DNA from: Histomonas meleagridis
Lineage: Eukaryota; Parabasalia; Tritrichomonadida; Dientamoebidae
Direction: 5' to 3'
NCBI GenBank assembly: GCA_020186115.1
Contig: WSYJ01000186.1
Coordinates: 1,099,501 to 1,163,500, forward strand
DNA length: 64,000 bases
In this document: positions 1 to 64,000 of the stretch, one piece after another
Position numbering within the stretch: position 1 is the first letter of the stretch
Layout: every line of letters starts with the position of its first letter
Translations under genes and position numbers: made by a program
The notes under the pieces: model-generated
What the model was told of the DNA's origin: nothing
Seen by the model: the letters and a program-made list of their open reading frames with translations, nothing else
The model's database searches: none

Positions 1-1
1 T

Positions 2-1054
2 GAATATATTCCTATGCCAAATGATAAACTTAATATATCATTATGTCAATATTCACTTGAACATACTGAAGAAAAAACTAAACCTCAAAGTATTCCACTC
101 ACGAATTTAGAACTCAATAAAGTATATACAAATGAATTAGACTTAAATCCAGGACATGTACAAGTACAATATCAACTTATCCCACATGATGGTGTACCAT
201 TTAATCCTCAACCTATTTCACCTGGTGAAAGTGAGAATATGCATGTATACATGAAGGTAAATAATACACAACTTCTACATTATTATTATATTAGAGTTTC
301 ATTCCTTAATCAAAAATCAACAACTTATGCATATTCAAGAATTATATCTAAACAACAAGGTAAAAGTGATATCATAGGAATTGACGTAATAGGACTTAAT
401 ACTGCTATGTTATTATTTGAACTTATCCGTTTCAATAGCTATAAAGAAGATCAAGTTATTGATAAAGAAACATTCAGACTTATGGACGTAGGATTTGGGT
501 TAACTAAAGATACAACAATAAACTTTAGAACTGGAGGTCAAAATATTAATATATCATTACATCTTGCAGCACCACTTCAAAAGGCATTTGTTCCACAGCC
601 ATTTATACCACTTCAACTTCATTTCGTTCTTATGGAAGCAATTAACATTCCAAAAGTTGACAAATTATCAAAGAATGATTGTTATTGTTCTTTGAAGCTT
701 TCATCTGATATCTATTCAGTAACGTCAAGTGTATGTGATAATACACAAACTCCTCAATGGGGAAGTGTGTTCTCATTCGTTTTAACAACAATGGACGATG
801 CTGTTGAAGTTAAATTATTCGACAAAAACGTAACAAAATCTAAAGAAATTTCAGATGTCATCGCAATCCCAATTAATGCAATGCAAGTCGGAGTACCTGT
901 TACTGGTTGGTTGAACCTGAAAACAACTAGCGGAAAAGATTGTGGAAGTTTGAATTATGGTATGATAATTCAACCATACGGTGAAATGCCAATGATTAGC
1001 CCGAAGATGATTTGCTATGAATCAGTACCTGAGGAATTACTCAAGGAGAAATAA
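2..1054 (+). CDS. C2-domain protein, 5' end outside window
   Basis: Probably a calcium/phospholipid-binding C2 protein acting at membranes. The frame is already open at base 2, ahead of the first ATG (14), and the first ~70 residues look like the last strands of a C2 domain cut by the window edge (a basic/acidic loop, then ELDLNPGHVQVQYQL). A second C2-like domain lies at about residues 200-320 of the visible part: LQLHFVLMEAINIPKVD, SLKLSSD, QTPQWGSVFSFVL, VEVKLFDKN and a closing GWLNL strand. Known: C2 domains often come in tandem in trichomonad proteins. Inferred: the true start lies upstream. Some calcium-coordinating aspartates (D after NIPKV, the acidic FD pair) are visible. The stop lies only 66 bp before the next gene's ATG. 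Confidence 0.75.
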   Translation, partial: EYIPMPNDKLNISLCQYSLEHTEEKTKPQSIPLTNLELNKVYTNELDLNPGHVQVQYQLIPHDGVPFNPQPISPGESENMHVYMKVNNTQLLHYYYIRVSFLNQKSTTYAYSRIISKQQGKSDIIGIDVIGLNTAMLLFELIRFNSYKEDQVIDKETFRLMDVGFGLTKDTTINFRTGGQNINISLHLAAPLQKAFVPQPFIPLQLHFVLMEAINIPKVDKLSKNDCYCSLKLSSDIYSVTSSVCDNTQTPQWGSVFSFVLTTMDDAVEVKLFDKNVTKSKEISDVIAIPINAMQVGVPVTGWLNLKTTSGKDCGSLNYGMIIQPYGEMPMISPKMICYESVPEELLKEK

Positions 1055-1120
1055 GTAAATCCAAATTTTATAATTGTTTATATTTTGTCGTCACTTTTGT
1101 ATAAATAAGTTTAATTTTTG

Positions 1121-2326
1121 ATGAATTTTAATTGGGAACAAATGATTCAAACACTCGAAGAAATAATTTTTGGGCTGAATTATGATAATATGGAATTATC
1201 TGTACAGAGTTCTATGAATTTATTTAATCGAAATTTTTGTTATTCATTTAATATTATTATTTGTCGTTTTGTATATAGAGCATTTGTTACCCAAATGAAA
1301 GAGCCTGGGCTTTATTTTGAATATTTAAAATTAATTGAAGTCAATGAGAATCAAATTTGCCCTTACACAGATCCAATTTTAAATATATTCAAAGAATATC
1401 TTCGTGGAATGAAAACTCAAGAATCAAATTATTTTTTAGTAAAAATGATTGAAAAAGGAATTATTCCTTCAAGTTATGCTAAAAATAATTTATATTTTGC
1501 AAATTATCTTCCAAAAGAAAATGTATATAATTTAATAGAATTTAATCAATTTTATGAATATTTTGATTCAAACTTTGAAGAACTTTCGAAAGATGATTGG
1601 AAACTTCATAAAGAACTAATTAATGAAGGAGTTAATCCATTAGAAATCACAAAAATTATACGGAATGATGATTTAGAACAATTAAAAGAAATATTATCAA
1701 AAAGATATTATAAAATTAATCAAAAAATTGAGCCTTCAATATATGAAAAATGTACTTTTGTTAATAATGATAATGTATCAATAATTGATTATTGTGCATA
1801 TTTTTGTGCAATTCAATGTTTTAAATATTTGTTGCCAAAACTTAATGGGCTGAAAGATACAGGAAAATATGCTATTGCTGGAGGAAACTTAGAAATTGTT
1901 AAATTATGTGAACAAAAAAATTTATCTTTTGAAAATAAATTCGAAATTTCAATTCAATATCATCGAAATGATATTTTTAAATATTTTTATGAAAAAGAAA
2001 TTATTGATAAAAGAAATAATAAGAAAAAATCACAAAACATTATTCAGAATTTAGGAATTAATTGTATTAAATATGATAATTACGAGATATATTTCTATTT
2101 AGTACAAAATGGAATGGAAATTAATGAACAGTTTATTAGAACATTTATAAAAGTTGGAAATATTTTCCCAATTCTTAATTTCAATAAAAAATTAAACATA
2201 AATTTGCTTTTAATAAAAGCAGCTAATTCTGGAAACATAGAAATTCTTCAATATCTCCAAAAGAAAGGTAAAATTGATTATAATTTTAAAGTTTTCGAAT
2301 ATTTTTTAGTGTTTGTTTTAAAGTAA
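1121..2326 (+). CDS. DUF3447/ankyrin head protein
   Basis: Member of the large trichomonad DUF3447-ankyrin family; molecular role unknown, probably protein-protein interaction. The ATG at 1121 is used; the frame extends three bases upstream only as TTG. A TCACTTTTG initiator-like motif lies about 30 nt upstream. Order: a helical N-terminal region (about 1-160), a conserved ELSKDDWKLHKELINEGVNP motif, the EPSIYEKC.F motif, DUF3447-type ankyrin IIDYCAYFCAIQCFKYLLP, then KYAIAGGNLEIVKLCEQ, YHRNDIFKYFYE and a final repeat SGNIEILQYLQKKGKID. The frame stops at 2326, immediately before a run of further ankyrin modules in other frames. It is closely related to the heads at 14014-15243 and 43509-44780 but more diverged. 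The protein may be longer if the downstream modules are joined to it. Confidence 0.8.
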   Translation: MNFNWEQMIQTLEEIIFGLNYDNMELSVQSSMNLFNRNFCYSFNIIICRFVYRAFVTQMKEPGLYFEYLKLIEVNENQICPYTDPILNIFKEYLRGMKTQESNYFLVKMIEKGIIPSSYAKNNLYFANYLPKENVYNLIEFNQFYEYFDSNFEELSKDDWKLHKELINEGVNPLEITKIIRNDDLEQLKEILSKRYYKINQKIEPSIYEKCTFVNNDNVSIIDYCAYFCAIQCFKYLLPKLNGLKDTGKYAIAGGNLEIVKLCEQKNLSFENKFEISIQYHRNDIFKYFYEKEIIDKRNNKKKSQNIIQNLGINCIKYDNYEIYFYLVQNGMEINEQFIRTFIKVGNIFPILNFNKKLNINLLLIKAANSGNIEILQYLQKKGKIDYNFKVFEYFLVFVLK

Positions 2327-3359
2327 AAATGGAGTATAATTAAATTATTTAATACAGCACTTATGAAAGCATGTAAAAATGGTCATGTCTTATTTGTGAG
2401 TTTAGTTTCTAAAGAAAAAGAAATTAATTTATATGAAAAAAATATTTTTTTATTGTTATCAATTTTAATATCAATTTTTTAGAGATAATTTTTAATGATT
2501 GGTGTTAGTTCATATAATTTGATACAGCAATACATATAGCAATTCAAAATGGAAATACTGAAATTATTAAATTTTTTGCTACTCTCAAAGGATTTGATTT
2601 AAATTTCAAATCTATTAATAATATATATTTGATGATTTTTTAAAACTTTATATGGAATTTATCTATGTTTTTTAATACACCTCTTTTATGTGCCACAGAC
2701 TTTGGCTATACTGAAATTGTTGGAATCATATTAAAGTGTAAGCAAACGAATGTAAATGAAAAAAATATTTATTTTTTATTTTTAGTCTTTATCTTATTTA
2801 ATTCGTGTTACAAAATGTTGTTTGGAGTTTATATAAATTTCTCAATACTGCATTAATGGAAGCATCAATATTAGGTTTTAATGAAATTGTAAAATTACTG
2901 ATAAGACACAAGGCAATTGATATAAATGTAAAAAATATTTACACACCTTAATCGATGGTTAGTTAGAAAGTTCCAAGATTCTAACATCTGTTTGGGGTTA
3001 TTTTCCATATATTCAAACAGCAATAATGATTGCAAAATATTATAGACATACTGAAATTGTTAAATTATTGGAATCAGGAATGATAAATAAAACTAGACGA
3101 TGCAATTTGAAATTTGCACACCAAGAATACACGAAATTTTGAAAATGGATTTAAAATAATTACCTTAATAAAGATATTTATTTCTATTGTTTGATTTTTA
3201 TTTTGGTAATTTAATATTTAAAATAATGAATGGAAATTGTTTAAATTAAATGAAACAACATTTATGATAGCAATAAAAAATGACAAAACAGAAATAGTTA
3301 AATTACTATTAACTCATGAAAAAATTAATATTAATGCAAAAGATATTTATTTCATTTGA
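2294..3359 (+). repeat. Ankyrin module array A (six modules, frame-breaking spacers)
   Basis: Downstream of the 1121-2326 head, six ankyrin-like modules are visible. Their conserved TAL threonine codons start at 2354, 2524, 2677, 2847, 3017 and 3255. Three of the five intervals are exactly 170 bp. Each module reads open, for example TALMKACKNGHVLF, TPLLCATDFGYTEIVGIIL, TALMEASILGFNEIVKLLI and TTFMIAIKNDKTEIVKLLL. The AT-rich spacers between them contain stops and shift frame. The fifth module ends with an extended tail and stop at about 3140, so it may be the natural C-terminus, with the sixth left over. Whether the modules are spliced exons or decayed copies cannot be decided from sequence. 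Confidence 0.7.
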
Positions 3360-3750
3360 TGTTTGTTTTAATAATATAATATTTCAAATATAATCCGGAA
3401 TTAATTCACATGTTACAAAACAATATTTACTTCCTCGCTGAGATTAGCGAAAAAAAGGAAGAGAAACCAAAAGACACGAAGAAACACACCATAAATAAAA
3501 AAATATATGATCAAAATATCACAAGCAAAAATAATTTAATTTTTTCACATGAAAACTGTAAAACTTATTATCAATTTATTTCTAACAACAATATCACCAT
3601 AAAAAATTATAGTTCTAATTCAACTATAAATTATACAAAAGCGAAGTGTTTACACCATTCCATATGACACCGCATTCGCATTCACATTCACTCGTTAATG
3701 TCATTAATTCGCATTTTCATGTATTATCAAATTGCTTTTTATTAAATCAA
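3360..3750. other. Intergenic; no supported gene
   Basis: This stretch holds an 85-codon open frame (3410-3667) with lysine- and asparagine-rich sequence, no recognisable domain and no paralogue nearby. I do not call it a gene. It separates the ankyrin array from the 3' end of the oppositely oriented RhoGAP gene. Short TCACATTCACTC-like repeats occur near 3680. Confidence 0.4.
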
Positions 3751-5697
3751 TTAATTCAGTAAATCGGGCGGCAGTGGGTACAATTGAGACGTATCCCAAT
3801 TCCTAATCAATTCTAATATGAAATCGTTTGCCATTCTTGACGACGACTGCATGAACTCCACGTTTGCCTCTCTGAGGAGCAGAATGTTTGGTCCGAACAC
3901 CGTTGCCAAGTTCACGTCACCCATTTTTGTTTCGTTCACATGTTTAGCGCATTCCTTCAAGAATCCGATCAAGTACATCAGCGTGTACATATCTGTCTTC
4001 GGTAGGAGCGCAGTGAACGCGACGTATTCGCCTTGTTCGCAGTACGCCCTAAAGTCGTTGATCATGTTCACCGGTATAATTGGCGTGGACAACTTCCTGA
4101 ACCACATCTTCAGTAGTGATCCGACGTCATGTATCCCCACTTTATCACTCTTTAATGCTTCGAATATTTCGTTACTATTGTCTGCTAACTCGTTCACAAT
4201 CCGCATGCTCCCCGGCAGCCGAAAGAGGCCTTCAGTATGGAATCCACCTTTTTCGATAATCGTTTGGCACATTACATACTCGATGTATGGGATCGGACAC
4301 TTCGGCATCGTCGTGCGCTGTGTCCACATTACTTCGGATAATGAGACATTAAATTGTTTCTTGGAGATTTGCGGATGTTTCGGAATCTCTAAGACATACG
4401 TCATCAAGTTCGGCTCTTGTAATGTTTCGCCTAATGAACATCGCGTTTCATAGCGAATAAATGTAAATTGGACTAAAGTAACAACACGTGGCTCCGGGTC
4501 CGCCATGCTACGAATGATATGTGACGAGATTTGCATCTGTAATGGCTCTGAAGGTGGAAATACTGTCGCTAATACTAAAAATAATTTCCATGTTCGGATC
4601 CGCCATTTGACATTCGGATTATTCCGAGTTTGTCGCATAAGTTGGAAATAAGCTTCGTCAATTAGAACTGGATCGGAACCAACTAACGAAACAAACTTTT
4701 GGATGGGTGACATGCCTTTTTTGTTCTTCGCAACACCACTGTACATGAGAATGCACTTAAAGATTTGTCGCGCTTGTTTCTCTAATGACTTTGGAGTGCT
4801 TTTGAGTAACGGTTTTGTGATCATCTTATCGGAGAATTCAATGAGCTCTTCTAAAGGAACGTTCTTACGACGGAATATGTTGCCGCGGATGTGGGTTTGG
4901 AAGTGGCTTTGGGCAAATGTCGGCATCTGATATTTATCAATAACATTTTTGATGTCTTGACCAACCGGATGATGGGTGTCGCCGATCTCTGCACGAGTGA
5001 TCTCTTTCGAGGCACGCTCTTCTTCTGTTTGGGAGATAACTATGCGGATTTTTTTGAGCATTTGCATGGCTTGGATATTACCAAGTACAATCTTGTTCCC
5101 ATTGGAGGCTGAGCGATTGTGATTGGCTTTGACAAGCGCACGCCCCATAATTTGCGAATCTGTTTGTCTGATATTGCCAGGTTGTTTGGATTGGGGTTTG
5201 TTTTTGGGGTCATTGTTCTTCTTCTTGGTGACACGACCGGCCTTTTTGGTGGCTTTTTGATTTTTGACATTCGATTTTCTGGGCTTCTTGACACGTGATT
5301 CTTCTATGGATACATGACTACCTTTACTACTAGTACGAGAATGTTGTTCTTGTGGTTGTTCTTGTACGGTTTCTGTGGTTTCAGGTTGAGTGGTTTCTGT
5401 ATTGACTGGTTGATTGGTTTCTTCATTCTGTGTATTAGTATTAGGTTGTTCTTGTGGTGGTTCTTCTGTTGGTGTTTCATTTATTTCATTGGTTTTATTG
5501 GGCTCACTGGGCTCCGTTGGCGCTTCAGTAGCTTGTTGATTTGAAGCATCAGGAACCGAGTATAATATTTCCATTGTTTCTGGATCATATATTACACCAT
5601 CATTTGGTCTGTCAAATGTAGATTCGCCTGTGTCATTGTCGTAGTAATATGGTGTCCCATCATCCGTCTTATATTCGAAATATGATTTTTCGCTCAT
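3751..5697 (-). CDS. WW-like / MyTH4 / RhoGAP protein (Vilse/ARHGAP39-like)
   Basis: GTPase-activating protein for Rho-family GTPases, expected to link Rho signalling to the cytoskeleton. N-terminal WW-like segment (about 6-31, YFEYKTDDGTPYYYDNDTG then STFDRP) in which both signature tryptophans are aromatic F/Y. Then a long disordered P/E/T/Q stretch and a lysine-rich, NLS-like stretch to about 180. MyTH4 domain at about 270-420 (TKPLLKS, ARQIFKCILMYSG, WRIRTWKLFLVLATVFPPS). RhoGAP domain at about 445-640 with the arginine finger in GLFRLPGS (about residue 493), LLKMWFRKLSTPIIP and NLATVFGPNIL. Known: the WW-MyTH4-RhoGAP order is that of Vilse/CrossGAP/ARHGAP39. The 3' third is much richer in G+C than the 5' part. 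ATG at 5697; a TGACGG motif lies about 20-25 nt upstream. Confidence 0.9.
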   Translation of the reverse strand: MSEKSYFEYKTDDGTPYYYDNDTGESTFDRPNDGVIYDPETMEILYSVPDASNQQATEAPTEPSEPNKTNEINETPTEEPPQEQPNTNTQNEETNQPVNTETTQPETTETVQEQPQEQHSRTSSKGSHVSIEESRVKKPRKSNVKNQKATKKAGRVTKKKNNDPKNKPQSKQPGNIRQTDSQIMGRALVKANHNRSASNGNKIVLGNIQAMQMLKKIRIVISQTEEERASKEITRAEIGDTHHPVGQDIKNVIDKYQMPTFAQSHFQTHIRGNIFRRKNVPLEELIEFSDKMITKPLLKSTPKSLEKQARQIFKCILMYSGVAKNKKGMSPIQKFVSLVGSDPVLIDEAYFQLMRQTRNNPNVKWRIRTWKLFLVLATVFPPSEPLQMQISSHIIRSMADPEPRVVTLVQFTFIRYETRCSLGETLQEPNLMTYVLEIPKHPQISKKQFNVSLSEVMWTQRTTMPKCPIPYIEYVMCQTIIEKGGFHTEGLFRLPGSMRIVNELADNSNEIFEALKSDKVGIHDVGSLLKMWFRKLSTPIIPVNMINDFRAYCEQGEYVAFTALLPKTDMYTLMYLIGFLKECAKHVNETKMGDVNLATVFGPNILLLREANVEFMQSSSRMANDFILELIRNWDTSQLYPLPPDLLN

Positions 5698-6490
5698 TTG
5701 GGATTGAACTTTTTGACTGACGGTTTTTTCAATACTTTTTGGTGTTCCATCGAACTGATATCCTTACGCAAACATGATTTAAATTTGATTAATGTCCTTT
5801 AATTAATCGGCAATTAAAATATATTCAATTTTATTCAAAATTTTTTTTATTGTTATAAAATCATTTTGCATATCGATTGAAATAATCTTAAGTATTTGAT
5901 CAAAAATTGTACATGTAACATGACCAAATTAAAATTTTCATATTATAATTTTATGTGTTGCTTTAATGTCTTATGAGAATTTTTATTGATTTCTTTTTGA
6001 AGCAAGTTATAACTTTTTAAATAGCGGTTATTTGTTAATACCCAATTGAAAATAACCGAATCCGCTTATCAAAATTGAAAAATATCAATAGTAGTACTAC
6101 TATTGAATTAAAACGGTTTAAATTATCTTGTTACGATACTGAGTGAGTCTGGATTTTTATTTTCGGAAGAATCATCACAAAAATTGTATGAATGCACATT
6201 TTATAATGACTGCTGTTGACTGGGCGTTTAAATTGCACAGTATATTTATTTAACAATGAAATGAAAAATGATAATCATTTTTTTCGAAATGAAAATAATA
6301 TACATATGTGATGAATATACTGTATGTAATGAATTATGAACCCCATATGAAATTCTGGCTTATAAAAAGTTCTTATGAATCACAAACCCAGCCAAAATAA
6401 GTATTTTCCTCTTCGATCGTCTTTAATAGAATTGCATTCGAAAAGTGTGGCCGGTATTTTTTAAAATGATGTTCCAAATTCATAAATGGA
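5698..6490. other. AT-rich intergenic region with palindrome
   Basis: Upstream region of the RhoGAP gene and left flank of ankyrin array B. No coding frame is supported. It contains a perfect 22-bp palindrome and an AAACGGTTT motif (annotated separately). No ankyrin head precedes the module array that starts at about 6490. Confidence 0.5.
6085..6119. promoter_or_regulatory. 22-bp perfect palindrome next to AAACGGTTT box
   Basis: Bases 6085-6106 form a perfect palindrome with half-site TCAATAGTAGT. Four bases later comes AAAACGGTTT (6110-6119), a Myb-type AACGG core. A similar pairing of a long palindrome and AAACGG occurs at 37255-37299. Regulatory function is inferred only. Confidence 0.35.
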
Positions 6491-9400
6491 TTTTTTTTCA
6501 AATATTCGAAAAAGTACTTCATTATGCTACTAGTCATAATTTATTTGATATTGTTAAGTTACTTCTGCAACATAAAAATATTGATATAGATTTTAAAAAT
6601 ATAAAATAATTTTATTTAAATTTCGTTTTGATAATTTAAAATTTGAGAATAATATTTGGAAATTATATAATTTGTTTGATACAGCTTATGATTGCATCTG
6701 AAAATAATAAAATTGAAATTGTTAAATTACTTCTTCAGCAAAAAGGAATTGATATTAATGCTAAAAATTTTTATTTGTTTCATTTGATATTTATTATAAT
6801 AACTTAAAGTTAAAAAATAATATTTGGAAATTACCCATAATATTTGATACTGCTTTTATGCTAGCATCTAAATATAATGAAATTGAAATTGTTAAATTAC
6901 TTCTTGAACAAAAAAGAATTGATATTAATGATAAAAATTTTTATTTGTTTTCTTTAATATTTCTTTTTAATATTTAATATTTTTAATTAACGTTTGGAAA
7001 TTACTTACAATATATGATACAGCACTTATGATTGCATTTATAAATGAGAGAACAAATATCATTAAATTACTTCTTCAGCAAAAAGGAATTGATATAAATT
7101 GTACGAATCACGTTAATGATGTTTTATTAAAGTTTGTTTCAAAAATATCATATTTTAAAATGATATTTGAAACACCATTAATACTTGCTGCAAAAATGGG
7201 AAACAAGGATATTGTAAAATTCCTTCTTGATCAAGAAGGAATTGATATAGATGCTAAAGATGTTTCTTTAATTAATTTAGAATTTATATTTATTATGTGA
7301 AAATTCCAAATAATATTTGGAATTTATTATCAATATTTAACTCTGCACTTGTTTATGCTTCAGCTTATGATGATATTGTTAAAATGTTAATTCATCATAA
7401 AGAAACTCATTCTAATTTCTGTAACATTTAATCTAAAATTTTGGAGATGATGATAAAATTTTGAATGATATTTATCAAGATAGTATGATAAGTTCTGTTG
7501 AATTTCTTGCAAGAAAAGCAGAAAATTATTTTGACACTGAAAATATCTTATTTCAATTTATAAAGTTTATTTAAATTATATTACACAGTATTCAGGAATT
7601 CTATAAGTAATGAATTACTTACAAACATTATAAGCTTTCTTGGTGATAAAGAAATTGATTTTGATGAATCATTTGATGTATATTCCAATTTTTTATTTCA
7701 TGTTTTTATTTGGTGATTTATATGAACCATTAATCCAAAATAGTTTTAAAGAAATGGTTGTTTCGATTCTTGAACAAGCTGATATAATATCACACAATGA
7801 TATGTGTTCTTTTTTTTTCAACGTTTTTGGAAATTTGATATTTTTGATTTTTATTTGATATTTTTCAATAGTATTTAAATTCTCTTCGAATAAGATATCA
7901 GCCAATAATATTAATGTTATATTTACATATATTCTTGAAGAAATAGTGAATATTCATCATAGTGTTATCGATATTTTTTTCATTTTAAAGTAACATATGG
8001 AATTTATTATAATTAATTGATGTATTATATTTTGAAAGACTTAAAAAAGAGTTAATTGAATGTGCTAAAATATATCTTGAAAAAATGTTTCCTAATGATA
8101 ATATTGATGAAATTAATTTCTTATACAAAATGTTTATTAATTTTTATTATTTCAAAATATTATATAATGTTCTATATATTTTTTTGTTTTGGCATTTCTT
8201 AAGGCATGTAAAAAAGGAAGCATTGCAATTGTTGAATATATTCTTGGGATAAAAAATTTCAGTATAAATGCAAGTAATATTTAATAATACAATTATATGA
8301 TCCTTTAATTTTAATGAAAACTTTATCTAATATTTGGAATTTATTTAAAATATTTAGAACAGCACTTATGAGCGCTTCAAAAAAGAACAATTTTATTATT
8401 GTAAAGTTACTTCTTGATCAAGAAGGAATTGACATAAATGCAACAGATGTAAAATCGCTCTATATATAGTCGATTATATTGATTTTATGTTTAAATAATG
8501 AATTTGGACTTAAATATAATTATTTTGTACTGCACTTATGTATGCATCTGAAAGAAATCATATTGAAACTGTAAAATTACTTCTTGAAAAAGAAGAAATA
8601 GAAATAAATATAAAAAATTTTTATTAATATCATCCAAAGTTTATTAAAATTAATTGCTATTTTTATCAAATATTTCAAATTTATTCTAATTAATCAAGAA
8701 TATCATCACAAAAGAATTTATGTTAGGACATAATGAAATCGGAAAATTGCTACTTCAACAGGAAGATCTTGATAATTTTAAGAATGTTTAATGATATTAT
8801 TTGATATTCTTATCAAAGATTTTATATATATCAATAATATTTGGAATTTACTCAAATTATTCGATACAGCTCTAATCTTTGCTATAAAATATCATAGAAT
8901 TGAAGTTATTAAATTGCTTCTTATTCAAGAAAAAATTGATATAAATTCAAAAAATGTTTTATGTTTAAATTTTCAATTTATTTTAGTGTTTTGATGTTTG
9001 AATAATATTTTTGGAATTTAAGTAAATTATTAGAAACAGCACTTACAATTGCAACACAACATAATCGTGTTGACATTGTTGAATTACTTCTTGAACAAAA
9101 AGGAATTGAACTAAATGCACAAAATGTATTTATTTTATTGTTTTAAAAATTAAACATAATATTTGGTATATCATCAATATATTTAAAACAGCTCTCATTA
9201 TTGCATCTACCAAAGGTTTCGTAGATATTGTTAAAGTGCTTCTAAAATTTGATCAAATTGATATCAATTTAAAAGATAATATCGATTTTATTCATTTAAT
9301 ATTTATAACTTATATTAGGTATGACCGCATTAATGTTTGCTATTTCTAATGATCATAATGAAATAATTGATATTCTTCTCGAACAGAAAGAAATTGATCT

Positions 9401-9553
9401 CTATGCAACAGATATTTTTATAATTTAATTAGAAATCTTTTTAATTATTTGAAAATTCAAAATAATATTTGAAATAAATTAAAATCATTTCGCTCTGCAC
9501 TTTATTTTGAAATATCAAATGGGAATTTAGATCTTGTAGAAAAATTTTTATAA
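6491..9553 (+). repeat. Headless ankyrin module array B (~20 modules)
   Basis: A long run of ankyrin-like modules without a DUF3447 head. Threonine codons (or equivalents) start at 6681, 6849, 7019, 7172, 7342, 8359, 8529, 8708, 8866, 9036, 9188, 9324 and 9494, with more diverged modules at about 6512 and between 7440 and 8270. Many intervals are 170 bp (6849-7019, 7172-7342, 8359-8529, 8866-9036, 9324-9494). Most modules are open, for example TAFMLASKYNEIEIVKLLLE, TPLILAAKMGNKDIVKFLLD and TALTIATQHNRVDIVELLLE. The module at 6681 is frameshifted. Two modules (7028-7300) are joined in one continuous frame. The last module ends VEKFL plus a stop (9551-9553), like a true C-terminus. Probably remnant or donor copies of an ankyrin gene that lost its head. 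Confidence 0.65.
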
Positions 9554-9646
9554 CTTAGCCTAAATTTATAATGATAATAAAATATTATATTTGATGATTG
9601 TATAGACTTTGATGAACAATTGAGATAACAAATTATAGATTTTTAT

Positions 9647-10405
9647 TTAAACAAGTCCATTTTTGTTCATAATTTCTTTAGTGGTGGAAAAGTTCTTTTC
9701 GCATGAAACATAAAATTGTAACACAACAGATGGTTCTGTTTGTGGAAAAGCTTTTATGATATCTAAGAGTCCGGCTTTTTCTTGATTTGTCATTTTATCT
9801 AAATGTTTTTTATGCGGGCCAAAATCATATTTATCGAGCTCAGAAACATCTGCGTCTTCGTCGTGTACTTTTAGCTCTTCTGGTTTCATTTCAATTTCAG
9901 ATTCAACAGGAATTATCTTTTTCTTTGGCTTGTCCTCTGGCTTCCGATCATGAACAAGAGCAAAGTATGTGGTGTCGTAGTCGTAATTTGCTGCTTGAAA
10001 AAACTCAATAACTTTGGCTTTGTCAAATCCTTGATCAACTAGCATACGGACATGCTCATCAAAATCGGGTGGAATACCATTTTGTTGTATTGACTGGATT
10101 TGTGTTTGTTGAGGTGTAGTAGTTTCTTGTCTTGAAATTTGATGTGGTATAGATTGCGAAAGAATTGACCGAACCATTTTATGATTATTTATGCTTTCAT
10201 GAATGACGACAAATGTATCTTCAAGTTGAGATGGATCTAAAATTGTAGAATTATTTAAAACAATGTTTCCGAATAAAAGTGATGTTTTATGTGTATTAAA
10301 CCCAAATTTCTTACTAAGCATTGTCTTGATGTCACTGACAGAAGTTGGACCAGAAACCTCTAAGATATATGGCTTCCCAAATGTAGTTCGAAAATAGATT
10401 TTCAT
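9647..10405 (-). CDS. UBL-UBA protein (Rad23/Dsk2-like)
   Basis: Likely a ubiquitin shuttle or adaptor in proteasomal degradation. N-terminal ubiquitin-like domain at residues 1-75 (MKIYFRTTFGKPYILEV, SVSDIKTMLSKKFG, LLFGNIVLNNSTILDPSQLED). Q/T-rich linker. UBA domain at about 112-150 (DEHVRMLVDQGFDKAKVIEF, then ANYDYDTTYFAL). Charged linker. C-terminal helical segment (TNQEKAGLLDIIKAFPQTEP, then VVLQFYVSCEKNFSTTKEIM) that may be a second UBA-like bundle. The start is the ATG at 10405; the longer open frame begins only with TTG. A TCATAT initiator-like motif lies about 10 nt upstream. It is divergent from the QTRT2-like gene, with 93 bp between ATGs. No STI1/XPC-binding region is obvious, so the exact family is uncertain. 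Confidence 0.8.
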   Translation of the reverse strand: MKIYFRTTFGKPYILEVSGPTSVSDIKTMLSKKFGFNTHKTSLLFGNIVLNNSTILDPSQLEDTFVVIHESINNHKMVRSILSQSIPHQISRQETTTPQQTQIQSIQQNGIPPDFDEHVRMLVDQGFDKAKVIEFFQAANYDYDTTYFALVHDRKPEDKPKKKIIPVESEIEMKPEELKVHDEDADVSELDKYDFGPHKKHLDKMTNQEKAGLLDIIKAFPQTEPSVVLQFYVSCEKNFSTTKEIMNKNGLV

Positions 10406-10498
10406 GTATATATGAAGTGGCGTTTTTAAAACGATTGAATTCAAATTGACGCTTTCTAAATTGAGAATTTTTAGATTTTTTGGTCGTAATCAAAAATT
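10406..10498. promoter_or_regulatory. 93-bp bidirectional promoter
   Basis: Only 93 bp separate the start codons of the divergent UBL-UBA and QTRT2-like genes, so both promoters must lie here. It contains TTCATATATAC close to the minus-strand ATG (initiator-like), AAAACGATT at about 10430, and GTAATCAAAAATT just before the plus-strand ATG. Confidence 0.5.
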
Positions 10499-11449
10499 AT
10501 GAAAAGAGTTTTAAATATTGAAGATCCACAAGGAAAATTACCAAATTTAAAAACACCTTGCATTCTAGCATTAACAGAAATGGGAATGATTCCGCATCTT
10601 ACACCTGACATTATTGATGATATTCCTGTCTACTTTTCTGCAGGAGATTTTGTCGAAAACGCACTCCCGAAAAATGTACCAATTCCAGTCGGAGTAGGGA
10701 TGGGACAAAGATGGGTTTTTATGGGACCAGGAACAGATTTTTTTAACTTTGATGAAGGTCCAACAGCAAAAGGCATCAAAATTTATGCACGTAATGGCTC
10801 TCTCAAGTTTGTTACACCAGAGGATTATTCTTTACTTGTAGAATCTGTTAGACCTCAAGGAATAATATCTCTTTATTCATCAATTCTTCCAAATACATCA
10901 AATAGGCAAAAGAAGATAAGAACAGAAATGGCAACACAGTTTTCTACAAAATACGAAAACACTATTAACTTTACTTCTCATATCAGTCAAAATGATGAAA
11001 ATGCTTTATTTGTTCAATGTGGTGAACTAACTGAAGAAATTGAAGATGAAATCACCAGTGCCATTTCAAGACGCCCGGAAAATTTACCACGTATGATTTT
11101 AATGGATGGATATCCATCAGATCTCCGAAAGGCCATTTCTCTTGGCTTTGACCTATTAATTCCTCGTCTTCCATTCGTATTTGCAGAGCGTGGATTTGCT
11201 ATGACATTTTCATTTGATGGGAAAAGTGAATCGAAATCAATTTGCATCGATCTAAAATCACCCGAATACGAGCACGATCACAGCCCTATTTCAGAAGATT
11301 GTGATTGCCAGTGCTGCCAACATCATACCAAATCTTATTTGTATCATTTGCTCGAAGTACACGAGATGCTGATTGGCACACTTTTGGTTCAACATAATAT
11401 TCGGCACTATCAAAGATTTGTTCAGGCAATAGCAGAAGAAGAAGTTTGA
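10499..11449 (+). CDS. Queuine tRNA-ribosyltransferase accessory subunit (QTRT2-like)
   Basis: Expected to pair with the catalytic TGT subunit (QTRT1) to exchange queuine for guanine-34 in GUN-anticodon tRNAs. Diagnostic parts: the C-terminal zinc site CDCQCCQHH followed by TKSYLYHLLEVHEMLIGTLL and QHNIRHYQRF, and an upstream LPFVFAERGFAMTFSFDG segment, which corresponds to the QTRT2 form (ERG.A.TF) rather than the catalytic FD..PTR form. The catalytic aspartate is absent here, as in accessory subunits. At 316 residues it is shorter than the ~415 of the human protein. The N-terminal LKTPCILALTEMGMIPHLTP fits the TGT fold. ATG at 10499, 93 bp from the divergent gene. The partner subunit is not in this window. 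Confidence 0.82.
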   Translation: MKRVLNIEDPQGKLPNLKTPCILALTEMGMIPHLTPDIIDDIPVYFSAGDFVENALPKNVPIPVGVGMGQRWVFMGPGTDFFNFDEGPTAKGIKIYARNGSLKFVTPEDYSLLVESVRPQGIISLYSSILPNTSNRQKKIRTEMATQFSTKYENTINFTSHISQNDENALFVQCGELTEEIEDEITSAISRRPENLPRMILMDGYPSDLRKAISLGFDLLIPRLPFVFAERGFAMTFSFDGKSESKSICIDLKSPEYEHDHSPISEDCDCQCCQHHTKSYLYHLLEVHEMLIGTLLVQHNIRHYQRFVQAIAEEEV

Positions 11450-11856
11450 TTTTTAAAGATTATTTAATTATAATTAAAAGTTATTATCATTATAATTTTG
11501 TCAAGTTTAAATAGCATTTACACTGTGTACAAAAACTTCTGCGTTCGACATGAGATAACAAGAGGAAAAATCAAAGAAACATTGATGTCTTCTCTTCTTT
11601 TATCATAAGAAATGAGGAATGAAATGAAATTTATTTCTTTAAAGAAATTTATTCTGGTTAGAATCAAAAAAACAAACAGTATTCCCAATGCTTAAGGTGG
11701 GAAAGATGGATAATCAGAAAACAAAACTTGCTGAAGATTTAATCAAAAATCATAAGAAATTGTTCCCTAAAATACTAATTTCAAAAACTAGTTTTAGATT
11801 TTTAGTAATTTCACATATTTGAAAAATTGGCATGATAGAAATTTTTAATCATCATT
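11450..11856. other. Intergenic; nothing supported
   Basis: AT-rich spacer between the QTRT2-like gene and the mariner remnant. I see no coding frame, RNA gene or clear repeat in it. Confidence 0.4.
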
Positions 11857-12297
11857 TTATTCAGCGTGAAAATATTCACCATTGTGTTCAACTATCCAGT
11901 TGCATCTTATCTTCCATTCTAGATAAACTTGAATCAAAGTATCGTGTGAAATTTGATTTAAAATTTCAATCACTGCTTCAAAAAAATCTTCTGGGGTATC
12001 GAACGAATTCCCTTTGAGCTTTCCTCTTACATAACCAAATTCGAAGAAATCGGATGGGGCAATATCTGGGGAATAAGGTGGGCTCTTTCATATGGAGATT
12101 TATTGATAAAAGTTATCGTTGATTGAGAATTGTGTACTTTACAGTTATCGAGATGGAGCCTTGTTTTATGTTTTCCCCTCCCTGACCAGATCGTATTACT
12201 TTTTTCATTTAATGGTATTATAATATTATCAATGAAATATTGGCTATTATTTGAAATACCATTTGGAGCCATTTTTACAATGTGAAATCCCCATACA
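11857..12297 (-). pseudogene. Mariner/Tc1-type transposase fragment, frameshifted
   Basis: The minus strand encodes the C-terminal part of a DDE transposase of the IS630-Tc1-mariner superfamily. The second catalytic aspartate region is LHLDNCKVHNSQS, followed after a frameshift near 12060 by PPYSPDIAPSDFFEFGYVRG, which carries the third catalytic aspartate (mariner PSD form). The C-terminus reads EWKIRCNWIVEHNGEYF and ends at a natural stop (11857-11859). The N-terminal DNA-binding half and the first catalytic aspartate are missing beyond 12297. No terminal inverted repeats are evident. A dead, truncated copy. Confidence 0.8.
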
Positions 12298-12719
12298 CCC
12301 CAAATTATAAAAAATGAATTACTTTTAAATAATAAGTATAAAAACTAATAGATAAAAAAAATTTTATTTTAACAAAAGAATAAAGTATAAAGAAAAAAAA
12401 ATTAAGAGTAGAGAAAAGAAAAAAAGAAAAAAAATTAATAAAAAAAGGGAATCAGATTGGCATATGTGGGATCTCACCGTTTGACTTGATATAGGAAAAA
12501 AATTGCGCCCGTGCATCGTGCTGGCCATTTATTCCCTATATCAAGTCAACTCACAGGCGAGAAAGGAAAAAAGTGCGTAAGTATACTTACATTAAATTCT
12601 AAATAGATGAAATGTCAAAAACATAAAAATACGAATTTTGAAACAAAAAAAATCATAATTTATAAAAAAATCATTTTTCTAAAAGGTATACATAATAATT
12701 TATGAGTGTGATATAACAA
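12298..12719. other. A-rich low-complexity spacer
   Basis: An A-rich, low-complexity segment (about 12300-12450) precedes a GC-richer stem-loop element (annotated separately) and a further AT-rich stretch up to the last ankyrin module of array C. No coding frame is supported. Confidence 0.4.
12481..12549. other. 15-bp perfect inverted repeat around GC-rich loop
   Basis: TTGACTTGATATAGG (12481-12495) is exactly complementary to 12535-12549. The 39-nt loop includes a GC-rich core (TTGCGCCCGTGCATCG) unlike the A-rich surroundings. Flanks TCTCACC and GGCGAGA may extend pairing. It could be a structured RNA or the ends of a small mobile element. I do not recognise a known RNA family. Confidence 0.4.
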
Positions 12720-14043
12720 TTAAATGATATTTCTTTTTTGTTCAAGTAATTTAACGATTTCTGTTCTACCATTCTCAGATGCTATAATAAGTGCTGTTTT
12801 ACATAATTTAAATAATTTCCAAATATTATTTCGAAATATAAAATTATTAAAATAAATTTTAAATAAAGCAAATAAATATCTTTGGCATTAATATCAATTC
12901 CTTTTTGTTCAAGAAGTAATTTAACTATTTCTGTATAACCATTTTGAGATGCTCTAATAAATGCTGTACCAAATATTTTAAATAATTTCCAAATATTAAT
13001 TTGAAATAATAAATTATTAAAATAAATATTAAATAAAACAAATAAATATCTTTAGCATTAATATCAATTCCTTTTTGTTCAAGAAGTAATTTAACTATTT
13101 CTGTATAACCTTTTGAAGATGCATACATAAGTGCTGTTTCAAATAATTTAAATAATTTCCAAATATTATTTTTAAATTCTAAATTATTAAAACAAATATC
13201 AAATGAAACAAATAAATATCTTTAGCATTAACATCAATTCCTTTTTGTTCAAGAAGTAATTTAACTATTTCTGTATAACCTTTTGAAGATGCATACATAA
13301 GTGATGTTTCAAATAATTTAAATAATTTCCAAATATTATTTTGATATATAAAATTATTAAAATAAATATTAAATAAAACAAATAAATATCTTTAGCATTA
13401 ATATCAATTCCTTTTTGCTCAAGAAGTAATTTAACAATTTCTGTTCTACCATTCTCAGATGCTCTAATAAATGCTGTACCAAATATTTTAAATAATTTCC
13501 AAATATTATTTTGAAATAGAAAATAAAATAAATATTTTTAGCATTAATATCAATTCCTTTTTGTTCAAGAAGTAATTTAACAATTTCTGTATAACCATTT
13601 TGAGATGCTCTAATAAATGCTGTACCAAATATTTTAAATAATTTTCAAATATTATTTTGAAATAATAAATTATTAAAATAAATATTAAATAAAACAAATA
13701 AATATCTTTAGCATTAATATCAATTCCTTTTTGTTCAAGAAGTAATTTAACTATTTCTGTATAACCTTTTGAAGATGCATACATAAGTGCTGTTTCAAAT
13801 AATTTAAATAATTTCCAAATATTATTTTGATATATAAAATTATTAAAAGAATCATTAATATAATAAAAAAAATATTTCGAACATTGATTTTAATTTTTTT
13901 CTGTTTAAGAAGATATTTAACAACTTCAATGTGTCCATTTTTAGAAGCTATTATAAATGCTGTATTAAAAAATTTAAATATTTACCAAATGTTATTATGA
14001 TATATCATATTATTCAAACAAATTTCAAAAATATTTTAGAAAC
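12720..14043 (-). repeat. Ankyrin module array C (eight modules, 170-bp period)
   Basis: Follows the 14014-15243 head on the minus strand. The ACAGC cores (GCTGT on +) lie at 13959, 13789, 13619, 13473, 13303, 13133, 12963 and 12793. All intervals are 170 bp except one of 146 and the 154-156-type offset is not seen otherwise. The distance from the head's last conserved D codon to the first module's T codon is exactly 80 nt. Modules read like TALMYASSKGYTEIVKLLLE, then QKGIDINAKD. The final module reads TALIIASENGRTEIVKLLEQ, then KRNII and stop (12720-12722), which looks like a true end. Spacers contain frame shifts and stops, and in the first spacer the otherwise conserved W-K codons read TGG TAA. 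Confidence 0.75.
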
Positions 14044-15243
14044 ATCCTTCATATTAACATCAATATTTTTATTTTTAATAATGTATTCAATAAGTTCTAC
14101 ATTACCTGATCTTGCAAATGATATAAACACATTATTTAGCAATTTTATATTATCATCAAGAAAACATTTCATAATGAATAAATTTCCTATAAATGAAAAC
14201 TCATTAATAAATGTTTCAAATTTCATTTTTTCAATTTCATACAAATATGAAAGAATTTCATACGAATTATTTAAAATACATTTTTTATAAAACATTTTCA
14301 AATCGATAGTTTTAATAATAATATTTTCATAAAGATATTTAAAGATATCATTTCGATGAAATTCAATTGCTATTTCATATGATCCATAAAATGATGAATG
14401 ATTTTGTTCACACAAATGTATAATTTCAAGATTTCCACCTGCAACTGCATATTTACCTGTGTTTTCTACACTTGCATTATTCATAAGTAAATATTTAAAA
14501 CATTTAACTGATCCAAAAAATGCTGCATAATCGATTAATTTAACATTTTCTTGATTAATAAATGAACATCTTTCATAAATTGATGGCTCAATATATTGAT
14601 TAAAATCAAAATTATCTTGTGATGATATTTCTTGAAGTTTTTCGATTTCATCATTTCGAATTATTTTTGCAATTTCATTTGGATTAATTCCTTCTTTAAT
14701 TAATTGCTTATGAAGTTCCCAATCATTTTTTTCAATATTATCACTAAAAATTAAATTTTTCGAATTATATTTTCTCAGATTTAAATTTTTTACATCATAA
14801 TAATAATCTGTTTTTGTCATTAAATGCAGAAAATATAAAGAGCCCCTTTTGATTAATAAGTTATTATTAATTAAATTATATTCAGACAGCTTTTCTAAAA
14901 GATAATCTGCTTCTTGAGTTTGGGTGAAAAGAAGAAAATTTGTGAAAATGTTTATTATGTGAAATTTACAAAATTGTTCATATTTTCTTGATAATGCTTC
15001 TAAAAAATTAAAGTAAACATCAAATTCATTCAACAGTGAAACAAACGCTGAATACACTAATTGACATGAAATAGAAAAAACTGAATATGGATAATTTTGC
15101 CCAAACATACTAAAAATTGATTCAACTGATTCTTTAACATTATTACAATTCAATTTCAAAACAATTTCTTCAAGTGACTTTAAGTTTAATATTTCATTTA
15201 CTATTGCTTCTGTAGAACTTTTGCTCAATCTTACTGGTTTCAT
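14014..15243 (-). CDS. DUF3447/ankyrin head protein
   Basis: Close paralogue of the gene at 43509. Function unknown; ankyrin repeats suggest a binding scaffold. N-terminal helical region (about 1-170), ELHKQLIKEGINPNEIAKII motif, EPSIYERCSF, DUF3447-type ankyrin (LIDYAAFFGSVKCFKYLLMN), GKYAVAGGNLEIIHLCEQ, EFHRNDIFKYLYE and a last repeat SGNVELIEYIIKNKNIDVNM ending in a stop a few codons into the first spacer. ATG at 15243, with an exact TAACGATA motif (15287-15294, + strand) about 45 nt upstream. The full product may include the modules of array C (12720-14043) if the 80-nt spacers are removed from RNA. Confidence 0.85.
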   Translation of the reverse strand: MKPVRLSKSSTEAIVNEILNLKSLEEIVLKLNCNNVKESVESIFSMFGQNYPYSVFSISCQLVYSAFVSLLNEFDVYFNFLEALSRKYEQFCKFHIINIFTNFLLFTQTQEADYLLEKLSEYNLINNNLLIKRGSLYFLHLMTKTDYYYDVKNLNLRKYNSKNLIFSDNIEKNDWELHKQLIKEGINPNEIAKIIRNDEIEKLQEISSQDNFDFNQYIEPSIYERCSFINQENVKLIDYAAFFGSVKCFKYLLMNNASVENTGKYAVAGGNLEIIHLCEQNHSSFYGSYEIAIEFHRNDIFKYLYENIIIKTIDLKMFYKKCILNNSYEILSYLYEIEKMKFETFINEFSFIGNLFIMKCFLDDNIKLLNNVFISFARSGNVELIEYIIKNKNIDVNMKDVSKIFLKFV

Positions 15244-16010
15244 ATTGTCACTTTTGAAATAAAAAGAATTTGGATGAAATAACCACTAACGATACCATGA
15301 TAAAAACCGTAGTCCAAATATCAATTCAAAAATCATTTATATAAATATGTGTGAAGGATGTTATTCAAATAACAGTTATTTTGTTTGGTTTGAACTATTT
15401 GGATGAAAGTATTTGTTGGCATGAAATCCATGATACTTATCATTGAGTTCATGTTCAAATTCTTGCACCATGAGTTCGGGTTGTCCCATTTAAATGGTCA
15501 TTTCACCTCATATTGGTGTTATTGAAATTTTAATTCAATAACTGCAGTTATTTCAAAGGAAAGTGATGTGATATGAACAATGACAAAATAAAAAAAATGT
15601 AAAACTTAGGAACAAACTTGTCAGCGAGTCGAAGTTAAAAACCTTAATACTTCCAATTCAAAAAGAAGTGACAACTTTAGAATTCTTAATACGATATAGT
15701 TTGGTATATAATTGTAAATTTTTCTTTTCTCATTTTGAATTATCCTCACATTTTATTAAACCTGAGTCATACGCCAAGAGTTAATTACATTTTTCGAGGA
15801 TTATGGATTTGGAGGATGCCAAATGATATCAATGCCCAAATAAAGTGGTTCTTTTTTAACTTCAGAAAATTGAATCTACGATTGACTTTTTAAATCAAAA
15901 GCGATTGACAAACACCAAAAGTACGAAGATTTCTGGGGAAACCGATCTTTACTTTTCAAAGCATTGTTGCCGTTTCGTGTATTCAAAAATTGAGGCGTTT
16001 GGCATACAAA
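15244..16010. other. Divergent intergenic region with TAACGATA site
   Basis: 767 bp between the divergent ankyrin gene and the epsin-like gene. It contains TAACGATA at 15287-15294, the motif known as a Myb-binding element (MRE-1) in Trichomonas vaginalis, and AAAACCGTAG at about 15303. CAAATAACAGTTATTTTG (15366-15383) is a palindromic stretch. No gene is supported. Confidence 0.45.
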
Positions 16011-17594
16011 ATGCAAGTGTGGAAAAAAGCCAAAGAAGCTGCACGCAAAACACAATATGTTTTCAAAGGAAAAGACCCTGTTCAAAAGATTGTTTTAGAA
16101 GCTTCACGCGATGATGATGACCATGTGACAGAAAGCGAATTTCAAACAATTGCTCATCTTTGTTATGTTCAAGCCGCTCTCCCAAGTATCAATAAAACAC
16201 TCATAAAGAGGTTCGATAGAATCGCTGATGATGTGGTGTCATGTCAAAAATCTCTTCAAATTCTTGATTATTGTGTCAAGTATGGGCCCGACACTATGCG
16301 TTCAAATGCTATGCAATTCATCAGTAGCTTGAATGTTGTGTCTCAATCATACACTACAGCACCTTCTGATCATAGGAATTATCGAGCAGAAGATGATTGC
16401 AGAAACTTAGCTGGAAATTTGATGCAAATATTAAAATCGGATGAAATGTATGAACAAATTAGAAATTCATCAGTTGCTCAAATTAGGCAAGTTAAACAAT
16501 TTTATGTTGAACCATTTGAAATGAATGGTATTATGATCGATACGACCGTAGTACCCATGGACATGTCCATTGGAGGTATCAATCCAATATCACCAAACGT
16601 CTATACTCCAACTGAGAATTCCCGAAAGAAATCCACATCATCATCTGACGACGAAGAACTTGACTTCGATCCGCGTGCTAAAAACAAACAGTCGGACAGA
16701 AGGGCATCTGATCCATTTGCAAGTCCACAACAAAGCCAATCAAATCAAAACACATTTGATCCATTTGCTCAGCAGCAACAACAACCACAAAGACAACAGC
16801 AACAAGGAGGATTCGACATCTTCAATCAACAGCCACAACAACAGAATCAAACTCATCGAAGTTCATTTGATCAATATCCACAACAACAAAGGCAACAACA
16901 GCAAGGAGGGTTCGATATGTTTGGCCAGCCACAACAACAGCAGAGGCCAGTTCAACAACAGCAACAAGGATTTGATGTATTTGGTCAACCTCAACAACAA
17001 CAACGGCCAATGCAACAACAACAACAAGGATTTGACGTCTTCGGACAACCACAACAACAAAGGCCAGTTCAACAGCAACAACAAGGATTTGATGTATTTG
17101 GTCAACATCAACAACAACAACAAAGACCAATGCAACAGCAGCAACAACAAGGATTTGACGTCTTTGGCCAACCACAACAACAACAGAGACCAGTACAACA
17201 ACAGCAACAACAAGGATTTGATGTATTTGGTCAACCACAACAACAAGGATTTGGACAACAGTCACAAAACAACTTCCAACAGCAGCAACAAAGACCTGTA
17301 CAACAACAGCAAAACTTTGATGACTTATTATTTGGGGCACCCCAACCCCAACCGCAACAACTTCCGCAGCAGCAATACAACAATTCGTTCTTGGATCTCC
17401 ATGATAGTGGTTCAGCTCCTCCTCCACCACAGCAAAAGCCACAACAAAGCCAAGGCGGTGGAATGCTTGATGAATTTGGCGATTTGGTGAACCTTGATCT
17501 AAGAGAAAAGCCGCGAACATTACATGGAATGCCACAACAAGTTGTAAGAGGAGGTGGCCAATCCATTGGTGGCTCTTACGGAAATGGATTCTAA
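16011..17594 (+). CDS. Epsin/AP180-like ENTH-ANTH adaptor with Q-rich tail
   Basis: Likely endocytic clathrin adaptor. The N-terminal ~140 residues form an ENTH/ANTH-type helical domain (MQVWKKAKEAARKTQYVF, LCYVQAALPSINKTLIKRFD, QKSLQILDYCVKYGPDTMR). The tail carries DPF motifs (SDPFAS, FDPFAQ), which bind the AP-2 ear in known adaptors, and about seven FD-V/M/I-FGQ repeats separated by glutamine runs. A clathrin-box-like LVNLD (about residue 491) lies near the C-terminus. The start is the ATG at 16011; the frame extends upstream only through TTG. The CAA/CAG repeats keep several other frames open, and those are shadows. Repeat expansion by slippage is likely. Confidence 0.85.
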   Translation: MQVWKKAKEAARKTQYVFKGKDPVQKIVLEASRDDDDHVTESEFQTIAHLCYVQAALPSINKTLIKRFDRIADDVVSCQKSLQILDYCVKYGPDTMRSNAMQFISSLNVVSQSYTTAPSDHRNYRAEDDCRNLAGNLMQILKSDEMYEQIRNSSVAQIRQVKQFYVEPFEMNGIMIDTTVVPMDMSIGGINPISPNVYTPTENSRKKSTSSSDDEELDFDPRAKNKQSDRRASDPFASPQQSQSNQNTFDPFAQQQQQPQRQQQQGGFDIFNQQPQQQNQTHRSSFDQYPQQQRQQQQGGFDMFGQPQQQQRPVQQQQQGFDVFGQPQQQQRPMQQQQQGFDVFGQPQQQRPVQQQQQGFDVFGQHQQQQQRPMQQQQQQGFDVFGQPQQQQRPVQQQQQQGFDVFGQPQQQGFGQQSQNNFQQQQQRPVQQQQNFDDLLFGAPQPQPQQLPQQQYNNSFLDLHDSGSAPPPPQQKPQQSQGGGMLDEFGDLVNLDLREKPRTLHGMPQQVVRGGGQSIGGSYGNGF

Positions 17595-17697
17595 AAGAAA
17601 TTTATGGTTCTCAATTTTTTTGATTTTGACAAGGTTTGTTAGATATATTGGAAACGCCGATGAAAATTTGACTATGTTTGTTTGATAAAAAGCAAAA

Positions 17698-19119
17698 ATG
17701 AAAACTGCTGAACAACAAAAGAAAGAAAAAGAACTTCAACAACGTCAATGTTCGGATGCAGCCGAAAAGTTTAACAAAGCCTCTGTTGAGAATCTTGTTC
17801 CTATTATTGAAGAGTTTAAAAAATATATACCAAATTTCAGTTCTCTTCTCATTTCCAAAATCTTTCCAAAGCTTACAAATTTGATTGCCACTAACACTAC
17901 ACCACGAGAAGTTAATGAGGCATTATTTTCAATTTTACTTTTAATGTTATCCAAAGCCAATCCCAATATCCCAGAAACTGATCCATATAACACACTTTAT
18001 TCAGACCCAGACTTTCTTGCAGCTCTTTTCCTTCACACTGGTCTTGATGAGCATGGAAAATTCAACAAAAAAGTGATTGAAATATTTGCCAAATATCTCA
18101 TCGTCAAAGATCCCACCAAGATTGTTTCATTTCTAATTGATTCCAAAGAGTCTGTTTTTGATCTTATGAATGGTCTTACACATACTAATGATGTTGATGC
18201 CTCAATTCTCTTTAATCAACTTGTAGTTTGTCATCCGAACGTCAAATCCTCCTTTGTTCCCACTCTCAAGCCCATTCTCAAGCGTTTTCCACCACATTTA
18301 GTTGTCGATCTCATGATTGCATCACAAGAACTTAAAGACACAATGACGCAAGAAGAGTTTGAGCAATGGCTTGACGAGCAAAACACCTTCACATTATCCG
18401 ATGTTCATCAAGTTATCCGTTTTTACAGTGACATTTGGAACAAAGACTTATTATTACGTATGATATTACGTACTGCTCCACCACAAAAGTATTCATTTGT
18501 TGATTGGTTCCATACTATGCCATCACATTCATTACAATTATCACCTGAATTGACTACAGTTTGTGTTCAGTCGATTTTAGATCCGAAATATGAGTTCGAA
18601 GAGATCGATGATATCTCAGCATTAAATTATGGACGTTTTAATACCATTGAACCATATCTTTATTCTCGATTATTTGTATTGACTCATGCTGATCCTAAAG
18701 AAATGCCGAACGAATTAATCGAAAAGTTATACGAATTACTTAACGACGAAAGTGATTTCGTGTTAGCGGGCGTGCTACAAGTGATATCGCAATGGGCGTA
18801 TGAAAAGGAATTCGAACTCGATAAGAAATTCGTTTATAGGATCGCGCGACAAATGAATATTAGAGACGACGAATCGTTGAAACATTTGTGCAGAATGACT
18901 TTGCACGCAATATCCAACAAGAATAAGGTCGCGAGGGCTGTGCTGCTCGCCGAGGAGTCGCTGCGAATGAGGAACGAATGGATGAGAAGGGCGCTGAGGC
19001 CGTCTTGGATATTCCCTAATATGAAGGACGTGGCAAAGAACTTGCCTTTGATGAATGGGTGCACACAGGAATCGGCACTGACTTTATTGGGTTTCGTGGA
19101 TGAATATTTATCACAGTAA
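17698..19119 (+). CDS. Helical-repeat hypothetical protein
   Basis: 473 residues, not recognised. Lysine/glutamine-rich start (MKTAEQQKKEKELQQRQ), then continuous alpha-helical pairs typical of HEAT/ARM-like solenoids (VENLVPIIEEFKKYIPN, NEALFSILLLMLSKANP, PTKIVSFLIDSKESVFDLMN, LLRMILRTAPP, VLAGVLQVISQWAYEKEFE). No enzyme motif is seen. Codon use shifts strongly: the last ~300 nt are GC-rich (31 of 60 bases G/C at 18961-19020, against 20 of 60 at 17881-17940). It starts 103 bp after the epsin-like gene in the same direction, with an in-frame ATG directly following AAAAAGCAAAA. Confidence 0.75.
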   Translation: MKTAEQQKKEKELQQRQCSDAAEKFNKASVENLVPIIEEFKKYIPNFSSLLISKIFPKLTNLIATNTTPREVNEALFSILLLMLSKANPNIPETDPYNTLYSDPDFLAALFLHTGLDEHGKFNKKVIEIFAKYLIVKDPTKIVSFLIDSKESVFDLMNGLTHTNDVDASILFNQLVVCHPNVKSSFVPTLKPILKRFPPHLVVDLMIASQELKDTMTQEEFEQWLDEQNTFTLSDVHQVIRFYSDIWNKDLLLRMILRTAPPQKYSFVDWFHTMPSHSLQLSPELTTVCVQSILDPKYEFEEIDDISALNYGRFNTIEPYLYSRLFVLTHADPKEMPNELIEKLYELLNDESDFVLAGVLQVISQWAYEKEFELDKKFVYRIARQMNIRDDESLKHLCRMTLHAISNKNKVARAVLLAEESLRMRNEWMRRALRPSWIFPNMKDVAKNLPLMNGCTQESALTLLGFVDEYLSQ

Positions 19120-19410
19120 ATAGTGAATTGATGTAAACTGTTCAATTTGTGACAACATTCGCAACTCGAATTACATTTTGTTGATATTGATAAAACTTCA
19201 GAAAATGAACTTCGCTGTTTTTTAAGGCAAAAGCGCTTTTAATATTTTGAAAATATTAACTGTAAACTTTACTGAAAGAAAAGGTTAATAATATTATATG
19301 GATATATTTGTATTAATAATTAAGATTAATTACATATTAAAAATTTAATGTTTAACAGGATGTGGATAAAAATTTATATAAAAAAATAATTTATTGAGTT
19401 GCTAAATGAT

Positions 19411-20414
19411 TTATATTTTCTTTATTTTTGTATCAAGTAATTTCGCGATTTTATTATTAGCATTTTTATATGCGAGTTTAATTGCAGTGTTTCCAATATA
19501 AACAAAGAAATATAAAATAACCGGATACAAATCTTAAATAAAATAACCGGATACAAATCTTAAATAAAAGAATTCAATGAACCAAAAAATGCGCAATAAT
19601 CAATTAATGTAACGATTTCTTTGTTTATAAATGAATATCGTTCATATAGTGATGGCTCAATAGTTTGATTAAAATCAAAACTTGTTTGTGATGCTATTTC
19701 TTGAAGTCTTTCAATTTCATCATTTCGAAGAATTTATGCAATAGGTGTTGAATTGATTCCTTCCATAATGAATTCTTTATGAAGCTTCCAATCGTCTTTT
19801 GAAAGTTCTTCAATGTTTGATATAATTTCTTGTGAAAATGGATATGGTGGCCTTAAATAATTTATTTTAAAACTATTGATAATTGTTAAAACATTCTTTT
19901 TTGATAATTTATGTGCAAAATATATACGTTGGAAAGAATGGAATTTTTTGACAAGATTTCGATCAAAATCATTAATTATTCCGTGTTCAATCATCTTTTC
20001 AAGTAGAAAATTAGATTCATTATTTTTTATTGAAAGAAGATATTGTCGGAAAACATCAAAAATTTTTGGTATTTTATCATCAATTTCTTTCTCTTTTATT
20101 TCAATTTCTTTTAAATATTGAAAACATAAATTTTCATCTAGAGCTTTTATTGTGAAAGCAGAAAATGTTATTTGAGAAACAATAAGATTAAATGAATAAG
20201 GTATAGTTTTATCAAAATGTTTCATGGTTGCTTCAACTGATAAGCTACAATTATTTTGGCTAGTGTTAAATATAATTTTGGTTAAATCTTTTAATTTTTG
20301 CATTAATTCCATCCTGCAGGATGGAAATGTATCACTTTTGGTATGAGTTTTTCGGTTTTTTGTGGTACTCCCAAAATAATTCATCAGTTTACAGTGCACC
20401 GATTGATACTTCAT
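19411..20414 (-). pseudogene. DUF3447/ankyrin pseudogene
   Basis: The head is open from the ATG at 20414 (MKYQSVHCKLMNYFGSTTKN, then the conserved ELSKDDWKLHKEFIMEGIN), but a TAA at 19734 replaces a codon in the conserved EIAKIIRND motif. Homology resumes in the same frame (ILRNDEIERLQEIASQTSFD, EPSLYERYSF), then breaks by frameshift near the LIDYCAFFGS motif (about 19600). The central part is deleted. A final ankyrin repeat (GNTAIKLAYKNANNKIAKLL) ends at a stop at 19411. A 26-bp direct duplication containing ATAACCGGATACAAATC lies at about 19514-19565, at the deletion junction. Nonfunctional as a full-length gene; the N-terminal 226 residues could still be expressed. Confidence 0.8.
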
Positions 20415-20749
20415 GTCTTTTATAATATTAAACTAAAGTATATAAATATTCTTTTGTAGTTCCATATGATTCTTCAAAAAATGAATTTTTTTATTATCGA
20501 ATTCCTTATATTTAAAACATTGGAAATAAGATCTTTATTAACTTTGTTTTTCTTTGATGGTTGGAAATAAATTTAAACAGGACATAAAGACTGAATTTTT
20601 TTCATTAAATACAAGAAACGTTTCTTCAGATACATATGTTCATTCTTATAAAAAAATAAAAGGAATTCATATTTTAGGTGTTTTTTATTATTATGAATTT
20701 ATTGGAATTTTGCTAGTTCTTTCATTAGAAAAACCAATCTAATTCTTTT
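20415..20749. other. Intergenic; no supported gene
   Basis: AT-rich stretch between the ankyrin pseudogene and the 3' end of the membrane protein gene. A 62-codon open frame (20554-20742) ends here but has no recognisable features. Nothing else is seen. Confidence 0.35.
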
Positions 20750-21976
20750 CTATATATACTCTATTGAGATTTTTTTTGTGTTAAGCTTTGAATAGAGTAA
20801 TATCCCTATGATTCCAATTATTACCATTAAAGAAATAATCACAACGATTATCAGAATTACTTTGTTGCTTTTTTCATTAATTCGATTTGGAATTGTAGTA
20901 TTATCTGAATATTCAGAGCTTGGAGGATTTTCATGTTTTGTTTCATCTGATTGTTGTGGTTCATCAGATTCTTGTGGTTCATCTGGTTCCTGAGGTCCTA
21001 TTTCAAAAACTTTATCAATTTTGCGCTTGCCTTTAATTTTTTGAAGAAGAGATTTCAAATTAATAAGCTTTGTGGTTTTTGGTGAAGTTATAATATCTAT
21101 TTTGATATTTGCTTGATCCCAATTATTAGTATCATATATGAACTTAATTTCGGGAAGTGGTTTTCCTTGCACAAAACTTTTTATATCGAAATGACCTTCA
21201 AGATTGAAATTTTTAAAGAAGTTATTATAAAGACTTTGAAATGGATTCTCAAAAAAAATTGAAATTGTTGATGTTTTAGCACTAGGTTCTTGTAATAATG
21301 TATTTATTTCTGTTAAGCCCAAAATATATGGATTTATAACAAAATCTGAAGGGTAATTAGAACAAATATCATTAACACACCCTTCTGTGGATTCTATTTT
21401 AATATTTAGAGTAGCAGAATCAATATAAATTTGTTTTTGATTTGCTTCAACTTTGTTATCTATTGTTTTTGGAATAATGGCACGATTTGCTTTTATATTT
21501 CCACCTTCAAATGATTTAATAAAAATTGTGTCTCCGATAAAATCACTATCAAAAACAATATTATTAGCATCAAAAACAATCACAGGAATATCTTTTGAGA
21601 AATCACCACCTTTAACATAAATATTATCAACACCACTTAAGCCTTTTATTGCAATTTTAGTGCCTGAAATCTTAGAAAGATCAATTAGAGAATCTTTGTT
21701 ATCATCTCCAACAAATATGATGGCAGATTCAACACCTGAAAGTTCTTTATATAAATCATTTATATCAAAGAAGGGTAGGAATTTAGTTGATGCACGAAAT
21801 TCTTTAGCAATCGTTTTCAGTATTTCACATTTATCTTTATTTGGGTTCGATGTCCTAATACATTCTTTTTCAAAAAGTTCTGAGAATTTACCAGCTTCTT
21901 TAAGTGCATTTTGATCTCCACCAGAAAATATAATTTTATGTTGAATAAACAATGCTGAAATATAAAGGAAGAGCAT
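20750..21976 (-). CDS. Single-pass membrane protein, hypothetical
   Basis: 408 residues, not recognised. A hydrophobic N-terminus (MLFLYISALFIQHKIIFSGG) looks like a signal peptide. The ectodomain has repeated short beta-strand-like segments with few cysteines (SSATLNIKIES-type stretches, a CVNDICSNY pair). A low-complexity acidic DEPQ.SDEPQQSDE stalk comes before one transmembrane helix (about 374-398, VILIIVVIISLMVIIGIIGI), and a short basic tail follows (SKLNTKK). Topology suggests a type I surface protein of the kind common in trichomonads. ATG at 21976. No domain assignment is possible by eye. Confidence 0.7.
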   Translation of the reverse strand: MLFLYISALFIQHKIIFSGGDQNALKEAGKFSELFEKECIRTSNPNKDKCEILKTIAKEFRASTKFLPFFDINDLYKELSGVESAIIFVGDDNKDSLIDLSKISGTKIAIKGLSGVDNIYVKGGDFSKDIPVIVFDANNIVFDSDFIGDTIFIKSFEGGNIKANRAIIPKTIDNKVEANQKQIYIDSATLNIKIESTEGCVNDICSNYPSDFVINPYILGLTEINTLLQEPSAKTSTISIFFENPFQSLYNNFFKNFNLEGHFDIKSFVQGKPLPEIKFIYDTNNWDQANIKIDIITSPKTTKLINLKSLLQKIKGKRKIDKVFEIGPQEPDEPQESDEPQQSDETKHENPPSSEYSDNTTIPNRINEKSNKVILIIVVIISLMVIIGIIGILLYSKLNTKKISIEYI

Positions 21977-22140
21977 TTGAAAAATTAAAATTTAACATAT
22001 TGCTTTTTTTATTTTAAACTTTAGAACCATGATTGCTGTATATAAAAACGCTAATTGAAAAATGTTATAATACAAACTCAAAATGTTTGCTAGTAGTTTT
22101 AAACCTAGAAACATAAAAAAAACTTCAAAAAATATCATCA

Positions 22141-22456
22141 CAAACATTGATTTTAATCAAGTAATTCATTTTTCTACTTATGAAAGAAGTTCAATTTTTG
22201 ACTATAATGTTTTTTTAACATATTATGCAGCATTCTTTGGTTAATCAAACGTTTTAAATACTTAATGTTAAATAATCCTGCTATAAAATGTTCAGGCCTT
22301 TTGCTGTTGCAGGAGGAAATCTTGAAATTATTGATTTCGCGTTCATGTGAAGTAGAAACTGAATTTTATCGGAATGATATCTTTAAATATCTTGAAAAAG
22401 CTGATTTTGATGTAAATGAAAAAAATTTTTATTATATTTATTTAAAGTTTGATTAA
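22141..22456 (+). pseudogene. Degenerate DUF3447 head fragment
   Basis: Remnant of the central head: IDFNQ, STYERSS, YYAAFFG, then after frameshifts and stops KRFKYLMLNNPAIK, FAVAGGNLEIIDF and RNDIFKYLEKADFDVNEKNF. The motifs are in family order but spread over different frames, and the N-terminal half is absent. It directly precedes the largely open ankyrin modules of array D, so the head has decayed while its modules have not. Confidence 0.75.
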
Positions 22457-23913
22457 AAAATTTAATATTTCTTTTTGATTTTTGGTGTTATTTATTATTA
22501 TATAAAACTGCATTAATTTTTGCATCTTGGAAAGGTTTTACTGACATAGTTAAAATACTTCTTGAACATGAAGGAATTGATGTAAATATTAAAGATAATT
22601 TTTTTGTCATTAACTTGATATGTGATTATAATGTTTGGAATTAATATTAATTTATTAGCTCTGCACTAATATATGCATCTAAAGGAGGTTATATAGAAAT
22701 CGTTAAATTACTTCTTGAACAAGAAGGAATTGCTGTAAATGCTAAAGATATTTATTCATTATATTTAATATTTCTTTTAATAATTTTTTGTTTCAAAATA
22801 ATATTTAAAAATTATTTAAATTATTTTATACAGCACTTATGGAAGCATCTAAAAATGGTTATACAGAAATAGTTAAATTACTTCTTGAACAAGAAGGAAT
22901 TGATATTAATATCACATGTGTTTAATATGTTTTTTATCCTATTTGTTTTCATAATTTGATGTTTCTAAATATTATTTGGATTTTATATAATTTATTCAGT
23001 AATGCATTTCTTTTAGCCTTGAAAAATAATCATAGTGATATAGCAAAAATTTTCATGAACCAAAAAATCAATTTAAATCATAAAACTATTTATTTTTATT
23101 ATTTATTTTTTATATAAAATAATTAAAAATTCAAACTAATATTTGGAAATTATTGAAATTATTTAGTACAGCCGTTAGTATTGCATCTCAAAGAGGTCTA
23201 ACTGAAATTGCTGAATTAATTCTTGAGTATGGAGGAATTAATGTTAACTCAAAAACCATTTATTTATTTATAATAGAGTTAATTTCAATAATATTTTATT
23301 TTAAATGAATATTTGGAAATAATTTATATTATTTCACACTCCATTAATGAAAGCATCTAAAAAAGGACATGTAGAAATTGTGAAATTACTTTTTAAACAA
23401 AAGAAAATTAATGTAAATCTTAAAGATGTTTTTATGTTTATTTCCGAATTTGATTTGTTAATTTGATATTTATAGAAAATATTTGGAAATTATTCGAATT
23501 AAATAGAACAGCTCTTATGTTTGCAGCTCAATTTGTACATACAGATATTGTTAAATTACTTCTTGAACATAAAGGAATAGATATTAACAAAGAAGATTTT
23601 TATTTATTGTGTTTAATGTTTGTATTAATCATTTTATGTTTCAAAATAGTATCTGGAAATTATTTTCTATATTTAAAACGGCACTTATTTGGGCTTCCTT
23701 AGCTGGCAATACAGAAGCAGTCAAATTACTTATTGAACAAAAACGTATTAAAATTGATGTTGTAGATGCTTGTTTTTTTTATTTACATTATATTTAGAAA
23801 ATTTAGAATTCCAAAGAAATATTCGGTATTCCCTAAAATTATTTAACGATGCTTTGATTTATGCAACATCACAAGGTTTTACAGATATTGTCAATTTACT
23901 TAAAACTAAGTAG
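22457..23913 (+). repeat. Ankyrin module array D (nine modules, diverged but open)
   Basis: Threonine or equivalent codons start at 22507, 22660, 22830, 23001, 23168, 23338, 23508, 23678 and 23848 (intervals 153, 170, 171, 167, 170, 170, 170, 170). All nine modules read without a stop although they differ considerably, for example TALIFASWKGFTDIVKILLE, NAFLLALKNNHSDIAKIFM, TPLMKASKKGHVEIVKLLF and TALIWASLAGNTEAVKLLI. The last reads DALIYATSQGFTDIVNLLKT, then K and stop (23911-23913). The spacers carry stops and shift frame, and most retain ATTTGGAAA about 25-30 nt before the next module. Confidence 0.75.
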
Positions 23914-24343
23914 AAAAAAAATATTTTAATAAAAAATAATATTATTAATTTTTTAACATTAATTGGAATGAAATATCATTTATATCCGTAATATTTCTCT
24001 TAAAATTATTGTGAATCTTTGTTTTTAAAATAAAAAATTCAAATGTTAAAACCCCACTTACACAAGACGCTGTCAACCAAATACATTACAAATAATTTTA
24101 AAATTAAAAAGAAATCTATAATAGGGAAAGTTGGTTGACAGTGTCTTATTTATACACGAAATTTCATTTTAAAATCGAAATCTTTTCTATTTTTTCACAA
24201 TGATCGAAGTTTTTATACTCTACCATATTACTTATGACAATTTTTTCTATTGACAAGAGAATTTTCTTACTTATTAAATAATAATGTGTTTCATTTAAAA
24301 ACGAAATTAGAACAATAATTTTACAAACACCTTTGTATCTTGT
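23914..24343. other. Intergenic with 17-bp inverted repeat
   Basis: 430 bp between array D and the 3' end of the kinase gene. It holds an inverted repeat: 24064-24080 (AAGACGCTGTCAACCAA) pairs with 24131-24147, with one G-U type mismatch and a 50-nt AT-rich loop. It could be a small inverted-repeat element or a hairpin at a transcript end. No coding frame is supported. Confidence 0.45.
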
Positions 24344-25429
24344 TTAAAACCCTGCACATTGGTTCATCTTATCTACAAAATTCAGCTCATCTGATGAAAA
24401 CTCTGTTTGCAAATCATCAATTTCTTCTTTTTCCAAAAGTCGAGGTAAGTCAGTTGGAGGCAGTGGCTGACCAGCCTCTGGCCCAGGGATCAAGTTTATT
24501 TCTGATAATTTCGCCATTTCTTCGGGCGGTAAACTTTCCCATTCGTATCCATCGTCCATAGAACCGTTGACACTTTTCAGCGCATCCATCAAATACGCGT
24601 AAATCAACTTATAGTTAGGCTCATCCTTAACTCGGAGAGACTTTATAAGCCTATATATAACCCAGAATTGTTCCGGAAAACCTTTCTCTACCAAGAAGGA
24701 ATGGATATCTGCATTAAGTTTGGCTCGAAAAATTTCTTTCCGCTCTTTGGAGACAGCCCATGGAAACTCTCCGGTATATAACTCGAGAAGAGAGAAAAAC
24801 CAACTGAATAAGTCATCACGTCGACCTTGTTCTTTTCCTCTTTGTGCATTAAGTGATGCATATCTAGCAGTTCCAACATAACCTGGACGATTCCTTGGTG
24901 AAACATATTCACCTTCATCAGTGAGATACCTTCTGCTAAGACCGAAATCTATGAGAGCTATCGGATGAGAACGATTTGGTCGAATTAGAACTTGAGATGG
25001 TTTAACATCTCTGTGAATGAAGCCTAGGGAGTGGAATGCTTCCAGGGCGCGAAGTATTTCGATACCAAGTCTGATTGTACTTGAAATAGAATATGATTTG
25101 TTAGGAAGTATTTTACGTACGTCTGTAAGTGATGGTCCTAGGAGTTCCATTGCAAGACATTTCAAGTTAATAGCTTCTTTGTATTCATAAAAAGCAGGAA
25201 AATATGGTAAGTTGTTCAACTGCTTAAAAAAATTATATTCTTTTGCTAGAGCCTTTTTGATACTTAGAGTGTATTCAACTTTTAAGGCACAAGAAAAATC
25301 AGTATTTTGTTTTTTAACATGATATATATCACCGTAACTTCCTTGTCCAACTAACTTAATAATTTCATATCCTTGTACAATTGTCCCTGGTTCGAATGTT
25401 TTTCGTTCCTTTTTTGTCACCTTCTTCAT
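24344..25429 (-). CDS. CK1-family serine/threonine kinase
   Basis: 361 residues, complete kinase domain at about 18-290. Glycine loop GQGSYGDIY, VAIK-type lysine in CALKVE, catalytic loop HRDVKPSQ, DFG in LIDFGLSRRY, CK1/TTBK-type activation segment GYVGTARYASLNAQRGKEQG followed by RRDDLFSWFFSLLELYTGE, and W in FPWAV. CK1 lacks the APE motif, as here. The S-Q after HRDVKP (usually D/E-N) is unusual: the metal-binding N is replaced by Q in KPSQVL, which is worth noting when judging activity. Short C-terminal tail (PGPEAGQPLPPTDLPRLL). Expected role: protein phosphorylation in cytosol or nucleus; substrate unknown. Confidence 0.9.
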   Translation of the reverse strand: MKKVTKKERKTFEPGTIVQGYEIIKLVGQGSYGDIYHVKKQNTDFSCALKVEYTLSIKKALAKEYNFFKQLNNLPYFPAFYEYKEAINLKCLAMELLGPSLTDVRKILPNKSYSISSTIRLGIEILRALEAFHSLGFIHRDVKPSQVLIRPNRSHPIALIDFGLSRRYLTDEGEYVSPRNRPGYVGTARYASLNAQRGKEQGRRDDLFSWFFSLLELYTGEFPWAVSKERKEIFRAKLNADIHSFLVEKGFPEQFWVIYRLIKSLRVKDEPNYKLIYAYLMDALKSVNGSMDDGYEWESLPPEEMAKLSEINLIPGPEAGQPLPPTDLPRLLEKEEIDDLQTEFSSDELNFVDKMNQCAGF

Positions 25430-25615
25430 GTGGACGTGGCGTGAAGAGAATAACCTCCAATAAACATTTGAATTTTCAATGGTTCTAGAACCAGCAGTTT
25501 ACGTTAAAATGCCATTGAAAACAAGCTATCGTTGTTTTTTGTTTCCTTTATAAAGATATTACTTGTCAAACTCAATGATAAAAATCATAAACAATTTTAT
25601 TAACAATTTTTTTCT

Positions 25616-26392
25616 CTAAATGGTGAATTTTTTTCCTCTATTTTTCATACTAACATGAACAAGTTTTCCGAAACCTGATGAACTCGATTCATATATGAAG
25701 TTTATTATATCCTCTATAACAAAGTATACAATGACTTGGTGGATATAAGCGTTGACCCACTGTTTAAGCTTATTCCAAACGCTTTCGAGTAATTCTTTAC
25801 CAATTGATATTGTACTAACAATTGATGTTTTTATATCAAAGTTCAGATGTGTGGAATCCAAGCAACTCATCTGTATGATTCCATCTTTTGTAATTAATAT
25901 TTGAAAATCACCTTGAAATTGGTGGAGCTCAAATTGAACCTGGAGAGACACCGGTGAAATGTATGGGATTTGAACTTCTGTGGTTGCGTCAATGATAAGA
26001 TTTGGTTCATAATCAATTTGAAAAGTGAATCCATCTTCAACCATTTGTATTGTGCGCATTGATGGTGGCATTGAATGGAATTTAAAATTGTTAAGTTCCA
26101 TTTTTTGAATTGCTTGAACTCCATTTGGAATTTCGGAGAATATTTGGATCAATTTACTTTCTAACGCTTTTCTACTTATAAAACGAGGATAAGCTCTCCA
26201 AAGTAATCTGTTTAACCAAATTAATGATAGATTTTTATCACTTTTTAAATTATTAGAATAATAAGGATTAATTTTATGGCAATGATTCTTACTTGTAAAC
26301 CTAAAACCTAAAGCAAGATAAATAAAAATGAATATGATGATTCCGAATATAAAGCCAAGGATGGCCAGGAACAAAGAAACCAAAACCATCAT
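25616..26392 (-). CDS. SMP-domain lipid-transfer protein, membrane anchored
   Basis: 258 residues. An N-terminal transmembrane helix (about 2-30) is followed by a segment like the start of SMP (synaptotagmin-like mitochondrial lipid-binding) domains: LIWLNRLLWRAYPRFISRKA, LESKLIQIFSEIP. Then MELNNFKFHSMPPSMRTIQM and FQIDYEPNLIIDATTEVQIP fit the beta-sheet that lines the lipid tunnel. Known SMP proteins with this layout (E-Syt, Nvj2/TEX2 types) sit in the ER and transfer lipids at membrane contacts. Here no C2 or PH domain follows, which is a minimal architecture. Inferred from pattern only. The gene lies 186 bp upstream of the CK1 gene in the same direction. Confidence 0.65.
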   Translation of the reverse strand: MMVLVSLFLAILGFIFGIIIFIFIYLALGFRFTSKNHCHKINPYYSNNLKSDKNLSLIWLNRLLWRAYPRFISRKALESKLIQIFSEIPNGVQAIQKMELNNFKFHSMPPSMRTIQMVEDGFTFQIDYEPNLIIDATTEVQIPYISPVSLQVQFELHQFQGDFQILITKDGIIQMSCLDSTHLNFDIKTSIVSTISIGKELLESVWNKLKQWVNAYIHQVIVYFVIEDIINFIYESSSSGFGKLVHVSMKNRGKKFTI

Positions 26393-26798
26393 AAATTTTA
26401 AACGTTATCTGGATGATGACGATAAAACCTTCTGAAAGAAACATCCAGTAAAAAGCATGAATATAATTCTTTGCTGTCGCTCTATTAAATCATTTAGTCA
26501 CCGCCTTTAGCTTCAGGGTAATCGTTTTATTTTTTCTCTTTTATTTTGGCATTGATTTTCGTATCTCTTGGGATCAAAATTCATATATGCTATTACTTTC
26601 TTGATGGATATCAAATCATTTTACCAAAATCATCACAGTAATTGAATGAATAACAGGGGTTATTGAGATTTGTTGTAACCATTTTGGAGGGAAAAATAAC
26701 CGTAAAATATCACTGAAAATTAAAAACGGTGACAATTCAAAGAACGATGTATTTAAACGGTTTTTACCGGCACTTTTATATTTTCTCTAAAAGTCAAA
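26393..26798. promoter_or_regulatory. Divergent intergenic region with AACGG boxes
   Basis: 406 bp between the divergent SMP gene and the plus-strand CK1 gene. It contains ATAACCGTAAAATAT (about 26696), AAAAACGGTG (about 26722) and AAACGGTTTTTACCGG (26755-26770), the last about 30-45 nt before the kinase ATG. These resemble Myb-type AACNG sites. No gene is seen. Confidence 0.4.
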
Positions 26799-27764
26799 AT
26801 GGAGCTCAAAAAGGGACAAACTGTTGGATTTTTTTCATTAAGAGAAGAAATTGGAAATGGAGGGTTTGGTTCCATCTGGAAAGTAAAGTCAACAGAAGAC
26901 GATAAATATTATGCAATGAAAATCGAACCATTACAAGCTAAAAGGGCTACACTAGCATTCGAAATAGGTGTTCTAAAGAGGTTGGCAAATTCTGAGCGAT
27001 TTCCCAAATATGTATTTGATGGTTCTGATGAAACAAAAAGATTTCTTGTAGAGGAACTTCTCGGGCCCAACCTCTTCAAAATTACTGAACATTTACCAGG
27101 TCAATATTTTGAAGACTGCTACATTGCTAAACTTGCCGACGAGATGCTGTATTGCATTGAAGCAGTTCATAAACATGGTTATGTTCACCGCGATATCAAA
27201 CCTCAAAACTTTGTTGTTCGATTGAATGGTAATGTTGCTATATGTCTTCTTGATTTTGGCATATCCAAATTATATCTTAATCAGAATGGCCAGCACATTG
27301 AGGCTCGCGGACATCCAAGTGGAGGAGGCTCTCCTGTTTATGCATCAGTCAATTCACATAACCAAGTTGATCTCTCACGCAGAGATGATTTGATATCACT
27401 TATTTACTCAATTCTTTCCATTTCCAAATATCGCCTTCCGTGGATGTCAACTCAAGGAATTCAGGAAATCGGCAATATAAAGAAACAACATAAATTATCA
27501 GTTTTATGCAAACCTCTTGGACCCGGATTCGTAGAGTTTGCAAATCACGTAGAATCTTTAGGCTTTGCTGATGAGCCCAATTATCAACTTTTACACCGTG
27601 CTCTCGCTAAGAACATAGTTAAGAATCAATACCTTTACCAATGGCAAGGAATAAAGGTACAAAATGCACAGCCTGGTGGTAACAACGATCCAACTGGGTT
27701 CCTGCTGAGCCTTATGCCATACATGACTGAAGCAGAACCTGAAAGTAAGTGTAATATCCAATAA
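26799..27764 (+). CDS. CK1-family serine/threonine kinase
   Basis: 321 residues. Glycine loop GNGGFGSIW, lysine in AMKIE, catalytic loop HRDIKPQNF, DFG in LLDFGISKLY, activation segment GSPVYASVNSHNQVDLSRRD followed by DLISLIYSILS. All key catalytic residues (K, D, N, DFG) are present. CK1-type features are the SRRDDL motif and absence of APE; the more usual GTxRYAS is GSPVYAS here. The domain fills nearly the entire protein, with a short C-terminal tail. Distinct from the neighbouring CK1 at 24344-25429 (different activation segment), so not a recent duplicate. ATG preceded by AAAAGTCAAA. Confidence 0.9.
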   Translation: MELKKGQTVGFFSLREEIGNGGFGSIWKVKSTEDDKYYAMKIEPLQAKRATLAFEIGVLKRLANSERFPKYVFDGSDETKRFLVEELLGPNLFKITEHLPGQYFEDCYIAKLADEMLYCIEAVHKHGYVHRDIKPQNFVVRLNGNVAICLLDFGISKLYLNQNGQHIEARGHPSGGGSPVYASVNSHNQVDLSRRDDLISLIYSILSISKYRLPWMSTQGIQEIGNIKKQHKLSVLCKPLGPGFVEFANHVESLGFADEPNYQLLHRALAKNIVKNQYLYQWQGIKVQNAQPGGNNDPTGFLLSLMPYMTEAEPESKCNIQ

Positions 27765-28219
27765 ATGTTATTTGTGAAAAAAGTGGCATATAAACTTTTC
27801 AAAAAAGTTTTATTTTAAAAATGTGAAAACAAAAAAAACCGAATTTACAACCTGAGGTCTATTTCTATAATTTTAAGTATTATAAAGAAATTAAACAAAA
27901 TAATGGGTTTGCATTTTTGGGAAATCATGTGATATCTTATCATTGAAAATCATTTAAAATTTTAAATTTTCTTACTTGAAGATAAGAACAAGTTATCAAT
28001 CCATCAAATAATACATTTAGACCTTTTGAGGTTATATATATATATATATATATTGTAATTTAAAGTTAACTAAAATTTTTTTGTTTTTACTTCTTCATAA
28101 GTAACGACCGTTTACTACCAGATCATATCGAGCACAAAAGAAGCATTCAAAATTGTGAAGACGTGAAATTTGACGGTTATTTACCAAGAATTTGGCATTC
28201 ACTTCACATTTCAAATCCA
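27765..28219. other. Intergenic with (TA)n and TAACGACCGTTT
   Basis: 455 bp. It contains a (TA)n microsatellite at about 28033-28052 and TAACGACCGTTT (28102-28113), combining two Myb-like cores, about 105 nt before the next ATG. TTCACTTCACATTTC just before 28220 is initiator-like. No other gene is supported. Confidence 0.4.
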
Positions 28220-28813
28220 ATGGATGAATATTATGAGGAAATCAATGACAATGAGGGTGAGAACCCAAAAGTAATCGAAATTGATAGTGATCAAAGCAGC
28301 AGTGAAAGCTCTTCCAGTTCGTTTTCTGAAAGTTCATCTGATGAAGAAGAATATTATGATAAAGTTCTTATAAGAATGAGAGACGAGCTTGATGAACTTA
28401 TTAAAAAGAGGATAAGAAGAAATAGGCGCAAGGCTTCTCACCAAAAGAAAAAAGAAGAACATAAGAAAGATGAAAAACCATCTTCCAGTGAAGACACTCA
28501 ACAAGAGCAGCGACCACCACAATATTGGTTCAAGTATAGGCCAGCATTTGAAGCCTGGACCATTCCAAGCACTAGGAAAATGTATCTTCGTAGAATGGTT
28601 TATTCTAAACCACACTATTGGAGATACCATAGATGGGAAGATAAGAAGAGTGATGATGAATATGAAAACCAAGCATCTCCTTCACCAGAGCCTCAATTCG
28701 ACCCACAATTTCCTGAATATTATAATTATCAAGGATTTCCTCCACAAAATGTTATGTACCCTCAAATGCCGCATTATGGAATGCCGTTTCAAGGTTACGG
28801 AGCACAGTGGTGA
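28220..28813 (+). CDS. Acidic serine-rich hypothetical protein
   Basis: 197 residues; the ATG at 28220 is chosen because the longer frame begins with GTG. Low complexity throughout: an acidic, serine-rich stretch (IDSDQSSSESSSSSFSESSS, then DEEEYYDK), a basic segment (KKRIRRNRRKASHQKKKEEH), then tryptophan/tyrosine-rich sequence (YWFKYRPAFEAWTIPSTRKM, YWRYHRWED) and a P/Q/Y/M-rich C-terminus (PPQNVMYPQMPHYGMPFQGY). No domain recognised; likely disordered, possibly an RNA-associated or nuclear protein by composition only. Confidence 0.65.
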   Translation: MDEYYEEINDNEGENPKVIEIDSDQSSSESSSSSFSESSSDEEEYYDKVLIRMRDELDELIKKRIRRNRRKASHQKKKEEHKKDEKPSSSEDTQQEQRPPQYWFKYRPAFEAWTIPSTRKMYLRRMVYSKPHYWRYHRWEDKKSDDEYENQASPSPEPQFDPQFPEYYNYQGFPPQNVMYPQMPHYGMPFQGYGAQW

Positions 28814-28906
28814 ACTTTGGTGTGTTGGTACTAATTAGTAAACGAGCTCCCTAACTTTTTCTGTTGTTTATTCCTATTTGAATGATTTACATACAGTCTG
28901 CTTTGT

Positions 28907-30265
28907 ATGGAGTACAAAGTTACTCCAAGACAAAAAACAGATTTTCTTTTTGCCGATATCTTTCCAATAAAGATACCTTCTGCAGAAAGTGGGATAATTC
29001 AAGAAGATTATGATAAATATTTAACAGATTTATTTTACAATTTTTTAATCTTACCAAATGAACAACAACCGCCTATTTTAGACAAAATAAATCTTGCCAT
29101 TGATAAATATAATGAAAAAATATATAATTATTTTGATCCTAATCATTTTTCGAAATTAGTTCTTCTTTTAAAAGATCCAAATTTTTTCGATTTTGCTATA
29201 ATAACTTTCACTAGATTTCTTCACTTGATTCCAGATATTACAAAAAATCTTCTTGAAGAAGATTTTTTTGAAGTAATTGAACAATATATAAAAATGCCTG
29301 GTGAAAGGTGTCAAAAATCACTTCGTGTAATTATCGAAATCTTTAAGTCTTCTGCTCCTCAAGATAATATACAAATTCGAAATGCCTTTTATTCGAGCAA
29401 TTGTTATCGCATTTTACTTCTCATCATTGAAGAAGAGCAATACATAGATGAAACATCCGAAATTATTTATTTAATGACAGTGAGTCCTTCTTATCCCAAT
29501 CATTTTCCAGAAAAAATTATCAATATTCTTATTAATTTTATCAGATCACTCCACATCATTCAGGAAATTAATGGAATTAAAGGACTTAACAAGCTCCTTA
29601 CAAATGGTTATGATATTTCTTCATACGTACTTCTCGAGGACATTTCTGAAACAAGTTTGCTCGAGGATTTCACATCGTTCCTCACAATTCCGAACGAAGC
29701 CCTTCAAATTGCTACTATCGAAATTCTTGTCAACTTATGTTTTTACAAAGACAAAGCGTTAAAAGGTATGGTAAATTTCCATACTATTACTGAAGTACGT
29801 GAATTAATTAATTGTTCCAGGTCAACATTAATTGTTGGGAATTCATTAGATTTTTTTTTAAAGTGGGTTCTTAACACTACCGAATATTATTTTTTGCTTC
29901 TTGACGAGATCTCTAACATTAACTTTACTTTAATTTGTCGGCAGCAACCTGTTTCCGTTAAATTGCTGATGACTGATTTACTTCTTCGAATGTCACAAAA
30001 TGCTAAAGCTTATCAATTACAAAGGATAGTGACTGAAGAGTTCGTATTGACATTGTTTGAACAATTGGATTTGTTGGGAGAAGAATTCGCAAACATTTTT
30101 TTTGATCTGATTATGAAAACATCAGCGATGTGCCAGGAAAACATTGAATTGCTAAGAATGCTTCAAAATGCCTTTCATAACGAGGAATTTAGTGAAGAAT
30201 TCCAAAGACAAGTAGATGAAGTAATGGTACATATTGACTCGTTGTTAGAAAACTATATTGAATAA
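28907..30265 (+). CDS. Armadillo-like helical hypothetical protein
   Basis: 452 residues. The start (MEYKVTPRQKTDFLFADIFP) is followed by continuous helical repeats with regular hydrophobic spacing (FSKLVLLLKDPNFFDFAIIT, YIKMPGERCQKSLRVIIEIF, NALQIATIEILVNLCFYKD-type stretches). Pattern suggests an ARM/HEAT solenoid scaffold. No catalytic or targeting motif is visible, and I do not recognise the orthologue. It begins 93 bp after the acidic protein in the same direction. Paralogous solenoid proteins are common in trichomonads (established knowledge), but none closely similar lies in this window. Confidence 0.7.
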   Translation: MEYKVTPRQKTDFLFADIFPIKIPSAESGIIQEDYDKYLTDLFYNFLILPNEQQPPILDKINLAIDKYNEKIYNYFDPNHFSKLVLLLKDPNFFDFAIITFTRFLHLIPDITKNLLEEDFFEVIEQYIKMPGERCQKSLRVIIEIFKSSAPQDNIQIRNAFYSSNCYRILLLIIEEEQYIDETSEIIYLMTVSPSYPNHFPEKIINILINFIRSLHIIQEINGIKGLNKLLTNGYDISSYVLLEDISETSLLEDFTSFLTIPNEALQIATIEILVNLCFYKDKALKGMVNFHTITEVRELINCSRSTLIVGNSLDFFLKWVLNTTEYYFLLLDEISNINFTLICRQQPVSVKLLMTDLLLRMSQNAKAYQLQRIVTEEFVLTLFEQLDLLGEEFANIFFDLIMKTSAMCQENIELLRMLQNAFHNEEFSEEFQRQVDEVMVHIDSLLENYIE

Positions 30266-30546
30266 AAAAATTTTTTATAATAAATTGTGTTTGTAATTTA
30301 TAAAGAAAGTTTTAAATGATATCTTTAATAAAACGATTAAAATAAATTTTAATGAGATTAAATTTTTTATAAATATTATGCAATACATATTCTTTGATTT
30401 AAACCTATTACTAAAAATAAAGAGATATTATATATAATAATTTTATTTCATAATACTATTTATAATTTAGGGGGGTTATATCATGATGCAGCTTTAAATA
30501 AGGTTTTTAAAGAACGTTTAAAAGCGACCACTTTTTAAATTTTGTT

Positions 30547-30879
30547 TTGCAAGGGAAATTATCAAATGAACCCACAAACAAAGCAATTAATAATTCAACA
30601 GAAATCGAATTATTGTCTGAACTTGAGCAAATTATTTTTAATTTATCACAAGAAAATCTAGAATCTTCAATTGAACAAACCATGAATTTATTTGATATAA
30701 ATTTCCCGTTTACATATAATTTAATCTTAATTCATTTAATTTATTATGCTTATTGTTCAAGAATTTTTATTGATGATATTTATGTTAATTATTTAGAAAT
30801 AATTCTAGCCAAAGAAGCAGAAAACAAGAAGTATTTTCCAAATATTATAAATTTTTTTTGTGTCTATTTGAATATATAA
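30547..30879 (+). pseudogene. Truncated DUF3447/ankyrin head
   Basis: Only the N-terminal ~100 residues of a head are present (ELEQIIFNLSQENLESSIEQ, TMNLFDINFPFTYNLILIHL, YYAYCSRIFIDDIYVNYLEI), then a stop at 30877. The conserved DUF3447 part is missing, and homology resumes in the middle of an ankyrin module at about 30888. No ATG opens the homologous frame at its expected start: the nearby ATG at 30565 is in another frame, and the open frame begins with TTG. A head with a large internal deletion and a probable 5' frameshift. Confidence 0.75.
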
Positions 30880-31539
30880 AATAACAACTAAATTACTTAT
30901 TAAACAAGAAGGAATTGATATTAATGCTAAAGATGTTTATTTGTTTTATTTAATATTTATTTTAATAATTTAATATTTCTAAATGATATTTGGAAATTAT
31001 TTAAATTATTTAAAACAGCACTTATGAAAGCATCTGAAAATGGTCATACAGAAATAGTTAAATTACTTCTTGAACAAGAAGGAATTGATATTAATGCTAA
31101 AAATATTTATTTGTTTTATTTGGTATTTATATTATTAATTTGAAATTTTAAAATAATATTTAGAAATTATAAAAACTATTTCGAACAGCTCTTATTTGGG
31201 CATCTTGGAAAGGTCACATCGAAATCGTTAAATTACTTCTTGAACAAGAAGATATTGATGTTAATGTTAAAGATATTTGTTTATCCTATTTCGGATTTAT
31301 TTTAATAATTTGATATTTTAAAATAATATTTGGAAATTCAAAAAAATATTTGATACAGCAGTCAGAATTGCATTTGCTCAAAATAACATTAATATTGTAA
31401 TATTGCTTCTTGAAAAAGAAGGAATTGATGCCAATGAAAAAAATATTTAATTTGTTTTAGTAATTTTATGTTTTAAATTAGTTTTTGAAGATTAATCAAA
31501 ATATTTGAAGAGGAAAGGCAAATGAAAATTCAAAAGTAG
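30880..31539 (+). repeat. Ankyrin module array E (partial plus three modules)
   Basis: After the truncated head, a partial module (TTKLLIKQEGIDINAKD) is followed by modules whose T codons start at 31015, 31185 and 31355, exactly 170 bp apart: TALMKASENGHTEIVKLLLE, TALIWASWKGHIEIVKLLLE, TAVRIAFAQNNINIVILLLE. All are open. A last short segment, LIKIFEEERQMKIQK and stop (31537-31539), aligns with the usual module entry and could be a natural C-terminus. Confidence 0.7.
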
Positions 31540-31915
31540 AATTTGTGTGTAGTCTTGAAAGAAAAACAATTAACTCATTTGAATAAAAAATAGAATATAA
31601 TGATTTTGATTTATTATTTTCCATATAATAATATTTATCTCTGAAAAATTAATATTTTGTACAGAGATATCTCTGGAGTTTTCTTCTTGAAAAAAAGGAA
31701 TTTTATATTGAATTAAAATAAATAGTCAAACTGCTAAATGAAATTAAAAACAAATAATAAATTTGAAAATTTTCCAATATTAAAACAACGAATTTGAAAT
31801 CGAATTGGATTTTTTCATTTGTAATTTAAACATATTCACATAATTCTAACACACAACAACAAAAATATGTAATAAATTACATATAATTTACAAAACTAAT
31901 TCATAAATCTTCCTG
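31540..31915. other. AT-rich intergenic; nothing supported
   Basis: 376 bp between array E and the 3' end of the Furry-like gene. Very AT-rich, with no coding frame, RNA gene or clear repeat. Confidence 0.4.
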
Positions 31916-34900
31916 CTAACTTACAGAAGAATTTTTTTCATTTTTCTCCTTGCCAATCATTGATTTCAAAAAGTCGTCCGCATTCGCAACCAATGAAGTT
32001 TCAGGCACAACAAATTTATCGCATTCTTCGCTAATAAGTTTCGACGGCAGTTCCAAAGGATCAAATTTCATTTCGATTGACGTAACAAATGTTTTAACAT
32101 CGTTTTTGTTCAATACGCAATTCATTCCATGACTACTATATCTGCGTAATGACATCGAAGGCTTAACTGAATCAGAAGTTACAACACTTTCCATTCCTTC
32201 GATCATTTCTCTTTGTGTAGCAAATGGAATTATCGTTGGCATCAATTCGTTACTAAGCAAATTAGAAACAGATGTCAATGATGTACAATCCGTAATTGTC
32301 ACAGTGTTAGTTTCATTAATTATAAGTTTACTTAACACATGTGATACATCATCAATACTTCGATTCCAATCATAAAACTCAAAAACACTGTCAGACGCAA
32401 TATTCGGAAGATATTTCGAAAGTTTACATATGAACTTAATTGCGTATTGACAATTATTTAAATTATTTAAAGCTGCTTTATATAACTTTAAAAGTGGCGA
32501 GCGGTTATTTTCGTTTGCGACTTTTTGAATAAATGTTATGACAGTTTTGAATATCTGATTCAATAATTGTGAAGAAGCGGTTTCTATCATCAGTGAATAA
32601 TGCGTCAAAGACTTACAAAGCATTGATTCGTTCACACTTTTAATTAATGGATAAATTGGTAATGACGATTGGAACAAATGCGGGTATAATTCTTTCATTG
32701 GAGCGACTATTAACATCAATTCTTTATTTTTAGAAGTTTTAATTAAAATGTCGAAAATTTTTTGTGACGATTCATTTGTTTCTAAGTCAATTAACATTGG
32801 CCTAATTATACTAATAATGTTTTCCCAAGCATATTGATTAACGGCAGCTGAGGAAAGACATTTTAAGAATAAAGGAGCAGCTTTCGATAAACAATTTCGA
32901 ATGAAAAAGTCACAATCGAGAAAAGCGTTTGCGTAATTAAATGCGTAATTTTCATTTCCTTGGAATACATTTGAATAAAAAACAAATGTTTCACCAATGA
33001 AATCAGTGAAATAATGTGAACTTGTATCCGAATTTGATATATGATATAATACTGCTTTACAAACTTTCGGAATAATATTCGAATCAATTGGTTTCATTAT
33101 ATTATTATATATCATTAATGAAAGATAAACAAATTTTAATGATTGACTCCCTAATACCCATCTTAAAGCTTCCGTTCCCCAATTTTGTAAGTTTTTATTT
33201 AGCTTGTTGATGAATTGAGGAATTAATTGTATTAATATTTCGGTGTCAATTTCTCCTTCAGGAATATCAATATCGAAATGTTGACAAAGGATTTCCAACA
33301 ATGAATAAGCGCCAGAATCAGCAAATAGAAATGTAAAATGTAATACATTCGAAATATCATCAAATAAATCAAATGAATTTCGCTTAAATATTTTCGTTAA
33401 TAATGGAATTATCCACATTTCTTCTTCAAATGATTTAGACATACAATAAGTCACATGAAAATGATAAGCAAATGAACAATGTTGTAATAAAAGTTGGATT
33501 ACATTCGACGTGTTCGTTTCGATTAAATGTAAAAATATTTTCTTCTTGGTTTCAACTTGTGGCCATTCGGATATAAATAATGGAATTAATTCAGTATGAT
33601 CTGGACATTTAAGTAATTCATCCCATAATGTTACCATATATCGGAAATCTTCACTTCGAACATTCTCTGTTGCATTCATTAAAGATTCTAAGAACTTAAA
33701 TGGCGTGAAATGCTTAAAAATATTAATTGTTTGTGGTACGCAACTTGTTTGTTTAGGTAAAAGTCGTAATGAATTAATCCATGGCTTAATAGCTTCAACA
33801 ATATCTTTAACATATTTTTGTAATTGTTGCCTTTGAATATATATTAATGCATTGTATAAAACATCTTCTGAACAATATGAAAATTTCCGTGGAAGTGAAT
33901 TTAAATCATATTTTGGATTTGGATCATTTTTATATTGATATAATATATCTAATAATTTCTTCAAGAAATTATTTGCTTTTATTGATTCGATTTGTTTATA
34001 AAGAATACCAATAAATATTAATAAACCACTTAAATTATATATTTCATTTATATGTTTATAATCTAATATATTATATAATGCTTCAAAAAATATTTCGGAT
34101 GATTCATTCGATTGCATTAAACATGCATTCGCATAAATTTCAAGTAATAAATTTGTATGATTTAATAATAATGAGTTTAACACTTTAATTCCTGATAATT
34201 CAATTGACACAAAATAATTAATTGCTTTGTCATTAAATAATAAATTATCATTAAATAATGTGCCAACTTTAACTATAATCCCAAATGTTCTTGAAACATA
34301 TGAACGTAATACTTCTAATGAACTTAATTTTGTCATAGCCCAATTAAATAAAAACATAAAAACTATTTCACGACTTGATATTGGCCATAAAGGATTTTCT
34401 TCATTTTCATGGAAATTATTAAATGTTAAACATATTAAATATAAGTAATCACATAAAAATGAACAATTATCTTCAAGGATTTTTTGTGATTCTGTTTTCC
34501 ATTTGATTACACGTGGTGAATTTACTTTAATTTTTATAAAATAATTTTGTAACGTTGTTATAAATGAAATAAGATTTGGTCGAATTAACTCAAATAATTC
34601 ATTTGTTAATTGTGGTGAACGAAGAACTTCAACTAAAGTTTTTGTTAAATCTTTAAATTGATTTTGTGGAATAATTGGTAAAATCTCTTTAAAAATTAAT
34701 GGATAAAATGAAATATTTAAATGATTTATGATATTTATACCTAATTTATTTTTCCATTCTTCTTCTTCTTTAAATAAACTTTCTAATAAAGATTTTAATA
34801 ATTTATAAGAATTCATTTCTTCATATTGTTTCAATGAATTTAAATAATTATTTTTATCGATTTTCATGTTAATCAAAAATGAATTAAAATAAAATATTAA

Positions 34901-37216
34901 TAATCCGATATTATTTTGATTTGATGAATTTATACAATCAAAAGGAAAATTCATATTAATTCGTGTTAATAAATGCGAATAATTAACAGAAATTAATATG
35001 TTACAAATCTCCGTAATAAAATAAAGCCAAATCTCATAATAATGAGAATACGCTACATATGAAAATGTTATTTGTGATTTTGGTATATGAAGTTTCATTA
35101 AAGGAACTTCAGAATCTTTTAATAATAAAACTTTTTGCTTAACAATCGATTCGATTGAATGAATCTTTAAATTAATATATGAAAGCGCTCCTTTATTTTT
35201 CAAAAATTGATTAATAGAATTTAATAATTTTAATGACAAGAATCTTGTTTCAGGATGAATTGAAGCTAAGCCTAACATTGCTTGCATTTCGATATCATAA
35301 ATTAATTCTATTTCAAACGTTGTATTAAATTGTTTAATTAATCGTATTAATAATGCTATACATATAAATTGTGTTTCATCATTTGGAAATGTACTAAGAT
35401 ATGAAAGAATTAACTTAATAAATGCTAATAAAAATTCTTCGTTTTCTGATATTGAAAGACATGTTGAAATTGCTGAAGAAGAAATATAAAAATTATTATT
35501 AAAACATAACTTTAATAGTAAATTCATTGTATCTGGTTTTAATATGTCTTTCTTTTTTAATACATATTGAAAACATTTTAATATGTTTAACTGAATATTA
35601 ATTTTCCCTTTAATACGTTGTGATCGATTTAATGATATAACTAAGTTTTGAATATTTTGTAGATTCCATTCTTCCAAAATTCCACGAACTTTTTGGTCGG
35701 CATCTTGAATAACATTATTATCATTTTCTACACAAATTCCATAATCTGTATCTGATATAATCGAATCAAATTGTTTAAAATGAGTAATTATAGTTGCACG
35801 GATTACTGCATTAAAATTATCTATATCAGAATTACTAATTTTTTTAAACGCATATTTCTTAAAGTCGTTGGAATTAATAAATGGAACAGTCATTAATAAA
35901 ACATTTAATCTCGGATCAGTTATATCTAATGTTATAAAATTGGATAAAAGTTTATATAAAAAATGTTGGAAATCAAGTGACGCTAAATGGATTAAAATAT
36001 CACGAAATAATCGTGGGCACACAGAAAAATTAGATTTGTTAAAAAAATGATGAATAAATATCGATGAAAATGATTCAGGATCACTCATTTTTTTCAATGG
36101 CTCACTATTCCAATGAATAAAACAAAGAGAAGAAGTACGATGCATTTCACCCCAAGACCAATAAAGCCATTTCACATTGACTTCATCGCCAAAAATTAGT
36201 TTCCGAAATAGTTTAAGTGAAAGATGAACTTTTTCATCATTACCTGTGTGTTTGTATACTCGATTTTTGTAGAAAGTTTGGATATGTTGCCCATTTTTCG
36301 GAAGTTTAGGGAAAAGTGACGAAACGAGCTCTAAACATCCATCCTTAAATGATTTCTCTTTTTTGAGAGTATATGCAAAATCAAAAATATTTTGAAGTAT
36401 CTCTTCATTTCCATGCGCTGAAGTAATAACTTTAGATGTACATTTAAGGATTGTACTACTTAGAATTCTCTTCTTTAAAAGAGATTTAAGCTTTTCAAGA
36501 AGAGCATTAAGGAAATTTGAAGCTTGTTCTTGGTTGATATCAAGACGTGTGAATTGAATTAATCTAAATACATTTTCAAATGATTCTTTGGTTTCGAATT
36601 GGGATTTAAAAAAATCAAGTATCGGAGTGATAGAACTTTCACTTAAAATTGAAAGAATCAAAGCCCATTGTTTAAGAATTTTTTTATAAAGAAATGGATA
36701 ATCTGTAGAAAATTTGGCTAATGAAATACTACAATCAATTAAATGTGTCGTTAAACTAGCAGGGCTACGGTGAGAAATAATTTGTGCTATTAAATCAGAA
36801 ATAAAAAGTAATTCAAAATAAAAAATTAAATCTGTGTGAAGTTGATTACTAAACTGAAATGATGTAGAAAGCCCATGAATTGATGAGAATAAAATGATTT
36901 GTTTATCCTTCAAGGCTTTACTACAAGTATCTGCAAGATAATCTATTACAGGGGAAAAATTATATTTGGCAACTTTTGCTAGAGAGCAAATTACGTTGGT
37001 ATACTGTGGAAGCTTTCTTGGAAAATTGCGAAATACATCATTTAATATTTCTTCTGGTAATTTTGTATTTCCTTGAAATAAATCGATTGAATTGATTGCT
37101 TGATTGATTGGTGATATGAAACATTCTATCAGTCGTGTTAGAACTGATTGAAACATCTGAGTTCCATTATTCATTTTTCGACCGTTGTGCACAACAGAAA
37201 AAATTGAAATGGTCAT
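31916..37216 (-). CDS. Giant helical protein, Furry/Mor2/Tao3-like
   Basis: 1,766 residues of almost pure alpha-helical repeats in one frame. The arrangement resembles Furry/Mor2/Tao3 proteins, which scaffold NDR kinases in cell morphogenesis. Points in favour: long HEAT-like N-terminal region, REIVFMFLFNWAMTKL segment, a late block WGTEALRWVLGSQSLKFVYL followed by IPKVCKAVLYHISN and DFIGETFVFYSNVF (compare the conserved LRWxxxS...R.... block of Furry), and FPFLYKK-type N-terminal stretch. Animal Furry proteins are about 3,000 residues and Tao3 about 2,400, so this is short. Family assignment is by pattern only and could instead be a generic HEAT scaffold. ATG at 37216. The 3' end is richer in G+C than the body. 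Confidence 0.6.
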   Translation of the reverse strand: MTISIFSVVHNGRKMNNGTQMFQSVLTRLIECFISPINQAINSIDLFQGNTKLPEEILNDVFRNFPRKLPQYTNVICSLAKVAKYNFSPVIDYLADTCSKALKDKQIILFSSIHGLSTSFQFSNQLHTDLIFYFELLFISDLIAQIISHRSPASLTTHLIDCSISLAKFSTDYPFLYKKILKQWALILSILSESSITPILDFFKSQFETKESFENVFRLIQFTRLDINQEQASNFLNALLEKLKSLLKKRILSSTILKCTSKVITSAHGNEEILQNIFDFAYTLKKEKSFKDGCLELVSSLFPKLPKNGQHIQTFYKNRVYKHTGNDEKVHLSLKLFRKLIFGDEVNVKWLYWSWGEMHRTSSLCFIHWNSEPLKKMSDPESFSSIFIHHFFNKSNFSVCPRLFRDILIHLASLDFQHFLYKLLSNFITLDITDPRLNVLLMTVPFINSNDFKKYAFKKISNSDIDNFNAVIRATIITHFKQFDSIISDTDYGICVENDNNVIQDADQKVRGILEEWNLQNIQNLVISLNRSQRIKGKINIQLNILKCFQYVLKKKDILKPDTMNLLLKLCFNNNFYISSSAISTCLSISENEEFLLAFIKLILSYLSTFPNDETQFICIALLIRLIKQFNTTFEIELIYDIEMQAMLGLASIHPETRFLSLKLLNSINQFLKNKGALSYINLKIHSIESIVKQKVLLLKDSEVPLMKLHIPKSQITFSYVAYSHYYEIWLYFITEICNILISVNYSHLLTRINMNFPFDCINSSNQNNIGLLIFYFNSFLINMKIDKNNYLNSLKQYEEMNSYKLLKSLLESLFKEEEEWKNKLGINIINHLNISFYPLIFKEILPIIPQNQFKDLTKTLVEVLRSPQLTNELFELIRPNLISFITTLQNYFIKIKVNSPRVIKWKTESQKILEDNCSFLCDYLYLICLTFNNFHENEENPLWPISSREIVFMFLFNWAMTKLSSLEVLRSYVSRTFGIIVKVGTLFNDNLLFNDKAINYFVSIELSGIKVLNSLLLNHTNLLLEIYANACLMQSNESSEIFFEALYNILDYKHINEIYNLSGLLIFIGILYKQIESIKANNFLKKLLDILYQYKNDPNPKYDLNSLPRKFSYCSEDVLYNALIYIQRQQLQKYVKDIVEAIKPWINSLRLLPKQTSCVPQTINIFKHFTPFKFLESLMNATENVRSEDFRYMVTLWDELLKCPDHTELIPLFISEWPQVETKKKIFLHLIETNTSNVIQLLLQHCSFAYHFHVTYCMSKSFEEEMWIIPLLTKIFKRNSFDLFDDISNVLHFTFLFADSGAYSLLEILCQHFDIDIPEGEIDTEILIQLIPQFINKLNKNLQNWGTEALRWVLGSQSLKFVYLSLMIYNNIMKPIDSNIIPKVCKAVLYHISNSDTSSHYFTDFIGETFVFYSNVFQGNENYAFNYANAFLDCDFFIRNCLSKAAPLFLKCLSSAAVNQYAWENIISIIRPMLIDLETNESSQKIFDILIKTSKNKELMLIVAPMKELYPHLFQSSLPIYPLIKSVNESMLCKSLTHYSLMIETASSQLLNQIFKTVITFIQKVANENNRSPLLKLYKAALNNLNNCQYAIKFICKLSKYLPNIASDSVFEFYDWNRSIDDVSHVLSKLIINETNTVTITDCTSLTSVSNLLSNELMPTIIPFATQREMIEGMESVVTSDSVKPSMSLRRYSSHGMNCVLNKNDVKTFVTSIEMKFDPLELPSKLISEECDKFVVPETSLVANADDFLKSMIGKEKNEKNSSVS

Positions 37217-37254
37217 TTATATAAACCTCTTAAATCTGCCGAAATTGTGTTACA

Positions 37255-37299
37255 TTTTTCAATGTGATCACATTGAAAAAGTTTATATGTAAACGGTGG
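37255..37299. promoter_or_regulatory. 26-bp perfect palindrome and AAACGG box upstream of Furry-like gene
   Basis: Bases 37255-37280 are a perfect 26-bp palindrome with half-site TTTTTCAATGTGA, 38 nt upstream of the minus-strand ATG at 37216. AAACGGTGG follows at 37291-37299. The position fits a promoter element, operator-like site or a cruciform; function is inferred. Confidence 0.45.
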
Positions 37300-37494
37300 T
37301 AATTCTAATGTTGGATTCAGCCGCTGAATGATTTGAAATCCCATTTCACACCAAACTCTTTCTCTATATTTGACTTCGAAACTTCATATTGTATCGAAAT
37401 ATAATATAGGTTGTGATTATTTAACTAAAAAATTCGAACATAAAAATTTTTTAATTACAAAAAGAACGTTAAACACGCGGGGGCCCCCAAACCG

Positions 37495-38796
37495 TTAATT
37501 ATTTTGTTTTGGGTCTTCTGTGTCTTCTATCCATTCTGCAATAGTTTTTCTTCTTCTAATATAGAAGACGACTAAGAATGCTATTTCTGTTACTATGCAT
37601 GTAACAATAATGCATAGAACGGCTATAGCTACAGCTGATCTTAATGAACTTGGGTTTTCATCTGGCTCAGTCACACTCGTTGGTTGAACATTACATTGCT
37701 GTAATTGCATTAGCGTATAAGTAAAAGTGTTAAAATTACGAATTTGGTTAATTGTTATTATTGCGCTTTCTCCAAACACGTCTGTCTTCCAATCAACTGA
37801 AATATCTTGGTCATTTACTACATTTGTATCCATGTAAAGAAGATATAAACTTTCTGATAAATTTGTTGTTAAATATTGTGACTTAGTTTGCCCTAAAAAA
37901 CAGCTGTTCCTGATTCTAAGCTTTGAAGGATCAGTTGAAGAAGACTGGAAAATAAACACGTGTTGGTAAAATTGGTTGTTGACAAATTGAGAGTTGTCAA
38001 TTGTAATGTATTCAATTTCCTTACAAAAAATGATGTCGTTCGAATCGTGGCCTTCGACTTGGAGATACTTCAATGTGACCTGAGAGATGGCCGACATGAA
38101 CTTACCAAATGATCCAGATTTACAAAAGTTCGAAGTAGAATTGATGTATTCCATGGTAATGATTCCATGGGAAAGTTGAAAAGAATAATCTTTTTGTTGG
38201 TTTTTGTGACAGTTGTATATGAGATTCATCCGATGACGTGATTGGTTGTCTTGTGTTGTCCAGATGAAAAATGCATGATTCTCAATTAACGCTTGACATT
38301 CAATAAAGCAGTTGTAGGTGGAATACACTGCAGCCGCAAACATGTAGAGAGCGCCACCATTGAGTGAGGAACATCGAGTAAAGGAATTTTGTGTTAATAT
38401 AACTTGATGATATAATTTACATTGTAGAGTTCCGATACTGACAGCTCCACCTTTGTGCGTTGTTGAAGTGCAATCTCTAAATTCTGAAAATCTAATATCA
38501 ATCCCTTCTGTACACCCATACGAAATTGATTTTTTAAAAAATGATTGGTTTTTGGCTTGAAATTGGTTGACAATAATAGGTGTATCAAGGACACTAACAA
38601 AGTGTGAGTCAGCAATATGAAGCTTCGAATATGAAGATTGATATAAAAAAGATGAAAATGATTTAAAAAAATGAATGTTGGAAAATGAAGTAAAAAATTT
38701 CTGAGAGCCTGGAGAAATAGATACTATTGGATTTCGAGAAAGACTTGATAAGGATAGTAATGAAATTGTTAAATTCATATTGTTTTGAATTGACAT
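37495..38796 (-). CDS. Pmp-like beta-helix surface protein, single transmembrane
   Basis: 433 residues. GGAVSIG and NGGALYM motifs with surrounding NSFTRC, ECQAL and short N/S-rich strands match the right-handed beta-helix repeats of Pmp-like (chlamydial polymorphic membrane protein-like) surface proteins known in trichomonads. One C-terminal transmembrane helix (about 388-412, VAIAVLCIIVTCIVTEIAFL) is followed by a basic/acidic cytosolic tail (RRRKTIAEWIEDTEDPKQNN). The start ATG at 38796 gives no clear signal peptide, so the 5' part may be incomplete. AAAACGGTTTT lies about 25 nt upstream. Likely a cell-surface adhesion or sensing protein; ligand unknown. Confidence 0.7.
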   Translation of the reverse strand: MSIQNNMNLTISLLSLSSLSRNPIVSISPGSQKFFTSFSNIHFFKSFSSFLYQSSYSKLHIADSHFVSVLDTPIIVNQFQAKNQSFFKKSISYGCTEGIDIRFSEFRDCTSTTHKGGAVSIGTLQCKLYHQVILTQNSFTRCSSLNGGALYMFAAAVYSTYNCFIECQALIENHAFFIWTTQDNQSRHRMNLIYNCHKNQQKDYSFQLSHGIITMEYINSTSNFCKSGSFGKFMSAISQVTLKYLQVEGHDSNDIIFCKEIEYITIDNSQFVNNQFYQHVFIFQSSSTDPSKLRIRNSCFLGQTKSQYLTTNLSESLYLLYMDTNVVNDQDISVDWKTDVFGESAIITINQIRNFNTFTYTLMQLQQCNVQPTSVTEPDENPSSLRSAVAIAVLCIIVTCIVTEIAFLVVFYIRRRKTIAEWIEDTEDPKQNN

Positions 38797-39358
38797 GGTT
38801 TGTTCGTATATTCATCGAAAACCGTTTTAATTGCGCTTTGTTGCTGATATTCACCAAAACTTTTGATTTAATATTAATTCTTTAAATTTTATATAAGAAC
38901 CAGAAAACTGTATTGTTTTTTCGAAAGAATTTTTTCAAGTTAGTGTGACTCATAAATTAAGTTCTTATAGAACTTGTTTAATTTTGTTCATAGTGATTCC
39001 AAATACAAATTTTTAAAAAAAGATTCCAAAACAATATTATGTTTAGGAGAATTTTTTTCAATCGTTGTTTCTTTGTTTCACGTGTAATGTGTTTAGTATA
39101 AATTTTTTTTGAGAAGTATTTATCATGTGATTTTATGAAGACCTTTTTAGAAGACAAAACATAAGATAAAAAAAAATCAAATTTAGTTCTTTCTTTGATG
39201 CAAACATCTTATTAGGAACTATAAACATATGCAGCAAAATATTTTTAAATATTTTACAATAAATTTAAAAAAGGATTATTTTCACCAAAAAAGAAACATT
39301 TTTTCCCTTTGTTGAGAAGAGACCCTAAACGTGCCCCATTAGAAACCGTTTATTTTAA
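38797..39358. other. Divergent intergenic region
   Basis: 562 bp between the divergent Pmp-like and FKBP genes. Both ends carry an AACCGTT/AACGGTT box (38818-38827 and 39343-39351). No coding frame or RNA gene is supported. Confidence 0.4.
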
Positions 39359-39400
39359 ATGGCCGGCCATTTAATCGTAAGTAGTCAATTCACATTTACA

Positions 39401-40222
39401 ATGTCAGGTGAAGAAAAAATATATATCACAGAAGATCAATTAGTTTACAAAATCATCAAGGTTGAAGGTACAGGAGAACAACCAAAGGTAGGTCAAACTG
39501 TTCGCGTACATTACACTGGTACACTTGAAAGTAATGGCGAAAAGTTTGATTCTTCAAGAGACAGAGGCCAACCATTTGAATTCAAGATTGGATCTGGCGT
39601 TATTGAGGGATGGAGTCTTGGTGTTGCCACAATGAAAGTTGGCGAAAGATCAGAATTCCATATTGCTGCTAAGTATGGCTATGGTGAAACAGGATCACCA
39701 CCAAAAATCCCAGGAGGTGCTACATTAGTTTTTGATATCGAACTTTTGTCAATTCCAATCCAATATAACTCAAATGAAGAAGCTCTTGAAGCTGCAAACA
39801 AATTCTGTGATAAGGCTACAGAGTTCTTCCGCGGCGGCAAGTTTGAAGAAGCTATTTCTGAATATAAGAATGCACTTGATGCCGTTACAAATAAATACGG
39901 TGAAGATATCGATAAGATGAAAACACGTGTACAACGTAACTTATCTATTGCTTACTACAGAGTTCAGAACTGGAAAGAATCTCTCCAATATGCAGAACAA
40001 GTTCTTAAGACAGATGCTAATGATGTCAAAGCATTACTCCGTAAGACTGAGGCACTTATCAACCTTGGCAACATTGAAGAGGCTCATAAAGCTCTCGATA
40101 AAGGCCTTGCCATCACAAAGAATGATCCTGCATTCAAGAGCATGATTCCAAAGCTCAATGCTGCTGAAAAGAAAGAGCACGCTAGAGAAAACGAACTCTT
40201 CAAGAAGATGATGAGCAAGTAA
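39401..40222 (+). CDS. FKBP-type peptidyl-prolyl isomerase with TPR domain
   Basis: Prolyl cis-trans isomerase and likely HSP90 co-chaperone. FKBP domain at about 10-113 keeps all key pocket residues: Y in VHYTG, F-D in KFDSS, F in PFEFKIG, V-I and W in GVIEGW, Y in YGYG, F in LVFDIEL. Three TPR motifs follow (about 120-255: [60 protein letters not shown]). A basic-acidic C-terminal tail ([11 protein letters not shown]) closes it. I choose the ATG at 39401 ([10 protein letters not shown]) because TCACATTTAC, an initiator-like site, immediately precedes it; an in-frame ATG at 39359 would add 14 unusual residues. Codon use is richer than the neighbours, fitting high expression. Confidence 0.93.
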
Positions 40223-40643
40223 ATAAAAAAACAATTTTACTCTTCAATAAAAAAATTTCTTTAATTAAAGTATTATAAAATTGTTTCCATATTATAATAT
40301 CATTAACAATTTTTTCTGCATCATCTTGTGATACATCTAATATTGGAATTCGAATTAAAGGTTTTAATGATTCAAATGTAGGATCAGATCTATCACCATT
40401 TCTATTAATATAAATTAATAAATGAGTTCTAGGAAAAAATTGACTAATGTTAATAATCTCTCTGATAATACATTGAGTTTTACCACTTCTTTGTCTACCT
40501 ACTGCTATATTTATAGAATTATAAGGTACATTTATATCAGGATGAATTTTGTTAATTAATTCTTGTTTTAATATTTTTTTATTTTGATGTATACAATATT
40601 CAATCATATTATCTATATCTTTTACATTTAATCTGCTATTCAT
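40200..40643 (-). pseudogene. Maverick/Polinton packaging-ATPase fragment
   Basis: Start ATG at 40643. The N-terminal helix (MNSRLNVKDIDNMIEYC) precedes a Walker A motif GRQRSGKTQ and a following REIINISQFFPRTHLLIYIN, typical of the FtsK/HerA-type ATPase of Maverick/Polinton elements, which are abundant in Trichomonas. Homology ends close to the FKBP stop (40222), and the frame runs a few codons into antisense FKBP sequence. The Walker B region and C-terminal half are missing. A truncated, presumably dead, mobile-element remnant. No polymerase or integrase gene is nearby. Confidence 0.65.
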
Positions 40644-40767
40644 TATTATAAAAATATTTTTTAATATTTAAAAGTTAATAAAAAAAATTTTTGATGTTTT
40701 TTTTATAAATCTATTAAGCATAAAATAGATTATATTAAAAATATTGAAGTTTTTCTTATAATACACT

Positions 40768-40970
40768 TTATAATATTATTGTTTTTATGTAATTATATTT
40801 TGCTTTGCGAATATATTTATTATAATGTATATTGTGATTTTGTTGATTTTCATATGTTTGAGTGTTTACATCAACACTTTTGGTAATTTTCTTTTTAGTG
40901 TTTACTGCAAAAATTTGATCTTCGAGTTGATTTTGATTTGTAGCAATATACGCTTCATTTTCATTTCTTA
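40768..40970 (-). pseudogene. Remnant reading frame next to Maverick ATPase
   Basis: A minus-strand frame without ATG reads NEAYIATNQNQLEDQIFAVN, KKKITKSVDVNTQTYENQQN, and stops at 40768-40770. It lies just upstream of the ATPase fragment in the same direction and may be the 3' end of another Maverick gene, but I do not recognise it. Confidence 0.3.
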
Positions 40971-41010
40971 TTTAAAATGAAGATTTGATGCTTACATAAG
41001 GAGATTTTGA

Positions 41011-41571
41011 TTAAAATTTTCGTTTATTTCGAATTATTTTTGCAATTTCAATAGGATTAACTCCTTCTTCAATTAGTTTCTTATGAAGCTCCCAATCATT
41101 CTTTGATAGTTCTTCATAATGTTCAAAAAAGTATTTTAGTATTGGATCATTTCGATAAAACCATAATGCGAAACGATTTTGGTTTTCTTCTTCTGTTTTA
41201 TAATGAACAAAATATTTTGATCTAATATTTTTTGTGATATTTTTATCAATTAAATTTTGTTCAATTAGTTTCTCAAGTAAATAATATGATTCTTGTGTGT
41301 TGATTTCAGTTATACGTTTGATAAAAATTGAAATTAGTTTATCGACACTTTGATTATTTTCTTCTTCTTTCGTTTGAAGTGTTTTTAAAAAATTTAAGTA
41401 AATATCAAATTCATGTTTTAGTGATGAAAATGCATTATAAGCCAGGCTACCTATAATAATATTAAATGTATTTGGAAAATTTAAATCGAATAATTCCAAT
41501 ACTTTTTTACAGTACCGGACACGAAAATCTGTCCATCGGCCGGAAATTTCTGGCCACGAAATGATCGGCAT
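41011..41571 (-). pseudogene. Truncated DUF3447/ankyrin head with replaced 5' end
   Basis: Covers the N-terminal helical half of a head (KKVLELFDLNFPNTFNIIIG, YLLEKLIEQNLIDKNITKNI, ELSKNDWELHKKLIEEGVNP, then IAKIIRNKRKF and stop). The DUF3447/ankyrin half is absent, and instead the Maverick debris follows. The first ~20 codons (MPIISWPEISGRWTDFRVRY) derive from the palindromic GC-rich repeat at 41520-41690 rather than from an ankyrin gene, so the true 5' end was lost. The frame is open and could be expressed, but looks like a gene fragment. Confidence 0.7.
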
Positions 41572-41690
41572 TTGAAGTAAACGGCCGCGAGCCGAAAAAA
41601 TTGTCCATTAGCCGGAAATTTCTGGCCAAGGCCTTTTTCGGTTAAAACGGTTTTGACGCGAGCCGAAAAAATCTTTCCATTCAAATTCGT
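41520..41690. repeat. GC-rich near-palindromic direct repeats
   Basis: GGCCGGAAATTTCTGGCC (41538-41555) recurs 72 bp later (41610-41627) with one change at the first base. Both copies are near-palindromes. GCGAGCCGAAAAAA recurs at 41587 and 41658, each followed by a TTCCATT/TGTCCATT motif. This ~70-bp unit, present about 2.3 times, is much richer in G+C than its surroundings. It may be part of a mobile element or a regulatory array. Confidence 0.6.
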
Positions 41691-43508
41691 GTATGATACA
41701 ATACACAAACGGTCATCTAAGCAAAGACTGGATGGCGAAATCATAGCAATTTTCAATTGAAAATGTTAGTAAACCGTTTCGAGATGTCCCTTCAGAAAAT
41801 TTGTAATTACTTTTTCAAGCATATACACTTATAATATAAATAAAATTTTATAGTAAAAATTATTTGGCTAGATTCGGATTATTTGAGTATATGACTTTAA
41901 TTTAGAAAATTGAATTATTCGAAATTTGATTAAAAAATTTTACATAATTTTTTTATTGTTTATACATATTAATTTGCACAATAACATTGCTATATATACT
42001 ATTAGGTTTTTTATAAAATAAATATTATTGATTTTGAGAAAAAGTATATTTATTATTAATATTTACATGCCAAAAAATCATCAAGACTCTAAAAACTCAT
42101 CCTTTTTTTCTCTTATAAATTTTATGTAAGCATTTATATATACAAAATTTAATTTTTCTGAAATATTTATAGATTTCTTATGCTGAATTTCGAGGAAAAG
42201 TGGTATTTTGCACGACCGTTTAAAAACCGCGATTTAGAATTCAAATATTTTATGGCTATAAACTTTTTGAATTAAAAATAATCGTCGGAAGAAGGAAATA
42301 TTTATTATGCGTTATACGTGCATATTCTAACAACTTTTTCTCAAAACTCAGCAGAAGAATCTCAATAAAACTTTGATATCATTTCAACCAAATCATCATC
42401 ATAATCATATTTGAAAATAAAAAAGAAAAAAATGGTCAATTTTTTTTTTATACTTAATTTAAATATTTCGTTTTTCGTTAAAAATGAAATATGCATTTTT
42501 TGGTGTACTAAGGGTAAAAGCAAGAAATCATGATTGTCTATGTAAATTTATCAATGCCACAATAAGGGGACACTTTATTAGTTTACTCAATAGCGAATTC
42601 ATAAAAACAGTGACCAGACACAGGATAACATTCATCACGCATCTTTCAACTGTTAGATCTGGTCACGTTTGGATTCTATTTAAAAGAGATGTTAAGAGTA
42701 ACATCTAAATATAATAAAGAAACAATTATAGATCGAATTGCAAGGGCATTGAAATCTATCAAAAAAGAAACAATTTCAGAATATCTGTATATGTGTTTAT
42801 CTATATCAGGCATTTGAAATCGATGGTCTTATTATTGATCAATTTCTCCATAGATCCCGAACGAGCATTAATCAACGAAGAATTTTCAGAGAAAAAATGG
42901 ACAAGTATGGGTTCATTGATAATCCTGATTATGAAGGTTCAGGTGAATTTAGATATGTCAATATGTTATTCCTTGATTTCTTCTGATGAATTTCTAGAAA
43001 TAGTAGAATTATTTATGGCAGTTTTAACCGTGATTTAACATTCAAATATTTGACGGTTTACTCGACCCCTAAATCCATAAGAATAAACTATTTAATTATT
43101 TCCAAACAAACTGGTCGTAAAATATTAGGAATTCTGCTTCAGGTTTTTTGCCATAATGTTTCGAACATATTTTGGCGATATCTGAAATGAAACATATTTA
43201 TGAAAAAATATGTTTCCAAAAGCTTAAACGGGATAAAAGATTCATATATCACAAATAAATATTTATTTGTTAATTTTGTTAATTCCAAAATACATTTTAC
43301 ATAATATGATTTTTTTTAATGAGAAAAGGTTTGGGATGATCACAATGAGATTTTACTAATACTTTTTTCATAATACAAATTCAAAATTTATATTTAAAAG
43401 AATTTGAACATAACAAAAGATGATAACGATGAAATTGCATTCAAATAATCGTAAACTATTTAAAATATTTCACTTTTTTGCAACTGAAGATAAACACAAA
43501 CTTTAGGC
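41691..43508. other. Long intergenic region, debris
   Basis: About 1.8 kb of AT-rich DNA without an intact gene. It includes the degenerate coding-like stretch at 42484-42990 (separate entry) and a direct repeat pair: AACCGCGATTTAGAATTC (about 42225-42242) and AACCGTGATTTAACATTC (about 43026-43043), both followed by AAATATTT. Confidence 0.4.
42484..42990 (+). other. Possible degenerate coding region
   Basis: A 74-codon frame (MKYAFFGVLRVKARNHDCLC...) continues in other frames as TSKYNKETIIDRIARALKS, then AFEIDGLIIDQFLHRSRTSI and FREKMDKYGFIDNPDYEGSG, GEFRYVNMLFLDFF with stop at about 42987. Amino-acid composition looks protein-like, but frame changes break it. I do not recognise the family. 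It is flanked by the ~18-bp direct repeat pair at 42225 and 43026. Confidence 0.25.
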
Positions 43509-44780
43509 ATGCCTAAAACTAACAAACGTAATACAACAAAATCTTCAAGTTCTCCCAAGAGAAATAGTAAAGTTAATGAAACTCAAACTAGTTATATAAA
43601 AATACTTATATCTCTTGAACAAGTAATATTTAATTTAACTAATGAAAATATTGAATTATCAATTCGACGAACAATGGAGCTATTTAATTCAAAATATCCA
43701 TATTCATTTAATTCTGTTATTTGTACTTTGATTTATTATGCATTTTCATCTCAAAAATGCGAAATAAATACATATCTTAAATACTTAGAAATGTTGCAAG
43801 CAGAAGAAGAAATGAATAAAGAATATCCAAAAGTCATTAAGATTTTTACCAACTTCATATCTGAAATAGTATCAAAGGAAAAATATTATATAATAGAGAG
43901 AATGATTGAACTCAAGTTAATTGATGTAAATATCCTCAAAAATATTAATTCAAATTATTTCATGCATCGTAAAACTAAAACTGAAAACAATGTTTTAGAC
44001 AATCAAAATAAAAGTAGGAGAAATCGGAAAAGAATTGAACCAATAGAAAAACCTTTAGTAGAAAATTATGAAGAACTTTCAAATAATGATTTTGAACTTC
44101 ATGAAAAATATATTAAAGAAGGACATAATCCGAATGAAATTGCGAAAATAATTCGAAATGATGAAATAGAAAAACTTAAAGAAATATCATCACAAACAAA
44201 CTTCGATTTTAATCAAACAATTGAGCCATCACTTTATGAAAGATGTTCATTTATTAATAAAGAAAATGTTACATTAATTGATTATGCAGCATTTTTTGGA
44301 TCAATTAAATGTTTTAAATATTTACTTATGAATAGTGCAAATGTTAAAAACATAGGTAAATACGCAGTTGCAGGTGGAAATGAAGAAATTATTCATTTAT
44401 GTGAACAAAATCATTCATCATTTGAAGGTGCATATGAAGCAGCAATTATGTTTCATCGAAATGATATCTTTAAATATCTTTATGAAAATAAAACTGAAGA
44501 TATTGATAATTTAAAAGAATTAGGTGAAAAATGCGTTTCATATTTTAATTATGAAATTTTTACATATTTAGAAAAAGAAGGAATGAAAATTAATGAAAAT
44601 ATCATTAAAGAAGCAGCAAAAATTGGAAATATTTTTCTTGTAAAATATTTCCTTAAAAATAATCAACTTTTAGGAAATATTTTAGTTTTTGCTTCATTTT
44701 CAGGAAATATTGAACTTGTTACATACATTTTAAAGCAAAAAGAAATTGACATTAATGCTAAAGATATTTATTTGTTTTAA
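43509..44780 (+). CDS. DUF3447/ankyrin head protein (intact)
   Basis: Best preserved family member, 423 residues. Basic/serine-rich start (MPKTNKRNTTKSSSSPKRN), helical region at 30-180, ELSNNDFELHEKYIKEGHNP motif, EPSLYERCSF, DUF3447-type ankyrin (about 255-330: TLIDYAAFFGSIKCFKYLLM, KYAVAGGNEEIIHLCEQNHS, MFHRNDIFKYLYE), further repeats and SGNIELVTYILKQKEIDINA followed by KDIYLF and stop. The stop falls 15 nt into the first 80-nt spacer; nine near-identical modules of array F follow. ATG at 43509. Role unknown; ankyrin repeats suggest protein binding. If spacers are spliced, the product would gain about 300 residues. Confidence 0.88.
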   Translation: MPKTNKRNTTKSSSSPKRNSKVNETQTSYIKILISLEQVIFNLTNENIELSIRRTMELFNSKYPYSFNSVICTLIYYAFSSQKCEINTYLKYLEMLQAEEEMNKEYPKVIKIFTNFISEIVSKEKYYIIERMIELKLIDVNILKNINSNYFMHRKTKTENNVLDNQNKSRRNRKRIEPIEKPLVENYEELSNNDFELHEKYIKEGHNPNEIAKIIRNDEIEKLKEISSQTNFDFNQTIEPSLYERCSFINKENVTLIDYAAFFGSIKCFKYLLMNSANVKNIGKYAVAGGNEEIIHLCEQNHSSFEGAYEAAIMFHRNDIFKYLYENKTEDIDNLKELGEKCVSYFNYEIFTYLEKEGMKINENIIKEAAKIGNIFLVKYFLKNNQLLGNILVFASFSGNIELVTYILKQKEIDINAKDIYLF

Positions 44781-46274
44781 TTGAAATTTATTTTAATATT
44801 TTTATATTTCAAAATAATATTTGGAAATTATTTCAAATATTTAATACAGCACTTAATGAAGCATCTTATTATGGTCATACAGAAATAGTCAAATTACTTC
44901 TTGAACAAAAAGGAATTGATATTAATGCTAAAGATATTTATTTGTTTTATTTAATATTTATTTTAATAATTTTATATTTCAATATAATATTTGGAAATTG
45001 TTTAAAATATTTAATACAGCACTTATATTAGCATCTGATAAAGGTCATACAAAAATAGTCAAATTACTTCTTGAACAAGAAAGAATTGATATTAATGCTA
45101 AAAATATTTATTTGTTTTAATTGAAATTTATTTTAATATTTTTATATTTCAATATAATATTTGGAAATTATTTCAAATATTTAATACAGCACTTATATTG
45201 GCATCTGATAAAGGTCATACAGAAATCGTTAAATTACTTCTTGAACAAGAAGGAATTGATATTAATGCTAAAAATATTTATTTGTTTTAATTGAAATTTA
45301 TTTTAATATTTTTATATTTCAATATAATATTTGGAAATTATTTAAAATATTTAATACAGCACTTATATTGGCATCTGATAAAGGTAATACAAAAATAGTC
45401 AAATTACTTCTTGAACAAAAAGAAATTGACATTAATGCTAAAGATATTTATTTGTTTTAATTGAAATTTATTTTAATATTTTTATATTTCAAAATAATAT
45501 TTGGAAATTATTTCAAATATTTAATACAGCACTTAATGAAGCATCTTATTATGGTCATACAGAAATAGTCAAATTACTTCTTGAACAAGAAAGAATTGAT
45601 ATTAATGCTAAAAATATTTATTTGTTTTAATTGAAATTTATTTTAATATTTTTATATTTCAATATAATATTTGGAAATTATTTAAAATATTTAATACAGC
45701 ACTTATATTGGCATCTGATAAAGGTCATACAGAAATCGTTAAATTACTTCTTGAACAAGAAGGAATTGATATTAATGCTAAAGATATTTATTTGTTTTAT
45801 TTAATATTTATTTAGATAAAATGATATTTCAATATAATATTTGGAAATTATTTAAAATATTTTGGACAGCACTTATATTGGCATCTGAAGGTGGTTATAC
45901 AAAAATAGTCAAATTACTTCTTGAACAAGAAGGAATTGATATTAATGCTAAAGATATTTATTTGTTTTATTTAATATTTATTTAGATAAAATGATATTTC
46001 AATATAATATTTGGAAATTATTCAAATTATTTAAAACAGCACTTGTTAGAGCATCTGAAGAAGGTTATATAGAAATAGTCAAATTACTTCTTGAACAAGA
46101 AGGAATTGATATTAATGCTAAAAATATTTATTTGTTTTATTTAATGTTTATTTTAATAATTTTATATTTCAAAACAATATTTGGAAATTACTTAAATTAT
46201 TTTATACAGCACTTGATTATGAATCCTCTAAAGGTCACAAAAAAGTCGTTGAACTTCTTCATGTGGTCGAATGA
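44766..46274 (+). repeat. Ankyrin module array F (nine modules, exact 170-bp period)
   Basis: The T codon of TAL starts at 44846, 45016, 45186, 45356, 45526, 45696, 45866, 46036 and 46206: eight intervals of exactly 170 bp. Each unit is a 30-codon module (for example TALILASDKGHTEIVKLLLE then QEGIDINAKD) plus an 80-nt spacer. The head's last NAKD is also exactly 80 nt from the first T codon. 170 is not a multiple of 3, so consecutive modules lie in different frames, and spacers often contain TAA just after KDIYLF. The last module, TALDYESSKGHKKVVELLHV then VE and stop (46272-46274), is distinct and looks like the genuine C-terminus. Confidence 0.85.
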
Positions 46275-47028
46275 ATTTAGTTAATATTTTCTCTTCATAA
46301 TAAATAATTATTATTTAGATATATTATTAAATCTATTGATATATGAAATACTTTCAAATATTTTCATGAATGAAAAGTGATATTATTTCCAAATATATTT
46401 CTCTTCGAATTTTCACCACCTTTTTTTTATTTTAATAATATAATTTATGGATGATATTAATCCCGAAAATTCCCATTAAATGAAAAAAATTCCTTCAATT
46501 TCCAAAAAATTGTTAAATTTATTTTTTAATAGTTTACATGTTGTATAATTTACTTTTTAAACCACTAATATCATTGAAAAAAACAGTGTTAAACGAACAA
46601 AAACATTGAATTTAAGTGACAGTTAAGTTTTGCACTAATGAATAACAAAAAAATTTACTCTGGATCAAAGATATATTCCCATAACATCTTTTCATAGGTT
46701 GCTTTGATGTATTGTTTTCAATAAGCATAATGGTTGTAAAGGATTTATTTTGGGTATGAAATGTAAAAGAATTTTATTTTGTCATTAAATATTTGAAGCA
46801 TCGAATATAATTGCTTTGCAATGAATGGAATCAAGATTCATTGGTTTTTGATTTATATTTTCTCATGAAATTCTATCTGGATTTTATCTATTGATCAAAC
46901 AGCACAATTTTTATTTTTTTTTTTTTGCATTTATCTAAAGAAGATTAAATTATGAATATTCCACATTTTTGATAAAGAATTAACATTTGATATTAAAAAA
47001 CAATTTACAAAAATTAATAAAAATCTAT
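46275..47028. other. AT-rich intergenic; nothing supported
   Basis: 754 bp between array F and the 3' end of the UBR4-like gene. Poly-T runs and AT-rich sequence; no gene, RNA or clear repeat. Confidence 0.4.
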
Positions 47029-50000
47029 TTAAATAAAAGCCAATCTCAAACAGAACGGATTATCTTTTGGCGGATTTGCATCCCACAACAATTCCTTCAA
47101 TTCTTGTTGTTTATCATATGGAAGGAAATAAAAATCTCTTAGAAGGTATTCCCAAAGATTTTGATTCATTAATTTATTCTTCAAAACGTTTTCAATTGCT
47201 TTCCCCCAACATTTAACAACGATTTCCTTATTAGTTGACATTCTATTTAATATAATTCTCGAACAATTACAAAATATTTCATTTGTATAAAGTGATTCAC
47301 AAATTTTTATCAATTCATTTTCATTTATAATAATATTTTCAGAATCGACAAAAGCATTAGCAATTCTAAAAGCGATTTTTTGTAATTCATTTTTTGGTTC
47401 TATATTTGGTTCAATGAAATCGAACAAAGATTCGCCATTATAAAACCAATCAAACTCATTATCTAATGAAGGTAATTTCGAGATTGGAATAGTAAAAACA
47501 TTAATTTCATCAATGATTATATCATTCATTGTCTGGAAATTAAATTTAATTTGATAACGTTTACCGATTCCAATTTCATTTAAATCTAAAGGAATCGAAA
47601 CATATCGTGAACAATTTACTTCTATAATTCTATTAAATATTTGTAATTGTTGTGGCCCATTAAATACGTTTTGAGGACTTATTAAGATTCTAAATCCAAC
47701 AATTACTGAATCATTTGCTGTTGAATATATTTCGATAATTTTTGTTTTTGATCTTTGAGGTATAATAATTGGTTTTCTTGTTAATACTGAGTTAAAACTT
47801 CCATTTAAACCATTGATATTCACGTTAACATTTTCCATTGTTATATTTGAATATACCCAAAATGTTGGCGGAACTTTTAATTGTGTAATAACATTTTCTT
47901 TTAATGATTTTTTAAGTTTGATTTCCGATATTCTTCCATCTGTTGTTAAAACATATAAATTATTTTGATATTTAAATAATGAAATCGGTGTTTTATCCAT
48001 CGGAAGAATTGGGAAACGACTTGTTTCGAATAATGAATCATTTGCTGAGAATTTTATTTTATTTTCATTAAATTCGATAGTTATAATTCCACCTGATATT
48101 GGATGAATAAATATGAATAAAAATGGATTCATTGGATGTGTAGAACATAAACATAAATCACTTGGAAAATTAAATGTTTTAATATAAATTGGATTAAATT
48201 TGTTTTCAATAAATTTATCACATTCAATTAAAATAATATCGGAACTACTTTCAGTAATAAATAAAAAATTTGTTTCTTGTGAATAATTTAAAAATGGATA
48301 AAATGATTTCCATGGAAATTCTTTAAATTCATTGATTAAAATTGTGTTTTCTTTGTTTAATGAATAATTTATTATATTATATTTTCCATTAGTAAATGTT
48401 ATTATGATAAAAACATTTTTATTTTGTTGAACTATTTCACTTGAATAAAAATTAATTTGTGAATCATTAATAGTAATATTTAAAATAGGATTTTTAATAT
48501 TATTAATATCGAAAAATTGAAAATTGTTTTGTGTTAAAATTCCAATTATATTCGGATTTAAAGGTATAGTATAAATAGATATAATATAATCATCTGGTAA
48601 AATATTAACAAAATTTTGTTGTTTTATTGTAATTATTCCATTATCTGTTACATGAAATATTGTAACATTCGTAATCGATGAGCCGAATATTAAATTTGGG
48701 TTTTCAGTGTGTAAAATTAACTGAATGATTGGTGATTGAATTTCGATTGATGAGAGTTTAGTAAAAGTCGGAAGTGAATATGAAACAATTGAATTGGAAT
48801 TTGAAATTAACAAAATATTATTTAATGTTCCACAAACAGTTGTTAAAATTACTGGTGCATATGATGATTTATTACTAATTTTACGAAGGTTTACTGAATC
48901 TAAAGAACCGAAAAATAAATCAGAAGAATGTAAAAACACAAGTGAATCACAAATTGAAGAAATTATTAAATTTCTTGGTACTTGTACAATCGAAGCATTA
49001 ATAAACTTTTCAAAACAAATTTTTTCTTTTTTTATTTGTTTCTCATCTTTAAATGGTTGAAGTATTTTATAATAAAGTTTTAAATAATTATTATTAGAAT
49101 TTTGTTTTGTGTTATTATCTTCTTGAAAAGGACCAACAACTCGAATCTGATTTTGTTCTGATCGAATTATTGTCGAAAGAGAATTTAGTCGATTATCTCT
49201 TACTTGATTCATATTATTTTGAAAAGAAAAATAATTTCGAAGAAAACCTTCTGCATTTCTAATTCTTATAGTTTCATTTGAATATAATGATTCTTGTTGA
49301 GGATTATGTAAACACATATTTGGTATTGAATAACAATCACATTTATTCGAAGAATATTTAACAAACACTAAATCATGACCTTTATGACATGTTAAAGCGC
49401 ATGATAAACAACAATAAAATTGTTTAATAATTCCACATGTATAACAATAAAATAATGGTTGTTCACCATTTGATGTTTTATTTGTGCATTTATAATCGGA
49501 TTCTTTTGGAAATGACCATAAATCAATAACTTCTTTTTCTTTATTATTAGATGGAAATTCTTCCCAATCTAAACTTAAATGATGTGGAACAAATTTCTTT
49601 AATTGTTTGTTTTTAATTAACGGAATATATTCAGTAAATTTAAGTAAAAATTCTTGTATATCTGTTGAATAAACAAAATCAGAATCAATAACTTTTGGTA
49701 ATAAATAAGAAATAATTTTCTCTTTTTCTGTTATGTTCATAAAAATTGAACATGAAAATTTAGGATTAGAAAATAAAAAATTTATTATAACATTTGAAAA
49801 ATAAATATAAAATTTATCAAATTTTGAAATGTATTGAATACAATATATAAATTGATCAAATAATTTCATTTCTATTAATAAATCAAATAATTTAATTTGT
49901 TTTTCAAATAAAAACTCTTGAAATATATATGAATAAACATAATCAACATTTTTTAAGAATTCAACTACAAAATAATCCTTTTTCTTTAGTAAATAACACA

Positions 50001-51741
50001 CACATTTTGCTGAAATATCATTATATTCATTATATAAATTTAATAGTTTCAAAAAACAACATTTTCGCATTTCGTTTTCATTTTTTATAATTTCTTTTAA
50101 ATTATGCTTTAAATCATTAATAATCGATTCTTTTAATTCATCAGATTCAAATGATTTTATTATTTTTTTTGAAATTTTATGAATAAAGAAATTTAGTGCA
50201 AATAAACAAATATATTTTTTGTCAGGAATGAAATTATTTCTTTTATACATTAACAATAAAAAATATAATATACTATTAATATAATCCAATTCTGTATTCT
50301 TTTCAATTTTAAAAAAATCTTCAATATTTAAAGCAAAACTTAAATTTTCATATTTTTGGAACGAATTTGGTGCATAACCACAACTTATACAACGAAAAAT
50401 TGTGTCATTATTTACAATTTTTCGAATAACATTTTCGAATTTATCATATAATAAACATAATAAATTATTTAATTCTGTTTCTTGTGGAATAAATTGAAGA
50501 GTCGAAATCTTATAAAGAATAACAGAAGTAATTAAAAGATCGTCAATATTATTCGGGAATTGTGGTAAATTTGGATCAAAATAAATCCAAAGAATTTTAT
50601 GATATAAATGTTTTTCTGGTTGAAGATCATTAAATATATCATTAAATTGTAACAGTGCTATAGAAGATTCAACCTCTCCTTTTAATGAATTTAGCAATAA
50701 TTCTTTTTTAGTTATAACAATATTTGTGTTTTCCTTTAAAAATATTAGCATTTTTTCCCAATCATCTGTTAATTCATTTTCTAATAAATTATTTATAAAT
50801 AAATGAATAAATCTATGATTTAAATTAATAAAACATGAATAATATAAATAAATCCAAGGGTTTCGATCATATGAAATACTATTTAAAAATTTTTGTTCTG
50901 AAATCAATTCAACAGAATTATTAAAACATAAACAACAAAAGAAATCAATTTTATTATCTGGAATTTGATCTATAATAAATGGAATTGGTTTACTTTTAAT
51001 AAAGAATAATATTTTAATATAATCTTTGATTTTTAAATCAACTGTATTATCAAACATTAATTTTGTATATAAATCATTATTTACATTTGTATGTTTAGGA
51101 AATAAAGCTGTATATATAACATAAACAACAAAAAATTGAAAATAATTTGTTGGGAAATCAACGTTTTGTAATATTTCTTGAAGTTCATCAGAAGATTTAA
51201 AGTTAATAATTTTGTTTTCTTTTTTAGAAAGAGAACTTGTTATCCCACATTCATGAATTAAGTTATTTAATAAGAAATAATCCTCATCGAAATTTAAATC
51301 AAGTGCTGCAATATATAATGAATATGAAATGATTTCTTGTATTGAAATTAACTTAAAACTAAAACGTTTTTGTAATATTTTAGCAAAAAGAATATATGAA
51401 TCAATATTTCTAAATTCTATTTGTGGTATATATGTATTTGTATCATCTTTTTTAACTGATACTTTCATAAATCTACGTAAGGCATTAATTGCGTCAAAAG
51501 AATTATAATCATATTCAATGGATTTTTTTGTAAGAAACAATGCCTCATGGGATATAACACATATTTTGTCTATAAAATCAATAGGAGTTTCTGAAATTCC
51601 TTTTAAATCTGACATCAATGAATCAATTTTAAAAACCCAAATATTAAATATCTCCAGAAAATTTCTTTTAGTAATTCTTGTTTCATCTAGTAATAACATG
51701 TCGAAACGCGTTTCATTCATTTTTTTCCCAGATTCTCCCAT
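47029..51741 (-). CDS. UBR-box protein, UBR4/BIG/Pushover-like
   Basis: 1,570 residues. A UBR-type zinc finger at about 750-815 contains CTNKTSNGEQPLFYCYTCG, then QFYCCLSCALTCHKGHDLVF and KCDCYS, matching the UBR4/BIG version of the N-degron box. A long helical N-terminal region precedes it. A beta-rich region follows (LILHTENPNLIFGSSITNVT, NIIGILTQNNFQFFDIN) that could be a WD40-like propeller, as described for UBR4, then a beta-sandwich (PTFWVYSNITMENVNVNING...). Known UBR4/BIG proteins exceed 5,000 residues and carry a C-terminal E3 module; none is visible here, so this is a compact or non-catalytic relative. ATG at 51741. Likely role: N-degron or ubiquitin-pathway recognition. Confidence 0.75.
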   Translation of the reverse strand: MGESGKKMNETRFDMLLLDETRITKRNFLEIFNIWVFKIDSLMSDLKGISETPIDFIDKICVISHEALFLTKKSIEYDYNSFDAINALRRFMKVSVKKDDTNTYIPQIEFRNIDSYILFAKILQKRFSFKLISIQEIISYSLYIAALDLNFDEDYFLLNNLIHECGITSSLSKKENKIINFKSSDELQEILQNVDFPTNYFQFFVVYVIYTALFPKHTNVNNDLYTKLMFDNTVDLKIKDYIKILFFIKSKPIPFIIDQIPDNKIDFFCCLCFNNSVELISEQKFLNSISYDRNPWIYLYYSCFINLNHRFIHLFINNLLENELTDDWEKMLIFLKENTNIVITKKELLLNSLKGEVESSIALLQFNDIFNDLQPEKHLYHKILWIYFDPNLPQFPNNIDDLLITSVILYKISTLQFIPQETELNNLLCLLYDKFENVIRKIVNNDTIFRCISCGYAPNSFQKYENLSFALNIEDFFKIEKNTELDYINSILYFLLLMYKRNNFIPDKKYICLFALNFFIHKISKKIIKSFESDELKESIINDLKHNLKEIIKNENEMRKCCFLKLLNLYNEYNDISAKCVCYLLKKKDYFVVEFLKNVDYVYSYIFQEFLFEKQIKLFDLLIEMKLFDQFIYCIQYISKFDKFYIYFSNVIINFLFSNPKFSCSIFMNITEKEKIISYLLPKVIDSDFVYSTDIQEFLLKFTEYIPLIKNKQLKKFVPHHLSLDWEEFPSNNKEKEVIDLWSFPKESDYKCTNKTSNGEQPLFYCYTCGIIKQFYCCLSCALTCHKGHDLVFVKYSSNKCDCYSIPNMCLHNPQQESLYSNETIRIRNAEGFLRNYFSFQNNMNQVRDNRLNSLSTIIRSEQNQIRVVGPFQEDNNTKQNSNNNYLKLYYKILQPFKDEKQIKKEKICFEKFINASIVQVPRNLIISSICDSLVFLHSSDLFFGSLDSVNLRKISNKSSYAPVILTTVCGTLNNILLISNSNSIVSYSLPTFTKLSSIEIQSPIIQLILHTENPNLIFGSSITNVTIFHVTDNGIITIKQQNFVNILPDDYIISIYTIPLNPNIIGILTQNNFQFFDINNIKNPILNITINDSQINFYSSEIVQQNKNVFIIITFTNGKYNIINYSLNKENTILINEFKEFPWKSFYPFLNYSQETNFLFITESSSDIILIECDKFIENKFNPIYIKTFNFPSDLCLCSTHPMNPFLFIFIHPISGGIITIEFNENKIKFSANDSLFETSRFPILPMDKTPISLFKYQNNLYVLTTDGRISEIKLKKSLKENVITQLKVPPTFWVYSNITMENVNVNINGLNGSFNSVLTRKPIIIPQRSKTKIIEIYSTANDSVIVGFRILISPQNVFNGPQQLQIFNRIIEVNCSRYVSIPLDLNEIGIGKRYQIKFNFQTMNDIIIDEINVFTIPISKLPSLDNEFDWFYNGESLFDFIEPNIEPKNELQKIAFRIANAFVDSENIIINENELIKICESLYTNEIFCNCSRIILNRMSTNKEIVVKCWGKAIENVLKNKLMNQNLWEYLLRDFYFLPYDKQQELKELLWDANPPKDNPFCLRLAFI

Positions 51742-51951
51742 AAATTTTTTATCGTAAAGTATTGAATACCTAAATTTGGGATAAAATATCTAAAAAAAGA
51801 AAAACCATAAATATGAAAATTAATTTAAGTATAAATCTATATGTTGATTCCTTAATTTGAACTTCAATTTACAGTCATAATGTATTAAAGACATTTTCTA
51901 TTGACTTAATAATTTTAATTAAAATCAAATTTGGAATAATTTTTGGATTCA

Positions 51952-52164
51952 CTATGTTAAAAACATAGCACACATAACTAAAAATACCAAACTAGGGATT
52001 AAAATTGTGATCACAATATATAATTCATTGTTTAAAAAGTATGATTTAAACACAAAATATTCAGACTTATCAGACTTGAAGAATCTTTTCTCAAGGAAAA
52101 ATTTACGAAAATTTCCATTCTTCTCGATGAATATTTTTTCATGTAGCATTCCAACAAAAATCAT
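51952..52164 (-). CDS. Possible small tail-anchored membrane protein
   Basis: 70 residues with a lysine-rich, aromatic N-terminal part (EKRFFKSDKSEYFVFKSYFL) and a single C-terminal hydrophobic helix (YIVITILIPSLVFLVMCAMF). The ATG at 52164 is preceded by CCATCATTTTTGA, a good match to the TCAYTT initiator placed a few bases before the start codon, as in trichomonad genes. No family recognised. It may be a chance frame. Confidence 0.4.
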   Translation of the reverse strand: MIFVGMLHEKIFIEKNGNFRKFFLEKRFFKSDKSEYFVFKSYFLNNELYIVITILIPSLVFLVMCAMFLT

Positions 52165-52402
52165 TCAAAAATGATGGTTTCAAAACGACAGAGCAAATAT
52201 TTTGTCAAGAACAGTTTACCCGCCACTTTTTGATGTTTTGATTTCTTTATTTTTACAACAAACACAATTTTTCATTTAATTTTGTGAAAGGATCCAGTTT
52301 ATATACGGTTATTTTCATAAAGCGTTCTTGTTAAAAACATTGCATCGAAGTCTGGCTTGGCATTCAAAATGTCATTAGTCACTTTCGAAAGGAGGTTAAG
52401 TT

Positions 52403-52531
52403 ATGAAAAAGCTTTTTCCCAATATTCAATTACTTCGGTCGCAGTCAGTTGAGTTTTTTCACAAAATACAACGACCAGCTTCTTTTCAATTAGCCAATTT
52501 AAGGGCGTTCTTTATCGCCGCCTTATTTTAA
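52403..52531 (+). other. Out-of-frame 5' end of ABCA gene
   Basis: From ATG 52403 a 42-codon frame reads MKKLFPNIQLLRSQSVEFFH, then SFQLANLRAFF, and stops at 52529. At about 52510 the frame used by the ABCA gene reads LYRRLILIKRSLRSVIISMV without an ATG of its own until 52564. A one-base change around the TTCTTT run would join LRAFF to YRRLILIKRS, the usual N-terminal cytosolic lead-in of ABCA proteins. So the gene is probably frameshifted at its 5' end, or starts internally. Confidence 0.55.
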
Positions 52532-52563
52532 TAAAGAGGTCTCTTCGTTCCGTCATTATTTCA

Positions 52564-55074
52564 ATGGTTGGAACATTAATCTTTTGTTTCCTTGCAATTA
52601 TTATCCAAATTTTAATGAGAGAATTCATGGTTCAAAAGAGAAGACCATACAATTTCCAACGTTACAACGAAGAAAAAAACACTATATTTCTTGTTAAAGA
52701 AGATGGTTTTAGTGATGAAGAATTTAATGCAACAGCAACAGCAATTATCGAAAATTATAAGAATGACAAAAGCTCAGATCCAAATGTTTTATATTATACG
52801 AACGCAACTGTTCTTCATCAACAATTAATTGACAATTTTACAACTCGTACACTTGTTCATGCCACTGCAGGGTTTGAATTTACTCCAGTAACGTCAGCCA
52901 ATCGTGTTCCCAACTATACCATCATATATAATTCAACATCCACATCCACTGAATTATTATATAGTTATCATAATCTTTTCCGTGCCTTTTGGCGCAAGAG
53001 CTTTCCAGGTGCTAATGCCGACATTACATTTACCACCATTCGTTTACTTCAAAAACTTGGAGATATGATCTTTAGTCAACTTGGTCCAATGCTTATTGCA
53101 TGTGGACTTATTTCCATTGTACCATTATTCATTACACAGCCCATTACTGACATCACTGGTGAAGTTCGTGAATATATGGTTTCATGTACATTACGTATTG
53201 CGCCATATTGGGCCTCATGTTTTGTCATTGACTTTAGCATCTGGTTAATAGTCATTACATTTGTATGGGCCATTTTTTGTGCATTCCAAATCCAATCATG
53301 TTTAGATAACATGTTTAGTTATTGGTATACGATGGCGATATTAGGCCCATCATTTATCTTATTTAATTATTGTTTATCATTTTGTTTCGGATCGCCTGAA
53401 TCAGCAGCGCGACAAGCGTTTTTGATATTAATTATTATCTTGATCATCCCTATGGTTGTTCAACTAATTCGATCTGCAGTTAATCCTCCATGGTTAGATT
53501 GGATTTATGCACTCTTTCCACATATTGGATTCCAACAAAACTTATCATATATCTTAGCATTTATGGGCGAGATGAAACAGCCATTAAGTTATTTCTTTAA
53601 GTATGAACATACTCAACCATATTTAGTCATGAATTTCATCGATATTATTATCTATGGAATCATATTAATATTAATCGAAACATTTAGAGATTCAATGTCA
53701 CGAAGAAAAGCAAAACGAAGTTTCGGAGGATATTCACAAATATTTGCTGAAGAAAAAGCAAAACATCCAGTTACAGATGAAGCTAAAGAAATGGAAGAAG
53801 AAGTACATAACAATAGAGATTATGCTATCCGTATTGAGAACGTGTCACGATTATTCTTAAATACTGCAGGTAAACCAATTCCAGCAGTCAATTGTGTATC
53901 ATTAGGTGTTAAAGAAGGTTCATTATTTGGATTCTTAGGTGCTAATGGCGCAGGTAAAACAACATTAATTAAAATGATCACAGGAATATTACCACCATCA
54001 GATGGTACTATTGAAATCTTTGGGACAAAAATCGAAGACTTAAAAGAACATACAGTATTAAGTATTTGTCCACAATTTAATACACATTTATGTGATGAAT
54101 TAACACCTAATGAACATTTCATATTATATTCATATATCTTCCAATTAGATCAAAAAGAAACGTTACAACAAACAGAGAAATTATTAACAGTATTAGAATT
54201 AGAAGAATTAAAAGATAAACCAATACGTGAATTATCTGGTGGTGATGTACGTAAATTAGCAATAGCTTTATCATTCTTAGGGCCAGCAAATATTATATTA
54301 TTAGATGAGCCAACAGCTTCTTTAGATCCAGTTGCTCGACATCATGTACATGAAATGATATTAGAGAATAAGAACAACAAAACGTTTATGTTATGTACAC
54401 ATTTATTAAGTGAAGCTGAAACTTTATGTGATAATATATCAATCATGATAAAAGGTTGTGTATATACTGTTGGTTCACCAGAATATTTAACACATAAATT
54501 CGGTACCGAATATAAAATCGATATAATGTTGGATAAAGATGAAGATAGTAACGAAAAAGTAGACAAGTTCTTTAAGGAGAAATTACCAACGGCGGAATTA
54601 TCTATCGAAAGACCTTCCGCAAGAATTTATTCAATTTCAGCATCTGATATTACTTTGCCAAAGCTCTTTAAAGTGATGCAAGAAGGCGCTGATAGGAAAT
54701 GCGGATATAGTTATTACACATGTTCATCTTCTTCACTCGAAAGAGTTTTCATGGAAATCGTTCACATGTCAGAAAACGAAGACATGAAGATGAACATTAA
54801 ATCCGACAAGCCAAAGGCTCAAGAAGTGACCAAAGTTTCTTCTGAAGATGATAATGAAGAAAACGAAAATGAAGAAGAAGAAGAAAAGCAAAATAAAGTC
54901 GAAAAGAAAAAGCAAAAGGACACAAAACCGAAGAAAGCCAAAAAAGCTAAAAAACCGAAGAAAGCCAAAAAGCCAAAAGTTGCAAAGAAAATAGAGTCAG
55001 AGTCAACAGAAGAAAGTAATGAATCAACAACATCATCAGAACAATCAGAAGACACAATAAGTGAAAGCTCTTGA
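52564..55074 (+). CDS. ABC transporter, ABCA-type half transporter
   Basis: 836 residues; lipid or drug transport across membranes is the expected role. N-terminal transmembrane helix (VGTLIFCFLAIIIQILM), large extracellular loop (about 25-160), cluster of five to six membrane helices (about 170-380), then one nucleotide-binding domain: Walker A GANGAGKTT (about 460), Q-loop SICPQFNTHLCDELT, signature LSGGDVRKLAIALS (about 556), Walker B IILLDEPTASLDP, H-loop CTHLLSEAE. The signature reads LSGGD where LSGGQ is usual; LSGGM/D variants occur in ABCA. The C-terminal ~80 residues are E/K/S low-complexity (EEEEEKQNKVEKKKQKD). The ATG at 52564 lacks the usual cytosolic lead-in (see 52403-52531). 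Confidence 0.9.
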   Translation: MVGTLIFCFLAIIIQILMREFMVQKRRPYNFQRYNEEKNTIFLVKEDGFSDEEFNATATAIIENYKNDKSSDPNVLYYTNATVLHQQLIDNFTTRTLVHATAGFEFTPVTSANRVPNYTIIYNSTSTSTELLYSYHNLFRAFWRKSFPGANADITFTTIRLLQKLGDMIFSQLGPMLIACGLISIVPLFITQPITDITGEVREYMVSCTLRIAPYWASCFVIDFSIWLIVITFVWAIFCAFQIQSCLDNMFSYWYTMAILGPSFILFNYCLSFCFGSPESAARQAFLILIIILIIPMVVQLIRSAVNPPWLDWIYALFPHIGFQQNLSYILAFMGEMKQPLSYFFKYEHTQPYLVMNFIDIIIYGIILILIETFRDSMSRRKAKRSFGGYSQIFAEEKAKHPVTDEAKEMEEEVHNNRDYAIRIENVSRLFLNTAGKPIPAVNCVSLGVKEGSLFGFLGANGAGKTTLIKMITGILPPSDGTIEIFGTKIEDLKEHTVLSICPQFNTHLCDELTPNEHFILYSYIFQLDQKETLQQTEKLLTVLELEELKDKPIRELSGGDVRKLAIALSFLGPANIILLDEPTASLDPVARHHVHEMILENKNNKTFMLCTHLLSEAETLCDNISIMIKGCVYTVGSPEYLTHKFGTEYKIDIMLDKDEDSNEKVDKFFKEKLPTAELSIERPSARIYSISASDITLPKLFKVMQEGADRKCGYSYYTCSSSSLERVFMEIVHMSENEDMKMNIKSDKPKAQEVTKVSSEDDNEENENEEEEEKQNKVEKKKQKDTKPKKAKKAKKPKKAKKPKVAKKIESESTEESNESTTSSEQSEDTISESS

Positions 55075-55336
55075 GTAATAAAGTTTTGTCTTTCAAAACA
55101 AATGGCCGCACGATAGAAATTTGAATATTAAAACCGATTTTACCCATTGAAAAAATATATTCGTTCATTGAATATTGAATTGTGTGTACAAATATTTTTA
55201 TGAATGTCAGAAAATTTGGTGGTAAACACGATTTGACTGGTTTACTTTGGATGAGACGTTGAGAAAACCCACAATTATCAAACCGCCCGGTAACGGTCAT
55301 AATTGTCTTGAAGAGGTACTTGTAGCACCATTTTGG

Positions 55337-57088
55337 ATGATTGGAGAACAGCAAATATCAGGACCATTGGTTAAGATCGTGTTCTCTGGTAGGAAATGTG
55401 GTTATCAACAATTTAAAGAATTACTCACACACCAATATTTGCACCCTGGAACTTTGATAGATAATATTGAATCTATCGTAAAGCCTGAGGAAAGTTTGGT
55501 GGCTGAACAGATTAAATCAATTTTATTATTGGAACCGAACATTAACATTTTGAACAAAACAAACAGATCATTATTATGGAAAAAACTTTACGATAATCAA
55601 TCTTTTTATGATATGGAAAATATTTTTAATACAAAAAATATTAGACATCTTTGCTCATTTACTTTTTCAATTAATGATGACAATATAAAATCCCTTTCGG
55701 ATGATAAACTACAACTCCTTCTTAACCTCCTCAAGATTTGTGATTCGTCGCCAACTCCATTTCGTTTTCTTGATGTAATCTCATATTATTTAGCAAAACC
55801 AGTAACTCAAATTGAAAATAAGTTCATTAAACTATGCTGCCCTGTCGTCAAAAAAGGGTTTCTTGGATTCAAGAAAGCATATCTATGTGCTCTTCTTACT
55901 GTTCATGGACAATTCATATTATATTCACATCGATTAAACTCAAATGTTTTTGTGATTGAATACGCAGCTTGTACTTCTGGCGGTAATTCAGGTAAACAAG
56001 TTACTATATCATCTCTTCTTGATCCAAACATCAGTGTCGATTTTTCTGTTCAAAATAATTCAATAGCAAAACTATGGAGCTCATGTTTCACAATGAATGA
56101 TGGCTTAATACGTTCAATACAACTCATGGGAACTGAGTGTTATCATCCCATTTTTTATTCAGAGCTTTCACTTGAAATCACTTCACATGAGCTTTTTATC
56201 GTTCGTTCAATTCTTGATGTGAAAATCTTAAGCATTCAAAATTCACTACAGGTATTGGATGCACTTTTTGTTATTTTTGCATCACAAAAATGCGTTGACC
56301 GTTTATTGCATTACTTATGTTACTCAGAAATGAAATTTCTTTCTAATGAGAATGAGATCCTCCGTTGTAACTCATATCTATCACAACTTCTGAAGGTCTT
56401 TCAAGAAAGGTTTTACGGAGGTTATTCAGATGTTTTTGTTAAGCCATTACTTGAGCTTATTCGTAATGAATCACCACTTCATATAAAAGACCCAGAAAAG
56501 TTCGATGCCCAGAAGGTACGAGAACTGATTCATGTGTTTGTTCGTTGTGTGGTGTATTCAAGATCAACAATTCCACCACAACTTTGTCATATTGCTTATT
56601 ATCTTAAATCTTCTGTTATATCTTCCTTCAATACTAAAGGTTCTGTTGTTCACTCCCTTGCAGCTCTTTATGGACTAAGATTTATTGTTCCATTGCTTAT
56701 TTCTTCCGAGTGTGATGAAGCACTTAAAGAAAATTTGCTTCATTTTGTTCAGATAATCCAAATGCTTCTGGGTCTTAATGAAATTAACTTATCGAAAAAT
56801 AATCATTTGGAATCCCTTGAGGAGATAATAGAAGAATCAGTACCAGTCATCTCCGACTTCTTGTTGTCATTGGCTGATATTGATCCAGGAGTTGTAAAAT
56901 ACCCAAAGTTTAGTGATGAAGAAGTTGACAAAGCGGTTAAGACCGTTATTTCAGCGGTTTTGCCAAAATTTGACGCATTTCATCAAAAGTATATGGAATT
57001 ATATCAAAACGAAAAAGAAAAAAGATTCATCAACTCTTGGGTTATAGAACATAATTTGCTTAATTTTTTCAAGCAAAATCCGGATTAA
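55337..57088 (+). CDS. RasGAP-domain protein
   Basis: 583 residues from ATG 55337. The RasGAP domain lies at about 300-500: LRCNSYLSQLLKVFQERFYG (arginine finger in L-R-x-N-S, as in LFRxNx of RasGAPs), PLLELIRNESPLHI, and LAALYGLRFIVPLLISSE, matching the FLRFICPAI signature. It should accelerate GTP hydrolysis by Ras-like GTPases. The N-terminal part has beta-rich segments (LCALLTVHGQFILYSHRLNS) that could be a PH/C2-like domain. The frame is open upstream to about 55235 (EETLRKPTIIKPPGNGHNCL) but contains no ATG there, so the real N-terminus may be longer through a frameshift or noncanonical start; another frame has an ATG at 55200. Confidence 0.78.
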   Translation: MIGEQQISGPLVKIVFSGRKCGYQQFKELLTHQYLHPGTLIDNIESIVKPEESLVAEQIKSILLLEPNINILNKTNRSLLWKKLYDNQSFYDMENIFNTKNIRHLCSFTFSINDDNIKSLSDDKLQLLLNLLKICDSSPTPFRFLDVISYYLAKPVTQIENKFIKLCCPVVKKGFLGFKKAYLCALLTVHGQFILYSHRLNSNVFVIEYAACTSGGNSGKQVTISSLLDPNISVDFSVQNNSIAKLWSSCFTMNDGLIRSIQLMGTECYHPIFYSELSLEITSHELFIVRSILDVKILSIQNSLQVLDALFVIFASQKCVDRLLHYLCYSEMKFLSNENEILRCNSYLSQLLKVFQERFYGGYSDVFVKPLLELIRNESPLHIKDPEKFDAQKVRELIHVFVRCVVYSRSTIPPQLCHIAYYLKSSVISSFNTKGSVVHSLAALYGLRFIVPLLISSECDEALKENLLHFVQIIQMLLGLNEINLSKNNHLESLEEIIEESVPVISDFLLSLADIDPGVVKYPKFSDEEVDKAVKTVISAVLPKFDAFHQKYMELYQNEKEKRFINSWVIEHNLLNFFKQNPD

Positions 57089-57125
57089 ATTTTGTGTAAA
57101 AATTATGATATTTTTAATTTTTTTT

Positions 57126-57220
57126 CCGTGGATAAACGATAGAAATTTCAGAGTGACGATAGTTTTTTTCTGTGGAAAACAGTTTTTTGAACATTTAATT
57201 TGTCTATCGTTTGTCTACGG
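57126..57220. repeat. 18-bp inverted repeat with CGATAG copies, upstream of eS21
   Basis: 57126-57143 (CCGTGGATAAACGATAGA) pairs with 57203-57220 across an internal 59-nt loop, with two G-U type mismatches. ACGATAG also occurs in the loop (57158-57164) and at about 55110. ACGATA/TATCGT resembles trichomonad Myb-binding elements. It could be a promoter module for the ribosomal gene or a small inverted-repeat element. Confidence 0.5.
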
Positions 57221-57410
57221 ATTTTTTGCGCAGTAGAACTTACTTATTATATTTCGTTGTATACCCACCACAAATATTTTTATGGAAAAGCTTTCTGGTT
57301 TGATTGGTATATATGTTTTCCCTCATAATTCGTAAAATGATAAGCTTATCAGGAAAAGTGACAACTTTTCTTGCTGGAAGTTTTGACGGTTTTGGCCTTC
57401 CTTTTTGGTA

Positions 57411-57665
57411 ATGCAAAACGAAAAAGGTGAAGTTGTCGATAGGCTTATTCCTCGCAAGTGTGACGCCACACACCGCCTTATCCCACCTCACGATCATGCA
57501 TCCGTTCAATTCAGAATTGCTAAGCTCAATGAAGAAGGTCTTCCAACAGGTGAATTCGAAACAGTTGTTTTCTCAGGATATCTTCGTAACCTTGGAGAAG
57601 CTGACAATGCTCTCAACCGAATTGCCACTGAGAAAGGTCTTTTACAAAACGTTTATCGTGCATAA
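57411..57665 (+). CDS. RPS21: 40S ribosomal protein eS21 (RPS21)
   Basis: 84 residues starting MQNEKGEVVDRLIPRKCDAT, matching the eukaryotic eS21 pattern (MQN-x-GE-x-VD-x-PRKC), then DHASVQFRIAKL, TVVFSGYLRNLGEADNALNR and a short C-terminal tail. It is part of the small ribosomal subunit. Start at ATG 57411; the open frame extends two codons upstream through TTG only. Just upstream, GACGGTTTTGGCCTTCCTTTTT (57385-57404 core) contains a Myb-type AACGG-like box and a CCTTT motif, which in T. vaginalis can replace the initiator at the start site. Codon use is richer than most neighbours, consistent with high expression. Confidence 0.93.
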   Translation: MQNEKGEVVDRLIPRKCDATHRLIPPHDHASVQFRIAKLNEEGLPTGEFETVVFSGYLRNLGEADNALNRIATEKGLLQNVYRA

Positions 57666-57827
57666 ATTAATTTAAATTACATATCATTTTTTTTTATATG
57701 TTTTTCATTTTTTTATCCTTAAGGAGTTGTTGCTTCTTTTGCTTTTGATATTAATCTTTTATAGAACAATTTTTTTTAATTTGTGTTTTTTTGTATTTCA
57801 TGTAACATTTCATTCAACCCAAAGAAA

Positions 57828-60074
57828 ATGAAATCATCAACTTCAGCAAAAATATTTCAAAACTTCAACGATATAAAATTTCCTTTTCTAGGGGGATACT
57901 TTCCTGCTCTTGCTTCTTTTCGATATTCGGGCGAGCTCAAAATATTATTTACAAAAAAGCAAGGAGGTGAATGTCACGTACAAATTATTGGGCCATTTCT
58001 CTTTGCAACACAACAGACATCTGAAGAAACCACATTTATATTTTTACCAGATTATTATATCAGAAGTCATCCTAATACAAATTGTATTGAATTAATTCCT
58101 AAAAATCCGACTCTCTTTGAGAAATTCTATTTCTGGCCTAAAGAGAAAGAATTAATTCAGGAATGGGTGGCCAATATGAAAAAAGCAATATCTACCATTT
58201 ACACATTACCAGCCAGTCTTCCTGATCTACAGTTTGAAAGTTTTTTAGTTGATACACATAATAGCACTATGCAAAACATTTATTACATTATTGGAAATAC
58301 ATCCAATTGTGTTATTCTTGAATCACCTGTTACCCAAATTCGTATTCCTTATAGCTTTGATTTTCATATTAGCTCAAGTTGTGAAGTTGATATTATTCCA
58401 CCAGATAAGCGTGTATTTACAATAACTCTTTATGAAAATTTATCTCAACCACATTATGTTTTTTTTAACAAAGGGATTGATATATTTTTATGTGCATATT
58501 TAGCAACTGCTACACCACTTTTAAAAATTCGACGTATGACAATTACAAAACCTAACAACGTTTCTTGTTTTGCAAGCCCTTTTCCAATCTTAACACATCG
58601 AATGATTTGGAATTTGCCACTTCCCTTCTTCAATGAGCCGAGCACGTTAACGTCAAATATAACCATTGAAATAACCGACAAAATTGAATTCGATTCATCG
58701 GCGTGTAAAGTGCCGAGCACAGCGTCTGACAACTTATTTATCCTTAATTTTAATGATCACCAAATTAAAAAGAGAACAATATTAATACCTTCTGCACATC
58801 CTCATCATCGACAATTTTACCAACATTTACAACATACTAAATCAATTGTATCAAATAATAAGTTTGAACAAAATGATACAAACTTCGAACTTGAAATAGA
58901 GAAACTACGTAATGAATCTAAAGCTGGAAGCTTTGAGTTAAAACTTGAAGATGATAAAACGATTTTTAATTTTGCTGAAAATACTGATAAAGATTATTTC
59001 AATACTTCTGGTCAAATGTTATTAAATGAATATTTTATGCCACCAAATCCAAGTAATATCTATTCTAAACAAGAAAAAGTCCTTGGATTAAATCTCAATA
59101 CAGATCGAAAAATATTATCTAATGAACGAATTTTAGATGAATTAACGAAAACAATTAATAATTTGCCGTCAATAGTTCATTGTGATAGCAAAGAATTTAA
59201 TACAATTTGTTCATTAATTTCATCTTCATTAATTATCGCTACAGATCAAATCCAAATCATTCAACAGCTTACAAAACTTTGTAATAATGATTCCAAGTTA
59301 ACGTCATGTATACCAGTTGGCAAATCAAATTTGTCAGAATCGATTTTTACGTTTGTTTCACGACTTATAATATCGCATAGAATCACGCGCTTTTTTGAGT
59401 TATTTTTAAAGTCACCAGAATGGCGACGAAATGTCTATTCGAAATCATCTTCTGTATACATTGTAAATTTTTTCACGAGTTTAAGTTTTCTCTTACCTAA
59501 GTTAAATGACATTACATTTTTTGGTAATTTTAATCCGAATAATTGTGAGCTAATATATGATATCTTTGCTGAAAGAATAGACTTAGCCATTAAGGATGAC
59601 ATCATGAACATTTTAAGGATATTTAGATACAACAAAATAAATAATGAGTTAAATGATTTGATATTCCATTTGTTATATGATTTAACATGTTTCTTTAAAA
59701 ATGGTTTTAATCAAACGACTAATAATGTGTCTTTAGATTGTTGGAATTTCTTTATATTAGCCACAAAGCTAAAACTAAATATTCCTGAGTTTAATGTGTT
59801 TAAATATATTGTTGAGAAAGTGAATAAACAAAAAAATAAAATTGTCCAATTATTAGTACCTCAATGTTTATTAATGGGAATGAAAACTGGTTCAATTCCG
59901 ATGTGGATTTTAATCTTAGCGAAAGCTGCAATGGAATATAAGACTCATAGTAAAGATGCGTTAATTTATTATAGAGACCCTGTAATGATTGTAGCCGAAT
60001 CGTTAAAATTATTAGAATCATTTAAGATAGAAACAGACCCTGATTATTTGATCCAATGCCTTCATATATTTTAA
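57828..60074 (+). CDS. PH-like domain protein with helical C-terminus
   Basis: 748 residues from ATG 57828 (the longer frame starts with GTG). An initiator-like TTTCATTCAACCC lies about 15-25 nt upstream. The N-terminal ~125 residues look like a PH domain: beta strands (GELKILFTKKQGGECHVQII, TTFIFLPDYYIRSHP, CIELIP) closed by a helix with the conserved tryptophan (LIQEWVANMKKAIST). A second beta-rich section (to about 340) may be another PH-like fold. The C-terminal half is helical (TICSLISSSLIIATDQIQII, FELFLKSPEWRRNVYSKSSS, WNFFILATKLKLNIPEF). Phosphoinositide binding is inferred from the fold; partner and exact family unknown. Confidence 0.65.
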   Translation: MKSSTSAKIFQNFNDIKFPFLGGYFPALASFRYSGELKILFTKKQGGECHVQIIGPFLFATQQTSEETTFIFLPDYYIRSHPNTNCIELIPKNPTLFEKFYFWPKEKELIQEWVANMKKAISTIYTLPASLPDLQFESFLVDTHNSTMQNIYYIIGNTSNCVILESPVTQIRIPYSFDFHISSSCEVDIIPPDKRVFTITLYENLSQPHYVFFNKGIDIFLCAYLATATPLLKIRRMTITKPNNVSCFASPFPILTHRMIWNLPLPFFNEPSTLTSNITIEITDKIEFDSSACKVPSTASDNLFILNFNDHQIKKRTILIPSAHPHHRQFYQHLQHTKSIVSNNKFEQNDTNFELEIEKLRNESKAGSFELKLEDDKTIFNFAENTDKDYFNTSGQMLLNEYFMPPNPSNIYSKQEKVLGLNLNTDRKILSNERILDELTKTINNLPSIVHCDSKEFNTICSLISSSLIIATDQIQIIQQLTKLCNNDSKLTSCIPVGKSNLSESIFTFVSRLIISHRITRFFELFLKSPEWRRNVYSKSSSVYIVNFFTSLSFLLPKLNDITFFGNFNPNNCELIYDIFAERIDLAIKDDIMNILRIFRYNKINNELNDLIFHLLYDLTCFFKNGFNQTTNNVSLDCWNFFILATKLKLNIPEFNVFKYIVEKVNKQKNKIVQLLVPQCLLMGMKTGSIPMWILILAKAAMEYKTHSKDALIYYRDPVMIVAESLKLLESFKIETDPDYLIQCLHIF

Positions 60075-60317
60075 AGAAATAAAATAATTACTTCATTTTA
60101 TTTTCAATAAAAATTGACTTTTAACGGCTTTTATGTGTTTTTGATGTGTCACTTGGCTCGGCTTACAAAAAGTCCGTTGCGTACGTTAAACAACAGAAAT
60201 TTCTATGGTGTTTCTAGCTTTTTGATACCTTAATTGAGCTTTTTCAATGACTTCATAAATTTAAATGATGTTATATTTTGGCAGAAAGACAATCGTAATT
60301 GAAAAAGCCAAATCGAA

Positions 60318-63300
60318 ATGGAAGAGGAACTCGAAAAGGGTTTCTCAATTATATCCGAATGTTATTATTATCTTCACGAAGGCACTGATAATGAAAGAAT
60401 TCGATGTGCTACAGAAAAATTAAATGAAATTTACTCAAACCCTTTATCAATTTACATATTAATTCGATATTATAAGGCTTCCGCAAATAACCCTTCGTTA
60501 AGGCAATCAGCAATAATAGGTTTGTCGAAAGCTATCCCACTTGTTTGGAACATGATTTCAATAGAAATTAGAACTCAACTCTTTCATGAACTCCTTAATT
60601 TACTCGTCAAAGAAAGCGTATGGATAAATAGAAGAAATTTGGTTGATGTAATTCAAATTGCAATGGTTGATACATTTGATGAAATCTTAATTTCTTTTCT
60701 TCAACAAGCTATTCAAATTGGGGCCGATGCGTATTTAGAAATATCTCTTATTTTATCCACACTTATTGATCCAAGTAGATCTCAAAAAGATTATTCACCA
60801 TTTATTCCATTATTTACAGAAATGTTACAAAAAGGAATTAACTCTGATCAACCAGAAGTACGTTTAGCCGCATTTTATTTCATGGTTCATACAAATCTAT
60901 TTCCAAAACATATTTTTTTTGCGCCTCCATCAGTAGCCTGGGATCGTTATATTGAGATCCTTGACAAGTATGTTTTAAATCCACCCGAACTTCATCGTCT
61001 TATAGATCTTTTTACGTATGCAATAAATGAGAAGATCTATGAAGGTGATCCTAGTTTATTACTCATCAAATGTATGAGTTATTTTTCTATTGAGCCATCA
61101 TTATCATATCAAGTATTAAATCTTATTCAGTCATTAATACAATGTATATGTTTTTCATTTACGGACTTTATAATTAATAGTGAATATTTTATCCCTGTCA
61201 TCCAAATGCATATGGTGTTTTCATTTCGTTTATTCGAGCCAGATGATTCATTGTTTTTGACAAACGCAAATTTCTTCGAGCCGACGATACAAAAAATTTG
61301 TAACTCGCCGCAAACGGTCGCCCAAATTTGGGAACTCTGTTCGAACAACTGCCAAAGCAACGAAGGGAAGTTTTTCTTTGTTCGGGCTATTGCTGCGACA
61401 TTTTGCAATGCTGCTGACTTCTATGTTCAAAAGCTAGGCGAAATAACCGAGTTATTAAAACTTGGGATAATGTCAAATTCAAATTTATTAAGAGATGCTT
61501 CTGCTCGTACTGCCGATGAATTCGTTAACTTTTTCACGTTCGAAAGTGACGAGTTATCATTGTTATTAGTTCCAATAGTAATTAGCGCATGTCAAACTCA
61601 TGTATCTGCAGATTTACTAACAGTATTATCAAGACTTTTATACAAAACTAAGAAAACTGATGAGTTTTTCGATGCCACGTATCCATTTCTAATCAATTGT
61701 TTGGTGAATGGACCACCTGATATTCAAACCGCATCATTACCATGTATAGCATCTTTAGCGCGATGGTCAACCATTAAGATATCGATTTATTTCGATCATT
61801 TATTACAACATTTACGGGAGATATTAAATTCGACATCTGACTCATTAGAACATCTGAAGTCTGCAGCCGTCGATTGCATCTCAAACGTTGCCGAAGTCAT
61901 TGGCAATTCATTTAAACCTTATATTGAAGAGTTCTGCCGATTTTTCCATCGAAATTTGTCGAGCAAAGATGTCGGTTTATCTGTTTCATGTTTACAAGCA
62001 TTAATTGTTATCTCGAATTATTACTCTGAGTACATTCCAATTGCCATTTTACCTATCTTAGAATTTCTTGTTCAACAATCATCAATTGATCATACTGAAG
62101 AATACTTAAGTAACTTGAATAACCAACAAATCGAAACTGAGCCGACCATGGTCTTTAATATTTCCGCCTTATCATTACAATTGTTAAGTATTTTAGTTGC
62201 GAATAGATATGATATGTTTCCACAATTAGGTAAAACTATCATTGACTGTTGTAACTTACATCGTAACTCATACTCTAATGATTGTCGATGTTCATGTGCT
62301 ATAGCCATAAGTAATTTAGCATATGCACTTTCCAAATTTGATGAAAATGTTAGTCATATCAATCACGAGAAGCAAAGTGACATGGTGTCAAAGTTTTCGT
62401 ACATTCTTCTAAGTATGTTATCTATCAACAATGACATGGAAGTGAATTATGAAGCTTTTAACGCTGCGTATTCAATCATTTGGTGGTTAGCGTACGATGT
62501 CCTTGAAAATTCAATGAATTTGTATATGGAGTGTGTCAAAACGTTTTTATTGAGTGAAAAAGTTCGCGCGTATCGTCCGTCAGATCATCGTCGTGACATT
62601 TTTGATGCGATTTTAAACTTTTTGAATTCGATCTGTGAATCCGCTAATAATCAATCACCGCAAATCTTAAGCATCTTAATCGAGCCATTTATGTTATATA
62701 TTAACCAACCGATCTTACGTTTTCGATCATATGCCATGCGATTTTTTGGATCATTAGTTTCTAATGCACCTGAAACCACAGATCTTCAATTACAAATCAA
62801 CACAATCGAGTTTGCAGTCGCCATGTGTCAGAATGATTTGGATTATTCCTCTTTTTATACCATCCGAAAGATCGCTTTAAAGAATCCGAAACTATTACGT
62901 AATTATTCGAGCCAATTATACGTCATCTTGTTAGAGAAGATGAAGATGCCCTTCATAAAGACAGAGCGGATGTTAATGATGAGGGACAACTGTGTGTCAG
63001 CATTCATCGCAATGATTAATGAGAACTTGTTCGAGAACATTAACATCGACGAGTTTTTACCAGTCGCATTAATGAACTTGCCACTGACAATCGATTACGA
63101 GTTGAACAATTGCAACGACTCAAACCCAATAACGAAGTTCTTGACGCAAATGTACAATGCAGCGCAAAGTAATTACTCCGAACAGTTCCTGCGCGTGCTG
63201 GTGGTGCTATTCGCGAACCCGTTCTCGGTGATAATGAACGACATGCACATAAAGATGGAAGACTACGCAGCAATGAGGGAAATGATGTTGGACATAATGA

Positions 63301-63395
63301 GCAGGCTCCAGAACGCAAAGGAACTGTGCGCTGAATTCGTGGAAAATGATCAGAGCAAATTGCAGTTCTTGCAGGAGGCAATTTGCCAGAGATAG
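60318..63395 (+). CDS. Importin-beta family karyopherin (importin-4/Kap123-like)
   Basis: 1,025 residues of HEAT repeats, the length and start typical of importin-beta proteins: N-terminal repeats CATEKLNEIYSNPLSIYILI, SLRQSAIIGLSKAIPLVWNM (compare RQLAA-IxLKK-xxxW), long central repeats with DASARTADEFVNFFTF, HLKSAAVDCISNVAEVIGNS and LSVSCLQALIVISNYYSEYI. The closest recognisable group is importin-4/5/Kap123, which imports ribosomal proteins and histones; that finer call is tentative. ATG at 60318. The last ~250 nt are very GC-rich (33 of 60 bases G/C at 63181-63240, against 14 of 60 at 60781-60840). The 23-bp minisatellite begins about 43 bp after the stop. Confidence 0.8.
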   Translation: MEEELEKGFSIISECYYYLHEGTDNERIRCATEKLNEIYSNPLSIYILIRYYKASANNPSLRQSAIIGLSKAIPLVWNMISIEIRTQLFHELLNLLVKESVWINRRNLVDVIQIAMVDTFDEILISFLQQAIQIGADAYLEISLILSTLIDPSRSQKDYSPFIPLFTEMLQKGINSDQPEVRLAAFYFMVHTNLFPKHIFFAPPSVAWDRYIEILDKYVLNPPELHRLIDLFTYAINEKIYEGDPSLLLIKCMSYFSIEPSLSYQVLNLIQSLIQCICFSFTDFIINSEYFIPVIQMHMVFSFRLFEPDDSLFLTNANFFEPTIQKICNSPQTVAQIWELCSNNCQSNEGKFFFVRAIAATFCNAADFYVQKLGEITELLKLGIMSNSNLLRDASARTADEFVNFFTFESDELSLLLVPIVISACQTHVSADLLTVLSRLLYKTKKTDEFFDATYPFLINCLVNGPPDIQTASLPCIASLARWSTIKISIYFDHLLQHLREILNSTSDSLEHLKSAAVDCISNVAEVIGNSFKPYIEEFCRFFHRNLSSKDVGLSVSCLQALIVISNYYSEYIPIAILPILEFLVQQSSIDHTEEYLSNLNNQQIETEPTMVFNISALSLQLLSILVANRYDMFPQLGKTIIDCCNLHRNSYSNDCRCSCAIAISNLAYALSKFDENVSHINHEKQSDMVSKFSYILLSMLSINNDMEVNYEAFNAAYSIIWWLAYDVLENSMNLYMECVKTFLLSEKVRAYRPSDHRRDIFDAILNFLNSICESANNQSPQILSILIEPFMLYINQPILRFRSYAMRFFGSLVSNAPETTDLQLQINTIEFAVAMCQNDLDYSSFYTIRKIALKNPKLLRNYSSQLYVILLEKMKMPFIKTERMLMMRDNCVSAFIAMINENLFENINIDEFLPVALMNLPLTIDYELNNCNDSNPITKFLTQMYNAAQSNYSEQFLRVLVVLFANPFSVIMNDMHIKMEDYAAMREMMLDIMSRLQNAKELCAEFVENDQSKLQFLQEAICQR

Positions 63396-63438
63396 AATGT
63401 TTGATATAAAAAATCGATAAAAAATTTGAAATTGTTGT

Positions 63439-64000
63439 GAAATTACTTAATGTGAATATATGAAATTACTTAATGTGAATATGTGAAATTACTTAATNNN
63501 NNNNNNNNNNNNNNNNNNNNNNNNNNNNNNNNNNNNNNNNNNNNNNNNNNNNNNNNNNNNNNNNNNNNNNNNNNNNNNNNNNNNNNNNNNACTTAATGTG
63601 AATATATGAAATTACTTAATGTGAATATATGAAATTACTTAATGTGAATATGTGAAATTACTTAATGTGAATATATGAAATTACTTAATGTGAATATATG
63701 AAATTACTTAATGTGAATATATGAAATTACTTAATGTGAATATATGAAATTACTTAATGTGAATATATGAAATTACTTAATGTGAATATGTGAAATTACT
63801 TAATGTGAATATATGAAATTACTTAATGTGAATATGTGAAATTACTTAATGTGAATATATGAAATTACTTAATGTGAATATATGAAATTACTTAATGTGA
63901 ATATATGAAATTACTTAATGTGAATATGTGAAATTACTTAATGTGAATATATGAAATTACTTAATGTGAATATATGAAATTACTTAATGTGAATATATGA
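63439..64000. repeat. 23-bp minisatellite (runs off window end)
   Basis: Tandem unit GAAATTACTTAATGTGAATATAT with a single common variant (TATGT for TATAT). About 2.5 units lie before the N gap (63498-63590) and about 18 after it to the window end. Variants are interspersed without an obvious higher-order pattern. It directly follows the importin gene. Confidence 0.95.
63498..63590. other. Assembly gap (93 N)
   Basis: A run of 93 N bases inside the 23-bp minisatellite, presumably an unresolved copy-number gap. The true array length is unknown. Confidence 0.99.

What the first reader, a model, noticed from the sequence alone, without database searches (positions are those of the whole stretch)
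44766..46274. Ankyrin modules locked to a 170-bp period with 80-nt frame-breaking spacers
Nine consecutive modules are spaced exactly 170 bp (30 codons plus 80 nt). 170 is not divisible by 3, so neighbouring modules are in different frames, and spacers carry stops. The head's last NAKD is also exactly 80 nt before the first module. The last module ends in its own stop. This is what a gene with one fixed-length intron per ankyrin repeat would look like, in a lineage thought to be intron-poor. An intron of 71 nt (restoring 33-residue repeats) or 53 nt (keeping the W motif) would both restore frame.
Basis: partly seen in the sequence, partly recalled or inferred. Interest (0 to 1): 0.88.

Follow-up and report, generated by a model that had tools for sequence, protein, structure and literature searches.

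The report
Ankyrin genes split by odd spacers
In a parasite of poultry thought to have few introns, ankyrin genes are cut after every repeat by a short stretch of about 80 bases that shows no sign of being translated, while the repeats around it are kept readable, so the stretches are probably removed from the message in a way that does not follow the usual intron signals.

Summary
The genome matches Histomonas meleagridis. Nine modules start exactly 170 nt apart (44846 to 46206), and the head ends exactly 80 nt before the first. A 41-nt module/spacer junction word has 2640 genome matches with up to 3 mismatches (reversed control 0).

Modules look translated and spacers do not. In 204 units of 170 nt, 2 modules carry a stop (neutral simulation about 76). 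The spacer, read in the next module's frame, carries one in 60 (neutral about 67). Module indels are multiples of three in 19 of 34, spacer indels in 18 of 84. By my reading 23 of 38 arrays end in a module with its own stop. The codon just before TAL is hypervariable, mostly polar, and a stop in 0 of 272, so coding resumes inside the spacer's last codons.

Best reading: one removed, intron-like stretch per repeat (about 71 nt in the 80-nt class). Ordinary splice signals are absent: in-frame GT-AG possible in 36 of 228 spacers (shuffled 47.6), GTATGT in 2 and CTAAC in 1 of 315, although the genome has candidates for such introns. No RNA evidence was available: removal is inferred, not shown.

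The parts
43509..44765 (+). Head exon: 423-aa ORF up to its last NAKD (the ORF stop is at 44778-44780, inside the first spacer)
   Evidence: ORF; Pfam Ank_2 and DUF3447; relatives in other sources, e.g. P0001 at 54% identity
44766..44845 (+). Spacer 1, 80 nt; first codon and last one or two codons inferred to be coding
   Evidence: edge inference
44846..44935 (+). Ankyrin module 1 (30 codons)
   Evidence: PF00023 5.2e-9
44936..45015 (+). Spacer 2, 80 nt
45016..45105 (+). Ankyrin module 2
   Evidence: PF00023 3.7e-8
45106..45185 (+). Spacer 3, 80 nt
45186..45275 (+). Ankyrin module 3
   Evidence: PF00023 1.9e-9
45276..45355 (+). Spacer 4, 80 nt
45356..45445 (+). Ankyrin module 4
   Evidence: PF00023 1.1e-7
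45446..45525 (+). Spacer 5, 80 nt
45526..45615 (+). Ankyrin module 5
   Evidence: PF00023 4.8e-8
45616..45695 (+). Spacer 6, 80 nt
45696..45785 (+). Ankyrin module 6
   Evidence: PF00023 1.7e-9
45786..45865 (+). Spacer 7, 80 nt
45866..45955 (+). Ankyrin module 7
   Evidence: PF00023 2.9e-8
45956..46035 (+). Spacer 8, 80 nt
46036..46125 (+). Ankyrin module 8
   Evidence: PF00023 4.6e-7
46126..46205 (+). Spacer 9, 80 nt
46206..46274 (+). Last module TALDYESSKGHKKVVELLHVVE and its stop TGA
   Evidence: against paralogue L041, 10 differences in 72 nt (codon before TAL included), by codon position 1/2/7; 33 of 90 nt differ after the stop; no Pfam hit on its own

Best explanation
43509-46274 is one split gene: a head exon, eight ankyrin exons and a last exon with the stop. 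The spacers are taken out of the message, so that the modules, which lie in different frames on the DNA, are read as one ankyrin protein. Supported directly by sequence: modules avoid stops far more than drift would allow, the bulk of the spacer does not, and coding resumes at the last one or two codons of the spacer. Inferred: that removal happens in the RNA (splicing), that about 71 nt leave each 80-nt spacer (about 54 of a 63-nt one), and that the ends are not GT-AG. Most likely RNA splicing uses degenerate AT-rich ends: a start close to RTTTRTTT (compare the GTATGTTT at the start of many canonical candidates in this genome) and a 3' box near ATTTGGAAWTTATTTAAATTATTT. Whether the ordinary spliceosome or something else does it is open.
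For: (1) In 204 units of 170 nt, modules with a stop 2 (neutral simulation from the consensus: mean 76, range 58-94); spacers in the downstream frame with a stop 60 (neutral 67, range 49-91); Fisher p 7e-18. In all 270 units found by nucleotide profile, 4 modules have a stop; downstream-frame stops are in 63 of 216 spacers of length 2 mod 3, 25 of 49 of length 0 mod 3 and 2 of 5 of length 1 mod 3. (2) Nucleotide-level indels: 19 of 34 in modules are multiples of 3, against 18 of 84 in spacers (not deduplicated, the boundary may be off by one). (3) Spacer divergence (0.134) is at or above that of 4-fold silent sites (0.107); second codon positions outside hypervariable codons 0.072. (4) Exon edges in 272 spacers: stops at the first codon after NAKD 0, second 5, third 5; before TAL, -1 0, -2 1, -3 6, -4 12; codon -1 has entropy 3.48 in the 80-nt class, like the hypervariable module codons (3.61, 3.67), and encodes mainly E, K, N, R, D, Q, W, Y. 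(5) Own stop at the end of 23 of 38 arrays by my reading; window against L041 last exon 1/2/7 differences by codon position, then 33 of 90 after the stop. (6) Tritrichomonas proteins with a related head run on into further ankyrin repeats without a spacer (P0112, P0116). (7) All 294 spacer-model hits in the held loci lie beside a module.
Against: No transcript was seen. GT-AG removal that restores the frame is possible in 36 of 228 spacers, below the shuffled control of 47.6, and no other terminal pair is conserved above 65% in 46 diverged spacers. No shared RNA fold above shuffled columns. All nine spacers of this very array are open in the downstream frame, which a frameshift reading would also predict. 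dN/dS of modules is not low: 1.60 for the closest pairs, 1.10 for the next bin, 0.64-0.81 for distant ones. In the frame-based module set 12 of 315 modules hold a stop. Other paralogous last exons do not show the third-position excess: L046/L047/L050 2/1/1, 2/0/0, 2/1/1; L053/L056 5/5/8, misaligned at the start. Contiguous ankyrin repeats in the proteins retrieved mostly have a four-residue linker (53 of 61), which would mean a 68-nt and not a 71-nt removal. No spacer-free version was found by one exact pattern.
Confidence: 0.7

Rival explanations
1. Silent arrays: the head ORF (stop at 44778-44780) is the whole protein. The modules downstream are untranslated leftovers, kept alike by unequal crossing-over and gene conversion, perhaps as a reservoir.
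For: Head ORFs end in the first spacer here, and related proteins from other sources end at or soon after the same place. Units are alike within arrays (91% matches here). dN/dS of modules is not low. No transcript data.
Against: Modules hold a stop in 2 of 204 against about 76 expected, while the spacer of the same units drifts as expected; the last module of the window and L041 keeps its stop and changes mainly at third positions; the hypervariable, mostly polar codon before TAL looks selected for protein sequence.
Confidence: 0.14
2. Translation through the spacer: a -1 or +2 ribosomal frameshift near ATTTATTTGTTTTA in every repeat, the spacer being read in the downstream frame as a 26-residue insert.
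For: All nine spacers of this array are open in that frame; 153-nt units are sometimes open straight through.
Against: In the 204 units 60 spacers carry a stop in that frame, as many as neutral drift gives; the W codon is a stop in 37 of 272; pN/pS of the 80-nt spacers in the three frames is 1.05-1.21; nine frameshifts in a row would cost most of the product (inference).
Confidence: 0.05
3. Translational bypass: the ribosome skips the spacer, which stays in the mRNA.
For: Fits the same DNA evidence as removal; needs no splice signals.
Against: Nine consecutive hops of about 70 nt would be needed; I recall efficient bypass only from a phage gene and yeast mitochondria, not from cytosolic ribosomes (recalled, no call).
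Confidence: 0.05
4. Ordinary GT-AG spliceosomal introns of the trichomonad type.
For: Candidates for such introns exist in this genome: GTATGT-N30-60-CTAACACA 25 matches against 5 for the control; two U2 snRNA genes and a U6 candidate are present.
Against: In-frame GT-AG in 36 of 228 spacers against 47.6 in shuffles; GTATGT in 2 and CTAAC in 1 of 315. In this array the conserved GT (spacer position 9) to the G of ACAG is 76 nt, which breaks the frame and removes the coding codon before TAL (counted).
Confidence: 0.03
5. Assembly or base-calling artefact.
For: The published assembly rests on Nanopore reads refined with Illumina reads (PMC8529796, passages).
Against: 80 or 63 nt recurs at many loci and in spacers down to 53% identity to the consensus; related proteins of other sources end at the same place.
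Confidence: 0.03

Closest known systems
Canonical trichomonad introns (Trichomonas vaginalis type A and B; 5' GTATGT-like, 3' ACTAACACACAG-like)
   Same: Short introns in a parabasalid; ankyrin genes are among the T. vaginalis genes that carry one (PMC12316389, passages).
   Different: No usable GT-AG, no GTATGT, no CTAAC branch site; one per repeat and at least 2600 junctions per genome, against 63 introns in T. vaginalis and 573 annotated in H. meleagridis.
Nonconventional introns of euglenids and diplonemids
   Same: Lack conserved GT-AG borders; in euglenids they live beside conventional introns and the mechanism of removal is unknown (abstract starts; abstract).
   Different: Those pair their ends in a stable fold; no shared fold was found here (weak test). 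These spacers are one homologous family tied to one protein repeat.
Proteins with a related head plus ankyrin repeats in Tritrichomonas
   Same: Related head (33% identity over about half of the query) followed by ankyrin repeats (P0112 T. musculus, P0116 T. foetus).
   Different: There the repeats follow without a spacer.
Translational bypass elements (recalled: phage T4 gene 60, yeast mitochondrial byps)
   Same: Untranslated in-gene stretches.
   Different: Not spliced; not known one per repeat in a nuclear gene (recalled).

Membership tests
Ankyrin repeat (PF00023) | Each module matches the repeat profile | tested here: met
   8 of 9 modules (each given with one codon on either side), E 1.7e-9 to 4.6e-7, all over the cut-off; the truncated ninth has no hit
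Trichomonad GT-AG spliceosomal intron | GT...AG ends that restore the frame | tested here: not met
   36 of 228, shuffled control 47.6
Trichomonad GT-AG spliceosomal intron | 5' GTATGT and 3' branch site CTAAC fused to the acceptor | tested here: not met
   2 of 315 and 1 of 315
Trichomonad GT-AG spliceosomal intron | Absent from mature mRNA | not testable with these tools
   no RNA data held
Euglenozoan nonconventional intron | No conserved GT-AG ends | tested here: met
   best conserved terminal pair (TT..AT) in 65% of 46 diverged spacers
Euglenozoan nonconventional intron | Secondary structure that brings the ends together | tested here: inconclusive
   Consensus fold empty on 200 and on 62 diverged 80-nt spacers, but so are column-shuffled controls; 60 close ones -1.74 against -1.53 shuffled; single-sequence z-scores +1.9 to -2.4 in 12 tried
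Euglenozoan nonconventional intron | Removed from mRNA | not testable with these tools
   no RNA data held
Translational bypass element | Spacer present in mRNA, skipped by the ribosome | not testable with these tools
   needs cDNA and peptides

The most novel reading that the evidence does not exclude
Parabasalids of the Histomonas line carry a second, non-GT-AG class of introns, one per ankyrin repeat and at least 2600 in the genome, several times all annotated introns together, removed by a variant spliceosome or by other machinery. The repeat unit of these proteins is then an exon plus its own intron, so arrays grow and shrink as exons.
Probability: 0.45. Interest if true: 0.92.

Novelty: new variant of a known kind. 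Interest (0 to 1): 0.77.

Why it matters
Parabasalids are held up as intron-poor eukaryotes; the published H. meleagridis annotation has 573 introns and at most one per gene (PMC8529796, passages). It was made with AUGUSTUS trained on a transcriptome, which as I recall expects ordinary splice sites, so genes of this kind would be cut at the first spacer. If the spacers are introns, intron number in this lineage is badly underestimated, a large ankyrin family has been missed, and there is a non-GT-AG intron class outside Euglenozoa with thousands of natural variants to map its signals. One RNA experiment decides it.

Tried and rejected
GT-AG, GT-AC and AT-AC ends: GT-AG fails by count. AT-AC (223 of 228) and GT-AC (197 of 228) came out high; I infer that the AC they use is that of the ACA (T) codon, which would remove the coding codon before TAL. 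I ran no shuffled control for them.

Coding in the spacer: rejected on stops and on pN/pS. RNA fold: nothing above shuffled columns, but the test is weak on such diverged, AT-rich sequence. A 17-nt step (46, 63, 80 nt) looked striking, but 63-nt spacers arise by different deletions and many other lengths occur, so I make no claim of a length rule. A box-offset test gave offset 3 in 29 spacers (23 distinct) against 10 at offsets 1, 2, 4 and 5; I think most of it is explained by one deletion between two copies of the box, so I do not lean on it. Spacer-free arrays by one exact pattern: 0; weak, the pattern was strict. Ankyrin matches over longer open frames without a spacer do exist in the genome; I did not compare them with this family. 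The first neutral simulation was wrong because the base-wise consensus held a stop; it is replaced. The viral contig scan found nothing. The protein search with a natural multi-module ORF gave 33 hits; the 7 I read are contiguous ankyrin proteins, none of this family. U1 search found nothing, but its control did not ring either. In-window scan for canonical introns with one regular expression: none.

Literature: eight searches, some of whose lists were cut; no listing shown there named non-GT-AG introns or one intron per ankyrin repeat in a parabasalid. The library lacks most subscription journals.

Full report
WHERE IT IS. The window lies in a 43.28-Mb assembly of 121 contigs. Its contig is 3,384,422 bp, the figure given for the largest contig of the virulent Histomonas meleagridis strain in PMC8529796 (Table 1 in a passage; the paper also gives 43 Mb, 28% GC, 573 introns, at most one per gene, but 187 contigs). 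I take the organism to be H. meleagridis, a parabasalid of the Dientamoebidae.

THE OBSERVATION. It holds at the stated coordinates: nine modules 170 nt apart, a head ending 80 nt before the first, and a final TGA at 46272-46274. One detail differs: 7 of 9 spacers carry a stop in the upstream frame, and all nine are open in the downstream frame. Eight modules match the ankyrin profile PF00023 with E between 1.7e-9 and 4.6e-7; the short ninth does not score alone. The head has DUF3447 and ankyrin hits.

IT IS GENOME-WIDE. One 170-nt unit gave 157 matches, a lower bound by the tool's own statement. From the listed places I fetched 30 stretches. A profile of the 30-residue module gives 409 hits of score 5 or more in them and the window. 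Gaps of 40 to 120 nt between neighbouring hits: 315, of which 228 are 80 nt and 39 are 63 nt. Whole genome: 2640 matches, with up to 3 mismatches, to a 41-nt word across the module/spacer junction, none for the reversed control; this is a floor for the number of such junctions. In the window there are six other arrays besides this one.

ARE MODULES TRANSLATED AND SPACERS NOT? The 270 units used first were found by nucleotide profile, without reference to frame; 4 of the 270 modules hold a stop, and downstream-frame stops are in 63 of 216 spacers of length 2 mod 3, 25 of 49 of length 0 mod 3 and 2 of 5 of length 1 mod 3. Among the 204 of exactly 170 nt, 2 modules hold a stop; random change of the same amount from the consensus would give about 76 (58-94). 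The spacer of the same units, read in the downstream frame, in which its consensus is open, holds a stop in 60, and random change would give about 67 (49-91). In the larger module set, found by a protein profile and so biased to open frames, 12 of 315 hold a stop. Module indels are multiples of three in 19 of 34 cases, spacer indels in 18 of 84 (copies counted apart, the model has 169 positions so the boundary may be off by one, and three of the 19 and two of the others lie on it). Of the 66 other spacer indels 43 are deletions of length 2 mod 3, mostly the 17-nt difference between the 80- and 63-nt classes. Pairwise spacer divergence (0.134, 8000 pairs) is a little above that of 4-fold sites (0.107); second positions outside six hypervariable codons 0.072. 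Against a simple picture, module dN/dS is above 1 for close pairs (1.60, 1.10) and 0.64-0.81 for distant ones, I think because several sites vary fast in the protein, as ankyrin contact sites do (general knowledge).

WHERE THE CODING EDGES ARE. In 272 spacers with well-scored neighbours (of 315), stops by codon after NAKD are 0, 5, 5, 0, 11; by codon before TAL, counted backwards, 0, 1, 6, 12, 2, 10, 3, 37. The codon just before TAL is as variable as the fastest module codons (entropy 3.48 against 3.61 and 3.67) and mostly polar or aromatic (E, K, N, R, D, Q, W, Y in 247 of 272). It is the x of the ankyrin GxTPL motif (motif recalled). The codon before it is F in 247 of 272. So coding most likely keeps one codon after NAKD and two before TAL: a 33-residue repeat and a removed stretch of 71 nt in the 80-nt class (54 nt in the 63-nt class). 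In 5 of the 12 head relatives from unnamed 'ena' contigs that I read (of 78 proteins), the protein ends directly after that one codon (P0001, P0003, P0005, P0006, P0014); I cannot show whether by a stop or by a contig end. A four-residue linker, as in 53 of 61 contiguous repeats matched in the proteins retrieved (many from unrelated organisms), would give 68 nt instead.

DOES THE GENE END WHERE THE ARRAY ENDS? For 38 arrays of three or more modules I read the last detected module to its stop. By my reading 23 end in a stop inside or just after an ankyrin-like end; 15 run into spacer-like sequence, look frame-shifted, have no clean module or no stop. Paralogous last modules: window and L041 differ at 10 of 72 nt, by codon position 1, 2 and 7, and at 33 of the next 90 nt after the stop. 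Three loci sharing another ending (L046, L047, L050) differ at 2-4 of 120 nt before and 5-10 of 90 after, without a third-position excess (2/1/1, 2/0/0, 2/1/1). L053 and L056, misaligned at their start, differ at 18 of 132 (5/5/8) and 50 of 90. L040 and L043 end at different places and were not compared.

WHAT COULD REMOVE THE SPACERS? Intron candidates of the usual kind exist here: GTATGT, 30-60 nt, CTAACACA, 25 matches against 5 for the control. The two U2 genes are nearly identical and contain GTAGTA, which I recall as the branch-site reader of U2. The spacers do not carry the matching signals: GTATGT in 2 of 315, CTAAC in 1 of 315, in-frame GT-AG possible in 36 of 228 against 47.6 in shuffles. 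Conserved features in the 48 most diverged 80-nt spacers are a start near RTTTRTTT, TTTGG at 55-59 and ATTT before the last codon. The resemblance of RTTTRTTT to GTATGTTT is my inference. No common fold above shuffled columns was found, in a weak test. All 294 spacer-model hits lie next to a module, though these loci were chosen for their arrays.

RELATIVES. Tritrichomonas proteins with a related head continue into contiguous ankyrin repeats (P0112, P0116), which supports reading head and modules as one protein. The T. foetus protein P0037 ends soon after an ankyrin repeat in a tail that looks like translated spacer, a hint that similar stretches may exist there.

VERDICT. Removal of one intron-like stretch per repeat is the best reading (0.7), but it is inferred from selection on DNA; no RNA was available. 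The ends do not fit the known trichomonad intron, and the fold feature of euglenozoan nonconventional introns was not found, so I file it under neither.

Noticed in passing
window 2204-3344 (+), 6511-7261 (+), 8189-9583 (+), 22507-23937 (+), 30845-31444 (+), about 12708-14133 (-): Six further ankyrin arrays with such spacers; several are strongly diverged yet keep many 80-nt gaps.
   Followed up: yes
window 41011-41571 (-) and 19734-20414 (-): ORFs that resemble, by eye, the N-terminal part of the head without the rest: perhaps head-gene fragments.
   Followed up: no
window 63591-64000: Tandem array of a 23-nt unit, 17.8 copies at 97%, running to the window end.
   Followed up: no
window 15990-17594 (+): ORF with a Q-rich tail built of repeats like QQQQGFDVFGQPQQ (period 63 nt).
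   Followed up: no
G000 C40:1173955-1174137 (-) and C120:2033147-2033329 (-); C36:377228-377335 (+): Two nearly identical U2 snRNA genes and one U6 candidate just below its cut-off (43.7 against 44 bits).
   Followed up: partly
G000, 25 places: Candidates for canonical introns, GTATGT...CTAACACA (control 5); many seem, by eye, to hold an internal hairpin.
   Followed up: no
L031, L032, L053, L060: 153-nt units (63-nt spacer) alternating with or replacing 170-nt ones; some read open straight through.
   Followed up: partly
P0018 and P0022 (H. meleagridis proteins named caskin): Head-like proteins with an insert of NPNPNPPPWRQG-type repeats (P0018) or acidic stretches (P0022), annotated as cask-interacting protein.
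   Followed up: no
P0037 (Tritrichomonas foetus): Ankyrin protein whose C-terminus looks like translated spacer; similar spacers may occur in T. foetus.
   Followed up: no
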